Shown in pieces: positions 1-64,000 of a stretch of 64,000 bases of DNA. The stretch is from Macrophomina tecta (lineage: Eukaryota; Ascomycota; Dothideomycetes; Botryosphaeriales; Botryosphaeriaceae). The position numbers were made by a program, and so were the translations under genes. Each line of letters opens with the position of its first letter. The first letter of the stretch is position 1. A model generated the notes under the pieces. That model worked only from the letters and a program-made list of their open reading frames with translations, had not been told where the DNA came from and did not search any database. Location: NCBI GenBank assembly GCA_024180945.1, contig JAKSGN010000010.1, forward strand, positions 652,303 to 716,302, given 5' to 3'.

Positions 1-449
1 TTATTTTGTTCTAGGCTTGTAGTCGAGTATTTTATCGGCCGAAGACCACGGTCTCTGCTAAGACTATTTAGTAAGTTTAGTCTGCGCTTTCTGGTTCTCT
101 ACATAAGCTAAAGTGGTTATTAGGTTAAAACTTCGCGCGCCCGGTTAAGTGCATTACGCCACAAGTGCTTCCCGAGAACGGGAGTCGTTCTTCTCTCGAC
201 CTTAGAAGTTTCGGTGGTACGTCTAACCTATCAGGTTCTCCGAGGATCTTAGACAGGGCTTTCTCGGTGCGACGGCACAGAGCGAAAAAAAAAAAAAAAA
301 AAAAAATTACATGCCACCCATATTCGCATGCTTCAGTAATTTGCAGTATTTACTGGTGTCATTCTATTAACTCAAGGAGCTGAAAGCTCCGCGAGAGCGT
401 TTTCTTCTAGACGGCAAAAGTCATCACATGCGGGACTCTGGATCGAATC
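1..449. other. Non-coding stretch with a 22-bp A tract
   Basis: No convincing gene is seen. The only marked feature is an uninterrupted run of 22 adenines at 285-306. The open frames here are short and low in complexity. The stretch lies downstream (3' side) of the minus-strand gene at 450-2186 and may hold its 3' untranslated region. Confidence 0.5.
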
Positions 450-2186
450 TCAAACCCGCCCACCAAACAAGTATAACGCATCTGCAAAACACACAGCCTT
501 CTGCCTCTCGAACAATTGCCTCTCCCACTCCTCCCCCGACATACCTTGTGCCTCCTTCGCCCTCGTTGCTGCGGCTTGCAGCTTCACCAAGTCGGCCAGA
601 ACGTATAAGTCCGCATTCCGGCACACCTTTTCGTTCATCCACCGTCGCACATGCTCGACCTGTGCCTCCACATCATCTGACCATGAAGATATTGTAGTCG
701 CCTCCGTCGTCGCCGCGGCACAACGCCAGATCACAGTCCGCATCAATGCATCCCGCCTTCCGTCGAAAGCTGCGATGTCACGCTCCCGCGCGAAATGCCC
801 GAGGCAGAGGAGCTGCGGGAGATAGTCGTCGTGCACATTAGGGAGGAGTTTCGATGTATGACGGATAAGTTGAACAAGGTCGTGGAAGAGATCGGGTTTG
901 AGCGCAGTGATGGAGGAGGCGATGAGGGGGGCGGGAGGGGGGGAGGGGACAGCGTCATCGGGAGGGTGGATGTCGGGCAACGCGCAGGTACTGGCGTACG
1001 AAGTGGTTGTGGCAGCGACGCTGCAGGATAGAGAAGGGTGAAAAGGCGGGCTAGATAATGGTAGAAAGCTGTTCGGAACAATGGAACAGGACGTTGTCTC
1101 AGTAGTATCGCCAGACGATGTGGAGGCAGCTGCTGCGGCGCGAAGACGTCGTTCAAGACTCCCTGCTGACTCTCTCGCGGGCTCTTCTGTGGCACTGCCA
1201 ACACTCTGTGGTCTATTTATTGCTTCTAGCTGATGCTCGCGAACGTGAGCGTCAAGCTGGGTTGGAAACACTTCCGTCAGGATGAGCTCTGAGCCAAACG
1301 GGCTATCTGGCACCTGCATCTCGTCCGATTGATCAGACAGAGCTTCGTGCGCTTTGCGCTTCAGAGATCTTTCAATTTCACCGCTTGTAGTTTCAACAAT
1401 CGGCGATTCGAGATCAGATTCAGGCGAGTCGGCTTTCTCTCCAATCGGCAGTGGTGATAGGACCGCATCATCGTACCGCGGAGGCGCATCTTCGACAAGC
1501 GGGTTCCATGAGGAGCCGTGTGTATCGTGGGGATAGTCCGACCAACAATTTACAGCAGCGCGCCATCCATTGGTGTAGACTGAGCGATAGTCAATGGCTG
1601 GAGTGGTTGTCTTCGGCCATTCTCTTCGTAATTTCGAGCAGATGTCGGACAGGCGGAGCTGTACGGATTCATCAGCCGTAAGGTATAAGTCGAGACTATT
1701 GGCTTCTGAAAGAGCCTGTAAGCAGGATAGGATTTCGGCAGGGACGCCAGTCACAGGCTTCTGCAGCTTGCGACGCGGGACAGGCATCACAACGAAGGCT
1801 GGAGCGTCAAGGCCGCAGCGTACTTCTAGATGATTTTCGCCCATGTACTGGCGCGCATCGTCAGACCCATTCCTGGCGGTATGTATATCCACAGACATTG
1901 ATAATTGTTCTGCGGGGATGATCAAATACATGTTGCGGGGACGCTCGGAGGTTGAGGCATGAAGTTTGACCGGAACGTGGATATTGATTAACACGCGCTG
2001 TTCAAGAGCCGCATCCCGTCCAATATGCAGAGTTAAATTGGCCTTGGCGTTGTCCGGTCCACAAAGTCGTCCAAGATACCTCCGCCTGCCCGTTCTTTTG
2101 TCCAGCCATCCCACCATTACCTGTTTACTCAAAACTGGTTCCAACTGACCTCCGATGACCTTAAGACCGCGGTCGGAAGAACCCAT
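450..2186 (-). CDS. Hypothetical protein, paralogue of the 3891-5018 gene
   Basis: Open frame of 578 residues from the ATG at 2186; the frame stays open for 52 more codons upstream to 2342, but I prefer the inner ATG because it has a good context (CCCATGG) and starts where resemblance to the neighbour begins. The N-terminal ~170 residues look like a beta-rich domain, with a stretch ending in MYLIIPAEQ that parallels FFIYVLIHPEH in the neighbour. A proline motif APPRYDDAVLSPLP follows near residue 235, matching SPPSYDELALTPPP next door, then a basic patch (KRKAHE) that could be a nuclear signal, a Ser/Thr-rich linker, and a C-terminal region rich in Trp, Cys and Arg. No catalytic motif is recognised. 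Both proteins look like members of a fungal lineage-specific family of unknown function. Extra introns cannot be excluded. Confidence 0.6.
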   Translation of the reverse strand: MGSSDRGLKVIGGQLEPVLSKQVMVGWLDKRTGRRRYLGRLCGPDNAKANLTLHIGRDAALEQRVLINIHVPVKLHASTSERPRNMYLIIPAEQLSMSVDIHTARNGSDDARQYMGENHLEVRCGLDAPAFVVMPVPRRKLQKPVTGVPAEILSCLQALSEANSLDLYLTADESVQLRLSDICSKLRREWPKTTTPAIDYRSVYTNGWRAAVNCWSDYPHDTHGSSWNPLVEDAPPRYDDAVLSPLPIGEKADSPESDLESPIVETTSGEIERSLKRKAHEALSDQSDEMQVPDSPFGSELILTEVFPTQLDAHVREHQLEAINRPQSVGSATEEPARESAGSLERRLRAAAAASTSSGDTTETTSCSIVPNSFLPLSSPPFHPSLSCSVAATTTSYASTCALPDIHPPDDAVPSPPPAPLIASSITALKPDLFHDLVQLIRHTSKLLPNVHDDYLPQLLCLGHFARERDIAAFDGRRDALMRTVIWRCAAATTEATTISSWSDDVEAQVEHVRRWMNEKVCRNADLYVLADLVKLQAAATRAKEAQGMSGEEWERQLFERQKAVCFADALYLFGGRV

Positions 2187-2772
2187 GGGATTTATTAATA
2201 GAAAGCAATCGAGGAATGTAATAAATCTAGAAGCGGTAGCGCCTGCGAAAAGGGTTAATGACGATGCCAATAACGCGACAGTTGGGTGAGAGGGGTAGGG
2301 GCATAGGTAACAGCTCCGTACGCAACAGACCACCGCAGCCAAGGTATCAACACCGACGACGGGCCGATGGGGCGCAGACTCTAGGACAGCTGGGCACTAC
2401 GAGAGTGCTGGAGTCGCCACTAAAAGCAAGCGCAAGGCACCAACACAGCGTCGGGCTGATAGGGACGTAGGTGGCCGAATCGCGCAGGACGATGCCTGTG
2501 AATGGATTGAACGATGTTGGTAGAGTGTATTCTAATGTATCGCGACGAAAGGTTTGGATGGAATGATGGATATTGATGTTATCAAGGCGGTTGTTGTTGG
2601 TTGTGTAGATGAATCGGAGCTGCTATGAGAGTTCTCCGCGCCAGCCAGGAAGTCTTGGCAACGATTAATAACCTCTTGGCTCTTCAAGCACGTGACATTA
2701 GAACGCTAATCGCTTTAGTGGCTTCTATATACAACCGAGGAGCTCCGAAGAGCAAGCGCGTCGCTTCGCAGC
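2187..2772. other. Upstream region of the 450-2186 gene
   Basis: Contains the probable promoter and 5' leader of the minus-strand gene. No other gene, repeat or RNA is recognised here. Confidence 0.35.
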
Positions 2773-3645
2773 CTAAAAGTGCTTCTGGTCTGTACTAACG
2801 TAAGTTCTGATCTCAGTTCGCCAAGTTTGGCGTCGTCGGCGGCCGAATAATATATATTTTACATGCCTTGTTGTATCCATTGGGAAACTAACTGCATCTC
2901 TCAACGACGTCCACTCTTCCCAAGCATCATTGGCCGGAGGCTTGAGCTCCAACACTTTGATTGTCGGCCGAAGGTGAGCTCGGTCGAGGCGACGATGTAC
3001 AGGGCTCGTGGTGTCAGAAACTCAACCACCTGCAATTTAGCGGCGGTGTACCTGGCCTTCAGGTTGGTGAAGGATGTGAGCAGCTGCGCCGAGGCAACCG
3101 TTGCCGAGGCCTCGAAGGCGCGCTGTCGGCCTCGAGCGTCGCGTCCATGGAGGCGTGAGGGAGGCACTGTGGTCGAGCGTCTGCAAAGGTGTCCACAGAG
3201 GTGTTTGGCGTTGGGCGTTACGCGTTTGGCAGTTGCGCGTTTAGTAGCTGCACGGCGGAGAATCTCGTTATCGCCGATAAGGTCGTGGTTTGAGATAAGG
3301 AGGTTGTGGCCACAACCTCGGCGATACTCAACACAAGCCACCAGCCGACCGACCGCCGGCCCTGCCTGCCAGGCTCCGTGCTCAATTTCCCGCTGCCCGA
3401 GATCTTGAGGAGGCCGAAAGCCACCTGCTCGCCAGCGCCCATCTCGTCCTGGGTTGCCACGAGCTCGAGCTGCTGGCGGCCAAGCTCCAGCTGACGCACG
3501 CCAACCCCCACGACGCCCGCCGCCCACCTGCTTTTCCTCGACCGCACCTGGTCCAAGCTCGCCAGCCTCACGCAACACTCCAACGCTTCCGCCTTCGATC
3601 ACTTCGTCGACCGCTACGCCGGCTTCCCATTTAGTGTCCGGGTGA
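2773..3645 (-). pseudogene. Possible gene relic, unknown
   Basis: GC-rich stretch with open frames on both strands and no single convincing gene. On the minus strand two frames look protein-like in sequence: one ends around 2955 with NLKARYTAAKLQVVEFLTPR, and the other continues from 2955 to 2773 with PPANDAWEEWTSLRDAV. A single frameshift near 2955 would join them. On the plus strand, 3370-3640 holds a competing Glu/Leu-rich frame. I recognise no family. It may be a decayed gene, a spliced gene I could not model, or chance open frames in GC-rich DNA. Confidence 0.2.
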
Positions 3646-3890
3646 GGTAGTCAGCGTGGTAGATGGCAGAGGGGGGCGGTGATATAGCATGTCGGTCGAG
3701 CCACCGGGGTCGTCTCGGCAGACGCGCGGAAGTAGGGAACGGATACACTTGCACGTTTGCGGGTAAGGTCACGTTGCAGTCATAGGATCGGAGGCGTGCA
3801 AGTAAGAGCCAAGATTAGATTTGATCGCGGAACCAGAGACACGCCGGATGACGCGTAAAAGCGTGTGGCAACAACCTATCTGCATCTACG

Positions 3891-5018
3891 CTACAAGTTT
3901 GCCGAGAAAGTCACTTCCGCAAGGTCATCCCAGATCCGTTTCTCCGCTTCTCTCATCTCGTCTGTAACCCAGTCAGTAAGCTCCTCCTTAACGTGCGGCA
4001 GCTGCTCGTCGAGACGCAAGTCTATTAGATCAGAAGTACTCGTATGCATATCTTCAACTTGGTCATCCAACTCCTGCTGCAGCGCGTCAGTCCTCTCGCC
4101 CTGCTCCTCTATCTTCTTGGTCAGATCCAGTCTTAGCTGTGACCCTTTTTCCTCGATGCGCTCGTCAAGTCTGGCCAGCATCCGCGCCTCCAGATCGCGC
4201 AGTTGCCTTTCAGACTCTTCACGCGACCGACGTGCTTCTTCAGCGATGTAGTGTCGTGTCTCTACCCTACACTCCTCCAGGACCTGCTTGCGGAAAGTCT
4301 CAAAGGCTTGCAGTTGGCCGGGCGGACTCTCCGCCCGTCGCTTCTTACCGGCCCGTGTGGAGGGAACATTGGGGGGCGGAGTGAGTGCAAGCTCATCGTA
4401 CGAAGGCGGGCTTTCGGCGGCCAGGCCGTGCGAAGGTGGCGCCAGCGGGTTGCCACCCAGGATCCTGCCACCCTGACCAGAGTAAAGTGTGGGCAGGCTG
4501 GAGAAGCGGAGCGAGGGTCTCCAGGAGCGATCGGCCGCCATGCGGCTGAGAGCCTGAACACGGGCAGTGGAGAGGTTCGAACGCGCCAGATACAAGGTGA
4601 TCTCATCCGCACCAGCCATCTCATGGAGCATGTCCAAGTCCTCGGAAGAGGCCTTGTTCCTGGGAGTAAGCCCAGTGTGAGCCGGGCCAACAACGAGCCC
4701 TCCAGGCTTTGCCAACGCTAGGCGGATGCCGACGGGCTCCGCTGCGAGCGCCGACGCGACATGCTCAGGCACGTCTGTCGGGCTGTCAAAAGATGTAATG
4801 TGCTCGGGGTGGATAAGGACGTAGATGAAGAATTTTTTTGAGCCTGCCGGCTTGAAAGCCACGGGCAGTCGCAGCCGGAACGTCGCAGTCCTGTGCTGCA
4901 GATCGAACGCGATGGCGAGAGACAGCGAAGGCGAAGTGGAAGAGGAACCGGCGTCCGGGGAGGAGCGCCATTGAGTAACGACGCGGACATCAGCAACGAC
5001 GAAGGGTTCGGCATCCAT
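3891..5018 (-). CDS. Hypothetical coiled-coil protein, paralogue of the 450-2186 gene
   Basis: A 375-residue frame from ATG 5018. Residues 1-150 resemble the N-terminal beta-rich domain of the protein at 450-2186. The motif SPPSYDELALTPPP (about residues 205-218) matches the APPRYDD motif there and is followed by a basic KKRRAES patch. The C-terminal ~150 residues are highly charged with a heptad-like pattern (REESERQLRDLEARMLARLD), so a coiled coil is likely. A canonical intron lies just upstream at 5020-5065: donor GTATGT, branch CTGAC, acceptor CTCAG, ending one base before the ATG. It may sit in the leader, or the protein may start at ATG 5226 with a basic N-terminal extension of about 54 residues. 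Function unknown. The two genes lie in the same orientation, consistent with tandem duplication and divergence. Confidence 0.6.
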   Translation of the reverse strand: MDAEPFVVADVRVVTQWRSSPDAGSSSTSPSLSLAIAFDLQHRTATFRLRLPVAFKPAGSKKFFIYVLIHPEHITSFDSPTDVPEHVASALAAEPVGIRLALAKPGGLVVGPAHTGLTPRNKASSEDLDMLHEMAGADEITLYLARSNLSTARVQALSRMAADRSWRPSLRFSSLPTLYSGQGGRILGGNPLAPPSHGLAAESPPSYDELALTPPPNVPSTRAGKKRRAESPPGQLQAFETFRKQVLEECRVETRHYIAEEARRSREESERQLRDLEARMLARLDERIEEKGSQLRLDLTKKIEEQGERTDALQQELDDQVEDMHTSTSDLIDLRLDEQLPHVKEELTDWVTDEMREAEKRIWDDLAEVTFSANL

Positions 5019-5065
5019 CCTGAGTAGAATGACGTGTCAGCAGCGGAACAGGAGTACACACATAC

Positions 5066-6546
5066 CTGGAAAGCTGAGCCCCTCTGACGTCGCAGAGGAT
5101 CCCACCCACCCAGGCTTTGATTAGGAGTAGCCTTGACTCCAGAGAAGAGGCGGCCCTCGCGCACGAACTGCCCGACCGGCGGGAACGATAGCTTCGACGA
5201 CGGCGGCTGCGGCCGTGACGCCGCATCCCCTACACAGACCCCAGCTCTTCTGCCAAAGGGACCCCGGAGGACGTTTGGCAGGTAGAAAACTGGCCAGCCG
5301 GCCTGCTGTCGAATAACACTCGCCCCCCGACGGGTCAGGAAGTAGTACGGCACGGCTACCCGCCGGACGCGGATACCTTTGGACTGACCCTATTCTCGAA
5401 TCCACGGGAGAAGCGAGTTGCAAAATTGGTCGGCAGGCGTGGTGCGATGGACGAGCGCGGAATAGAACTATGCGGGGGATGATTGAGGAGATGAAGACGC
5501 CTCGAAGGGGCGCGCGTTGATAAGTGCGGAGGCGGAACGGAACCATGCTTTTCCGGATTTAGGCAGCCGTCCTCCCCGTCCGCCGTCCGAGGCTTCGAAC
5601 GCACAACAGACATCCGTCATGGCCCGTGCATAGTACCACGTGATTTCGCGTAAACGCGTTCCGAGTCACCCCATTTTCCCTACCGGCTTCTCCGCACTTC
5701 TCACTACTAACTTATCTTTACAAGAGTCACTTTTTGTGTGCAAACAGTCACCCTTTGGGCGGGTGTGGCCCGTAACGTCACAAATCGTCCCGGATCTTCC
5801 ATGCAATAGACAGGGGATCCCGTCGAACATCCGCCAAGCCTTCTACGGCCCATTTACGAATCCCCTCTTCTCCTCCTCTTCTGCTGTGCCGCAATGCTGC
5901 CTTCGAAGTACAGGCTGTCCTCGCCTCGCACGCCCGTTGCCTTGTACGTTTCCTCCTCTGCTTGGAATACTGATCATTCCCCGCCGTACCTTACGCGCCC
6001 GCCGCCTCCTCGACCTCCTTGACATCCTTGACCTCGAAATACAGGCTATCTCCCACTACACCGAAGAATGCTATCCTCGTCGCTATTACCGCAAACCTGA
6101 CGAGCTTAGGCAACTAGCACCCACATAAAAAATATCTATTCTCCAACAATATTAGAGTCAGGACGAGACTTCTAATACACCGTTATAATACGCTTATCGT
6201 CTAGCCACAAGGACTTTATGACCCCACGGCGAGATCCCGCAGGGGAAGAAGGCCCACAGGGACAAGTGAAAAATCCAGGAAACCGTCTTTGGGCGCAGAG
6301 GACTATAGCCTAGCGGAATAATCGTACACAGACGCATGTTGGTGTTCGCTAGGTGGCTCGAGGAGTAGGATGGCCCGAGGACTAGTAGAACACGTTAGCA
6401 AGAATCTTTTTATTCATTGCTACGACGAATAACCGTTTTGTAGCCCAGCCCCATCTGCCCTCACATCCATTGCTTTGCTGATGCGAGTGGTATCAACTAA
6501 AATATTATAGGCGCGCCTTGCAAACGTCTTCACCGCCCAGGCTACC
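5066..6546. other. Intergenic region, no supported gene
   Basis: Lies between two minus-strand genes. It must hold the leader or promoter of the 3891-5018 gene, and 3' sequence of the 6547-7379 gene. A 162-codon plus-strand frame (5640-6128) has no domain-like pattern and an unlikely composition, so I do not call it. Confidence 0.35.
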
Positions 6547-7379
6547 CTAACCGTCCTGGTCGCCCGTGGCGCCCAAATCCGCGGGACCGTTACCGTCGTT
6601 ACTTTGGTTGTTCTCGCCATCGCCGCCCCGAAAGAAGTTCCAAGCCCCCACCGCTACGCCCCCAACCGCCGCGCCAGCCTGTACCGCCCCGCCCACAACC
6701 GCCACCCCGTATCCCCCCATCGCCGCGCTCTGGAACGTCGCGAAAACGCTGTGCGCCGCGACCGAGGCGCCCTGCGCGCCTGCGGCCAACGAACCTACCC
6801 ATTTAAAAAAAATCACTAAGTCAGTAAACAAGTGCTGACAATGTACATGCATGAAGAGGAAACGTCTAAGCACAACTCACCAGCGGCTGGCCCAGCAGCC
6901 GTGAACCCGGCAGCTCCGAGCAGCGGCCCCGCGACGACGAAAGGCGCGGCGAAGACGACGCCGTTCGCGACGTAGAAAGCCGTTTGGTAGGGATGCTCGG
7001 TTATGTAGTCCTGGATGTGCTTAGGGGCTTGATCCCACTCGATACCGGCGACTCTGTCGCGTGCGTTGGAGCCGGCGTTGTGGAAGAACTGCTGCGTGCC
7101 GACGAAGGCGCTCCGCATGGAGTCCATGGGCTGTGCGTTGGAAGCGGCGTTTCGGAAGAGCTGCTGCGCCCCAGCGAGGGCATTCTGCATGGAATTCATG
7201 GGCTGCGAGCTGTTCAGATGTTCAAGACTGCGGTAGAGGCTGGAAAGGAGTTGTGGGAAGACTCTGGGAATGACAGCGGCGAGTGTTGTTGCTGGGAAAT
7301 ACAGGGCCAGGCTGACACTGCAAGTCACCCCGCACCTAGTCCCACGCGTGTCGTGGCGGGTTTCACTCTCACCAAACAC
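6547..7379 (-). CDS. ISG12/IFI6-like (Ifi-6-16 family) membrane protein
   Basis: Two exons: 7379-6881 and 6794-6547, joined across an 86-nt intron (donor GTGAGT at 6880, acceptor TAG at 6795). The splice gives an uninterrupted 248-residue frame and restores the family core, in which GFTAAGPAAG runs into SLAAGAQGAS and then FATFQSAAMGGYG. That Gly/Ala-rich, small-residue helical core is typical of the interferon-alpha-inducible 6-16/ISG12 family (PF06140), whose members are small hydrophobic membrane proteins; fungal homologues are common and of unclear role. The N-terminal half has two similar segments (QNALAGAQQLFRNA and RSAFVGTQQFFHNA), a short internal repeat. The C-terminus is polar. The exact start is uncertain, since inner ATGs and an extra 5' intron are possible. 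The protein may act in mitochondrial or ER membranes by family analogy only. Confidence 0.7.
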
Positions 7380-8230
7380 TACTCTGAATTTTGACCGTCA
7401 GTTCCAACGCTATGACGGCTTTCCGCTATTTTAAACCTGCTCTAGGGCCTCTTAACTTATGCTTAATATTTTTCTACGTCGCATCCTCGACTCTCGCTGC
7501 AATACGCGATGAATGATCCCTGTCGGCTAAGTCATTATCACAGCGGCGCAGCACATCAAAGACTTTTCAGCCCTGCGCATACGTAGCTATAGTTTCAGTG
7601 GTTTATTTTAAAGATAGTGGGTTTATATAGGCGACCGGAAATCAATAATCGCTTACGTTATACTTCGGGCGGCGTGACCCCGATTCCTACCCTAAGGAGC
7701 GACACCCATAATTCCCATTTCCCGCTTGCTGGCCCTGAGCGTGCTGTAACCACAGAGCAGGCGAGTCGCAGAAACCTAATATTAGCGCATTGCAAGGCTA
7801 CCCCTGCTTGGAGATTTCAGAATAGTTTCGCACTACTATAGCTCGCTAGGGGATCTGCTGCATAAAGAAGGCCGTCGCCTCACTACCGAGCACTTTCTTG
7901 CTCATGCGATCAATCACGTCTACCTTTCCTCCAACGCCTATTTTTTTATGGGTAGATACTTAGCAGGCGACACAGTATACAATATCCGTTTTCAATTCCG
8001 AGTTGCATTCTATCCAAATTTCGAGAAGAGGAATGGGGTATGTTTACTACCAATATTTGCAGGCCGTGTATATCAAATATACTTCGGAACCATATGGTTT
8101 TCCAAAAAATTATACTCAATAGGTCTACTGACCCTTATTTCTCAAAACTATATCTTCTACGGAGCATACATATGCAACCTCCTAGAACATTATTAAGGCA
8201 GCTCCATTCTGCTATTTCCCGTAACATCGC
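7380..8230. other. Intergenic, AT-rich decayed DNA
   Basis: Base composition shifts to AT-rich from about 7600. The short open frames (for example 7948-8196) are rich in Ile, Tyr and Phe, as expected of decayed repeat DNA. No gene is supported. Confidence 0.4.
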
Positions 8231-8936
8231 GTGGGAACTTCGGGAACGTGCAAAGATATAAAAATTAAGAAAAGAAACTCAAACAAGCTCCAAGCGCATA
8301 GCGGCATCACCAATCAGAAGAAAAGAAAAAAAGGCAGTCGGTTAGAGAATAAAGACATAAAATCCCACCTAAAGCAAGGACTATCGTTCGTGGAACTAGA
8401 ATTTCATCTCCGAAGGACTAAAGAATACATTTACAGAAGGGCTAAACAATTCCCTTAGAAAGAGTTAAAAGAATTAACAAAGAACAAAAGAGGTAAACGG
8501 TCAGAAAAGGAAATCGAAGCGTTATTACTCCTGCGAGAAGAGAGCAGAAAGATCAGCAAGATCGCCATATTACTACGTAGGCCCGTCTAGAATGTTTACA
8601 AGAAGCTCGACGAGCTGGCTAGCCGCATTTCCGCTATAGAGGACCCTTGCGTCACTCATAGACCACACGAACTGTCACCGGTTGTGGGAGAATCTCTCTT
8701 CAAGTCTCGATTTCTGCAAATTTAGAAAGATATAATAGCAGACCAGGTGACTGAGACTTGGAAGAAATTTATCTCACAGAAATGTACGGATGACTTGCTA
8801 TCCCTTATTTCGAAAGGAATTCCCCAGCCTATAAAGGGTTTACTTACCAAGCTGGGCAACCCCTCATTCAAAGATCTGCAAGACTTACCATAGACGCACA
8901 CAACCAAAGCAGGTACAGCCACCTACAAAAAGTCAA
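8231..8936 (+). pseudogene. RIP-inactivated DNA-binding-like protein relic
   Basis: One reading frame runs from about 8231 to 8936 interrupted only by in-frame TAG codons at about 8457, 8588 and 8725 and near 8893, each where a Gln (CAG) is plausible. That is the pattern left by C-to-T change at CpA. Between the stops the frame is protein-like: lysine-rich with two helical repeats (GLSFVELEFHLRRTKEYIYR and KEIEALLLLREESRKISKIA) that resemble Myb/SANT-type or helix-turn-helix segments, then a charged C-terminal part. I recognise no named family. It could be a transposon-associated DNA-binding gene or a host gene caught in a RIP-affected tract. Confidence 0.4.
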
Positions 8937-9617
8937 TAGCCACCTAGTCAGTACGCCAACATCGTCCCCAAAATACAGGAGTTACTATAGCACCGAAAGC
9001 ACTCTAATTTACCCAAGATTAGTCGATAGTATATCTCATATACATATTTTACATACTCTGCTTTTTTTAGACAGTGATAAGTGCCTCTAATATCATACTG
9101 GCCGTGAGAATGTAAGAAGAATGTTGGCGCACAAGCCAGGTGGCCATTAATTTCTTATAGGTGGCTATACGATCAGTCCGTAATCGCACACCCAACGTAC
9201 AAGTACTAACTAGACGCATGTAAGATCCTAACAGGCTAACTAAGGTTTCTATTAGCAAAAAGGCGTAGTAAATTTCAAAAGGCTTAAATAGGGCAATACC
9301 GTAGCCCCAGGAGGCATGGTCTAGCAGTCGGATATCCTCTTTTACGAGCTTTACGACCTATAAAGTCAAGCAATGCTTTGACTGCTAGAGATAGAGTTAT
9401 ATTAGGACAGAGTATTAGGCACTGTAAGCCTGTAGCTGTTGCGCAGGCCAGCACAGCTCCAAGAAATACGACCAAAGAACCACACACAGCCTAAAGCGCG
9501 GCGTGCCCGCGAAGAAAGAAGTAGAAGGAAAGAGTAGAACAGGCGAGAGCTTTTAGACTATTTATTCGCCCTTAAACGGCACTCGAACCGCTAACCCTAC
9601 TCGAGAGCCGATATCTC
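8937..9617. other. AT-rich decayed DNA, no gene seen
   Basis: Short minus-strand open frames (for example 9284-9487) lack recognisable motifs. Composition fits RIP-affected repeat DNA. Confidence 0.35.
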
Positions 9618-9985
9618 CTATTCTCTAGAAAACCTACTTATAGTCTTACAAGTGCCCCCTCTTCTAATTCTATTAGCTACTCGCCGCAGGTACATTTCAT
9701 TCCCAAGATCATCAAACTTTAGCAATCCAACTACATATTCCATTGGCACAAACTCCCAGTCAAACCACTCAGTCCGGTCGGCCCCACAAAAGACCTCGGG
9801 ATTAGAATCCAGCATCCGCATAAGCTCCTTTAAAAACACCCACACCCTCGAATCTTCTATAAGTTCCACCACAGCAATTTTAACCGTCGCCGGATCCCGG
9901 TATTCCCCACGAACCCGTATTTATCTCCGCCTCCGCCTAGCTTCCGCCGAGGCCTTCTGCGCATCGTCGTAAAACGAGATGAATT
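9618..9985 (-). pseudogene. Fragment of an unknown protein gene
   Basis: The minus-strand frame ending at 9618 encodes about 100 residues of ordinary protein composition, including EWFDWEFVPMEYVVGLLKFD. Upstream the same frame continues through a TAA at about 9923 into an Arg-rich stretch, and a Gln codon may have been lost there by C-to-T change. It looks like the C-terminal part of a decayed gene. I recognise no domain and no neighbour that explains it. Confidence 0.3.
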
Positions 9986-10509
9986 AATTGGGCTTACGAT
10001 TCCCCCAGTCCAGGTGTTGCAGCATGTTTTTAATAGTACATAGTCCTGCGAGCCTCAAAATGGGAACCAGTCCGCGAAACTAATAATAAATTCTAGTTGT
10101 TCGCTACTACGAAATAAGTGGCGCTGGCTATAAGCATCTAGCACTATAACCGAGGCAAACAGAAAGCTTAAACAAATCAAATAATAAGGCATTAATCAGC
10201 CAACGATTAGGCTCATATTCCATCAGTTTTTAACAGTAACGATATGCTAAGAATTAATTAGGTAGCTATTTAGATCGCCGCACTTAATACCGTCTAGTAT
10301 AAGCGGCGTCTGCGAAAGATTGTCGTAGATATAGTAGAGTATTAGAACTTCGTTTAGCCTCACTTAATAAGGTGCGAGAAGTGTGTTAAAATATCGAATA
10401 GATAGCGGTCGCATACACGTTTCCATACTCGTAGGAGATTATAACGACCCAGTAGTAGAGTGGTGTGCTCTAACTTTAATTCTTAACGCTAGGAGTATTA
10501 CTAACGAGT
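9986..10509. other. RIP-like AT-rich DNA flanking the pogo insertion
   Basis: No gene is seen. The stretch is AT-rich with many TA steps and forms the left flank of the intact pogo/Fot1 element. Confidence 0.4.
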
Positions 10510-10511
10510 TA

Positions 10512-10573
10512 ACGTGTTTCACCACTCAGTGGGCCACACCAGTCAGTGGGCCACCCCACCAACACCAAAACGC
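10512..10573. repeat. Left 62-bp TIR of the pogo element
   Basis: Exact reverse complement of 12283-12344. It contains the motif CAGTGGGCCAC twice, then CCCCACCAAC, which suggests a duplicated transposase-binding site. Confidence 0.93.
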
Positions 10574-10637
10574 TTATTAGTACAGTTATTTCACCATAAC
10601 GCCTTTAATTTAATCAAAATCCCTATCTGACCACTCT

Positions 10638-12263
10638 CTAGTTATTAGGACATCGGCGAATCGTGTGGCCTTGTAAATGACAATTGCTGCACGTCGGTGG
10701 CGCGCGTTGCCGTACAGCCGTCGCCTCCCGTTGATCAGCCTCTTGTTCCCCATTTCCTATCCCGTGAACTAAGAACTGCCCCTGCTGAGCCTGCAGAGCG
10801 CCTCCCTGTGCAATATATCTTCGCCGGTATTGCTGCTTCTGTTTTCGCCGTTGGTTAGTCGCGCGAAGCTCCGAATTCTCCTTTGCAAGTATCACAGCTG
10901 AATTCATCGCCATCTGACATCCCTTCACAAGTTGACTAAATGCCTGGCTTGTCGGGCTCTGCGATTGGCGTTGAATAAGATCCCGTATAAGCCGAGCCTG
11001 TTGCTCTAGCTGGGTTAGAGTATGAGGTGTTTCCGACGTCCACTGAGGTGCGTGTCCATTAGCTGTAGCTGGTGGAGAGGGTGTTTTGGTGACGGTAAGC
11101 GACGATAAGACGCGTTGTGGGTTGCACGGTATAAGCCCCGTGGCTTGAAATCCACTTCTAATGTTTTGACTCGTAAATACTGATGGGCGCACCCTCGAGT
11201 ATATTGCGAGAAAGTCATCTTTGTCGATATGGTGGATTCCTTGGCGGACGCTTTCTTGAACCTCCTGACCGTACAAGCGCTTAAGAGGGGAGAAGCAGCT
11301 TACATCAAGCGGCTGGAGAAGGTGCGATGTATGCGCAGGCATGCAGAGCGCGATAATGTTGTTTGAAATGCAGTATTGGTCAAATTCAGGTGTTGCATGG
11401 CTGCTGTGGCCGTCGAGGAAGAGTAGACGGTAGGCTCCCTTTGTACAGGACTCTGTGTGCGTATTGAAGTGCTTGATCCATTCAAATCCGAGCTGGTCAG
11501 TCGTCCAGCCATTGCTGCTTACAGCAATTACCCAGTCAGCCGGCAGTCCTCGATACCAGTTTGACTGGTGGACCTTTCCGGCGAGGATGATGAACGGCGG
11601 AATCGCCCAGCCGGACGCGTTGATGCCCTCGATCGCCGTTGTCCACTCACGGTTTCCTGGCTGTACGACAACTGCTCGGCCGATCGTATCGGAGCTTGTA
11701 ACAACCTTAGATGTCGCAACTACACCCATCATAAATCCTGTCTCGTCAAAATTGTAGACGTCGTCATCGAGAATGCCGTACAACTGACGCGTCTCTTGAA
11801 CACGCGTAAACCACGCGTTAATTGTGTCTGGATCCTCGCATTTGGCGCGTTGTGAATGGAACTTTCGATTCCATTTCGTTTTAAGCTTAGGCTGGTTGTT
11901 GATAAACCGAGATGTCCAATTCTTGCCGACTGGCTGAGGTGGAGGATTATGGCCGCGCGCTGCCAGTAAACAGTCCGCCATCCTTCGTACATCGATAATC
12001 TGGGGAGGGAATCCTCGCCGATCGAGGCTTAGGATCCACTCAACCAAAGCCTTTTCCTCGGACGGCTGTAGCTTTCGTTTTTGCGAATTAGACGCGCTTT
12101 GTGAGGCCGTTCCATCAAGACGACGTTGGAGAGTAGTTCGAGGTATATCGTACGATGTTGCAGCCTTGCGAATGCTCGAAACTCGATCGTTTTGAACAGC
12201 ATGCTTAGCAAGGAGTAGTCTGCCCTCTTTCTGGGGTGATTCGAGGTTCTGTGTTGATGTCAT
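10638..12263 (-). CDS. pogo/Fot1-type transposase
   Basis: A 541-residue transposase that cuts and pastes its own element. The N-terminal ~130 residues form a CENP-B-like DNA-binding region: a helix-turn-helix with AATSYDIPRTTLQRRLDG, then a second helical unit with GKNWTSRFI. The DDE-superfamily catalytic core follows, with acidic residues in NFDETGFMMG (about residue 173), LLFLDGHSSHATPE (about 277) and HLLQPLDVSCF (about 315), giving the D-D-D spacing of Fot1/pogo elements. The C-terminus ends in a CCHC knuckle (CSNCHLQGHTIRRC) that may help nucleic-acid binding. The start codon lies 20 bp inside the right TIR. No stop or frameshift interrupts it. Confidence 0.92.
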   Translation of the reverse strand: MTSTQNLESPQKEGRLLLAKHAVQNDRVSSIRKAATSYDIPRTTLQRRLDGTASQSASNSQKRKLQPSEEKALVEWILSLDRRGFPPQIIDVRRMADCLLAARGHNPPPQPVGKNWTSRFINNQPKLKTKWNRKFHSQRAKCEDPDTINAWFTRVQETRQLYGILDDDVYNFDETGFMMGVVATSKVVTSSDTIGRAVVVQPGNREWTTAIEGINASGWAIPPFIILAGKVHQSNWYRGLPADWVIAVSSNGWTTDQLGFEWIKHFNTHTESCTKGAYRLLFLDGHSSHATPEFDQYCISNNIIALCMPAHTSHLLQPLDVSCFSPLKRLYGQEVQESVRQGIHHIDKDDFLAIYSRVRPSVFTSQNIRSGFQATGLIPCNPQRVLSSLTVTKTPSPPATANGHAPQWTSETPHTLTQLEQQARLIRDLIQRQSQSPTSQAFSQLVKGCQMAMNSAVILAKENSELRATNQRRKQKQQYRRRYIAQGGALQAQQGQFLVHGIGNGEQEADQREATAVRQRAPPTCSNCHLQGHTIRRCPNN

Positions 12264-12282
12264 TGTTGATTTGCACGAGGAC

Positions 12283-12344
12283 GCGTTTTGGTGTTGGTGG
12301 GGTGGCCCACTGACTGGTGTGGCCCACTGAGTGGTGAAACACGT
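12283..12344. repeat. Right 62-bp TIR of the pogo element
   Basis: Perfect inverted copy of 10512-10573, followed by the TA target duplicate at 12345-12346. Confidence 0.93.
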
Positions 12345-12346
12345 TA

Positions 12347-12697
12347 GCGTTAAAACAGAAATTTTCGATAGCCCAACGTAAGTCAGATAGCTTATATAAT
12401 CATATAGAACTCGCTTTATATCCTCCTCGCGTCCGCTATTCCTATTTCCATTTAGTTTACTCTAGCTTTAGTCTTATTTGAACTCATAAAATCCAGGCCG
12501 GGAAGAAAGAAAGATCGTTTTCATATAATAAACCTCAGATAAACCACAATCCCAACGCAGTCAGAAACAGAAACGCCGCAACTAAACTCACCATTAGTTT
12601 TAAATAAGAGAGACTAAAAGATCGCCCGAAGAAATAAGAGAAACCATCAAGACATCGCGATAAGCTTCCGTCCCTAAAGCACATCTTCAACCTGCCG
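12347..12697. other. AT-rich DNA, no gene seen
   Basis: RIP-like composition on the right flank of the pogo element. It probably also holds 3' sequence of the zinc-finger pseudogene that follows on the minus strand. Confidence 0.35.
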
Positions 12698-13609
12698 CTA
12701 CACCTTCTCAAACTTCATAAATCCGCACGATCCACTTTCGAGATGGTTAAAAAACCCAGCCAAACTAACGAACTGTTTTCGACACTTACCCTTTAAGTTT
12801 AGACAATAATAGATCTTCTGCTTATAAGCAGGTGAGTTGAGATGCGCATTTAGAGCGTAAACGGCGTCAAACTCGCGGTAGCACATATAGCATTCCTAAT
12901 AAAAGCCGTTAAACGCACGGTTCGTAGCCGTATATCTAACGTTCTCCTCCTTATACCATTCAAGCTGCTTATTAGTAATAGTACCATACGGGTCACGCTC
13001 GCGAATTATACGGAGGATGGCTTCGCGGTTAAGATTAGAGGCGCGGGAGCAGAAGCCTATCTCAATGTACTAGATAAGGCCGCTAGCGGAGACGTAGTTG
13101 TCTCGGCAGAATAGGCAGGGCATATTATTTCCGCGATGAATATTTAAGTTTATGTGCTGCAGGCAGGCTTATAAACATTTCCAACGAGTAAAAGAGAGGA
13201 GTTAGAAATATAATCTCACCATCCGCAAGCTGTTCTCATCCTAGAATTACCGGTTACAGCTTTTACAATAGTTCTTATAGTGGGCTTAATCCTTCATATA
13301 CTAGTTCGCTGCGCCTTGCGTGTAAAACATCTTACCGCATGTCTCACAGGGAATTCTCGGTGCCCAATATTAAAGCGCGTTCATATACTAGTTAGCTACG
13401 TTCTAAGATAAAAACTCCCTAGTGCAAGTCTCGCATTCGAAGCGCGGTGCCCAGTAATCTATATCGTTCATATACTAATTACAAGCGCGCTAGGTGCGGA
13501 AGATACGGGTACAGGTCTCACATTCAGGCCAGTAATCGTAGTCGTCCATGTGTTCTTCGCAGTCAGCTTTATACCGAAAAGTAGCAGAGCAGGTCTCGCA
13601 TTCGCACAT
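12698..13609 (-). pseudogene. RIP-inactivated multi-C2H2 zinc-finger protein
   Basis: Reading on the minus strand from the ATG at 13609, successive C-x2-C...H-type fingers recur (CECETCSATFRYKADCEEH, then PECETCTRIF, FECETCTREF, IPCETCGKMF), each separated by a YWAP-like spacer. After a probable intron near 13150-13210 come MPCLFCRDNYVSASGLI, CYMCYREFDAVYALNAHLNS and a terminal block with FVSLAGFFNHLESGSCGFM. This layout matches the common fungal C2H2 proteins that end in a SLxGLxxHLES-CGxM motif. Many in-frame TAG/TAA codons fall where Gln would be expected in linkers and just before the histidine positions, so the gene was inactivated by C-to-T change. Function of the family: presumed nucleic-acid binding. 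Confidence 0.55.
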
Positions 13610-13691
13610 CTTAGAAAGATGTAATTGCCAATATAGCGGTCAACAAAAGCGAACCGGGGGCTATCAGTCGCATAAAGAGCAAGTAGACAAC

Positions 13692-14126
13692 TGTAACGAG
13701 CGGGCCTCTGCCTCTAAGGATCCAAACACCAAAGAGGGAGAAAACCTGTCGAAGGATTTCCTTGAGTGGGTACAAGAAGAGGGTGAGAGTAAGTCGAACA
13801 CGTGATGAGACTGAGCACTGCGTGCGAAGGCCGTGTTACCAATAGAGTCCAAATTCTATTGTTGAAGTTGACCACGAAGGTCAAAGCTATCTAAGGAGTG
13901 TGGTTTATATACAAGTAGGAAAGTGTATACAATCTAGTGGTGCTGTTGCGAGCCCAGCTCCAGAGGGCTCGAGGTGAGCCGTTGTGAGCCCGGCTCGTAA
14001 GGGCTCGGTGGGTCCGTCCTGGGGTACTCACGTGCTGAGCCACGTGATCCCCTCTTTTCTTTGGAATTCCCCGCAGAACTTCCCTTCCTTCCTTATTCCC
14101 TATACTGTGGAGGCTGCGCCGTAACA
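13692..14126 (-). repeat. Solo LTR of the gypsy family, with 5-bp target duplication
   Basis: In reverse complement this 435-bp segment matches the LTRs at 30163-30604 and 37557-37999 (same TGTTAC start, same TATA-like and CTTCGTGGTCAACTTCAA blocks, same CTCGTTACA end) with point differences. ACAAC flanks it on both sides (13687-13691 and 14127-14131), the target duplication expected of LTR-element integrase. A full element was therefore inserted here and reduced by LTR-LTR recombination. Confidence 0.88.
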
Positions 14127-14131
14127 ACAAC

Positions 14132-14389
14132 TATCCGGAATATAGAAGTTTATAATAACGAAGCGCGGAAGCCGGGTAAAAGTAGAGAGAGTAGAGGCGG
14201 CTACGCAATTTAAACGATCGACACGGAACGGCAACCCTACACAATATTACACTTAGTCTACCCCTGAGACTTTTATAGTTCCCCCATCATTTGGCGAGGC
14301 GGCTGGAAAGCCGGATATACTATATATATATTAATATAAAGTTAAAACTGCCTTTAACAGCTTCCTAGCTCGCCTAAATTTCTTCTTAG
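14132..14389. other. Decayed DNA, no gene seen
   Basis: AT-rich sequence with a TATATATATA run near 14320. No feature recognised. Confidence 0.35.
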
Positions 14390-14545
14390 TATTACGGCGC
14401 AGCCTTTACGGGGTCAAGAAGTTAGAAAAAAAGACAAGCGGGGCGTAGGTACAACCGCAGATAATTCCCTAAGCACGGGCCATATAGGTCACATAACCCC
14501 CACTTCAACCGTTCAAAGGCTTGGCACTCTAAACTCATAAACCAC
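14390..14545 (+). repeat. RIP-decayed 5' part of a gypsy LTR
   Basis: Aligns to the first ~150 bp of the intact LTR (TTACGGCGCAGCC, then GACAAGCGGGGCG, then CTTGGCACTCT) with many C-to-T and G-to-A differences. The rest of the LTR is missing here; a terminal piece of the same family reappears at 16321. Confidence 0.65.
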
Positions 14546-14639
14546 CAGTTTGAATCGACTTGCAGATATTTTGAACCACCAGAGTCGGACAAAGAATTCG
14601 CACCTAAACTCGTAAACAATACCGGCCGACGAGGACGAT

Positions 14640-16282
14640 GGGGGCGGGTACACCACCATTAGCGCGTCGCGACGCGCTACGCGTCGCCAGGCCCAACAAC
14701 CCGACTATCGCGCCCTCCACACCGGTAAACCAACGCGGCAGCGTAGAAGTCACGCAGAGACAATACCCGAACTACCAACCAAATCAAGCGAAGCGACCCT
14801 AGACAACGTAATTAGCCTACTCAACCTTATTATCGCGCAGAATAACCAGCTTACCAAGCGGAACGAAGCGCTTGCCGAACAAGTAGCCAGCTACGAAGAC
14901 GAAATCATACGGCTACGCAGCGCGCTAGAGATATCCGAGGAAACGCAGGTCAAGATAGAAGAGCGCATAGAAAAGATAGAGAAACAAATAGCGGCGCTCG
15001 TCGAGACGACGCGCAGAAACCTAACCTCGCAGTCGCAGATCAACGCGAGTTACGCAAGCGCCCTAAAGAACATGCCCGCCACGCCGCCAACGTCTACAAA
15101 CACCAGCCCAGCGTCGATGCCAGCCGTGCCGGTACGAGCCGCGACCACAAACACGCTACTGCTACTGTCGCCGCCACCCGCGATCGAGCTCGATCTCTCC
15201 GGAGCCAACGTTAACACCACAAAGCCAGGAGACATACGCGCGCGCTTTCAAAGAGCGCTCGAAGGCCAGAAAGCGACCAAGAATATTAAGTACTATGGCC
15301 TAACGAGATATACGAGCGACGTAGCGAAAGTACGGCTCCTCTTCCGCTCCAAGAATAATAAGAAAACCGTTAGATCACACAGCGGCTGGCTAGAGACAGC
15401 ATTTAGAGGCGCGAGGATAAGAGGTCGACAATAGTACCCGGTAAAGATAGACAGTATCAACAAGACGACGATATTCAACAACAAGCGTACGGCTCTGCAA
15501 GAGAATACTTGTAAGATAATAAGCGAAGAGAACGAGGTGGAAATAGTACATACGCGCTAGCTAAGCAAGCCGAGCGACCGACTATACGAATCAATAGTGA
15601 TTTATTTAACGAAGAAAAGCGATGCGGACGCGCTCCTAGCGGGCAGGTTAATAGACATCGGCGGAGAAGCGGCGTACACCAACGTATTTAAGCACCGGCC
15701 TCGTCCCCGGCGCTGCTTCCGATGCCAGAGCTACGCCCACCAGCAATTTCGATACACGGGCGAAGAGAGGTGCGTAAAGTACGCGAACATCGAACACAAG
15801 AAAGACAACTATAGTTCAAGGGTAAAGAAGTATACAGCTTACGGCGGCCCGCACAGGGCAGACGATCGAGGCTACCCAAGATACAAGAAGCTCCTAAAGA
15901 AGATAATAGAAAGATCGAAGAGGTAAAGTATAGAGGAAAGAGAAGAAAGCTAGTAAAATAGAGGCAACCAGGCCCTGTGGTTAATAGTCTCTTAGTACTT
16001 ACTACCCCGCCGTTAGAGAAACGGGCAACGCTCAGAAAAGCGCTCTTAATAGAAACCAAGAGGCAGGACGGTCAAGGTAACAGGGTAAAAATAGCTTTCG
16101 TATTCTACTAACTTTAGAAATTTCTCGTTCCCCCCGTATTCTTTCTCGCTAGGTAACTACTTGCATTCCACTATTGTTCTCTTAATTTTTTGGGCTTTGG
16201 ATAAACCGGGATCTTCATATATTTTAAAAGTATTCTATAGCGCGTCTTTTCCCTATGGTCCGTGGAGGCCGACGGGGTGTAT

Positions 16283-16315
<33 letters not shown>

Positions 16316-16316
16316 C
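14640..16316 (+). mobile_element. Decayed Tad-type LINE, ORF1 relic
   Basis: A reading frame from about 14790 to 15925 encodes a coiled-coil segment (EERIEKIEKQIAALVETT), the Tad-type ORF1 core (PAIELDLSGANV, then GDIRARFQRAL), and a C-terminal zinc-knuckle block containing CFRCQSYAHQQF and RCVKYANIEHKKDN. TAG codons near 15433 and 15558 interrupt it. ORF1 proteins of this clade bind element RNA. ORF2 (endonuclease/reverse transcriptase) is missing: only ~350 bp separate ORF1 from an (ATC)10 run at 16285-16314, which fits the simple-repeat 3' tail of such LINEs. So this is an internally deleted, RIP-affected copy. Confidence 0.6.
16285..16314 (+). repeat. (ATC)10 microsatellite
   Basis: Ten perfect ATC units at the apparent 3' end of the decayed LINE. 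The short His-rich frame across it is a by-product. Confidence 0.9.
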
Positions 16317-16320
16317 CCCC

Positions 16321-16382
16321 CTCGACAGGTTTTCTCCCTCTTTGGTGTTTGGACCCTTAGAGGCAAAGGCCCGCTCGTTACA
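16321..16382 (+). repeat. 3' end fragment of a gypsy LTR
   Basis: Matches the last ~62 bp of the intact LTR (CGACAGGTTTTCTCCCTC through to GCCCGCTCGTTACA) with few changes. Together with 14390-14545 it may be the remainder of one LTR split by the LINE, with about 230 bp lost, or an independent piece. Confidence 0.7.
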
Positions 16383-16797
16383 ACTAGCTATAACCGAGCC
16401 CTACCGCACCTCAACTCATTTACCTTTCCCACAAGGTACGTTCCTGTCGTCCTAAGATATATAATTAGTTGGGTTCAACCAAAGAATTGGGTTTAACACG
16501 GACTATATCGTATTAAACAATAAAATTTAATAAAATTTAAAGAGGATAATAAGATAACTAGAGAACCAAAATAAGGTAATATACTGGGGTAAGTACTTCG
16601 TGTTTTAGAAAAAGAGTAAAACACAGAAATAAAACATAAGGTTTTACAGAGAATAAATAATAATACGCAAAATACGCAAGAGACATCTTATTATGCATCT
16701 AATAGCCAAATCCTCACTAGTCTTACAACTACAACGGTGAAATCATTACTCTAAAATTTATATACGTGTACTTCTATTTCTTCTCATTCGTCCTATG
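16383..16797. other. RIP-affected AT-rich DNA
   Basis: No gene seen. It is very AT-rich, with a direct repeat of AATAAAATTTA near 16520. Confidence 0.4.
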
Positions 16798-16799
16798 TA

Positions 16800-18652
16800 A
16801 CGTAGTTGGCAAGCGAGCCGTCCATATAAGCGAGCCGTCCACCTCACCAACTTTCTACGCTTTTACACGTATATATTTCAACAACGCATTAAAATACAAT
16901 AAGAATAACAACTATCCTAGCTTAAGAAGCCTCCCTAGTATCTTTTTAGCACGTATAAGAATTGTGCCCTAGTTTTCTATAGCGCCCATAGCGCGCTGTT
17001 TGCTGCCTGCTCACTCCTGATCGCGCCTTGCCTTAACGCGTTTCGCTCTTAAGTTGCTCATTAACGTTCTTTTAAGCAATAATTTCCTCGCCCTCTGCCT
17101 TTATTAAGGTGCCTCGCTTCTAAATCCGCTTTCTTTTGCGCTGTTTACGCTTTGTGGCGGCCTTATTTGCCTTCTGAAGGCTTGCGATCTGATCGCGCAT
17201 TAGGGTTGCTGAATGCATCATTATCTCAGCGCCCTTAGTAAGCTAATCAAGCGACTGAACGATTAACGTAGGCGAAGAATCTTAATACCTTTAAATCCAA
17301 TCGCGAATTAGAGTTAATTAAGACTCTAGTTCGCGCGCGTTGCTTAGTATCTTTAACTCCCATAGAGCCTCTGGCGCAGCTGGGGTTGTTGGCGTACGAA
17401 GCTTAACATTAAGCCTTAATAGCACAGCCTCTAGGTCGTATAGTACTAGACCAGCTCCTCGAAAGCTTGCGCAGATATTAGCCTTTGTAATTAACTTATC
17501 AAAGGCTACTTTAAAGGCTACTAGAAACTTAAGCTTGGTAATATAGTTAATGTAGTTACGCGCCAAGCCTCCAATCTAATCCCCATATACCCGCTTTAAC
17601 GGCGCAAAGCAGCCCACATTAAGCGGCTACAGCAGGTACGACGAATAAGAAGGTATACAAAGGGTAATAATCTTCTCCTCCTTATAGATTTCCTAGAATT
17701 TAAGCGAGTTATGGCTCTTATAGCCGTCGATAATTAGCAGCCGATGCGTCCCCACCGTACGCGCCTTTATATACTTGTTAAAGTGCTTTAGCCACGCAAC
17801 TCCAAGCTCATTTATTGTCCAGCCGTTATTACTAACTACGATAGCCTAACCGCTAGGTATATCGTCGTCTTTGTACCAGGCAGAGAGGTGATACTTGGCC
17901 GCGAAGATAATAAACGGTGGAATCGCCCACCTAGTAGCGTTAATTCCTTAGATAATAGTCACCCACTTACGATCGCCTAGTTGTATCGCCTTTAGTCGAT
18001 TACGCCTCTCTAAGCCTGTAACAACGAGCTGAGCCAATATTTTGCCTATTATAAAGCTAGTCTCGTTAAAGTTGTAGGTATCTTCGTTAAGAATGCCGTA
18101 CTTCTCTTTCGTACGCTATACAAGCTTAAACCACTCGCTAAGAACCTTAGGGTCCTCACATATAGCCCTCTAGCGATTATATAGTCGATTTAATCGGGTT
18201 ATAAGCTATAGACTCCGCCTAACAAAGTTCCTTAGCTACTTCTGGCTAACCTGGCCAGCAGCGCGCTTAGTAAGTAGTTTATTAGCCATATCCCGCACTA
18301 CATCTAACGTAGGCGCAAAGCCTCGTGAATCTAGGTTAAGTATATATTAAATAATTGCCTCCTCCTCGGGTTTTGTAAGCTTCTTTAAATTAGGCTCGCA
18401 ATCGCGTCGTAAGGCGACTCTAGCGCGTCGGTCGCGGAGCGTGGTTCGGGGGACGTTAAACGTTCGTGCAGCGCGTCTTTCGCTCTGAATCTGATTTGTA
18501 TTTATAGCTGAAATAGCAAGGAAGATATCTGCTTCGTTGCAAGTTGATTGGGCAGTAGTTGATTGAGCCATTGTTGTTGACAGTTGACGCGTCGCGTAAA
18601 GTTGGTGGGGTGGACGGCTCGCTTGCATGGACGGCTCGCTTGCCAACTACGT
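16800..18652 (-). mobile_element. RIP-decayed second pogo/Fot1-type transposon
   Basis: Bounded by imperfect TIRs of about 50 bp (from 16800, and ending at 18652) with TA on both sides (16798-16799 and 18653-18654). The TIR carries the motif GCAAGCGAGCCGTCCA twice and ends inside in CACCCCACCAAC, differing between ends by a few C-to-T type changes. The internal transposase is legible on the minus strand from ATG 18571: a helix-turn-helix with RTFNVPRTTLRDRRARVALR, and further on the catalytic region with stops and frameshifts. It is distinct in sequence from the element at 10512 but built the same way. Confidence 0.8.
17200..18571 (-). pseudogene. Degenerate pogo-type transposase
   Basis: Starts at ATG 18571. 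The first ~75 residues are intact and match the N-terminal helix-turn-helix of the transposase at 10638-12263 (NVPRTTLRDR against DIPRTTLQRR). The frame is closed at 18347 and downstream similarity is broken by many TAG/TAA codons in an AT-enriched background, as expected after RIP. No functional product is expected. Confidence 0.7.
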
Positions 18653-18755
18653 TAGTTTAAGTTTCGATAACTTCTTTGGTTTTTGCGTAAAGTGAAGTAG
18701 AAACAGAGGTCTTTTTTAACAAATATAGAGCGGCCCTCACTTAATGTGCCGTTTT

Positions 18756-18845
18756 AATTTTCGTCGACAAAACTAAACTCTTTTTGATTTTTGTCGATAA
18801 AACTAAGCTACTTTCGATTTTGGACAACAAAACTGACCCGTTTCT
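18756..18845. repeat. Three degenerate ~31-bp tandem units
   Basis: Three consecutive copies of a unit of the form TTTT-GTCGA-(C/T)AAAACTAA followed by CT-rich sequence are visible. Each differs from the next by a few bases. Role unknown. Confidence 0.55.
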
Positions 18846-18909
18846 AAATTTTGCGAAAAGAAAAAGCTACTTTTAGAACAGAGGTGCTCTGCTGCAACCT
18901 AAGATATAT

Positions 18910-19510
18910 GGATTGGATTGGATTGGATTGGTCTAATCAGGCTACGATATCTTCTATGGAGACATAAGAGCCGTCCTATATTCAATACCACGCCTTTCAT
19001 CCGTTGCTGCCTTGACTCACTTCTCAGTCCAACTCCGTTCAGTGGTCGTGCAGCGGCTGTACCGCCCCACGCGTTCTATCCCGGCCGGATAACCGAGCGG
19101 TCGACTTCAGGAACTGCACCGCCGCCTTGACCACCCGCACGTCCGGCCTCCATCGCTCCTTTGGCCCATCAACCGGTTGCCCAGTCCGCCAGTCCTGCCT
19201 CCTACTCCAGCCTCCAAGCATGTAAGAAACGTCTCCCAGCCTCTTACCCGCGATACCAGCCATCCTGCTGCGAGCTTGCTGCCACCGCGGACAGTCTAAG
19301 AGGACGTCTCGCAGAGTCTCCATTCCCTGCCCGCATTCGCACTGCCCTGACTCCTCTTTCCGTAGCTGGAAGAGGAACTCCCGGAGAAAGCTATGGTTAG
19401 TTCGGCATTGCATGAGGATGGCTGCACTCTTCGCATCGAGGGTGTTATACAACCGCAGTGTGTCTCGCCCTGGGAAGGCTCCGTCCAGCTCGCACGTGTA
19501 TTTTCCCTAA
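18910..19510 (-). mobile_element. 5'-truncated Tad-type LINE (ORF2 C-terminus)
   Basis: The minus-strand frame 19510-19039 encodes the end of a LINE ORF2 polyprotein: GRDTLRLYNTLDAKSAAILM, then CRTNHSFLREFLFQL and the Cys-rich end CECGQGMETLRDVLLDCPRW, the post-RNase H zinc-like motif of fungal Tad-type elements. A 5-bp repeat run (GATTG on the plus strand, 18911-18931) forms the 3' tail. The 5' end is truncated near 19510, as typical of incomplete reverse transcription. Little RIP decay is seen. Confidence 0.75.
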
Positions 19511-19964
19511 GGACTTGCCTTTGCCGCCGCCGCCTCCTGAGAGATAATAAGTTGGCTAACTTAGCAAACGCAGCGCAGTGGCTTATCGATAAGGAGAATC
19601 CATGCTACATTTCCAGAAGACTTAGATCTATGCTTTTAAGTGGCTTAGTCCCTGCACGATACGTACCACAAAATCCCTACGCCGCAGGAGAACGGAATAA
19701 ATCCGCATCTGGGAATGCACAATTTATCCAGCTAGGTTTGAAGAGCGAACGTGTTCGTGCTGTGCCGCTGCTGCCTACAATGTCGATCTTATCGGAAGAG
19801 AGGATGTGTCACAATCATCCCTGTTCAACCAGCCCACTTTGCATGCAGTTCGCCAGAAGCGTTCATTCTTGACTTGCGGTGTGGAAGAGAACAAATACCC
19901 AGGTCTCTCAAGCGATTTCCACTTTGTCGTCAGTGTGAGCCTCAGCGACCTGTAGGCTGGCAAA
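19511..19964. other. Upstream region of the DUF3638/DUF3645 gene
   Basis: Probable promoter and leader of the large gene that starts at 19965. No separate gene is supported. Confidence 0.35.
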
Positions 19965-22900
19965 ATGGCAATTCCGCGTTTAAACGCTAAATCTTTAGGA
20001 ATCCTCCTCAACCATGTCGTTTTTCCAGAGCAGCTACCCTCAAGACACGAAGCCGATACGCGCGCTCTCGAAAGAGACCTTGTTGATGGCTTAATCAAGG
20101 CTGCCGAGGCTTTGGTTGCTATCGCTTCAGATGCTGATGCAGCGATTTGGGAAGACGTGCGGAAAACACTTCTTACCGCCAGAAATTTGAACAACGATAC
20201 TGATGTGGAGGGCCTCGAGAAAACTTCCATCATAGAATCTTTCCGCCAGATTGGGCCTAACGAGTCTCTGATTCTGCACGTGAGGGAGCAGAACGCGGGC
20301 CTGCTCATTAAAAGGTCTCTCGTCGACAGCCCGCACCTCGCCTGTAATATGCACAAAGCTGATGTTTGAAAATGCTAGGAATGTCGATTGCGTCGTCGAA
20401 TTCGAAGCATTTGAGGCTTCTCCACATTCAAGGGATGTCTTAGCAGCCGAGGGCGCGCTGCAGTGGCGGTTTCCCGGGGCCGCTGCCGCCATTCCGTTGG
20501 ACATCTTCACGAACGCATCGTTCCAAGAGAGCTTGGCCGACTTCCTCGAACAATGCAGCAGCGAAAGCTTCCCCGAATTTGCCTCGCACACATACAAGGC
20601 CGGTGTGGAACTGGTCGAGACTCGGGAGTCGGCCGATCCTGCGCTGATATCACAACTGCTCATGACCATCCTCGAAGCCCTCGGCCATAGAACCAACCCC
20701 ACTTTGCTGCAGAAGCGCATTCGCGACGATGTGGTTTGGGGGCCTGGTTCAGAAATTCCATGGAGGCGGGCTCCCTACTGGCTCGTGCTCCGGGCCAGCC
20801 TTGCCAGGCACCTGGACGAGAAACTCGGATCCGAGGCCGGGCACGCGTGCTATAAGCTCGTACTCTGCGTGATGTTTTCTCAGCTGCTCAGTCAGTCTAC
20901 TGGCGTTATCAGCATGGATCTGCTGCATAATCTCAGAGCGAAGCTTGCACGGCGCATTGCGAAGCTTCAGGCCGCTGGAAAGGGCTATGGACCCAGGGCT
21001 GCGGAGATCTACGAGGGGATCTTGCCACGTCTGGAGCCACTGTTCCATGACGCATTCCGAAGCGCTACAGATTGCATCGACAGGACCTGGCGCGTGACCC
21101 GGGCCGCCACCCTACGCACCATATACCGTCTTCCACTTCGGGCTGACCCTAATAGCTTGCGTTTGACTCTTCCGAATAGTGGCCCGATTCTGGAATCCAT
21201 CCTTGCCAATCAGCCTTCATCCAACAAAGCCCGGGGTCCTAACAAGTCACCTGACTGGTATGCCGGTTCCTCCACAACACGAGCGATCGTCACTTGCTAT
21301 TCGCAGTTGAAAGACAATGAGCAAGAAGTAGAGATTGGCGCATTCACAATCCGCATGGATAGAATGGCCAGCCAGGCGGCATGCGCGAGGATATCAGACG
21401 CCATCGGCCGCTATCTCAACCAGGTCGGGTCCGCTTACGACGGCCTGCCAGAGCTGCAAAGCATCAAGATCCTGACCGCCATGGAAATGTGGATGGTATT
21501 GGACAAGCGCGCAACGGGGGCAATACGCCTGCTTCTAGACTACAGTCCCGGTGTATCTGCCAGTGCGCTAGACGTCCTTCAGCTGCCTGAGGGACGTGAC
21601 ATATACCGTCTACAGGCCATACAAGACTACTTGCGATCTCGGGAGAGGCAAGCGGGCCCCAATGCCCGTACTATCTTCGACGATCCACGCGCGGGCAGCT
21701 TCGCTGTCCGGTACTACAACGAGTGCGACCAAACCGGGACGATGGCCAATCTCCATCGGAGAATCGAGGAGCAATCAGAGAGAGCGCGAATCAAGACCAT
21801 GCAGGAATGGAAAACACTCAGCAAGAGGTACGAGGACCTGTCCCTGCAGCTCGCACAAAGTACGTGCACATGCGGTACTCAAAAACGCTCGACAAACTGC
21901 ACAAAATGCAAAATCAAGCGGCAGAGAAAGAAAATCAAGGTAAAGATCCATGAGGACTTCCTGCCAAACGACCAAGCACAAAGCAAGACCATCGTGTTCG
22001 AGCTCCAGTGTCCCCCGGTATTTGCAGCGTACCGCAACGCTGCTTGGAGCATTCTCAGCCATCTCGGATACCCGAGCCTGGCGGCGCCATCCGAGAAGAC
22101 CTACGACATACGAGAGTACAAAAGCTTGGCGCCGTTCCGAACGGGCTCGTCTGGGAACATCACTCTGGCATCCAAGGTCAAGTCGCACCTGAGATCACAC
22201 TACAAACTGTCGAGCGTCCCAGCAAAACTTGAAGGGGTTCTTCGCCCGCACGGGATGACATACAGCTATGCAGACGCGACGACGAGAGTCTGGTGCTCTC
22301 AAGACACCGACCCCTCGTTCGCACACCTGTGCCAGTGGACAATACCCCCGACCTCTCCCCTGGCGCAGCTGAAGACGATGCCCGGCTTCTCCGTCGAAGG
22401 CGAAGGCCCGTCATCCAACGAGATTCTAGCCAGCCAGCCACAATGTCCCCGCGGGGTCAGCGTGCACGAGTTCACAGCCGTGCAGAGCCTGTTCACGGGC
22501 CGCAGCTGCCGGTGGCCGGCGCTCCTGGTCGAGATCGGGTCGTCGAACCTCAACTTCAGCAGCGAGGCCATCTCGCTGCTGGTGGCGCAGCTGGCAGTGC
22601 AAGCGGGGCCCGGCGACCCCGACGGCGACGCGCTGCGCACGACGCATTGCATTTTCCGCGACCGAGGCTTCTGCGCGCGGCTGGCGGACCAGATCGGGCA
22701 GCGGCTCGACCTCATCGCCACGAACTGGCGCGAGGCGCACATGATGGACATGCTCATCGTGCTGCTGCTGCGGCTCGCGTCCCTCGCGGTTGCGCCGGCC
22801 GCCAGCACGGGCGTCTTTGGGCTGCTAGAGAAGGCGCGGAGCATCACGCATGGGTGGATGAAGCGGCTGCGGGGCGAGCTGCACCAGGCGGCGACGAGCG

Positions 22901-25900
22901 AGGTGTCGCAGAAGCTGTCCAGGCAGATGCTGTGGGCGGCGCTGCTGTGCAGGAGAGCGTGCACCGCGGCGTACTGTGACGGATCGGAGATGCAGCCCCA
23001 GGCGCTGCAGGCCGCGATCGAGGCGTCGATAGCGGTGCACGAGAACTTTTGCAGCGACCTCGCTGCGCTTCCGGACTCATTGCGGCTCGCGGTGCTGCGG
23101 GACATCAGGGCGCGTGGCCGGATGAGCAGGCTGGTGCGGGCGGGCATCGAGCGCTGCCCCGGTAGCCTGACGGCCGCTATAGACAGCGTCTGGCCGTCTG
23201 CAGCAGGCAGTGAGACGAGGCAGTATTCGCAACCCGAGTTCGTCAAATCGTCATCGGGGGAGCTGGTCATGTTGAAGGTCGATTGGCAGGGCGCTGCGCG
23301 TCGGCAAACCCTGCACTACGACGTGGTCAGTGGCGGCCTCTGGATCGATTACAAGCCCCTGAGCCAGCTGCCGGCCGAATATCGCGACAATTGGATGATG
23401 AAAGAGCTGTTTGGCGGCCAGCACCTTTTGACGTATCCTTCCTACATGCCGGGCATGGAATACATGCTGAACTTCACTCTCGGGGGCCACGAAATCCACT
23501 TTGGAACGCACGAGAAGCGCCTCATCATCCGAGCTCGCTATCGTGGCCATACTCTGGAGTTTCTCCCACGAGCCGTGTTCGGCAGCCTTGAGAAGCCGGA
23601 TCTTCCAGCCTCGCTGGTGGAGAACTGCGTTCATTGGCTCAATCTCGAAACGGGTGCTTTTGAAGCTCGACAGATGCCTGGCATTTGGATTCAGAAGGAG
23701 AGCAACTGGACCATCGACGTGCGATCTCGTTTGGCACGCCGGCGAAATGTTTTCCTGGTAGACCCGAGCAGCACGCTATTCGACCACGTAGCCAGCATCT
23801 TCCGCGGATTCGAGCACCGCGCTCGAATTACCGTCTTTCAACCAGAAAGCAAGGACGGGCGTCTGTCGGTAGAGCTTCGCCGCCTCGACTTGAGTTTCGA
23901 GGTTAACAAAAAGGGCCTGCTGCGTTGCCGCGAGCTCCACGCCGATGTCGACCCGGACCAGGACGCCGGCACGTGGTACGGCTTCGACTCCAAGATCGTG
24001 CTGCGGGACAGCCAGAACGCGGCGCGGCGCAGCATCCTCGTTCCGCTGGGCCCGCTCTCGTGGCAGCGTCGCGGACCGCACGTCGCGGTGCACGCAGAGA
24101 ATGGCGGCACCTACGGCATCTTTACCATCAACACCGTCCTGGGGCGGCTGGACTGCCCGGCCGAGGCGCGCCTGCTGCTCTTCAAGGCGGTGCTGCACGC
24201 GTACACGGCATCGGTCGCCCCGGATCCGCTGACGCGGCGCAGCGGGACCGAGGAGGCGCTGCACTGCCTGCGCTCGGCCCAGAACCAGCCGTGGATGCCG
24301 CTGAATCCGGCGTTCGAGCAGTATCTCGGGCTGCTGGCGGGGCTGGCGCCGAAGCGCGTGTACTACCCGCCGGGAAAGAAGGTGATGCAGCAGGTCCTCT
24401 GGGACGACAGGCTGCCTGCTGCCACGCAGCACGAAGCGTTCTATCCAGCCGTCGCGGCAATCTACCAGAAGTCGACGCAGCTGTCGGCCTTTTCGTCTGC
24501 GGAGTCAGTGACGATGTCGCTGGAGGACAGGGGCGACGCCCATCTGCGCAAGCGCAGTAGTGCCCGACGAAGCAATTTCTGTCGCAGAGACCGTAACTGC
24601 GTCGAGCCGGAGACGTGCTGCGATGCGGTATACCATTCGCGCGATCGCGAGACGCAGAGCGACCGCCGCGCTAGGGTCTGGGAGAGCAGCACGCTCATCG
24701 ATGCTTGGAGTGCGCAATTTTCCGTCAGGCCCGACCTCGCCCGCCTGCTGCGTGGCTGGCCGGTCATCTACGCCCGTGGGGAACCTGCCGTGGGTCTGTT
24801 GCTGAGCAACTTGCTCGGCGCTGAGGCGGCAATGGGGTGGGGCTCCTGGCTGAGCCTCTGCCGCAGGGCTCGCGTTGCGGACAAGTATCTGCTCTGCTTC
24901 GTGCTGGGCGCCCTTGCTTTCCGCAAAGCTCACGACATGGATCTCGTCAGGAGTCTCATTGCCTTCGCCGTCCTGGATGATCTCAAAGCGCTCGAGCTCC
25001 CTCCATGGCCGTTATATAGCGGTTTTGAGTTTCGCCAGACGCCATCCGCGAGCTACCTCTCACGGCTGATTGCCCCGTTTTGCATGCCCTGCGAAGGACG
25101 TAGCGTAGCGGAAAGGCAAAGGATCGATACCAACTGTCAGCAGGTAGCCAGCCTTCTTGCTTCGCAGTGGCCAAGCTCCTTGTTATCGATAGACGAGATT
25201 CCAGAAGAGGCATTCTCTTTCATGGACTTCTCTGGCGCCATCGATGCCGTTATGGATGATTGGGTGCGTCTAAGACACAACTTGGACCTGTCTGAATGGG
25301 TTGCCCGCGTTCAGAGTGTCCTCAGCCGCCTCAGCATCGGAAACCATACAAACGCCATGAACTCTGTATCTGATGACTGCAGAATCATTCGTCACAGCCA
25401 TCGTCAGAGCCCTGTGCCACATCTTGAGGATCTATTAAGAGAATCATGTGTCCTTCGAGAACCAGCAGGCGAGGAAGTCTGCGGCAAGCAAAGGTTGAGA
25501 ATAGCTATGCACAAGAAAGGCGTAGGAGAACGGATGACCACATCTGATGAATCCTGGGAGCACCGTTCCCTATCACCTGAGATGCAGGAGCTGAGGTCCA
25601 TCATAGCGCCCATGATTTCATCAAAGTCAGAAGTCAGATCCCAGTACGCAAAGGATCTTAACCAAAGTCTGCAGGCGCTCGAGATTGCCCACAGATATAG
25701 CAACACGCAGCAAATTGCCCAAAAGCCACGAGGCCGCACGATCATCTCATCAGCGGATGCTTGCAACGCCGCTTCGGCTCGACTTGAGCAGATTTCCTTG
25801 GCTCTTGAGGCCGGAAAAAATCATGCTGTGTGGCTAAAGTATGGAGGGTTGTGGCCATGCATCAGCCCCGTGACGTTTCTGGAACGGCTCCGAACGACCG

Positions 25901-28900
25901 CCAAAGTTCAGTTTGGAACTGGTTTGAGAGACGCTCTCATCCAGTATGGCCGGTTCATCACGGAATTGCAGCAGCACCTCAGGATCGACGATGCACGGAT
26001 GCGAGGAAGCGAAAAGGCCGTGGCCGAGGAGCTCGCAGATCCAGGCCACGCAACCTGGAACCCTGCCGAATATCCAGACTGGCTGCTTCTCGAAATCGAG
26101 GGCAATCTCCTGATCAGGCCGCACCAGGTCGACGTGGCGCTTGCAACCATAGCGCCGCGTTCCGGCAGGAATTCCGTCTTGCAGATGAACATGGGCCAAG
26201 GGAAGACATCGTGCATCATACCGATGGTCGCCGCCGTCCTCGCCGACGCACAGCAGCTCGTACGCATCGTCGTCCCGAGAGCGCTGCTCGCGCAGACGGC
26301 GCAGGTCTTGCAGGCGCGGTTGGGCAACCTGCTCGGCCGCGAGGTGCGGAACGTTCCTTTCTCGCGCCGAACGCCGACGACGCTCGAGTCCATTAACACA
26401 TTCGTTGGAATCCACCGAGCGATCATGTCCAGCTGTGGGATTATCGTCACGCTACCTGAGAACATCCTGTCGTTCAAGCTAAGCGGCACGCAGCGGCTGT
26501 TGGACGGCAGAATCGAGGAAGCGAGGTGCATGCTCCAGGCGCAGAAGTGGATGGAGGAAGTTAGCCGCGACGTGCTCGATGAGTGTGATTTCACTCTGGC
26601 CACCAGGACCCAGCTGATATATCCATCCGGATCCCAGGAGAGCTTGGACGGCCATCCATCCCGGTGGCTGACGGCAGAAATGCTGCTTGAGCTAGTCCAT
26701 AGTCATTTGGAGGCTTTGAAGCAAGACTTTCCCCACAGTATTAGGGTCGTTGACAGGGAAGGCGGCGGCTTCCCTTGGGTCTACTTTCTGCGCCCTGATG
26801 CCGAAAACGCCTTGGTGACGCGGCTAGTGGACCAGATCGCTCTCGGAAAGACCAGGCTTCTCGCCTTTGACGGCTACTCTCAACGGGACTGCAACGTCTT
26901 GAAACGCTTCATTAGGGACATCGAAGTCCACGCAGACGATGAGTGTCACCTAGAGGCCATTTTCAAGGAAAGGAGCTCCATGATGAAGACCATATACCTG
27001 CTCAGGGGGCTTTTGGCTCATGGTATCCTCATTCTGACTTTGAAGAAGAAGTGGAACGTACAGTACGGCCTGCACCCCATGCGCGATCCGGTAGCCGTGC
27101 CGTACCACGCGAAAGGAGTTCCATCGGACCAGGCGGAGTGGGGCCACCCCGATGTGTGCATCCTGCTCACTTGCCTCTCATTCTATTTTGCAGGACTTAA
27201 TGTCATGCAGCTCCAAAAATGCGTCCGTCAGGTCCTTCAGTCCGACGACCCGGCCAGTGAGTACGGCCGCTGGGTTGGAAGCTCCAAGACTTTGCCAGTT
27301 CAGTTGCAGGAATGGAATGTGATCAACGTGGATGATGAATTGCAGCTCCGAGACCTCTGGAAACATCTACGCTACAACGTCATCGTCATCGATTCATTTT
27401 TGAACCGCTTCGTTTTCCCGGTCCATGCCAGGCATTTCCAGACTCAGATCGGGACTAGCGGTTGGGACATACCCCTGTATCAGCTGCAGGGATCCCAGAG
27501 CTCGGAGCGAATTGATGGCCGGCGTACTCCGTTGACGACCGGATTCAGTGGAACAAACGACAATCGATACCTGTTGCCGCTGACGATTGAACAGCACGAT
27601 CTTGGCAGCCTCGCTCACACGAACGCTGACGTGCTGACCTACCTGCTGCAGCCCCGGAATCGCGGGTACGTTCTCGCAGCCAAGCATGGACAGCGCTTTT
27701 CAGAAGAGATGTTGCTTTACAAGGTCAGGGACTTGGGAATACGTGTGCTCATTGACGCTGGCGCACAGATTCTGGAGATGGACAACCTTACCCTGGTCAA
27801 GAACTGGATGCGCGTGGACGCGAAAGCCAAGGCGGCGTTGTACTTCAACGCGGACAACAAGCCATTCATCGTGTACCGAAGCGGCACGCAAGTTCCTCTT
27901 CTAGCCTCTTCGTTTGCCAACGACCTCCGCGAATGCGTCGTGTATCTCGACGAAGCACACACCCGTGGGACCGACCTCAAGCTGCCCTCAAACGCCAGAG
28001 GTGCCTTAACCCTAGGGCTAGCACAGACAAAGGATCACACTGTTCAAGGTTTGAGGTACCACCCATACAGCAAGCAAATGATTTACTGATCGACTTTCCA
28101 CAGCTGCGATGCGGTTAAGGCAGCTGGCCACGACACAATCGGTCGTCTTCTTTGCACCACCGGAAGTGCACCAGAGCATCCTTGACCATCGAGGCAGGAG
28201 ACGTACGGGCCATCTTGACTCGCGTGATGTGGTTCAATGGCTGCTCGAGCAAACGTGTCGAGGAATAGAACAGCTCCAGCCGCTCTATCGCTCCCAAGGC
28301 ATCGACTTTTGCCGCCGCTCTGAGATTTCGATCAAGTTCCCAAATCATATTGGCAACAAAAAACACCGAGCATCGTTCGTCCGCAAGATTCGGCAGGTTG
28401 ACGACCACACGCTTCAGAAGATGTACCAGCCGAGACGAGGGGAAACAACGCCACAGGTTTTGGAGCAACCATCGCCCGCATTGGTTGCTTTTCTTGCAAG
28501 GCTTAGAAGCCAGACTTACAATTCCAACTCGCCAAATAGCACAGCTTTTCAAGAAGTCGAACAGGAGAGAGAGGTGGCGCACGAAGTCGAAGCGATCCGG
28601 AAGGTCCAGAAGCCGATCCTGTACGAGGCACTGCCTTATAGTGGTCTCCACGAGGATTTACTCCTCTTCGAGAGGACTGGAAGTCCAAAACACGGGTCGA
28701 GTGGGTATGGGCCCATTTCGTTTGCCATTCGGGGCACGCAGACTGGTAAAAAGTATGAGGCTGCCGCTGCGATGTTCCACCACCACCTCTTTGCCTCCAG
28801 CGAGGTCTTCCGGACGGTGAAATTGGGCAAACCAGACGACAATTTTCTGGTAAGAGCTCCTATCATTTTCGTACTAAGCATATCAAAATGCTAAGTCAAG

Positions 28901-29647
28901 CGTCCACAGCGTCCCGTCACCTGGCTGCTTTGGAGCACGCAAACACAGACGGCCTTGATAGTGACTTCCGAGGAAGCCGAAGATCTTATCTCCAGGAAAC
29001 GTGGCGACGAACACCCGATGACGCATCTGCTGGCATACGCGGCTCCCATAACTCGCCGGATGGCGCATTTCAACAAGCTCGACTACTACGCCGTTCCAGC
29101 CATGCCGGCCAGCTACACGACGCCCCGATGGCTCCCAATTCAGCTCGGCTTGTTTGCAGGCCGCTTGTACTTCGAATTTGACGAGTATGAAGCCATTACT
29201 ACGTTTCTCCACGGCAGCAACATGTCGCATGGCTCCGGATCAGCGCGTTGGCAGGCCACTGAGCAGGAGCCGGCTGACCAGGACATGGCCCTCCCATCGG
29301 TTGCATCCAATGGGCTGGTGTTTCTACAGGAGTGGATCACAGCGAGGAGAAAAGGCCAAGAGTTCACGCAAACCCCAATGGGATATGTTTGTGAAGGGAA
29401 GGCATTGAGACCAGAACATCCCTTTTTCTCAAGGACATATGCCGTCTCCCTGCCAATGGAGTCAAGTGGAGGTTTGGATGAAGGTTTCGCGCAAGAAATC
29501 GGTAGCTCGGATTTGGACAGTTATGATGAGTTTGAGGATGGTGATTTTTCTCCCGCTGGGAAAACTTCACCCGGAACGTCCGCGGTATCGCCACAGCCTA
29601 CATTCAAACGGCAATATTGGTTGAGAAGCTCTCATGACGTCGCGTAA
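19965..29647 (+). CDS. Giant DUF3638/DUF3645 protein (ubiquitinyl hydrolase-like annotation)
   Basis: Four exons: 19965-20314, 20379-28048, 28104-28849 and 28910-29647, with introns of 64, 55 and 60 nt (acceptors CTAG, CACAG and CACAG). They join in frame to 3167 residues, the usual size of this fungal family of about 3100. The splices restore family-like sequence: LLIKR joins to NVDCVVEFEAFEASP, HTVQ to AAMRLRQLATTQS, and DDNFL to RPVTWLLWSTQTQTALI. Near residue 611 is a possible C-x-C...C-x2-C zinc site (CTCGTQKRSTNCTKCK). DUF3638 spans roughly 1950-2250, with a P-loop-like MNMGQGKTS (about 2060) and VLDECD (about 2180). DUF3645 includes VVYLDEAHTRGTDLKLP (about 2640). Databases often label such proteins ubiquitinyl hydrolase or P-loop NTPase, but activity is unproven. 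The gene is GC-rich and free of RIP decay although LINE and LTR elements flank it. Confidence 0.85.
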
Positions 29648-30162
29648 TCGATGCTAATATGTGGCTTCGAAAGGCTTTGCAGCTCGTAGACAACGTTGAA
29701 ATTGTTACCGATATTCTGCAGCACGTTGGAGAGACGCTTTGGTGTACATTTGCCAGATTGGTTTGTTGTTCTAGCTATTTCTCGAACACTTTCATCAAAA
29801 GTTGCCCATCACTTTGATGATCAGCATATTTCGTTCCCATATCCACCCTTCCAACGTGTCATCTACAAGTAAATATTCAGTCTCGCACGAGCAGCTACTA
29901 GCTGCTTTTAGCATCTAGCTAGTATTATCCTCAACTATCTTGGTCTTCTGAAAAAGTTTATGTAGTAGAGTTGAAATGTTACAGGCCTTTCGGCTTAACG
30001 AGCGGCAGTGCTTAGAACATGATAGTACCTGATGTAGGCTTTAGCCACCATGTACGCAAAGCTCAGTGTAATATCAAGTGATCGACCACATTGCTGGTCG
30101 GCGGCTAGATTATTCTATCCCGCGTCCGGCTTTTACACAAATCGCTGGGCCCAACAAGCACG
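29648..30162. other. Spacer between the large gene and the gypsy element
   Basis: Moderately AT-rich, not RIP-like. It probably contains the 3' untranslated region of the large gene. No gene or repeat is recognised. It ends directly at the TG of the 5' LTR. Confidence 0.4.
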
Positions 30163-30604
30163 TGTTACGGCGCAGCCTACACAGGACCTGGGTAAGAAGG
30201 ATAAGAAGGACAAGCGGGGCGCCTACGCGCCCGCGAGAAAGATCCACCGGCAAGGAGTCACGTGACTCCCGGTTCAACTGTTCAGAGCCTTGGCACTCTG
30301 AACTCCTGAACTCGCGAAGTTCAGACGTTCAACCGCTTGGCAGAATGAACCCATGAACTATCAGATTGTATACACTCTCCCACTATTATATAAACCACAC
30401 TCTTTAGATAGCTTTGACCTTCGTGGTCAACTTCAATAACAATTCGCACATTGTTAGTAACACGGCCTTCGCACGCAGTGCTCAGTCTTGTCACGTGTTC
30501 GACTTGCTCTCACCCTCTTCTTGTACCCACTCAAGGAAATCCTTCGACAGGTTTTCTCCCTCTTCGGTGTTTGGATCCTTAGAGGCAGAGGCCCGCTCGT
30601 TACA
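30163..30604 (+). repeat. 5' LTR (442 bp)
   Basis: Begins TGTTACGG and ends CTCGTTACA. Contains a TATATAAA box-like sequence near 30390. Nearly identical to 37557-37999. No TGG-type primer-binding site starts right after it, so the priming mode is unclear. Confidence 0.93.
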
Positions 30605-30695
30605 CTTTGACCACCATCCTTGCAAGGAGAGGAAGGTTCCGAGATCAAGTCTCATCGGGTAAGGTATCACCCCCTAACGAGTTTAGGAAACAGCA

Positions 30696-32534
30696 ATGGC
30701 ACCAGGATCTCAGATGGAGGTCGACCCGGTCGAGGGTCAGGTTCAGGGTGCCCAGGGGCCAGCTCAGCCCACACAGCAAACGGAGCCCACCAGAGCTGAG
30801 CTCTTGCAGCTCATCGAGGAGCTGAAGGCTCAGAACGCTCGACTGATCGAGCATACGACAAAGCGGAGCGCTACTAAGGTTAAAGTAGCGGCACCCGAGA
30901 AGTTCGATGGGGACAGGAAGAAGCTTCAATCCTTCCTCCTCCAGATGCAACGCTACCTCCAGTTCAATCAAGCGCAATTCGACAGCGACGCCGAGGAAGT
31001 ACTCTTCGCATCGACCTACCTCAGAGGAACGGCAGAGGCATGGATGGAACCATACCTTCGCGACCACCTAGCCAACGAACACTCTCTCGAGAAGAGACGA
31101 GAAAAGACCAAGGAAATCTTCGGCACCTATACGGGATTCGCAGACAACCTTAGGGCCACTTTCAACGATCGAGATGAAGTCCGCAAAGCCTCCAACGATA
31201 TCATGACCGTTAAACAATTGGGATCTGTAGCTGTCTACGCAACCAAGTTTCAACAGCTTGCAGCCTACCTCGAATGGTCAGACGAGACTTTCCGCGACCT
31301 CTTCTACAAAGGCCTGAAGGAAGAAGTCAAGAAGAACATGATTACCCACGAATACCCGGCCACCTTTCAAAAGATGGTAGACCTTGCGTCTCAGATCGAC
31401 GGTCGCATGTACGAATGGAAAATGGGTTCCCGACAAGCCAACACCTCGAAACCTCGCCGTGAAAGAACAACCCTCGAAGGCGGAGACGCTATGGCCCTCG
31501 ACGCGGCCAACAGACAGGACTCCAAGAAGGGCAACAACAACGGTCGAAACAAGAAGCCCAAAGGACCTAACCCGAACTGGACGGACGAGCAAAAACAGCG
31601 CTACAAGGATCGACTCTGCATCACCTGCGGAAGTGACAAGCACTTCTCTCCTAAGTGCCCGCAGAACCCTCGCAACAAGAAGGATGGAAAGCAGACCTCG
31701 AGCGCTCAACGCGAAGCATCGGTTGCATCCCGTCAAGACAATCACGATATGCTGCACTGGACAGCCTGCTACAACGATGACTGTCAGACGCACCAAAGCA
31801 GCAAGGACATATCGGGATGGTACCCCCACGAACCGCGACAATTCGGTATGATGACTAGGAACGAGGAAGTCATCGAGACCGACGATATTATCGACAGTTT
31901 CCCCTTGGACGAAGAACTGGTCAACAGCGAAACAGGAGAACTCTACGAGAGCACGACCGAAAGCGGCGATAGCGTACGGTCAGGGGACCCTCCGATGCTG
32001 TCCGATAAATGGGATACCCTCATCTCATTGGAAGTTCTTGCCGAAAGATACGGCATTAGCAAGCACTTACATGACGAATGGGGCAACCTCAGGACCATCT
32101 GGATTCCGCATCAAAGAAGCCTTGCCTTGACAGTCCTCTGGGAATGGCGCCAGAATACTCTTTGGGAAATCCGGATCGAACAAAACGGAAAGAAGTACGA
32201 ACTCCCAGTAACTAAGAATACGACACTTGTCGAGCGCCACCACCAAGGAACCTCTGCGCGCGAACAGGCAGACTACGACTCCCTCCGAGAGTTAGCGAGG
32301 ATTCTTTGTCGGCACGGTACGGCAACCATCCAGAATCGCACACTCCAGTGGATACCGGACGAGAAACTCAACATGCCGACTTTCCGATACCAGGTGCGAA
32401 GGGATATAGTCTACCAGCGGAAACAGTTGCGTGCCAATAAATGGACCAACTGGAAACAAGCATACCTTCAAGTCAACGAATGGAAAGACTACATGCACAG
32501 CGAAGTCTACGGCTATCCGAAGCCAAAAAACTAG
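30696..32534 (+). CDS. gag: Gag polyprotein of the gypsy element
   Basis: A 612-residue frame. An N-terminal Pro/Gln-rich segment with a short coiled coil (ELLQLIEELKAQNARLIEH) precedes the retrotransposon gag domain (about residues 65-250, with KFDGDRKKLQSFLLQMQRYL and WMEPYLRD) and a zinc knuckle of exact CCHC spacing (CITCGSDKHFSPKC, about 307-320) that binds element RNA. A further ~290 residues follow the knuckle, longer than in many gypsy Gags. The stop at 32532 comes directly after a slippery heptamer, and pol continues in the -1 frame. Confidence 0.92.
   Translation: MAPGSQMEVDPVEGQVQGAQGPAQPTQQTEPTRAELLQLIEELKAQNARLIEHTTKRSATKVKVAAPEKFDGDRKKLQSFLLQMQRYLQFNQAQFDSDAEEVLFASTYLRGTAEAWMEPYLRDHLANEHSLEKRREKTKEIFGTYTGFADNLRATFNDRDEVRKASNDIMTVKQLGSVAVYATKFQQLAAYLEWSDETFRDLFYKGLKEEVKKNMITHEYPATFQKMVDLASQIDGRMYEWKMGSRQANTSKPRRERTTLEGGDAMALDAANRQDSKKGNNNGRNKKPKGPNPNWTDEQKQRYKDRLCITCGSDKHFSPKCPQNPRNKKDGKQTSSAQREASVASRQDNHDMLHWTACYNDDCQTHQSSKDISGWYPHEPRQFGMMTRNEEVIETDDIIDSFPLDEELVNSETGELYESTTESGDSVRSGDPPMLSDKWDTLISLEVLAERYGISKHLHDEWGNLRTIWIPHQRSLALTVLWEWRQNTLWEIRIEQNGKKYELPVTKNTTLVERHHQGTSAREQADYDSLRELARILCRHGTATIQNRTLQWIPDEKLNMPTFRYQVRRDIVYQRKQLRANKWTNWKQAYLQVNEWKDYMHSEVYGYPKPKN
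32525..32531 (+). promoter_or_regulatory. Programmed -1 frameshift slip site A-AAA-AAC
   Basis: In the gag frame the bases read A-AAA-AAC and the very next codon is the gag stop TAG. This fits the X-XXY-YYZ rule, and a one-base back-slip leads straight into the pol frame (KKLDGPTALG). A downstream stimulatory structure was not evaluated. Confidence 0.8.
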
Positions 32535-35500
32535 ACGGCCCTACGGCATTGGGATCGACCCAGGGGCCACAGTCTAGGTCCCTTCACATGGTATCACGCA
32601 CATCGAATACGGAAATTCTCACCGGACCAAATCTTTGGAAACAATTCAAAACGAAAGGAACACTCAACGGAGTGCCCATCAGGATACTGATCGACACAGG
32701 ATCAAGCGGAAACTTTATACACAACGAGTTTGTGGAACAATGCAAGATCCTATACCGGAAGAAGAAAGAGCCATACCCACTCAGCGGATTCGACGGGAAA
32801 AGCTCAGTCTACGGAGAAGGCTGGGTAAAGATAGAAACGGAGGAAGCAACCCTCCAGATCAAGAACCATCGGGAGCAGATTTCCCTCGATGTCCAAAGGA
32901 TCCCCGGGCATGACATTATTCTAGGTATGCCCTGGATCCGAACACAGAAACCTATCTTCGACTTCAGCGAAGGAGACGAAATCGTCTTTCGAGAAGAGAT
33001 CGACGACCTCCTACGAAAATTCGGTTTACGCATGGAAAACGGGTTAATGAACACCCTACAGCGACTCTTGTCTACTATGAATCGGGAAGTAGCCAGCGTA
33101 AGGCCCAAGAGCGGCAGCTGTGTAGGCGACTCCGATAGTGGTGTAAGTCAGAACCAGGACTGCGACGCAGAAGGCGAAGCCTCCTTGGTAAAATGCAACC
33201 CTATCGCAGGAATAAGCCCTACCGAGCGAAACGATACCCTCGAATCATCAAGAGAAGAGCAAGACTCAAACGATGGCGTAAGGCCCAGTGACGGCAACAT
33301 CAACGGCAACCTTGAGGGAGGCCTAAGACAGGACCAGGACTGCAGCGTGCAAGACGCCGCCTCCTCGGTAAAATGCAGCGCCTCAAGCGGAGTAAGCCCT
33401 ACCGAGTCAAGTATTCCCGAAAATCAGGTACAACATTTGTCACGAAGGACCACGCAGAGAAAGCGTAAGGCCAAGAGTAAGGCTTCGCGGAAGCAATTGG
33501 CAGCCACCGAACCTCCCGTGGACGTACAGACAATCTCAAGAGAGGCATTCAGGCGTATGCGACGCCAAGGACAACAGGTCTGCCTCATGTACATCAAACC
33601 CTCACCGGCGGTGCAACAGAGAGCACTGGCCAGGGCCCAACGGGAAAGGCCAAGGGATGAGGACTGTCCAACTCCCATCGGAGGAGACGATCCTGCGAGG
33701 ATCAAGAGAGGACAACACGGTAGTTTGGAGATGTGGCAGCAACCACAAGGAACACCTCCAATCCCAGAAATGGAAACGGTACCCGACGAATATTGGGACT
33801 TAGTTGCCGTTTGCCAAGAAAGAGGAAAGGGAGACTTGCCAAAGCACCAACCGTGGGACCACGAGATTCCGCTCAAGCCAGGAACGAAACCGGCTTATAA
33901 GCCTATCTACTCCTTATCAAAGAAGGAAATGGAGGCTTTGAAGGAATACATCGAGAAGAACCTCGAACGAGGATACATTCGGCCATCGACGTCATCAGCC
34001 GGATATCCGATCCTCTTCGTCCCCAAGAAGAATGGCAAGTTACGCCTCTGTGTCGACTACCGACAACTTAACGACATCACGATCAAGAACCGATACCCGC
34101 TCCCACGCATCGACGAGCTCCAGGACAAGTTAGGGAACGCAAAGTACTTTACGAAGCTGGACCTACGGGACGGTTACCACTTGGTCAGAATCAAGGAAGG
34201 GGAAGAGTGGAAGACAGCCTTCCGCACGAGACTAGGACTATACGAGTATACGGTTATGCCATTCGGGCTTACCAACGCACCAGCAACCTTTCAGAATCTC
34301 GTCAATGACACGCTGCGCGAATACTTGGATATCTTCTGCATGGCTTACCTCGACGACATCCTCATCTTTTCAGACACCCTTGAGGAACACAAGAAGCATG
34401 TCAGAAAGGTCCTAGAAACGCTTCAAGCAAAGAATCTCACTATTGCACCGGACAAGTGCTTCTGGCATACCCAGAAAGTGGAATTCTTAGGCTTTGTCAT
34501 CACCCCCGGACATGTCGGTATGGACGACTCGAAACTGGATTCCATCAGAGAATGGCCAGTACCGAAGACGATCAAGGAAGTACAGTCCTTCCTTGGGTTC
34601 GCGAATTTCTACAGGAAGTTCATCTGGAACTATTCAAAGGTCACGGAACCTTTAACGCGACTCACTCAGAAGGAGCATGGCTTCCAATGGGGAGACGATC
34701 AGCAGCAAGCCTTCGATTCGCTGAAACGGATGTTTTGCGAAGCACCCGTCTTAGGGATATACGATCCCGACAAACCAATCGAAGTAGAAACTGACGCGTC
34801 AGGATTCGCCCTAGGAGCATGTCTCAGCCAGCCTGACGATGAAGGCAGATGGCATCCGATCGCGTTCTACTCAAGAAAGTTCACCCCAGCAGAGCTCAAC
34901 TACGACACTCATGACAAGGAGCTCTTGGCTATCGTCTCAGCATTCAAGCACTGGAGACACTACCTAGAAGGAACCGACCAACAGGTGATAGTGCATTGTG
35001 ACCATCAGAATCTCACGCGCTTCACCACGACCAAGGAGCTGAACCGACGACAAGTTCGCTGGTCACAAGAATTGGCATCCTACAATTTCAAGATCACACA
35101 CAGAAAAGGTGTAGATAACGCCGCCGCTGACGCGCTCAGCAGAAGGGTAGACTACATGGAAGGAAGAATCGAGCCGCAACCTGCAGTACTGCAGTGGACA
35201 AGCGATGGATCGCTCACCCTTGCCAGACAGTCTTTCCCAATGCTTCGCATCGAGTCAAACCCGTGGCATCAGAAGATCCGAGAAGCATACGCTCAGGACT
35301 CCTTCGCGCAGGAACTTTTAGCGCTTGAGGACGACCCGCGTGTTGCTCGAGATAGAGAAGGAACGCTTCTCTTCAAAGGGTTAATCTATGTCCCGACAAG
35401 ACTGCGAGAAGCACTCGTTAAAGACATGCACGTAGCACCCGCGCATGGACATCAGGGCATCGACAGGACAACCGAGAGGATCACGCAAAACTTCTACTTT

Positions 35501-37750
35501 CCGGGATTACGAAAGACGGTCCAGCGTATAGTCTCGCAATGCGACCTTTGCATCCGGAGCAAAGCCGCGACACACGCTCCGTACGGACATTTACAACCCC
35601 TGGAAGTACCAGAACGACCATGGCAATGGGTCACGCTAGACTTCATCACAAAGCTACCAAGGTCTAGGGACCCGCTCACAGAAGTCAAGTTCGACTCGAT
35701 CCTAGTCTTTGTCGACAGACTCACGAAGTACGCCTACTTCTTGCCCTACCTAGAGGCATCGAATGCAGAACAGCTAGCCCACACGTTTCTCCGATACATC
35801 TTCGCGGATCACGGAATGCCGGAAGTATTGGTTTCGGACAGGGACAAGCTGATGAGATCAGAATTTTGGCAAACGCTTATGCGCCAGCTTGGAGCAAAGA
35901 ACAAACTCTCTACAACGGCACACGCGCAAACCGACGGCCAGACAGAACGGATGAACCGGACTCTCGAACAGTATCTTCGCTGTTACATCAACTACCCACA
36001 GGATGACTGGGCCACATGGCTACCCATGGCACAATTCGCCTATAACAGCGCCAAACAAGAGTCAACCAACGTATCCCCGTTCTTTGCCAACTATGGGTTT
36101 GAACCAGACGCGTATAGAGAGGCCATCCCAAGCAGAAAATTGGCCCAGAAAGGCGTTCTCAAGGCCGAGCAGCTAAGGGGATTGCACAAAGCCATCAGTC
36201 TCGACCTCGAATATGTACGAATTATGATGTCCAAATACTACAACAGACGGCACCAGGCGGCACCGAACCTTAAAAGGGGGGATAAAGTGTACCTCCTCAC
36301 GAAAAACATCAAATCAAAACGACCGAGCGACAAATTGGATTTCAAGAAAATCGGTCCATTCGAAATTGCAGAAAAACTCGGAGAAGTCACGTATCGACTC
36401 AAATTGCCTAACACACGGATGAACTCCACCTTTCACGTGGCAATGCTCGAGCCAGCACCAGAAAACGCCACCATTCCGGAAACTCAGGAAGAAATTATAC
36501 CAGAAAACCCTGACGCCGAAGAAGACCAGTACCCAGTCGAGAAGATCCTAGACTGCAAGCGGTTCGGTCGTCAGCTCAAATATCTCGTCAAATGGGAAGG
36601 TTACGGGAATGAAGACAACCAGTGGGTGCCAAAGGACGACATACACTCAGACCTTGTCACGGAGTTCCATCGCCAGAACCCTGACCTCCCGCGGAAACGA
36701 GGCCGTCCTCGAACGAGAACGACGGAAGGCCCTCGAGAGTCGCAACATCCCACACCAGGGACGACGACCGGCGAACAGAATCCACAGGTCCAGGAGAACG
36801 CGGGGACCACGCACCAGCCACAGGCTCGCCGGCAGAATCGGCAAACCCAGCCTCCCGCGGCGCAGCAGGATCCACCGACTCGTGACGTGGCCGTTTTGAC
36901 GCGGACGGACCCCCGGAATTCTCAGGGTCAGACGGCTCCCCAGCCGCCAGCTGCTCCAACAGCCTCTGATCCTTCATCTCCAGAGCCGCGACATCCTCCG
37001 AAGAAAGTTCGCGATCAAGAATGGAGAAACCACGATCCTCCAGCAACTTCTGCTGTTTCCGAAGGCGTACTAGCTTCGAGGAAGAAGCGCGAAGGCGAGA
37101 TTGTAACCTCTCCAACGCCTCCGAGGCCTCCTGGAAATCACGATAAGCAGCCTCCTCCTCAGAACGGATCCGCTCTTGTTGGCGACGCAAACGATTCACT
37201 GTTAGGACGTCAGCAAGGAAAAGAACAAAGAAAACGAATCCTTACTAGTGGACACGGAAACCCTCTGAGCGTCACACATGGTATAACCACGAGCCGCACA
37301 CTCTCCACAACGGGACGAACGAGGACCAATCCTACAGACACGCCCGTTAGCGGAACAATCGAAACAAGCACGCGTGACCGGAGCAAAGGAATTGATCGCG
37401 GTCGACAACTCAGCGCGATAAGCCGACTCGTCGCGAGAACGTTTCACGCCAGCCATGACGAAGGAAACTTACGGGAGAAAGAGGAATCACAGCAGCAGAC
37501 GAATTATAGCCTTTACGGAGAATCTTCGGGCCGAAGATCCTTAAAGGGGGGGATAGTGTTACGGCGCAGCCTACACAGGACCTGGGTAAGAAGGATAAGA
37601 AGGACAAGCGGGGCGCCTACGCGCCCGCGAGAAAGATCCACCGGCAAGGAGTCACGTGACTCCCGGTTCAACTGTTCAGAGCCTTGGCACTCTGAACTCC
37701 TGAACTCGCGAAGTTCAGACGTTCAACCGCTTGGCAGAATGAACCCATGA
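32532..37750 (+). CDS. pol: Pol polyprotein: protease, RT, RNase H, integrase, chromodomain
   Basis: The pol frame is also open from ATG 32441 (1769 residues), but the slip site makes a Gag-Pol fusion from about 32532 likely. Domains numbered from 32441: aspartic protease DTGSSGNF (about 85); reverse transcriptase with VDYRQLN and catalytic YLDDILIF (about 636); RNase H with VETDASGFALG (about 783), HDKELLAIV and ADALSRR; integrase with the HHCC finger ending QCDLCIRS, then D in VTLDFITKLP, D in LVSDRDKLM and E in DGQTERMNRT; and a chromodomain (about 1363-1413, YLVKWEGYGNEDNQWVP). A Pro/Arg-rich tail then runs to a stop inside the 3' LTR. That tail overlaps an antisense gene. The chromodomain suggests targeting to methylated-histone chromatin, by analogy with other chromoviruses. 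Confidence 0.93.
36657..37456 (-). CDS. Antisense Zn2Cys6-like coiled-coil protein inside the gypsy element
   Basis: Two exons, 37456-37246 and 37198-36657, joined across a 47-nt intron (37199-37245; donor GTAAGG, branch CTGAC or CTAAC, acceptor CAG) to a 250-residue frame. The N-terminus has a basic KRSRDE patch and six cysteines spaced C-x2-C-x6-C-x8-C-x2-C-x8-C (CFDC ... CGEC ... C), which matches the fungal Zn2Cys6 binuclear-cluster spacing. A strongly charged coiled coil follows (RRQQERIRSEEEAAYRDFQE), then a second basic and acidic region (KRPRHESVDP). It lies opposite the Pro/Arg-rich pol tail and ends upstream of the chromodomain. It could be a transcription factor-like protein carried by the element. 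Expression is unproven, and chance cannot be fully excluded, but the cysteine pattern and clean splice argue against it. Confidence 0.6.
37541..37553 (+). promoter_or_regulatory. Polypurine tract
   Basis: A purine run AAAGGGGGGGA just upstream of the 3' LTR (37557), in the right place to prime plus-strand synthesis. The decayed copy keeps it at 42000-42010. Confidence 0.85.
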
Positions 37751-37999
37751 ACTATCAGATTGTATACACTCTCCCACTATTATATAAACCACACTCTTTA
37801 GATAGCTTTGACCTTCGTGGTCAACTTCAATAACAATTCGCACATTGTTAGTAACACGGCCTTCGCACGCAGTGCTCAGTCTTGTCACGTGTTCGACTTG
37901 CTCTCACCCTCTTCTTGTACCCACTCAAGGAAATCCTTCGACAGGTTTTCTCCCTCTTCGGTGTTTGGATCCTTAGAGGCAGAGGCCCCGCTCGTTACA
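37557..37999 (+). repeat. 3' LTR (443 bp)
   Basis: Same sequence as 30163-30604 apart from one extra C near 37988. It directly abuts decayed integrase sequence at 38000. Confidence 0.93.
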
Positions 38000-39167
38000 G
38001 CGTTCTTAAAGCCGAGTAGCTAAGAGAATTATATAAAGCTATTAGTCTCGACCTCGAATATATACGAATTATAATATTTAAATACTATAATAGACGGTAC
38101 TAGGCGGTACTAAACCTTAAAAGAAGGAATAAAGTATACCTCCTTACAAAAAATATTAAATTAAAACAACCGAGCGATAAATTAGATTTTAAGAAAATCG
38201 GTCTATTTAAAATTATAGAAAAACTTAGAGAAGTTACGTATTAACTTAAACTATCTAATATACGAATAAACTCTATCTTTTACATAGTAATACTTAAGCT
38301 AGCGCTAGAAAACGCCACTATTCTAGAAATATAGAAAGAGATTATACTGGAAAATCCTAACGCCGAAAAAAACTAGTACCTAGTCGAAAAGATTCTAGAC
38401 TATAAGCGGTTTAGCCGTTAGCTTAAATATCTCGTTAAATAGGAAGGTTACGGAAATAAAGATAACTAGTAGATACTAAAGAACGATATATACCTAGATC
38501 TCGTTATAAAATTTTATTATTAGAACCCTAACCTTTCGCGGAAACGGGGTCGCCCTAAAAGAACGAATCTATTTATAACTTAGCCCTAGACGGAAACGTA
38601 ATCCTAGCTACTAAGTTAGACTAAGAACCTCTAAAATTCGAGAAGCCCGTAATAATAGAAAGACTCGAAGAATGTTTTAAAGTTAGTATATTCTCGCTAG
38701 CTATACATCGCTTATCGCGATTCTTCTTTTCGAGCTTTTTTAACTTCTTAATAAACGCTAGCTCGCGTTTAAACATCCCCTTTTACTTATACGTAAGAAG
38801 AGCGAGTTACTTCTTTAAGCGATAATAATAAGCGTATACCTCGAAACAACGCTCTTAGAGTTTTAACTCCTCTACTAAAATCTAACGCTTATTCTTATAA
38901 AGGCGCTCTAGCTAATCCTCTATCTTCTTTACTTTCGCGTTAATTTTCACCCCTATAACGGTTAGCCAGGATAGAGAATAAGCGGGAAAGATATATAATC
39001 GCGCTAAGAAACTACTAAGTCGTATTTATAGTTCTTTAATAAATAGCGCTTATAGTGCCCCGAATCAGACATCCCAATAATAAATAAATACATAATATTG
39101 ACATATTCTTATGTATTCATTGGCAGATCCTAATATTATTATCGATTGCTAAGCTTATCAATAATTA

Positions 39168-41254
39168 TTAATATAAAACTGAAGCGCCATGCATGTCGTC
39201 GTTGCCGCCAGCAATATCCATGACCTTACCATCTACTGCCACGTAGACTTTGCGGACCAAGTCATTCTTCACCCAGTTGCTCAGGCATTGAAGCTTCTCG
39301 ATAGTATCAGGCGAGAGCCGTGCCCTGTCCCAAGAAATTGTCCGCCTTGCGCAAGAGAATACCCGTTCCGGATCGTCGGACATCGCCGGCACACTTAGTA
39401 TGTCAATGGCCAATTGGTGTAAACGTGGATACTCAATCCTCTGTTCTTCTCGACACCACCATTCAAGCGGTGTTTTGGTCGTCATAGGTCTTGGCGGAGA
39501 ATTGACGAATTTTTCGAATTCATCCTCATCTCCGGGTTCATCCAAGACACTCATTGACTGCTTGATACGCTCGTACGGTGTTACTTCCCGTCGTTCGTCG
39601 TTCAGCCGAGCCGCGGACTCCGACGGGAGTGGCCGGTCCTTGTACTTCGCCCAATGCTGCCGTGCACCAGCAATAGCGGTCTGCCTCCATTCCTCTGCCC
39701 AGTGGCGGTCAAGGTACCTCCGGCGCTTTTCTGGATGGAGCAATAATGCCGTGGCATATATTGGGTTTCTGTCACTCTCTTCATAATACTTCGAGAGAAC
39801 CCACCAACCCATGTGAATGGAATGAACCATACGCGCGTTGCTGGCGTATTTGCCCTGCTTTAACATCAGTCCAGGTCTGGTAATCGATCGAGCCGTCCAT
39901 GGCTTACCTTGGCATTCTCAAACTGCATGAAAAGAATATCCATATTCTCTAGCACCTGATCTATTGATGCCCACTCCATTCGCTGCTCCAAGGTCGCTTG
40001 GTAAAACGGCTGCAAGAACTCGTGAGTCATTTTGAGTACTTGCCAATCATCATGTGTGAGGATGTCGTCTTCCAGCTCGTTGTGGTATTGGTTGAGGAAT
40101 ATTGACAATGGACCCTCTTGGCTGATAGCCGCATCAAGCAACTTGAACCATGAGTTCCAACGGGTGATATTGTCAATTCCAAGCGCCTTTTCTGCAATGT
40201 CATCCCATGCATCGTTGCGCACTGTGGAATTACGGATGAACACCGCAATGTTGTGGAGTTTACCCATTGGGCCGATGCTCCGCCAGCCGGCAGTGTCATG
40301 GCGTTTCTTGCGCCTGTCGTGACTCTTGTGACAAGTGTTCGACTGAATTTGGTCGTGTAACGCGTCCGCAACTGTTACATCATTTACCTCGTGTTGCGCC
40401 TGCGCAATTGCGGCCTGCAGAGCGTCCTCACTAGTTGCAAAGAGAAAGGCTTGAAGGGACAAGTTAATGATGTGGCCGGCACACCGCGTGCGAGAGGACA
40501 CTGGGTCAAGTGTAAGGCCGTACTCTTGCGACAGCTCAACAGCAAGTTGGCGGAGACAGGTGTCATTCTTTGCGTCATTGTCCCCAGTGAAGTAGCCGAT
40601 TCGGGGCGCTAAGTGGTACTGTCGGATAATCGTCATCAAGTGAGGTGCCATAGCCGTGCCGGCGTGAGAGCGGCGGAGGTTTGGTAGCCCTAGCAATGCT
40701 TTCCGAGGTTTGTAGGCCTCGTCAACCCATTGGGCGTGAACAGCGATATAGGCCTTCCGCTGAGGAGAAGACCATACGTCCATAGCAATGTGTACGAGGC
40801 TCCGGGCACGTTCTAGCCATTCCTTTACGGATTGTTGATGCGCATCGTAGGCCCTATCCAAGTCCGCCGCAACTGTGCTACCGGAATCAGTTAGGAACTC
40901 TTCAACGGCAGGGTTTATCGCGGCCAGAAGTGCCTGGTATTCCGGCCAGGTTACGAAGTTGAGCGGTAAATGTTTATGTGCGGATAGCAACATCTGTGCC
41001 TCTCGAAAGGCATCGACATTGATTACACTCCGTAGAGTGTTCATCTCATTCTCCCTGACTTGCTGCAGCCGCTTGCCGGTTGTTCTTGCGAAGGCATTTT
41101 CGATGGCTAGTTGGCGCCTGTTTTGAGATTTTGAATCCTCTCGAACAAGTATGTGATGAGCCTTCTCGAGATGATAGCGGGCGTTGCCAGATATGTGGGT
41201 TGACCAGGATGGATTGCGACAACGCGTGCAGTAGTGAAGTAATTTCCCGCTCAT
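39168..41254 (-). CDS. hAT-family transposase
   Basis: Two exons, 41254-39908 and 39854-39168, with a 53-nt intron (donor GTAAGC at 39907, acceptor CAG at 39855) joining to 677 residues. A stop occurs if the intron is retained. The N-terminus carries a BED-type zinc finger (CTRCRNPSWSTH, then HLEKAHH). Catalytic acidic residues are plausible in HIAMDVWSSP and YFTGDNDAKND. The C-terminal hAT dimerisation region is clear: PLEWWCREEQRIEYPRLHQL, then DILSVPAMSDDPERVFS and RARLSPDTIEKL. It would excise and insert the element that carries it. The splice joins MQFENAK directly to GKYASNARMV, as in other fungal hAT transposases. Confidence 0.88.
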
Positions 41255-41366
41255 AGTACGTGGCTCGTCGCCTTGAGCTTCTCGAAAGTGATCCCATGTT
41301 GATGTGGCTCTCAGTTTCCGTCTCTTGACCGTATGCTGAGCTGACGATGCCTCGGGTTCTGACAGT

Positions 41367-41663
41367 GTGCTGGCAACTTATGAGGCACTGTCAGAGGGTA
41401 CCACGGAGGAAGAACTTGACGGGGCATTGGATTGGGGCAGTGAGGATATGTTGACGTCCATTGTCGTGTGTAGAGATATGTCGCTGATGTATTACGAACT
41501 GCGTACTTGCAACGTGACGGGTATGGCGAGGCAGCAGTTTCGGTTGCTAGGAGTTACAAACATTGGAGTTCACCTCCTATCTAGAGGCCTGATAAGCAGT
41601 AATATGCGTACAAGACTGCAATTTAATCTGAAACACTCTGGGGGAATTGGCGCTGGAAAATAG
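41367..41663 (+). other. Short unassigned frame inside the hAT element
   Basis: A 98-codon plus-strand frame upstream of the transposase start. The first part is acidic (SEGTTEEELDGALDWGSED). It could be a divergent small protein or simply 5' leader DNA of the transposase; the latter is more likely. Confidence 0.15.
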
Positions 41664-42013
41664 TGGGCCTATATTATTAATAGTTAACAATATATATTTA
41701 TTGGCAGCGTCTATATTATTATCCTTATGGAAAAGCTTAACAATAAATATGCCCTTAATAATAAATATATATTTATTACTGGGATGTCTGCCCCGAATCT
41801 AAGCTAATAAAATACTTCGTACTAGCGGCACGATAAGCGCTATAGGGGAAAGGCATCTCGTATTAGTAGTAACTAACGAGCGCGTAATAACGTTACGTCG
41901 AGGAAACCTTAGGTATAATAAGTAAAAGACACGGAAGGAAGTAAGGGTTACCTACTAAAAACTTATATACGTTATAGAATTCTTCGGGCCGAAGGACCTA
42001 AAAGGGGGGATAG

Positions 42014-42502
42014 TATTATAGCGTAGCCTCTATAGGGTTAGGAAATAGCAGAATAAGGTAGTAAGTAGAAAGCTCGGGTACGGTATAGAAAGAACTTATA
42101 CGTACTTACATAAAGTATATAACGCTAAGATAGTACTCTTACTACTTCGAAGACGCTCGGACTAGAATACTATAGAGTACTTAGAGTAGAATAAGCTACT
42201 CTATCTACTTCTAAGATTACCGCCCTCCCGAGGAATAGAGTAGATAGATTAAAAACTAGATTATAGATATTTTTCTACTAGTATATAAACTACACTCTTT
42301 AGATAGCTTTAACCTTCGTGGTTAACTTTAATAATAATTTAGTATATTATTAGTAATACGGCCTTTATATATAGTACTTAGTCTTATTACGTATTTAACT
42401 TACTCTTACTTTCTTCTTATACCTACTTAAGAAAACCCTTCTCGATAGATTTTCTTTCTTTTTAGTATTTAGATTTTTAGAGGTAGAGGCCCGCTTGTTA
42501 TA
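42014..42502 (+). repeat. RIP-decayed gypsy LTR
   Basis: Aligns along its length to the intact LTR, with the best-kept block being the TATATAAAC / CACTCTTTAGATAGCTTT region near 42280, and extensive C-to-T and G-to-A change. It ends TTGTTATA where the intact copy ends CGTTACA. Confidence 0.85.
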
Positions 42503-45500
42503 TATAGTTCTTCTTAAAATCTATTATTTTTCTTAAATAGAAGGCGATAGAGTATAGTTTATTTTATTTATCTAGCTAGCTAAGAACTACTTCTATAGCG
42601 TAGTTAAAGGCATCGGTTTCGACCGTAATAGATAGATTAGGGTTATAGATATCTAAAACTAAGGCTTTCGTAAATATACGCTTTAGTAAGTTAAAGGCTA
42701 TTTATTATTTTTCTTTTTATATGAACTTATATTCCTTCTTTATTAGGTTTATAAGAGGTATAGATACCTTAGCGTAGTTTAGAATAAACTTCTAGTAAAA
42801 GTTAGTAAATCTAAGAAAAAATTATACTTTTTTAATAGTTTTTAGCGTAGGCTAGTCTTTAATTATATTTAGTTTCTTTCTATCTATACTAATGTGTCCG
42901 GGTGTAAGAATAAACCCTAAGAATTTAGTACGCTATATAATCTATTTATACTTATCTAGCGCGATTTATAAGTCTCTCCCCCTTAGTACTTCTAAGATTT
43001 TTTATATATAGTTCTTATATTCTTCTAGGGTTTTAAAGTAGATAATAATATCGTCTAAGTATACTATATAGAATACGTCTAGATAGGGTTATAGTATATC
43101 GTTTACGAGGCTCTAAAAAGTTATTAGAGCGTTTATTAGTTCGAATAATATAATCGTATATTTAAAATATTCGAGTTATATTCGAAACGAGGTTTTCTAT
43201 TCTTCTTTATTCTTTATTTAGACGAAGTAGTAGCGCTTATAAAGATTAAGCTTTATAAAGTATTTTATATTCTAGAATTTATTCTAGAGTTTATTAATTC
43301 TAGAAAGAGAATAATAGTTCTTAACTATTATATCATTTAGTTACTAATAGTCTATTTAAAGGTATAGTTTACTATTCTTCTTTAGAATAAATAAGATAGG
43401 GTAGCCGGCTAGTAAAAATAAGGGCCGAATATATTTACGTTTTATATTCTTCTTAAAGTATTTCCTTAAAGCCTCTAGCTTACTTTAAGAGAGCGAGTAG
43501 ATAGGTTTAAATATAAAGTACGTTTCTAGAATAAGAGATATCTTATAATCTTAAGATTAGTATTTTAGTAATAATTTTTTCTCTTATTTTTTATAGAGAT
43601 CTACGAATTTTTAAAAATCTTTTAATAGGTTTTATATTTCTAGTAGTAGTATTAATTTATTAGTAGTAGGCCTTATAATTTTATTAAGGTCTACGTTAAC
43701 CTTAGCGACCGAAATACCCTATTTAACAATATCTATTTATTTATAAGTAAATAGATTATATTTTCTATAAATTCTTTAGGGGTAGTCTTCTTCGACTAGC
43801 TTTAGAATATTATTATCCTTCTAGCGAAGGCCCTATATTATATAAGTAATAATTTTTTACTTAATTTCCTTACTAGGCTTTAGATAAAGTATATATATCT
43901 CCTCTTCTCGGCGTCTTATACGTTAGATAGCTATATAGAAGATTTTCTTAATATTTATAGAGTTATTACGACTCTAGCTACTTAGATATTTCTAGCTTTA
44001 GTTCTTCGACTCTAGCTTCTAGCTCTAGCTACTCTTTACTATAGATATTTTTTTAGTAGTTACTAAGTATCTAGCGTATTTTTTATTTAGAAAGATAACT
44101 ATTCTTTTCTTCTATTAAATATACGGTTCGTAAATTTTAAACCACGGGATTTCTAGAATAATATCGTATTCTAGTATAAAGATTATATTAAGCGTAATCT
44201 TCTTTATATATCTTCTAATAGTAAGCTTTATAGGTTTTATCTTAACCTAAATTTATCTTTTATTATATAAGGTGGCTAACCCGTCTACTATTTTTAACGA
44301 GTAGAAATAGTCTTTTCTTATAAGCTAAATATTATTTTAGATAGTAAAGACGTAGCTAATAAAATTACCTTCTACTTCGCTATTAAGTATAGCTATTACA
44401 GTTTATTCGTAGATAGTTACTAGTATTCTAAGAACTTTTTCTAAGGTATATATACTATTTAATATATATAAAACCTAGTTAAGGAACCTATCTAACGGCC
44501 CCTTCTAGGATTTTTAACTAGGGAGGCCGTTTAGTTTTTTAATAGATAGCAGCTTACTATTTTCTCGTAGAAGTAGAAGTTCTAGTTCTCTACTAGGATT
44601 AGTAATTTCTTCTACTATATCTAGTATCCGCGCCTAATACGGCACCGCTAGTAAATCTAGTTATTATATATTTAGTATTTAAAGATAGGTATAGTGTATC
44701 TCTTCTTTAGAATCTATTATAGAATATTCTAGACCCTTATTACTATCCCGTATATACCGAGGATAAGCGCTATATTTTATAAGTACACGAGGTCTTATTA
44801 TTACTATACTCCCCGGGTCTTACTTTTAAGCTAGGTCGCTACTTTATTAGCTGAGGTAAGGGATAATTTCTTCTAGAAGTACTATATATCGTCTTTATAG
44901 AATTAAGAGCTAAGCTTCCCGTTTTCTATCTAGTATTACTAAAGTAGTAGGTCTATTCTTAATCCGGGAATCTAGTTAATTATCGAGACGAGGCTAGGTT
45001 TAATATACCTTATATCTCCGTATCTATTTAGATATTTCGTAATTTAGTTAAGTATAGCTTAATTCTACTATTACTCTATATTTTCTACTTCGCTAGATTT
45101 AGGTATATTATTATAGAGTTTACCTATATCGCTATTAACTAGCTTATTATTATAGAAGAAGTTATCGATTAGGTTATTAATTTCTAGTACTTCCTCGTTG
45201 CGCGTAGCTAGGTTTAGCTATTATAGCTTAGAGGAGTACTATTTAATAGCTTATTTATCGCTTTAATAGGTTATATAGTTATCGTCGAAGTAGGCGGTCT
45301 AGCTTATAGCTATATAGTTAACTTCTTTACTTAGAGTAGATATAGAGTGGGGTTCTTTTTCTTCTTAAGTAGCGATAGTAGTAGTCTTACTAGTTTTATT
45401 TCATTATAAGTTATAATACTAGGAATTCTATTTATTTTCGTAGTAGATATAGAGTTCTTTATTAAAGCATTCTATTTCTTACTTTATCTACTAGCGTTAG

Positions 45501-46261
45501 GGTTATTATTTATACTTATTACTCTTATTACTTTATTAGGCGGTATCTAGCTTTATAGTATTATCTTCTTCTTATATATAGCGTGGCTATAAGAGACGTA
45601 AGGTATTAGCTCTATAGTTTTTCTTATATTTCTTTAATTAGCGCTTAAAGAGACGGTTATTATATTTAATAGCTAGCTTAATAAGCTTATCTAGGATTTT
45701 AGGGTCGTCTTATATTATAAATTAATCTTTAACCCTATTCTTAAGTCCTCGATAGTAGTAGTCTATAAGGGTATAGTTAGACTAATTATTTAAGTACGCT
45801 ATAGCCTTCTAGAACTCTATAGTATAGTCTACTACTAAGGTCTTTTAGTAGATATTTATAATAGCTTATTAGGCTTTATTAACTTTATCGAGGTCTTTAA
45901 AGCTCTACTTAATCTAAGCTATAAAGTATTTATAGCTACTAAAAATTTTTTTAGTATTCTTTTTACGTGTCTCTAGTTCTTTCTCTATTCGGTCTCTAAG
46001 GTAGGGCTCGAACTATTATACCGTAATATTATAGAGGTAGGTAGTGGCGAATATTATCTTTTTATTATTAGTAGAGAAATCTCTAGAGTTAAAGAAGAAG
46101 TATAGATTAAATTATAAAAGAAAGATCTAGAGCTTCTTTTAGTTACTATAGAATAGGTCTAGTTTAGCTATTTTCGTACTTCTATTAGGGGGTTAAGTTA
46201 TCGTAGATACTAGAATATATACTAGCACCGAAGTATAGGCTACTAGAATAGCTTAGTTATA
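42503..46261 (-). mobile_element. Inverted, RIP-decayed second gypsy element
   Basis: Reading the minus strand, RNase H remnants lie next to the junction at 42503 (IAFY, and further on GGTCGAAACCGATGC for VETDA near 42620). The reverse-transcriptase motif VYLDDIIIY is intact at 43038-43064, and more decayed protease and gag follow toward 46000. CpA and TpG are nearly absent while CpG is kept, so decay is by CpA-directed C-to-T change. The 3' end, including integrase and LTR, is missing, cut at the junction with the plus-strand LTR. Confidence 0.75.
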
Positions 46262-46271
46262 AAGTTCGCCT

Positions 46272-46930
46272 AACCAAAAAAGTTGAGTCTACTGCTATAA
46301 GGGTCGACTGAGCTCTCATACAAGTTCGTCGGGTAGTTTCCTGGCGGATAGTACGGTCGACTCAGGGTAGGGTCGACTCAGAAAGGAAGCCGGATTTACG
46401 TCAAATTGAGATATATAATAGAGCGCACCTGCCCGATCAAAATTATATTGAGAAGTATGCCGATGCGACCGTCCGTTCGGGCATAATTGGTGAGATAGGG
46501 TAACTTAGGGTAAGTTTAATGGGGTGCGCAAGCTGCGGGTGCGCGCGCGGACCAGCGCGACGGTTTGGAAAATCAAAAGCTCGCCGCACAGAATAGGGTT
46601 AGGGTTGCAGACACGATGGCATTTCAAAAACCGAAAAGGTGAGCGCCCCGTCACAAGGGGAGATTTAGAATGCAGTGGGTTCAGTTGGGTGCATTTAGTA
46701 GAGTGGATTCAGTAGAGTGGATTCAGCAGAGTGGATTCAGTAGAGTGGATTCAAAGTAGGGTTGATTTAGGGTAAGGTTGATTCAAAGTAGGGTTAACTA
46801 AGTTTATTCAGGCGCGAACAGGGGTGCGCGATACCGCGTCGCATTTAAAAAAAGGAGCGTATTCGAGCGCCCGTTTAGCCCGATCAACCCGTTCAAAACG
46901 TTTTTCGCGTCCCGCGAACAGACATCAACA
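46272..46930 (+). promoter_or_regulatory. Leader of TLH unit 1, with one diverged 47-bp repeat unit
   Basis: 46272-46317 is a diverged version of the 47-bp array unit (shared GCTATAAGGGTCGACTGAG-like core followed by ATACAA). Half-site-like GGTCGACTCAG occurs twice near 46355-46380. A telomere-type TAGGGTTAGGGTT lies near 46592. The rest corresponds to the leaders at 53285 and later, but diverged. Confidence 0.6.
46697..46752 (+). repeat. Four 14-bp tandem units
   Basis: Four near-perfect copies of AGTAGAGTGGATTC, one with a T-to-C change. The core GGATTCA resembles the arm of the 47-bp unit. Confidence 0.85.
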
Positions 46931-48598
46931 ATGGCAAACGAGCATTTTTATCATTTGGCGGAGCATCAGGTCGCGGTGTGCAAGGAGTGCAGGCACGCCG
47001 TGTGGCCGGATCAGGTGGAGGGGCATTTACAGGGCAAGCATCACGGCATGCCCGGGAAGGAGGCGGAGGTCATTGGAGACGAGGTCAGGGCGTGGCCCCG
47101 ATTGATCAGATTCCCCGGGCAGTTTGAGGTGCCGCAGAGCGTCAGCAGACCGATTCCGGAGTTGCCGTTGCACGAAGATGGGTTGTTATGCCGGTTAGAG
47201 GCAGGTAGGTGCGCGTATATTTGCCGGGACAAGGTGACGATAAAGAAGCATTGGCGGAACGAGCATCAGTGGTCAGCAGGCGGCAGCCGGGCCGGAGGAG
47301 GGTCAGGTAAGAGCAAGAGCGATAGAGTAGAGAGACGGTTTTGGGAGGGGGCGAAACCCGTTCATTGTCAAAGATTTTTCACCAGCCGGCACGGGTCGCA
47401 GTATTTTGAGGTGCAGCAGTCGGAGGAGGACGCAAGCGAACATCAGGCCCGGCGCAGCCGCAATGAAGGGGATGACCGCGGCAGCAGGGCGACGTGGACC
47501 CGGGTGTGGCAGCAGATGCAGAAACAACTCGAAGAGGCCGAGAAGGCGGCAGCCGCGATCATTCAGGACGCCGAGAGGGATCAGGCGAACCCGTGGTTGG
47601 ACCGGACGAAGTGGCAGCAGTATTTGGTCAACAAGAACCGCGAGGATTTATTGCGGGCCGTCAGGGAGCCGGGTGGCGGCGATGACAACAAAAACAAGAG
47701 GAGGTGGAGGGCCCCCGGCGACGACGAAGAAGAAGAAGACGACCCGTACAAGCCGATTGAGATGACGGTGTGGCAGGCGATGGAGGACGTTGCCCGCATC
47801 AGTCAGAAGAGCGTGGCGAAAAGGGCAGGCGTATCGATGCGGATGCAGGCGATCAGGACGGAGAAGTATCAGAACCGGTATCAGCCGTTGCAGCCGTATT
47901 TAGACGAGGAGTCGATCAAGGACCGGGTCCGGCCGTGGGAGCAGATATTAATGTTTTTCATCAGGACGCAGCGGGAGCACGATTGGGACAGCCCGGGGTA
48001 CAGGTTCACCCGCAGTCAAGAGGAGGCATTTATCAGATTGATGAATGAGGCCGAGAAGGTAGCAGGAGGTAAAGGGGGGGAAGACGGCAGCGGAACCGAG
48101 GACGAAGAAAACGACGATGACGATGAAGAAACCAGCAATACCGATAACAAAGAAACCGATGAAGCCGACGAGAGCGACGATAACGGCGACGGCGATGATG
48201 ACGACAGTAGTCAACCGCAGAAGTTAACCCGCATTCAACGCGCGTGTTTGGATTTTTGCATGGAGTTGTTAAATCAGCGATTCGCCGCGTGCGAGTACGA
48301 AAGCGCGTCGGTGTGCGCCGCAGCCGTATTGGGGGTTGACCCGATGGGTGATAGTTGGAGAGGCCCGGACACGTACACGTCGATTTTGTCGGCGTTGATG
48401 AAGGTGGCGCATTTCATGGTGATTCAGAAAGCATTTGAAATCGCAACCCCGGCGGAGGAGGACGAGCGGTATAGCCCGAGCGCAAGGCCGTGCAATTTCG
48501 AGGATAGCGGGTATGAAAGCAGCAGCAGCAGCAGCAGCAGCAGCGGCGGCGGCAGCGGCGGGGGCAGCGGCAGCGGCGGGGGCAAGCGGCGGAAGTAG
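46931..48598 (+). CDS. TLH unit 1, N-terminal part (OrsD-like zinc fingers)
   Basis: A 555-residue frame from ATG 46931. It starts with a C2H2 finger (CKECRHAVWPDQVEGHL, then HH) and a second Cys/His block (RCAYICRDKVTIKKHWRNEH), the pattern of the DUF3505/OrsD-like family. An acidic, repetitive stretch follows before FEDSGYESSSSS. It ends in a Ser/Gly simple-sequence tract and a stop. Comparison with unit 3, where the homologous frame is continuous, shows this is the first half of a longer protein; one frameshift inside the AGC/GGC-rich tract (about 48515-48596) separates it from the 48435-51977 frame. That tract is prone to sequencing or replication slippage. Leu codons are almost all TTG or TTA, reflecting the lack of CT on this strand. 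Confidence 0.75.
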   Translation: MANEHFYHLAEHQVAVCKECRHAVWPDQVEGHLQGKHHGMPGKEAEVIGDEVRAWPRLIRFPGQFEVPQSVSRPIPELPLHEDGLLCRLEAGRCAYICRDKVTIKKHWRNEHQWSAGGSRAGGGSGKSKSDRVERRFWEGAKPVHCQRFFTSRHGSQYFEVQQSEEDASEHQARRSRNEGDDRGSRATWTRVWQQMQKQLEEAEKAAAAIIQDAERDQANPWLDRTKWQQYLVNKNREDLLRAVREPGGGDDNKNKRRWRAPGDDEEEEDDPYKPIEMTVWQAMEDVARISQKSVAKRAGVSMRMQAIRTEKYQNRYQPLQPYLDEESIKDRVRPWEQILMFFIRTQREHDWDSPGYRFTRSQEEAFIRLMNEAEKVAGGKGGEDGSGTEDEENDDDDEETSNTDNKETDEADESDDNGDGDDDDSSQPQKLTRIQRACLDFCMELLNQRFAACEYESASVCAAAVLGVDPMGDSWRGPDTYTSILSALMKVAHFMVIQKAFEIATPAEEDERYSPSARPCNFEDSGYESSSSSSSSSGGGSGGGSGSGGGKRRK

Positions 48599-51500
48599 TG
48601 GTGGCGGTAGTAGGAGCAACAGCCGCAACGACCGGACCGGACAGCTCGGCAGGAGCAGTTTGCAGTGGGTGAACAAGATGATGGACGATTTCATGGTCCG
48701 CGGCAGCGACAGCCCGATGCAGTGGTGGTTGGATTTGCGGGCATACGGGATGAAGATTCATTTCAACACGACGGCGAAGGGGCACGTTGGGTGGAGGAAC
48801 AGGGACGTGTTGGAGTACAAGAACGTATCGTTCAGCATGGCACAGTTCCGCGGTATGGTGCACCGGTTGGCACAGACGACGGCGCAGGTGTTGGTGGAGG
48901 ATTTGTTGTTTTGCAAAAGCCGGCGGGAGGTGCCCGCGGTGCCGTGGCATTCGATGCATGACGACCCGACAAACGGCCGTCGAGGGTGGAATTTTTTGCA
49001 GGATCAGCGCAACAGATTCCCCGTGGACGGGAGGTCGTGGTTGTTCGAGCAGATTATGCAGAACGGCGCGGTCAGAAGGCGGTTCACCCGGCAGGGGACG
49101 GCGTCGGGGTTGAGCCGCGAGGCCGCGTTGGATTGGATGGGCCGCGTGGCCGCGTTCAAGGAGAAGTTGTTGGTGTTGATGCATATCACGGGCGGGCAGC
49201 CGGGGAGAGGCCCCGAGATATTAAGCATCAGGCACAGCAACACAGCCGAGGCAGGGCACCGGCACATTTTCATCGAGGACGGCATGGTCGTGTTTGTGAC
49301 GCGGTATCACAAGGGGTACGCGTTGCAAGGGGACGTCAAGATTATTCATCGATATTTGCCCCGCGAGGTGGGCGAGTTATTGGTGTTGTATTTATGGTTG
49401 ATTTTGCCGTTTCAGCAGCGAATGGAGGTGTTGATGCGAGGCAATCCGCAGGAGCAGATGCAGGGGCAACAACAGCAGGGGCAACAACAGCAGAGGCAAC
49501 AACAGCAGAGGCAACAACAGCAGAGGCAACAACAGCAGAGGCAACAACAGCAGAGACAGAGGCAAAATCAAAGGCAAAAGCCGCCGCAGTTGCCGCCGTT
49601 GTCAGCGCATTTGTGGGCGCCCGAGCCCGGTGGCAAGAGGTGGACGACAGAGCGGATGAGGCAGGCGATGAAGCGTGAGACGGCCGCCGGTTTGGGGCAT
49701 GAGATTACCGTGCAGGCGTACCGCGACATCGCAATAGCAATCAGCAGGCAGTGGATCAGAGGACCGACGGCATTCAGGCAGGATAATGGGGAAGGAGATG
49801 ATGAAGGGCCGCAGGATGAAGACGATGCGGCAGCAGCGATTGCCGATGCGCAGGCAGGACACACGTCGCACGTAGCAGGCATTATATACGCGCGAGGCAT
49901 CATGGAGCAGTTGGGATGGGTGGCGGAGCGGAGGCAGAAGTTTCGAGCGTGCAGCATCGATTGGCATCGATTTTTGGGGTTCGAATCGACCCGCCAGGCA
50001 GACGAACAGTACGAACGGGACGAACAGATGGACGGCAAGATGATAAGCAAGAAGCGCAAGCGGTGCCCGTTCGAGGATGAGGCCGACGAGGAGCGGTTGA
50101 ACCGCCGGACCCGGTTGAGGAAGATGAACGCCGAGGAGCAGTTGAAGCAGTTGGTAGGCAAGGAGGCGGTGTTCCGCAGCGTGCAGAAGCCGGCGATGGA
50201 GGCAATAAAGGCCGGGTATAGCCCCGTGGTGGCGGTGATGCCGACGGGGGCGGGCAAGAGCGTGTTGTTCATGTTGCCGGCGTGGGCAGAGCCCGGGGGC
50301 ACGACGGTGGTAGTAGTGCCGTTAAAGTCGTTGCGCAAGGATATGAGGCGGCGGTGCAAAGAGGCGGGCGTAAGGTGCGCGGTGTGGGGCGGCAGGCAGC
50401 AGCCGGACGCGGAGTCGATTGTATTGGTGACGCCGGAGGCGGCGGTGGGCGAGGAGTTCGGGACGTTTTTAAAGCGCATCAGGCGGACGAGGCAGTTGGA
50501 CCGGATCGTCGTGGACGAATGTCACGTCGTGTTGAACGACCGAGTGGATTTTCGCAAGCATTTGCAGCGATTGGGCAAGTTGGCGGGGGCGGAGACGCAG
50601 ATGGTGTTGTTGACGGCGACGTTGCCGCCGGCGGAGGAGGGCAGGTTATACAAGCGGATGGGGTGGATGGCGGACGAAGTGAAGATGTTTAGGGGGTCGA
50701 CGGTGCGCAAGAACGTGCAGTATAGGGTGGTAGGTGGGAAGGGGAGCGGCAGGAAGGAGCAGGAGGATTTGGTGACGGAGTTGGTGGAGCAGCAGTTAAC
50801 GGCGTCGGCGGAGGGCAAGGTGGTGGTTTATTGCAAGACGAAGGGAGAGGTCGAGCGGTTGGTAGGGGCAGGCCGGTTCGTTTGCGAAGCATTTCACGCC
50901 GATATAAGCGATCAGCGCAAGGACGAAGTGTTGGAGGATTTCCGGGCAGGCCGAGAGCGAGTGGTGGTGGCGACGAGCGCGTTGGGCATGGGGATTGATA
51001 TTCCGGACATTAGGTTGATTGTGCATGCGGGCGAGCCGCGCAGCATGATGGATTACGGGCAGGAGAGCGGCAGGGCAGGGAGAGACGGCAGAAGGAGCGA
51101 GGCAATTGTGGTCAGAGGGGGAGGTGGGGAGGTGGAGGATAAGTTGGTCGAGCAGTATACGGATCCGGCAAGCGGGCAGTGCCGCCGTATCATCATGGAC
51201 GAGTATTTTGATGGCCGGAGGGGGCGAATTTCATGCGAGGATGGCGAAGAATTGTGTGATAATTGCGGGGGAGACGGGGAAAGGCGAGGAGCAGAGGTAG
51301 AGCAGGCGGAGAGGGAGCAAATAGAAAGGGGGCAAATGGAGAAGGAGCGAATAGAAAGAGAGCGGGTGGAGCGGGAGCAGGTAGAGCGGGAAAAGAGCAG
51401 GGAGATATTCCGTAGGCAGGAGCAGCAACGGGCCCGGCCGTATATAAGGCAGGCGGCGAGGGCGCAGGAGGAGAGGCAGGAGTTGGAGGAAGTAGAGCGG

Positions 51501-51977
51501 CAATTGCGGCGGTGGAAGCGGGTTTGTGGGGTGTGCAAGGCGGTAGGGTGGCCGGCAGAGCATGACGTTGGCGATTGCATGACGGAGAAGGGACAGCAGG
51601 CAGAGGATGAAAGGCGCAAGGCAAAGCGGACGATCAGGTACGACCGATATTCGGGGTGTTTTAGATGCGGGGCGCCGCAGAGCGTGTGTGATGGGTGGGA
51701 GAGCAACGACAGCGGCGGGTGGAGAAGGACGGGGCGGGAATGTCAGTACAGTGGAGTATTGTTGGGGGCATTGTACGGGATCAAGCACGGGTACGGGGCA
51801 GTTTGGAGAAGGTGGTTGCAGCAGATAGTAGAGAATGGAGTAGATGCAGAGCAGGAGGAGAGTGTGGTCGGGTATTTAGGGCGAAAGCGGGATACGGCAG
51901 AGGTGGAGAGTAATAATTTAGTTTGGGAATTTTTATGGTTGGCGCGGCGGGTAGATAGCATAGGCGGGGAGGGGTGA
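48435..51977 (+). CDS. TLH unit 1, recombinase-like and RecQ-like helicase part
   Basis: The functional part of this frame starts after the frameshift, near 48600. First comes a tyrosine-recombinase-like region: GRGPEILSIRH (Arg I), TRYHKGY (Lys), VQAYRDIAIAISR (Arg II) and GHTSHVAGIIYARG, where His and Tyr are nine residues apart as in XerD. A Gln-rich minisatellite (49450-49570) interrupts it. Then the RecQ core: PTGAGKS (I), VVPLKSL (Ia), VVDECHVVL (II), LLTATLP (III), VVYCKTKGE (IV), TSALGMGIDIPDIR (V), ESGRAGRDG (VI) and a RecQ-type zinc end (CRRIIMDEYFDG, CDNC). A long charged coiled coil and a Cys-rich tail (CGVCKAVGW, CFRCGAPQSVC) close the protein. RecQ helicases unwind DNA 3'-5', and TLH genes sit next to telomeres in several fungi. 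Whether this one is translated depends on the frameshift. Confidence 0.85.
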   Translation: MKSQPRRRRTSGIARAQGRAISRIAGMKAAAAAAAAAAAAAAGAAAAAGASGGSSGGGSRSNSRNDRTGQLGRSSLQWVNKMMDDFMVRGSDSPMQWWLDLRAYGMKIHFNTTAKGHVGWRNRDVLEYKNVSFSMAQFRGMVHRLAQTTAQVLVEDLLFCKSRREVPAVPWHSMHDDPTNGRRGWNFLQDQRNRFPVDGRSWLFEQIMQNGAVRRRFTRQGTASGLSREAALDWMGRVAAFKEKLLVLMHITGGQPGRGPEILSIRHSNTAEAGHRHIFIEDGMVVFVTRYHKGYALQGDVKIIHRYLPREVGELLVLYLWLILPFQQRMEVLMRGNPQEQMQGQQQQGQQQQRQQQQRQQQQRQQQQRQQQQRQRQNQRQKPPQLPPLSAHLWAPEPGGKRWTTERMRQAMKRETAAGLGHEITVQAYRDIAIAISRQWIRGPTAFRQDNGEGDDEGPQDEDDAAAAIADAQAGHTSHVAGIIYARGIMEQLGWVAERRQKFRACSIDWHRFLGFESTRQADEQYERDEQMDGKMISKKRKRCPFEDEADEERLNRRTRLRKMNAEEQLKQLVGKEAVFRSVQKPAMEAIKAGYSPVVAVMPTGAGKSVLFMLPAWAEPGGTTVVVVPLKSLRKDMRRRCKEAGVRCAVWGGRQQPDAESIVLVTPEAAVGEEFGTFLKRIRRTRQLDRIVVDECHVVLNDRVDFRKHLQRLGKLAGAETQMVLLTATLPPAEEGRLYKRMGWMADEVKMFRGSTVRKNVQYRVVGGKGSGRKEQEDLVTELVEQQLTASAEGKVVVYCKTKGEVERLVGAGRFVCEAFHADISDQRKDEVLEDFRAGRERVVVATSALGMGIDIPDIRLIVHAGEPRSMMDYGQESGRAGRDGRRSEAIVVRGGGGEVEDKLVEQYTDPASGQCRRIIMDEYFDGRRGRISCEDGEELCDNCGGDGERRGAEVEQAEREQIERGQMEKERIERERVEREQVEREKSREIFRRQEQQRARPYIRQAARAQEERQELEEVERQLRRWKRVCGVCKAVGWPAEHDVGDCMTEKGQQAEDERRKAKRTIRYDRYSGCFRCGAPQSVCDGWESNDSGGWRRTGRECQYSGVLLGALYGIKHGYGAVWRRWLQQIVENGVDAEQEESVVGYLGRKRDTAEVESNNLVWEFLWLARRVDSIGGEG
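49450..49570 (+). repeat. 15-bp Gln-coding minisatellite
   Basis: Repeated units of the form CAACAACAGCAGAGG encode (Q)4R. Units 2 and 3 carry a different Gln/Glu/Gly version at the same place (57150-57250 and 62440-62545), so the linker between Arg I and Arg II of the recombinase-like region varies in length. Confidence 0.85.
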
Positions 51978-52404
51978 TGTTAGGGAGCGTCGGTGGGGGG
52001 TAGTGGCGTTTAAGGGTGGGTGTAGGAGTGCAAGGGTAGGTGTGAGGGTTGGTGTAAGTTTAGGTTAAGATAGATTGATATTGAGAGATCGAGCGCGCGC
52101 GTAAAGCAAAGAAGCCGAAGCACGGCGTACGAACGGTAAAAGCAGCGTAAAATAGATGTATGATAGGGAATAGGTGGTGGGAAAGCGCGGGGGGTGGGGA
52201 GGTAGGGTGGAGGGCGATGGGGGTTTTGTACGTTTAAAAAATCGGCAGATTTATAAGTATAAAAATTGGAGGATGGCGAGTTAGGTATTTATTAGAATAG
52301 AGAGCGCACAGGCATTATTTTACGGTATTAAAGAACGCAATAGCGTGGTTATTCGATAGTAGATTAAGCGGGGGCGATAATAGAGGCGGAGGGTAGAGGG
52401 TAGT
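51978..52404. other. 3' flank of TLH unit 1
   Basis: Non-coding and strongly G-rich on the plus strand; no CT dinucleotide is seen until the LINE begins. It probably holds the 3' untranslated region and the element end. Confidence 0.5.
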
Positions 52405-53190
52405 AATTTATTTATTTATTTATTTAGTTTAACGTCCTTCTTGAGTCAGAGACTATCAAAGACGGGCTTTAGAAGCCGTTTCTAGTTATACATTTTCTAG
52501 AGGCTCCTTGTAAAAGAAGCATTCTAGGAGAGCACAAGGAATAGTAGACTTAAAAGCCAAACGAGAGGCAGGCCTCTAAGGAGATAGTATAAGAGAATAG
52601 TAATAGAAAACAAAGGAGTGTAAGCGTCGGACGTATTTAAACCCCGTCGGGCGTGTTGTTAAGAATCCACCGGCGCGTAGATATCTTGGTTTTTCTAAGA
52701 AACTCAGCTGTTGCTTGAGCGCCTTTATTTGTAGTGAATAGGTCCGTAAGATTAAGAATAGGTTTCTCCAGAGCGTCTTTTATAGAGAGCCTTTCAGCTC
52801 TATATAAATAACAGTCTAAGAGGAGATGTCTCGGTGTTTGCTTTGCCGTACCAGAGCAGTAGCATCTATCATCCTCTACATGGTTAAAACGGTAGAGATA
52901 GGACTTGAAGTACCCGTGTCCAATCTTCAGCTGGTAGAAGGAGGAAGCTGTTTCCCTTACTGTAGTAGGGGCGATCAGCTTCCTCTTTATCTTCCAGGTA
53001 AATGCTTTACTGTAGGCTGAGCTGGGAACTGATAAGAGCTGGCTTTTCCACTCGTTGTAGAGAACTTCTTTTAGTTGCATTCCGTAGAATGCAACAGAAG
53101 TGTCTTCTGTTGTAGGGGGGATTAACGTTGCTTGTTTAGCAAGTCTGTCGGCCTCCTCATTTCCGTGCACGTTGACGTGCCCCGGAACCC
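52405..53190 (-). mobile_element. 5'-truncated LINE, RNase H and C-terminus of ORF2
   Basis: The minus-strand frame 53190-52637 encodes the end of an RNase H (VWVPGHVNVHGNEEADRLAK) and the Cys/His end of ORF2 (CYCSGTAKQTPRHLLLDCYL). A (TTTA)n tail lies at about 52406-52425, the 3' end. The truncated 5' end joins the 47-bp array at 53191 with a short overlap (CCCAAACC fits both sides). It is the only part of 46931-64000 rich in CT on the plus strand apart from two damaged patches, so it is a later insertion. Confidence 0.8.
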
Positions 53191-53284
53191 AAACCGAAAG
53201 GAGTGAATCGACCGTTATAAGGGTCGATTCAGGTCCCAAACCGAAAGGAGTGAATCGACCGTTATAAGGGTCGATTCAGGTCCC
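53191..53284 (+). repeat. 47-bp tandem array A, 2 units
   Basis: Two perfect units starting AAACCGAAAGGAG. Each holds arms TGAATCGACC and GGTCGATTCA around the spacer GTTATAAG, a near-perfect 28-bp palindrome, and ends in AGGTCCC. Confidence 0.97.
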
Positions 53285-53635
53285 ATACAAAATTAAGGTT
53301 TAGGGTTAGGGTTACGAGTACGGTCGATTGAGTACGGTCGATTCAGAAAAAAGATGTCGGATTCGCGTTAAATTAAGATATGTTGCAGAGCGCGGTTAGG
53401 CGATAAGAATTTTTGCGTATGACATGCCCGCCCGATCGCGGGTTCGAGCGTAATTTGGCAGTTGGGGTAAGTTAGGGTAAGGTTGATGGGGTAAGAGCGG
53501 CCCGAGCGCGGTAGTGGTTAAAGAGCGCGCATTCGCCGGGTAGGCACGCAGCGCGCGAACGTGCAGCAGGCGCCGAGTCAGAGAGTTAAGAGCAAGGGTT
53601 AAAGTAGTTAGTTCGATAGCAAAGGGTGGTTTCCC
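53285..53635 (+). repeat. Orphan TLH leader copy 1
   Basis: About 351 bp, from ATACAAAATTAAGG to GGTGGTTTCCC. It includes TTTAGGGTTAGGGTTA, two direct TACGGTCGATT half-site-like copies, and the rest of the leader seen upstream of TLH units 2 and 3, but no gene follows. A 47-bp array begins instead. Confidence 0.92.
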
Positions 53636-53776
53636 AAACCGAAAGGAGTGAATCGACCGTTATAAGGGTCGATTCAGGTCCCAAACCGAAAGGAGTGAAT
53701 CGACCGTTATAAGGGTCGATTCAGGTCCCAAACCGAAAGGAGTGAATCGACCGTTATAAGGGTCGATTCAGGTCCC
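53636..53776 (+). repeat. 47-bp tandem array B, 3 units
   Basis: Three units identical to array A, at 53636, 53683 and 53730. Confidence 0.97.
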
Positions 53777-54127
53777 ATACAAAATTAAGGTTTAGGGTTA
53801 GGGTTACGAGTACGGTCGATTGAGTACGGTCGATTCAGAAAAAAGATGTCGGATTCGCGTTAAAGTAAGATATGTTGCAGAGCGCGGTTAGGCGATAAGA
53901 ATTTTTGCGTATGACATGCCCGCCCGATCGCGTGTTCGAGCGTAATTTGGCAGTTGGGGTAAGTTAGGGTAAGGTTGATGGGGTAAGAGCGGCCCGAGCG
54001 CGGTAGTGGTTAAAGAGCGCGCATTCGCCGGGTAGGCACGCAGCGCGCGAACGTGCAGCAGGCGCCGAGTCAGAGAGTTAAGAGCAAGGGTTAAAGTAGT
54101 TAGTTCGATAGCAAAGGGTGGTTTCCC
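53777..54127 (+). repeat. Orphan TLH leader copy 2
   Basis: Nearly identical to 53285-53635 (single-base differences) and again not followed by a gene. Confidence 0.92.
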
Positions 54128-54362
54128 AAACCGAAAGGAGTGAATCGACCGTTATAAGGGTCGATTCAGGTCCCAAACCGAAAGGAGTGAATCGACCGTT
54201 ATAAGGGTCGATTCAGGTCCCAAACCGAAAGGAGTGAATCGACCGTTATAAGGGTCGATTCAGGTCCCAAACCGAAAGGAGTGAATCGACCGTTATAAGG
54301 GTCGATTCAGGTCCCAAACCGAAAGGAGTGAATCGACCGTTATAAGGGTCGATTCAGGTCCC
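54128..54362 (+). repeat. 47-bp tandem array C, 5 units
   Basis: Five identical units at 54128, 54175, 54222, 54269 and 54316. Confidence 0.97.
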
Positions 54363-54831
54363 ATACAAAATTAAGGTTTAGGGTTAGGGTTACGAGTACG
54401 GTCGATTGAGTACGGTCGATTCAGAAAAAAGATGTCGGATTCGCGTTAAATTAAGATATGTTGCAGAGCGCGTATGTATGATAAGAATTTTTGAGGTATG
54501 ATATGCCCGGTCTGATCGCGTGTTCGAGCTGCACGGCAGGGGTAAGTTAGGGTAAGGCTGATGGGGTAAGAGCGGCTCGAGCGCGGTAGTGGTTATAAAG
54601 AGCGCGCATTCGCCGGGTAGGCACGCAGCGCTGCAGCAGGCGCCGAGCCAGAGAGTTAAGAGCAAGGGGTAAAGTAGTTAGTTCGATTAGCAAAGGGTGG
54701 TTTCCTGCATCAACGCAGCGAAAGAATAAGCAGAGTGATAGCAGCGAAATAACGAGCATGCAGCAAGCGCAAGTCACATACGAAACAGTGAGTATTTTTC
54801 ATCATTTAGGTTAGGAGAATTTGGAGTCGTC
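54363..54831 (+). promoter_or_regulatory. Leader of TLH unit 2, indel-rich
   Basis: It matches the other leaders up to about 54460. From there to about 54820 it differs from the unit 3 leader by many short insertions, deletions and substitutions. The start ATG used in unit 3 is absent here (CACATACGAAAC in place of CAACATGGCCGAAAC). Confidence 0.75.
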
Positions 54832-57800
54832 GTGTGCAAGGAGTGCCGGCACGCGGTGTGGCCGGATCAGGTGGCAGGGCATTTGCAGGGCAGACATCAC
54901 GGCATCAGCGGAAAGAACGCAGAGGCGATCGCGGAGGAGGTCGTGGCGTTTGCCGGATTAATCAGGTCCCCCGGAGAATTTCAGGCGCCCGCAGGCATCG
55001 ACAGGCCGATCCCGGAGTTGCCGTTGCATCAGGACGGGTTAATGTGCGAGTTACAGCCCGACGGGTGCCGGTATATTTGCCGGGACAGAATGACGATGAA
55101 GAAGCATTGGCGCATCGAGCATCAGTGGTCGGCCGGCAGCCGAAAGGGCGGGTCGGGCAAGAGCAAGGGCGAGCGGGTCGAGAGGCGGTTTCAGGAAGCA
55201 GTGAGGCGGGTGCATTGTCAGCGATTTTTCACGAGCCGGCACGGATCGCAGTATTTCGAGGTGCAGCAACCGGCAGAGGAAGAGAATGGAACGCGCGAAG
55301 ACGGCAACGGCGGCAGCAACGATAGTAGCAGGGACACGTGGACGCGGGCGTGGCAGCAGATGCAGGCCCGGTTCGAGCAGGCCGAGAAGGAGGCGGCAGC
55401 CGCCGTCGTTCAGGACGCCGAGAGGGATCAGGCGAACCCGTGGTTGGAGCGGACGCAGTGGCAGAAGTATTTGGCCGGCAAGAACCGCGAGGATTTGTCG
55501 CGGTGCATCGTCAAGCCGGGCGGCGAGGAGGACGAAAAGAAGAACAGACGATGGAAGCCCGCCGATAAGGAAAAAGACGATCCGAACGAGCCGATCGAGA
55601 CGGCCGTGTGGCAGGCGATGGAGGACGTTGCCCGCATTAGTCAGGAGAGCGTGGCGAAGCGGGCGGGCGTGTCGATGCGGATGCAGGCGATCAGGACGGA
55701 GAAGCATCAGACCCGATATCAGCCGTTGCAGCCGTATATGGACGAGGAATCGATCAAGGACCGTGCCCGGTCGTGGGAGCAGGTGTTGATGTTTTTTATG
55801 CGGACGCAGCGGCAGCACGATTGGGACAGCCCGGCGTACAAATTCACCCGCAGTCAGTTCGAAGCATTCGTCAGATTGGTCGAAGAGGCAGAGCGGGAGG
55901 TAGAAGGAGGCGAAGATGGGGAAGAAAGTAACAAAGAAAACGAAGATAACGAGGAAGCAGAAGAGGAGGGAGAAGGGGAAGGCGACGAGGAAGAAAGCGA
56001 GACAAACGAGAAGGACGAAGAGAAGTGGCAAAAATTAACCCCGATTCAACGGGCATGTTTAGATTTTTGCATCGAGTTAAGCGGAATCAACGATTCGTCG
56101 AGCGAGAGTACGAGAGTGCGTTGATGCGCCGCCGTTGTTAGGAGTCGACCCGACGGACAACAGTTGAGAGGCCCGGAGACATACGGGTCGATTTTATCGG
56201 CAAGCGATCAAGGTGGCGCATTTCATGGTCATTCAGAAGGCATCGAGGGGTAGCAACGCCGGCGGAGGAGAACGACATTTTTAGCGCGAGCGCGAGGCCG
56301 TGTGGATTTCGAAGATAGTGGATACGAAAGCGGTGCTTGCAGCGGCGAGAGCAGCAGCCCCGCAGGAGCGGGTTGCAGTGGGTGAACAAGATGATGGACG
56401 ATCATGGTCTGCGGCAGCGATAGCCCGATGCAGTGGTTTTTGGATTTGCGGCGTATGGTATAAGATTCATTTCAACACAACGGCGAAAGGGCACGTCGGG
56501 TGGAGGGATAGAGATGTGTTGGAGTACAAGAACATATCGTTCAGCATGGCGCAGTTCCGCGGGATGGTACACGGTTTGGCGCAGACGACGGCGCAGGTGT
56601 TGGTCGAGGATTTGTTGTTTTGCAAAAGCCGGCGGGAGGTGCCCGCGGTGCCGTGGCATTCGATGCATGACGACCCGACAAACGGCCGGCGAGGGTGGAA
56701 TTTTTTGCAGGATCAGCGCAACAGATTCCCCGTGGACGGGAGGTCGTGGTTGTTCGAGCAGATTATGCAGAACGGCGCGGTCAGAAAGCGGTTCACCCGG
56801 CAGGGGACGGCGTCGGGGTTGAGCCGCGAGGCGGTATCGGATTGGATGAGCCGGGTTGCGGCGTTTAAGGAAAAGTTATTGGTGTTGATGCACATAACGG
56901 GCGGGCAGCCGGCGAGAGGGCCGGAGATATTAAGCATCAGGCACAGCAACACGGCGGAGGCGGGGCACCGGCATATTTTCATCGAAGACGGGATGGTCGT
57001 GTTTGTTACGCGGTATCACAAGGGGTACGCGTTGCAGGGAGATGTCAAGATCATTCACCGGTATTTACCGCGCGAGGTGGGCGAGTTGTTGGTGTGGTAT
57101 TTGTGGTTGGTTTTGCCGTTTCAGCAGAGAATTGAGGTGTTGATACGAGGCAAGCAGCAGCAGGGGCAGCGGCAGGGGCAGCAGCAGGAGCAACAGCAGG
57201 AGCAACAGCAGGAGCAGCAGCAGGAGCAACAGCAGCAGGAGCAGGAGCAGTCGCCGCCGTTGTCCGCGCATTTATGGGCAGCCGAGCCCGGGGGCAAGAA
57301 GTGGACGACGGAGCGGATGAGACAGGCGATTAAGCGGGAGACAGCAGCGGGGTTAGGGCATGAAGTCACGGTGCGGGCGTATCGTGATATCGCGATAGCA
57401 ATCAGCAGGCAGTGGATCCGCGGGCCGACGGCGTTCAGGCAGGACGATGGAGAGGGAGACGATAGCGAGCAGCGGCAGGATGAGGACGGCATGGCGGCGG
57501 CGAGCGCGGACGCGCAGGCAGGGCACACGTCGCACGTGGCGGGAATCGTATATGCGAGGGGAATCATGGAGCAGTTGGGGTGGGTGGCAGAACGAAGGCA
57601 GCAGTTCCGGGCGTGCAGCGTCGATTGGCACCGATTTTTAGGATTCGAACCGACGGGTCAGGCAGACGAGCGGAACGAGGCGGCGGATAGCAAGGCGACG
57701 AGCAAAAAGCGCAAGCGGTGCCCGTTCGAGGAGGAGGCGGAAGAGGAGCGGTTGGATCGTTGGATCCGGTTAAACAAGATGAATGCCGAGGAACAGTTGC

Positions 57801-59606
57801 GGCAGTTGGTGGGTAAGGAGGCGGTTTTCCGCAGCGTGCAGGAGCCGGCATTGGATGCGATCAAGGCAGGGCACAGCCCCGTGGTGGCAGTGATGCCGAC
57901 GGGGGCGGGCAAGAGCGTGTTATTCACATTGCCGGCGTGGGCAGAACCCGGTGGCACGACAGTAGTAGTGGTGCCGTTGAAGTCGTTGCGGAAGGATATG
58001 AAGCGGCGGTGCGATGAGGCGGGGGTGCGGTGCGCGGTATGGGGCGGCAGGCGGCAGGCGGATGCGGAGTCGATCGTGTTGGTGACGCCGGAGGCGGCGG
58101 TGGGCGAGGAGTTCGGGACGTTTTTAAAGCGCATCAGGCGGACGAGGCAGTTGGACCGTATCGTGGTGGACGAATGTCACGTCGTGTTGAACGATAGGGT
58201 GGATTTTCGGAAGCATTTGCAGCAGTTGGGCAAGTTGGCGGGAGTAGAGACGCAGATGATATTATTAACGGCGACATTGCCGGCGGCGGAGGAGAGCAGG
58301 TTGTATAAAAGGATGGGATGGAGGGCGGACGAGGTAAAGATGTTTAGGGGGTCGACGGTGCGGAAGAACGTGCGGTATCGGGTGGTTGGCAGGAAGGAGA
58401 GTAGTAGGAAGGAGCAGGAGGATTTGGTAGCGGAGTTAGTGGATCGGGAGTTGAGGGCGTCGGCGGAGGGGAAAGTAGTAGTTTATTGCAAGACGCGGGG
58501 GGAGGTGGAGCGGTTGGCGAAAGCAGGCCGGTTCGCGTGCGAGGAATTCCGGGCAGACATGAGCGAGCGGCGAAAGGACGAGGTGTTGGAGGATTTCCGA
58601 GTGGGTAGAGAACGGGTGGTAGTGGCGACGAGCGCGTTGGGGATGGGGATCGATATACCGGGCATCAGGTTGATCGTGCACGCGGGCGAGCCGCGTAGCA
58701 TGATGGATTACGGGCAGGAGAGCGGCAGGGCGGGGAGAGATGGCGGAAGAAGCGAGGCGGCCATCGTCAGAGGAGGATCAGGGTTAGGGTTCGTGGACGA
58801 TGGGAGAGGGGAGGGAGACGACGAGTTAGTGAGGCGGTACACGGACCCGGCGAATAGGCAGTGCCGGCGCATCATCATGGACGAGTATTTCGACGGCCGA
58901 ACGGGGCGAACGGGGTGCGAGGAAGGGGAAGAACGGTGCGATAATTGCGGAGACAGGGAAGGAGGGGGGGACGAAGTAGAAGAAGGAGGGGGGGACGAAG
59001 TAGAAGAAGGAGAAGGGGGGAATGTAGATGAAGATATAGAGGAATGGAGCAGCGGGGGGTAATCGAAGTAGTAGAAAAGAGAAGGCAAGCAGAGAGGGAG
59101 CAGGCAGAGAGGGAGCAGGTAGGGAGGGAGAGAGATAGAGCAGCGTTCCGCGGACAGGAGCGGCAGCGGGCACGGCCGTACGCGAGACAGACGGTGCGGG
59201 CGCAGGAAGAGAGGCAGGAGATGGAGAGAATGGAGTGGCAGTTACGGCGTTGGAGGGGTGTTTGCGGAGTGTGCAAGGCGGCAGGCCGGCCGGCAGAGCA
59301 TGGGATTGGTGATTGCAGGTCGGAAGGAGGCCGGCGGGCGGAAGGGGAGAGGCGGGAGGCGGGCCGAAGGATTCGATACGACCGGTATTCCGGTTGTTTT
59401 GGTTGCGGGGCGCCGCAGAGCATGTGCGATAGGTGGGAGAGTAATGAGATGGGCGGGTGGAGGAGGACGGGGAGGGAATGTCAGTTCAGCGGGGTTTTGT
59501 TGGCGGCGGTATACGGGATTAAGCACGGGCACGAGGCGGTGTGGAGGAGGTGGTTGCAGAAGATAGCGGCGGAGGAGGGAGTAGTAGAGGCAAACCGAAA
59601 GGAGTG
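54832..59606 (+). pseudogene. TLH unit 2: recombinase/helicase protein, broken
   Basis: Near-identical to unit 3 along most of its length but interrupted. The start ATG is lost, and the open frame is clear only from about 54832 (a GTG). About ten small indels at 56080-56450 break the frame between the zinc-finger part (to 56124) and the recombinase/RecQ part (open from about 56450 to 59062; motifs as in unit 3, plus ESGRAGRDG and the RecQ zinc end with CDNC). Another shift near 59050 moves into the coiled coil and Cys-rich tail (59044-59606). The last ~35 residues of the protein and the 3' flank are missing, because the frame runs into the 47-bp unit at 59592, which supplies the stop. The indels are clustered while the rest is clean, so a poorly resolved assembly patch is as likely as true decay. 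Confidence 0.8.
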
Positions 59607-59638
59607 AATCGACCGTTATAAGGGTCGATTCAGGTCCC
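59592..59638 (+). repeat. 47-bp unit, single copy (array D)
   Basis: One perfect unit joined directly to the truncated end of TLH unit 2. Confidence 0.95.
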
Positions 59639-60057
59639 ATACAAAATTAAGGTTTAGGGTTAGGGTTACGAGTACGGTCGATTGAGTACGGTCGATTCAG
59701 AAAAAAGATGTCGGATTCGCGTTAAATTAAGATATGTTGCAGAGCGCGGTTAGGCGATAAGAATTTTTGCGTATGACATGCCCGCCCGATCGCGTGTTCG
59801 AGCGTAATTTGGCAGTTGGGGTAAGTTAGGGTAAGGTTGATGGGGTAAGAGCGGCCCGAGCGCGGTAGTGGTTAAAGAGCGCGCATTCGCCGGGTAGGCA
59901 CGCAGCGCGCGAACGTGCAGCAGGCGCCGAGTCAGAGAGTTAAGAGCAAGGGTTAAAGTAGTTAGTTCGATAGCAAAGGGTGGTTTCCCGCATCAACGCA
60001 GCGAAAGAATAAGCAGATAGCAGCGAAATAACGAGCATGCAGCAAGCGCAAGTCAAC
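59639..60057 (+). promoter_or_regulatory. Leader of TLH unit 3
   Basis: Starts ATACAAAATTAAGG with TTTAGGGTTAGGGTTA. Unlike the orphan leaders it continues past GGTTTCCC into a further ~70 bp leading to ATG 60058. No CT dinucleotide is seen in it. Confidence 0.8.
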
Positions 60058-63000
60058 ATGGCCGAAACAGCGGAGTATTTTCATCATTTAGGGTTAGGAG
60101 AATTTGGAGTCGTCGTGTGCAAGGAGTGCCGGCACGCGGTGTGGCCGGATCAGGTGGCAGGGCATTTGCAGGGCAGACATCACGGCATCAGCGGAAAGAA
60201 CGCAGAGGCGATCGCGGAGGAGGTCGTGGCGTTTGCCGGATTAATCAGGTCCCCCGGAGAATTTCAGGCGCCCGCAGGCATCGACAGGCCGATCCCGGAG
60301 TTGCCGTTGCATCAGGACGGGTTAATGTGCGAGTTACAGCCCGACGGGTGCCGGTATATTTGCCGGGACAGAATGACGATGAAGAAGCATTGGCGCATCG
60401 AGCATCAGTGGTCGGCCGGCAGCCGAAAGGGCGGGTCGGGCAAGAGCAAGGGCGAGCGGGTCGAGAGGCGGTTTCAGGAAGCAGTGAGGCGGGTGCATTG
60501 TCAGCGATTTTTCACGAGCCGGCACGGATCGCAGTATTTCGAGGTGCAGCAACCGGCAGAGGAAGAGAATGGAACGCGCGAAGACGGCAACGGCGGCAGC
60601 AACGATAGTAGCAGGGACACGTGGACGCGGGCGTGGCAGCAGATGCAGGCCCGGTTCGAGCAGGCCGAGAAGGAGGCAGCCGCCGTCGTTCAGGACGCCG
60701 AGAGGGATCAGGCGAACCCGTGGTTGGAGCGGACGCAGTGGCAGAAGTATTTGGCCGGCAAGAACCGCGAGGATTTGTCGCGGTGCATCGTCAAGCCGGG
60801 CGGCGAGGAGGACGAAAAGAAGAACAGACGATGGAAGCCCGCCGATAAGGAAAAAGACGATCCGAACGAGCCGATCGAGACGGCCGTGTGGCAGGCGATG
60901 GAGGACGTTGCCCGCATTAGTCAGGAGAGCGTGGCGAAGCGGGCGGGCGTGTCGATGCGGATGCAGGCGATCAGGACGGAGAAGCATCAGACCCGATATC
61001 AGCCGTTGCAGCCGTATATGGACGAGGAATCGATCAAGGACCGTGCCCGGTCGTGGGAGCAGGTGTTGATGTTTTTTATGCGGACGCAGCGGCAGCACGA
61101 TTGGGACAGCCCGGCGTACAAATCCCGCAGTCAGTTCGAAGCATTCGTCAGATTGGTCGAAGAGGCAGAGCGGGAGGTAGAAGGAGGCGAAGATGGGGAA
61201 GAAAGTAACAAAGAAAACGAAGATAACGAGGAAGCAGAAGAGGAGGGAGAAGGGGAAGGCGACGAGGAAGAAAGCGAGACAAACGAGAAGGACGAAGAGA
61301 AGTGGCAAAAATTAACCCCGATTCAACGGGCATGTTTAGATTTTTGCATCGAGTTGTTGAATCAACGATTCGTCGAGCGCGAGTACGAGAGTGCGTTGGT
61401 ATGCGCCGCCGCCGTGTTAGGAGTCGACCCGACGGACAACAGTTGGAGAGGCCCGGAGACATACGGGTCGATTTTATCGGCGTTGATCAAGGTGGCGCAT
61501 TTCATGGTCATTCAGAAGGCATTCGAGGTAGCAACGCCGGCGGAGGAGAACGAGCATTTTAGCGCGAGCGCGAGGCCGTGTGATTTCGAAGATAGTGGAT
61601 ACGAAAGCGGGGGAAGCAGTAGAAGCGGCGAGAGCAGCAGGCGCCCCGGCAGGAGCGGGTTGCAGTGGGTGAACAAGATGATGGACGATTTCATGGTCCG
61701 CGGCAGCGACAGCCCGATGCAGTGGTTTTTGGATTTGCGGGCGTATGGTATGAAGATTCATTTCAACACAACGGCGAAAGGGCACGTCGGGTGGAGGGAT
61801 AGAGATGTGTTGGAGTACAAGAACATATCGTTCAGCATGGCGCAGTTCCGCGGGATGGTACACGGTTTGGCGCAGACGACGGCGCAGGTGTTGGTCGAGG
61901 ATTTGTTGTTTTGCAAAAGCCGGCGGGAGGTGCCCGCGGTGCCGTGGCATTCGATGCATGACGACCCGACAAACGGCCGTCGAGGGTGGAATTTTTTGCA
62001 GGATCAGCGCAACAGATTCCCCGTGGACGGGAGGTCGTGGTTGTTCGAGCAGATTATGCAGAACGGCGCGGTCAGAAAGCGGTTCACCCGGCAGGGGACG
62101 GCGTCGGGGTTGAGCCGCGAGGCGGTATCGGATTGGATGAGCCGGGTTGCGGCGTTTAAGGAAAAGTTATTGGTGTTGATGCACATAACGGGCGGGCAGC
62201 CGGCGAGAGGGCCGGAGATATTAAGCATCAGGCACAGCAACACGGCGGAGGCGGGGCACCGGCATATTTTCATCGAAGACGGGATGGTCGTGTTTGTTAC
62301 GCGGTATCACAAGGGGTACGCGTTGCAGGGAGATGTCAAGATCATTCACCGGTATTTACCGCGCGAGGTGGGCGAGTTGTTGGTGTGGTATTTGTGGTTG
62401 GTTTTGCCGTTTCAGCAGAGAATTGAGGTGTTGATACGAGGCAAGCAGCAGCAGGGGCAGCGGCAGGGGCAGCAGCAGGAGCAACAGCAGGAGCAACAGC
62501 AGGAGCAGCAGCAGGAGCAACAGCAGCAGGAGCAGGAGCAGTCGCCGCCGTTGTCCGCGCATTTATGGGCAGCCGAGCCCGGGGGCAAGAAGTGGACGAC
62601 GGAGCGGATGAGACAGGCGATTAAGCGGGAGACAGCAGCGGGGTTAGGGCATGAAGTCACGGTGCGGGCGTATCGTGATATCGCGATAGCAATCAGCAGG
62701 CAGTGGATCCGCGGGCCGACGGCGTTCAGGCAGGACGATGGAGAGGGAGACGATAGCGAGCAGCGGCAGGATGAGGACGGCATGGCGGCGGCGATCGCGG
62801 ACGCGCAGGCAGGGCACACGTCGCACGTGGCGGGAATCGTATATGCGAGGGGAATCATGGAGCAGTTGGGGTGGGTGGCAGAACGAAGGCAGCAGTTCCG
62901 GGCGTGCAGCGTCGATTGGCACCGATTTTTAGGATTCGAACCGACGGGTCAGGCAGACGAGCGGAACGAGGCGGCGGATAGCAAGGCGACGAGCAAAAAG

Positions 63001-64000
63001 CGCAAGCGGTGCCCGTTCGAGGAGGAGGCGGAAGAGGAGCGGTTGGATCGTTGGATCCGGTTAAACAAGATGAATGCCGAGGAACAGTTGCGGCAGTTGG
63101 TGGGTAAGGAGGCGGTTTTCCGCAGCGTGCAGGAGCCGGCATTGGATGCGATCAAGGCAGGGCACAGCCCCGTGGTGGCAGTGATGCCGACGGGGGCGGG
63201 CAAGAGCGTGTTATTCACATTGCCGGCGTGGGCAGAACCCGGTGGCACGACAGTAGTAGTGGTGCCGTTGAAGTCGTTGCGGAAGGATATGAAGCGGCGG
63301 TGCGATGAGGCGGGGGTGCGGTGCGCGGTATGGGGCGGCAGGCGGCAGGCGGATGCGGAGTCGATCGTGTTGGTGACGCCGGAGGCGGCGGTGGGCGAGG
63401 AGTTCGGGACGTTTTTAAAGCGCATCAGGCGGACGAGGCAGTTGGACCGTATCGTGGTGGACGAATGTCACGTCGTGTTGAACGATAGGGTGGATTTTCG
63501 GAAGCATTTGCAGCAGTTGGGCAAGTTGGCGGGAGTAGAGACGCAGATGATATTATTAACGGCGACATTGCCGGCGGCGGAGGAGAGCAGGTTGTATAAA
63601 AGGATGGGATGGAGGGCGGACGAGGTAAAGATGTTTAGGGGGTCGACGGTGCGGAAGAACGTGCGGTATCGGGTGGTTGGCAGGAAGGAGAGTAGTAGGA
63701 AGGAGCAGGAGGATTTGGTAGCGGAGTTAGTGGATCGGGAGTTGAGGGCGTCGGCGGAGGGGAAAGTAGTAGTTTATTGCAAGACGCGGGGGGAGGTGGA
63801 GCGGTTGGCGAAAGCAGGCCGGTTCGCGTGCGAGGAATTCCGGGCAGACATGAGCGAGCGGCGAAAGGACGAGGTGTTGGAGGATTTCCGAGTGGGTAGA
63901 GAACGGGTGGTAGTGGCGACGAGCGCGTTGGGGATGGGGATCGATATACCGGGCATCAGGTTGATCGTGCACGCGGGCGAGCCGCGTAGCATGATGGATT
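60058..64000 (+). CDS. TLH unit 3: zinc-finger, recombinase-like, RecQ helicase (partial at window end)
   Basis: One uninterrupted frame of 1314 codons from ATG 60058 to the window edge; the stop lies outside. Layout by residue: C2H2 finger Cys21, Cys24, His36, His41; second Cys/His block about 98-117; acidic Glu-rich linker about 375-420; tyrosine-recombinase-like region with Arg717 (ARGPEIL), Lys near 751 (RYHKGY), Arg in VRAYRDIAIAISRQ, His920 and Tyr929 (GHTSHVAGIVYARG), and a Gln-rich insert between them; RecQ core with Lys1049 in PTGAGKS and D1135-E-C-H1138; the frame leaves the window after motif V. It shows that zinc fingers, recombinase-like part and helicase belong to one polypeptide. 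A tyrosine recombinase would cut and rejoin DNA at specific sites; I infer this from motif order, not from a search. It is the best candidate for a functional copy here. Confidence 0.82.
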   Translation, partial: MAETAEYFHHLGLGEFGVVVCKECRHAVWPDQVAGHLQGRHHGISGKNAEAIAEEVVAFAGLIRSPGEFQAPAGIDRPIPELPLHQDGLMCELQPDGCRYICRDRMTMKKHWRIEHQWSAGSRKGGSGKSKGERVERRFQEAVRRVHCQRFFTSRHGSQYFEVQQPAEEENGTREDGNGGSNDSSRDTWTRAWQQMQARFEQAEKEAAAVVQDAERDQANPWLERTQWQKYLAGKNREDLSRCIVKPGGEEDEKKNRRWKPADKEKDDPNEPIETAVWQAMEDVARISQESVAKRAGVSMRMQAIRTEKHQTRYQPLQPYMDEESIKDRARSWEQVLMFFMRTQRQHDWDSPAYKSRSQFEAFVRLVEEAEREVEGGEDGEESNKENEDNEEAEEEGEGEGDEEESETNEKDEEKWQKLTPIQRACLDFCIELLNQRFVEREYESALVCAAAVLGVDPTDNSWRGPETYGSILSALIKVAHFMVIQKAFEVATPAEENEHFSASARPCDFEDSGYESGGSSRSGESSRRPGRSGLQWVNKMMDDFMVRGSDSPMQWFLDLRAYGMKIHFNTTAKGHVGWRDRDVLEYKNISFSMAQFRGMVHGLAQTTAQVLVEDLLFCKSRREVPAVPWHSMHDDPTNGRRGWNFLQDQRNRFPVDGRSWLFEQIMQNGAVRKRFTRQGTASGLSREAVSDWMSRVAAFKEKLLVLMHITGGQPARGPEILSIRHSNTAEAGHRHIFIEDGMVVFVTRYHKGYALQGDVKIIHRYLPREVGELLVWYLWLVLPFQQRIEVLIRGKQQQGQRQGQQQEQQQEQQQEQQQEQQQQEQEQSPPLSAHLWAAEPGGKKWTTERMRQAIKRETAAGLGHEVTVRAYRDIAIAISRQWIRGPTAFRQDDGEGDDSEQRQDEDGMAAAIADAQAGHTSHVAGIVYARGIMEQLGWVAERRQQFRACSVDWHRFLGFEPTGQADERNEAADSKATSKKRKRCPFEEEAEEERLDRWIRLNKMNAEEQLRQLVGKEAVFRSVQEPALDAIKAGHSPVVAVMPTGAGKSVLFTLPAWAEPGGTTVVVVPLKSLRKDMKRRCDEAGVRCAVWGGRRQADAESIVLVTPEAAVGEEFGTFLKRIRRTRQLDRIVVDECHVVLNDRVDFRKHLQQLGKLAGVETQMILLTATLPAAEESRLYKRMGWRADEVKMFRGSTVRKNVRYRVVGRKESSRKEQEDLVAELVDRELRASAEGKVVVYCKTRGEVERLAKAGRFACEEFRADMSERRKDEVLEDFRVGRERVVVATSALGMGIDIPGIRLIVHAGEPRSMMD

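Follow-up and report, generated by a model that had tools for sequence, protein, structure and literature searches.

The window, a 64,000-nt stretch of Macrophomina tecta DNA, carries three telomere-linked helicase (TLH) units in its last part, from 46931 to 64000 (Table 1). DEAD and Helicase_C domains were detected in the helicase units, and a profile built from six sequences matched the PDB entries of RECQ1, RECQ5 and BLM (best E 1.6e-52). Unit 3, which is cut by the contig end, matched TIGR00614 with 2.4e-38 and 132 bits, under the cut-off of 219.8. The middle part between OrsD and the helicase has a spacing that resembles the R...K...R...GH...Y pattern of tyrosine recombinases and would make it a candidate Crypton-like element. 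No recombinase match was obtained for this part with Pfam, NCBIfam and PDB profiles, and its predicted structure (pLDDT 31.9) was too poor for a fold search. A search of viral contigs found no relative.

Unit 1 is read in two frames, 46931-48598 and 48435-51977, with the break falling in an AGC repeat, and the DNA past the stop of unit 2 is partly homologous to unit 1 coding DNA. The foreign fragment behind unit 1 is probably a 5'-truncated non-LTR retrotransposon; a TTTA repeat, which ends the 3' flank of unit 1, adjoins it and may be its tail. It was 100% identical among the six places compared, window included. Relative to the unit 3 leader, the decayed unit 2 leader has gained CT via C>T and T>C changes and indels, and it may in part be an assembly error.

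Table 1. Features of the helicase tract, in positions of the window; expected values refer to the plus strand.
Feature	Position	Strand	Details
Unit 1, OrsD + RecQ-type telomere-linked helicase gene, family 1	46931..51977	+	2 CT, 3 CCA
Isolated CT	47528..47529	+	common to the five unit-1-type copies that cover this place (window, L010, L011, L015, L017)
Isolated CT	48645..48646	+	common to the same five copies
Unit 1 3' flank, CT-free	51978..52436	+	CT 0, 9.9 expected in 51978-52430
Foreign 750-bp fragment	52437..53186	-	55 CT, 42 expected; RNase H match sub-threshold
Leaders with 47-bp tandem arrays and interstitial TTTAGGGTTAGGG	53188..54425	+	CT 0, 49 expected
Unit 2 leader, decayed	54426..54740	+	6 CT, 11.4 expected
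Unit 2 helicase gene	54742..59062	+	stop-free frames 54742-56121 and 56285-59059
Unit 2 DNA past the stop of the frame	59063..59590	+	CT 0, 10.9 expected
Unit 3 leader	59591..60057	+	CT 0, 17.7 expected; CCW once (59637), none downstream
Unit 3 helicase gene	60058..64000	+	CT 0, CCW 0; frame open to contig end (C10:716302)

CT is missing from one strand of the helicase units

A direct count over the whole tract gave 65 CT on the plus strand. Apart from those in the foreign fragment and the decayed leader (54512-54705), the two exceptions inside the tract, only four isolated CT remain (47528, 48645, 56336 and 56409); the latter two are the sole ones of unit 2 and sit in an indel-rich patch at about 56060-56480. 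The helicase coding DNA of all three units, 13,248 nt in total, contains 4 CT, where about 430 were expected (observed/expected, o/e, 0.01). In the same DNA AG occurs 1,394 times (o/e 1.10), and because AG is normal while CT is almost absent, the loss is strand-specific. The 7,591 nt from 56409 to 64000 are devoid of CT, as against a longest CT-free run of 178 nt in positions 1-46000 of the window. These counts confirm that the exclusion of CT from the helicase units is real. The sequence-only reading had claimed a lack of CT on one strand, and the effect proved stronger than claimed: neither a CT frequency near expectation nor an equal depletion of AG was seen. Its CT-free intervals 51978-52404, 59044-59590 and 59639-64000 are indeed free of CT. 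The same claim for the arrays and orphan leaders stood for the 47-bp arrays, which are weak evidence because their unique content is only 47 bp, and fell for the decayed leader. The absence of TAG from the antisense strand, offered to account for long antisense frames, follows from the lack of CTA and is incidental.

CCA is nearly missing as well, with 4 occurrences in the 13,248 nt (zeroth-order o/e 0.03); this near-absence in family 1 had escaped the earlier reading. When words of 2 to 5 letters were scanned for absence, only CT and CCA/CCT (CCW) were near-absent in the intact families; TAG was low in family 3 (9 vs. 28). The 47-bp arrays of family 1 contain CCA, which breaks the second word rule in non-coding DNA, and the leaders from 53188 to 54425 hold 13 CCW, with 21.6 expected.

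Sister lineages exclude different words

In this one fungal assembly, three families were distinguished by the words they lack. Family 1, to which the window belongs, is without CT and CCA, family 2 is without CT only, and family 3, a single copy, excludes CCA and CCT and keeps CT. CCT was counted in seven regions and was missing from every one (0 vs. about 237 expected); those of C7, C21, L034 and family 3 had been trimmed close to where their word-free runs begin and end. In the complete open frames, C7 has 6 CT, all beyond locus position 5953, where homology to other helicases stops, C21 has a single CT, and family 3 contains 2 CCW. At C21, families 1 and 2 lie in one tandem array, and 11.6 kb without CT run unbroken across the tandem units. 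The intact C28 gene contains two fixed CT, so single CTs are tolerated. A copy at C10:49-53 kb has stop codons and still no CT (0 vs. 129), so that loss of the frame alone does not restore CT; a frame-broken relative has 21 CT that are not present in outgroups. This family of telomere-linked OrsD-RecQ helicase elements bars short words from its sense strand, both within the genes and in the non-coding DNA next to them. The set of excluded words differs by lineage, which is new here, and CCT is barred in all of them.

To control for codon usage and protein content, sequences were shuffled with codons and protein preserved, and words were counted across codon boundaries. Boundary-spanning CT was found 0 times in unit 3 (47 expected), unit 1 (u1b, 37), C28 (63), C7 (67), C21 (57) and L034 (23), and 78 times in family 3 (57 expected). 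Boundary-spanning CCW was observed 0 times in unit 3 (35 expected), once in family 3 (64 expected) and 64 times in C7 (73 expected). The zero in unit 3 rules out codon choice and protein content as the cause. Two OrsD paralogs without a helicase were normal in the shuffle test. Non-coding flanks contained no CT where 15.6, 28 and 18 were expected; the flank of the C28 copy is free of CT over 1,454 nt (0 vs. 28). Thus, the earlier statement that the lack crosses codon boundaries and enters non-coding DNA is borne out by the shuffles and the flank counts.

Two further candidates were rejected. The units are not a product of RIP, that is, of CpA/TpG loss on both strands, because they have CA and TG at o/e 1.39 and 0.88, and the distinction from the nearby RIP drawn at the outset was correct. 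Avoidance of splice branch sites (CTRAY), one of the causes proposed there, fails because CT is missing in all contexts and because family 3 keeps CT, excluding CCA/CCT instead.

An error of base calling, assembly or composition is extremely improbable as an origin of these patterns. Indel-rich patches such as 56060-56480 exist, and the copies often differ from one another by T>G and A>G changes, but the open frames extend over 1,300-1,800 codons, dN/dS is low, different lineages of one assembly miss different words, and the OrsD paralog beside family 3 is normal.

Mutation or selection

A targeted mutator that strips C at CT (and CC before A/T) from an exposed sense strand, via deamination or abasic sites, would explain a loss that is strand-specific and saturating, and the CT-free units of the window do have an excess of TT (o/e 1.90). 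The four-fold silent sites tell the families apart, although the pools are non-independent, family 1 comprising unit 1 and the close C28 copy, among others, and family 2 the C7 and C21 copies, which are 94% alike. In family 2, silent T is partly raised before T (35/173 vs. 32/833 elsewhere). In family 1, C is found at 0 of 206 silent sites before T, yet T shows no rise (17/206, or 0.08, vs. 64/857 elsewhere); G substitutes (147/206). Phenylalanine is not raised. C-to-T deamination as the sole cause is therefore rejected, since in family 1 the missing C becomes G and not T. CT moreover survives copying: five copies carry a CCC-to-CCT variant, and five unit-1-type copies have two CTs in common. 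The foreign insert keeps its CT; it is identical at six places, so it may be young, a limit that applies equally when the insert is used against an effect of the chromosome end itself, which we reject because the insert is normal. Altogether, we regard a mutational origin as quite improbable; a C-to-G mutator is a conceivable variant of it.

The divergence of the units points in the same direction. Between unit 1 and unit 3, dS is 0.62 and dN 0.07, which agrees with the earlier view that the process is long-lasting. A neutral synonymous simulation for this pair predicted 27-33 CT and 13-18 CCW, whereas 0 and 1 were observed. Among young variants, taken from the 35 alignments longer than 1,400 nt and above 97% identity, 16 of 109 create CT, with 8.3 expected by chance; the C-to-T change at CpT suggested from the letters alone thus finds no support here either. 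CT appears among the young variants, yet it is absent after a dS of 0.62. From the codon controls, the divergence and the young variants we infer that the words were purged by selection and not by a C-to-T mutator; purifying selection against words that are read on one strand is the best reading.

Orientation at chromosome ends

The terminal 5.5 kb of 15 contig ends contain a single CT, with 2,821 expected for these near-identical copies. The 15 ends were picked by helicase hits, so the number is not a rate over all ends; helicase hits at the C1, C8 and C30 (right) ends lie outside the 15, as does C28, where the element halts about 1.9 kb short of the contig end. The orientation of the element is identical at all 15 ends (that of the window and 14 others), the sense strand being the one with its 3' end toward the contig end, which would remain single-stranded once the C strand is resected. 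Telomere repeats were not seen at the contig ends examined, and the repeat was therefore inferred from the interstitial copies in the leaders. Internal copies on C7 and C10 face away from the nearer (left) contig end and are still free of CT, so that a chromosome-end constraint requires their relocation.

Discussion

The word exclusion implies that one strand of a nucleic acid is read, with a specificity of two or three bases, by an activity not yet described, which the genes would have evolved to evade. This specificity is written into the DNA of the elements, which makes the putative reader directly searchable, and it bears on the function of telomere-linked helicases.

We tentatively favour an activity at chromosome ends that reads one strand in an oriented manner and is matched to each lineage, with an agent acting on RNA as a close rival. 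What is under selection could be the passage or survival of the sense strand as an oriented track. RecQ-type helicases move 3'-to-5', and one of them would travel along the single sense strand from the end. An end-processing activity of the lineage (the helicase, the middle part or a partner) might stop, cut or be primed at its own word, these words being variants of CCT, which is contained in the C-strand repeat CCCTAA, and copies bearing the word would not be reproduced in full during end-to-end recombination. Several points weigh against this proposal: the analysis turned up no reader of CT or CCW, family 3 is known from one copy, and the internal copies that face away from the nearer contig end, the C10 copy with stop codons, the CCA of the 47-bp arrays, the two CT of C28 and the lack of visible telomere repeats at the contig ends also count against it.

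Restriction at the RNA level, by a CU- or CCW-specific RNase or a silencing RNA-binding factor whose words the elements would have purged from their sense RNA, is a somewhat doubtful explanation, if a close one. The lack of CT tracks the sense of the gene even in L027 and L034, which face away from the nearer contig end, the CCW-free zone of unit 3 begins past the array, as a transcript might, and both the spread over codon boundaries and flanks and every type of word would suit an RNA reader. However, ordinary genes keep normal CT and CCW, as seen at 8 of 8 other helicase loci of the genome, so the factor would have to single out these RNAs, and the CT-free 11.6 kb at C21 include no CT-bearing gap that could mark a promoter or terminator. 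A word exclusion limited to transcribed DNA would fit an RNA agent equally well.

Self-immunity or warfare between elements, in which a word-specific nuclease encoded or carried along by a lineage hits competitors and the lineage has purged its own word, family 1 resisting both, appears unlikely. It would account for words that differ among lineages, for family 1 excluding their union, and for the tandem array shared by families 1 and 2, but Pfam found no nuclease domain in the helicase elements, host genes retain the words, and families 2 and 3 persist beside family 1 despite containing words that family 1 excludes.

Returning to oriented strand reading, each lineage of telomere elements might be matched to its own strand-specific word reader (CT, CCW or both), with the end-facing strand purged and word-free DNA serving as a self/non-self or track signal; we consider this full version somewhat doubtful. 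If true, the absence of the words would determine, at chromosome ends, what is copied and what is spared.

Comparison with known systems

Fission yeast tlh1, the yeast Y' helicase, Ustilago UTASa and UTASb, and Fusarium TLH are telomere-linked RecQ helicases, and the present elements resemble TLH genes in being RecQ helicase genes with near-identical copies at many chromosome ends. To our knowledge, no sensor for CU or CCW has been described, and no other gene is known to us in which a two-base word is missing from one strand for kilobases, nor any set of sister lineages of a gene with different excluded words. In PMC10532341, the OrsD domain is reported in Ustilago UTASb, and telomerase-negative Ustilago survivors upregulate some OrsD/RecQ-like telomere-linked genes, one of them in both strains and the rest in a single strain, which counts in favour of oriented strand reading; PMC12857005 describes TLH regions at many chromosome ends in Fusarium oxysporum strains. 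The comparison with these TLH genes was made by description. Word exclusion in TLH genes is unmentioned in the accessible portions of PMC12857005, PMC7367193, PMC3585121 and PMC10532341.

Several systems share a part of the phenomenon. A dinucleotide read by the host is likewise purged from one strand in RNA viruses, in which CpG and UpA are depleted under ZAP, a vertebrate RNA-binding silencing factor for CpG, and RNase L; here, in contrast, a family of chromosomal genes is depleted to zero across kilobases, and the words differ among sister lineages. RIP, a C-to-T change at CpA on both strands that depletes CA and TG, acts on repeats of the M. tecta genome, including two relics of these helicases that bear its signature (L030 and L031), whereas the units keep CA and lose CT on one strand only. 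Phages and bacteria avoid restriction sites and mRNA-interferase sites, and thus also purge short words to evade a sequence-specific enzyme; the present exclusion differs in being strand-specific and eukaryotic and in concerning words of two or three letters, CT affecting every frame and the flanks. Recombination signals with an orientation, Chi among them, are polar short words on one strand that a helicase complex reads, but they are enriched or present, whereas here the word is excluded. If oriented strand reading is true, the elements would represent a eukaryotic counterpart, polar with respect to the strand, of restriction-site avoidance or of a Chi code in inverted form.

Telomere-linked helicase genes at the contig ends

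The window forms the right end of contig C10 (716,302 bases) in the 54-Mb assembly of 37 contigs. Beginning at position 46931, a telomere-linked helicase is repeated in three tandem units. It combines an OrsD domain (PF12013) with RecQ-type helicase domains, and the middle part between them has no match; unit 3 is a single open frame reaching the contig end. Kin of these units are present at many further contig ends. In all 15 ends examined (that of the window and 14 others, selected by helicase matches), the 3' end of the sense strand points towards the contig end. Fourteen ends (loci L009, L012-L014, L016, L018-L026) share a common last base (..GGCGTACAAATTCA) and lack telomere repeats; C10 and C28 are not among them. 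The last piece at these 14 ends, a leader (the non-coding DNA before a unit) plus a helicase start of together ~1,533 nt, adjoins a leader plus helicase copy that is cut after ~4,406 nt. Contig C10 apparently stops one unit short of the others. In addition, OrsD proteins of 881 aa without a helicase have a middle part in common with the helicases; their R, K, R, GH, Y spacing is like that of a tyrosine recombinase, but profile searches gave no confirmation of such a similarity.

Coordinates of the helicase genes and associated features (L, numbered loci; other C, contigs)
Feature	Location	Family
Unit 1	window 46931..51977	1
Unit 2	window 54742..59062	1
Unit 3	window 60058..64000	1
C7 copy	C7:96598-101949	2
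Inner copy	C21	2
Copy with stops	C10:49-53 kb	2
Single copy	C20:81319-86097	3
One end array, helicase of family 2 head to tail with units of family 1	C21:1-11700 (L018, L029)	1, 2
47-bp arrays of leaders	window 53188-54425	1
Non-LTR-like fragment, minus strand	window 52437-53186	
Indel-rich patch in unit 2	window 56060-56480	1
Strong RIP signature	window 42001-46000, 38001-39000	
Helicase relics rich in TAG/TAA stops	L030 (C8:38500-42700), L031 (C20:1415900-1418900), C31:2661200-2664037, C11:13006-17969	
881-aa OrsD proteins	L028:5266-7911, L032:199-2841	

CT is nearly absent from the sense strand

On the sense strand of the three units, 13,248 nt of coding DNA contain 4 CT, versus about 430 expected from base composition. 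The sequence-only reading had described this lack as specific to one strand, and the observed and expected dinucleotide counts bear this out: CT is far below expectation, and AG is not depleted on the same strand (1,394 occurrences, observed/expected 1.10). CT-free runs reach 7,591 nt in the window, and at most 178 nt within positions 1-46000. Altogether, 46931-64000 holds 65 CT: a foreign fragment of 750 bp (52437-53186) accounts for 55 and a decayed leader for 6, and the other 4 are isolated. The terminal 5,500 nt of the 15 contig ends contain 1 CT versus 2,821 expected and 8,588 AG versus 7,711, the copies at these ends being near-identical and thus not 15 independent tests. At the C21 end, 11.6 kb are without CT. 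The lack extends to non-coding flanks, with no CT in the leader of unit 3 (15.6 expected), the 3' flank of the C28 copy (28 expected over 1,454 nt), and the 5' flank of the C7 copy (18 expected).

The non-LTR-like fragment between units 1 and 2 has a sub-threshold RNase H match and normal CT content, and is identical at six places examined. Within the coding DNA of unit 2, CT is confined to the indel-rich patch, which represents either decay or an assembly error. The signature of repeat-induced point mutation (RIP) in the window consists of near absence of CA and TG and an excess of TA; together with the OrsD genes it points to a fungal source. It was also seen in the two relics examined (L030, L031); the end copies, repeats themselves, are without it.

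Different words are excluded in different lineages

When all words from two to five letters long were scanned, CCA also proved nearly absent from the units of the window (4 in coding DNA). The comparison covers three lineages of one genome, family 3 being a single copy, and the diverged relatives of the window's units show the two exclusions apart. Family 2, whose C7 copy has about 41% protein identity to unit 3, is without CT and has normal CCA (C7 copy: CT 0 versus 184 expected, CCA 79 versus 63). Family 3 has kept CT (217 versus 159) and nearly lacks CCA (1 versus 49) and CCT (0 versus 36). CCT is missing from all seven regions counted (0 versus about 237 in sum), with the family 1 regions related to one another and likewise those of family 2. 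The counted regions of C7, C21, L034, and family 3 were trimmed close to the limits of their word-free stretch; the whole open frames contain 6 CT in C7, all at the extreme 3' end past the homology, 1 CT in C21, and 2 CCW (CCA or CCT) in family 3. In the leaders of family 1, the 47-bp arrays violate the CCW rule (13 CCW versus 21.6 expected in 53188-54425). No missing word was found in the OrsD paralogs without helicase (one adjoining family 3, another on C21), in the ordinary genes of the window, or in eight other helicase loci. Family 3 is poor in TAG as well (9 versus 28; L028, reverse strand 3501-8000).

Codon choice and C-to-T mutation

Synonymous codons were shuffled within each gene, keeping the protein and the codon counts. 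C|T over codon boundaries was never observed in unit 3, unit 1, C28, C7, C21, and L034, versus 47, 37, 63, 67, 57, and 23 after shuffling, respectively; the values were 78 versus 57 in family 3 and 61 versus 53 and 56 versus 46 in two paralogs. Boundary-spanning CCA/CCT were depleted in unit 3 (0 versus 35), unit 1 (1 versus 24), C28 (4 versus 51), and family 3 (1 versus 64), and were present in C7 (64 versus 73), C21 (60 versus 64), and L034 (24 versus 21). These deficits under codon-preserving shuffles rule out codon choice as the cause; as had been stated from the sequence, codon choice alone is insufficient, the CT rule holding in non-coding flanks as well.

At four-fold silent sites of family 1 with a second base other than C, third-base C was found in 0 of 206 cases before T and in 300 of 857 otherwise. 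G fills 147 of the 206 sites, and T is about as frequent before T (17/206) as elsewhere (64/857). In family 2, T before T is raised (35/173 versus 32/833), so that transitions contribute there. C-to-T change at CpT, a cause proposed earlier, thus fails for family 1 and applies in part to family 2. Genes of families 1 and 2 have 4.3-6.0% leucine, compared with 8.3-11.8% in controls and 9.3% in family 3; phenylalanine is not raised alongside. Between units 1 and 3 (dS 0.62, dN 0.07 over 801 codons), the lack of CT persists despite the divergence: neutral synonymous drift of this extent yields on average 27-33 CT and 13-18 CCW, versus 0 and 1 observed. Judged from sequence comparison, the word loss would be due to selection and not to C-to-T mutation.

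CT is created by 16 of the 109 distinct variants that separate near-identical copies (8.3 expected); leaving out two decayed copies gives 5 of 46 (2.5 expected). Part of these may be assembly errors, but one CT variant is common to five copies. L035, a frame-broken relative, has 21 CT where outgroups carry other pairs; these came by several kinds of change and are still far under the ~140 expected. The C10 copy of family 2 has stops, yet no CT, which counts against a simple rule. Changes to G are common among the variants of near-identical unit 3 copies: 19 T>G plus 23 A>G, together 42 of 109. Such a bias could be the source of the G-rich sense strand, or it may be sequencing error.

A proposed reader of the sense strand

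Because CT is lacking on one strand only and AG is abundant there, a symmetric duplex property is ruled out, and an agent recognizing the excluded words, a reader, must see RNA, single-stranded DNA, or oriented DNA. We favor a reader working on the strand facing the chromosome end, which would be left single once the other strand is resected and would provide the track for a 3'-to-5' helicase; RecQ is such a helicase. CCT, excluded in all families, is part of CCCTAA. We infer that relaxing a CCT reader at the first base would produce the CT rule and relaxing it at the last base would produce the CCW rule; the family 1 pattern would come from both relaxations together. What counts against an end-strand reader is that the words are also missing from those C7 and C10 copies that are directed away from the nearer (left) contig end, that CCA is present in the arrays, and that unit-1-type copies have two fixed CTs. 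A reader of RNA instead of a DNA strand is nearly as likely.

Comparison with other telomere-linked helicases

Several fungi have telomere-linked helicases. A limited search of titles and abstract openings returned no report of missing words. Parts of a study of Ustilago telomerase-negative survivors describe upregulation of some OrsD- and RecQ-like subtelomeric genes (PMC10532341), and parts of one on Fusarium oxysporum describe telomere-linked helicases at many chromosome ends (PMC12857005), neither of these portions mentioning missing words. To our knowledge, word exclusion in helicase genes is new.
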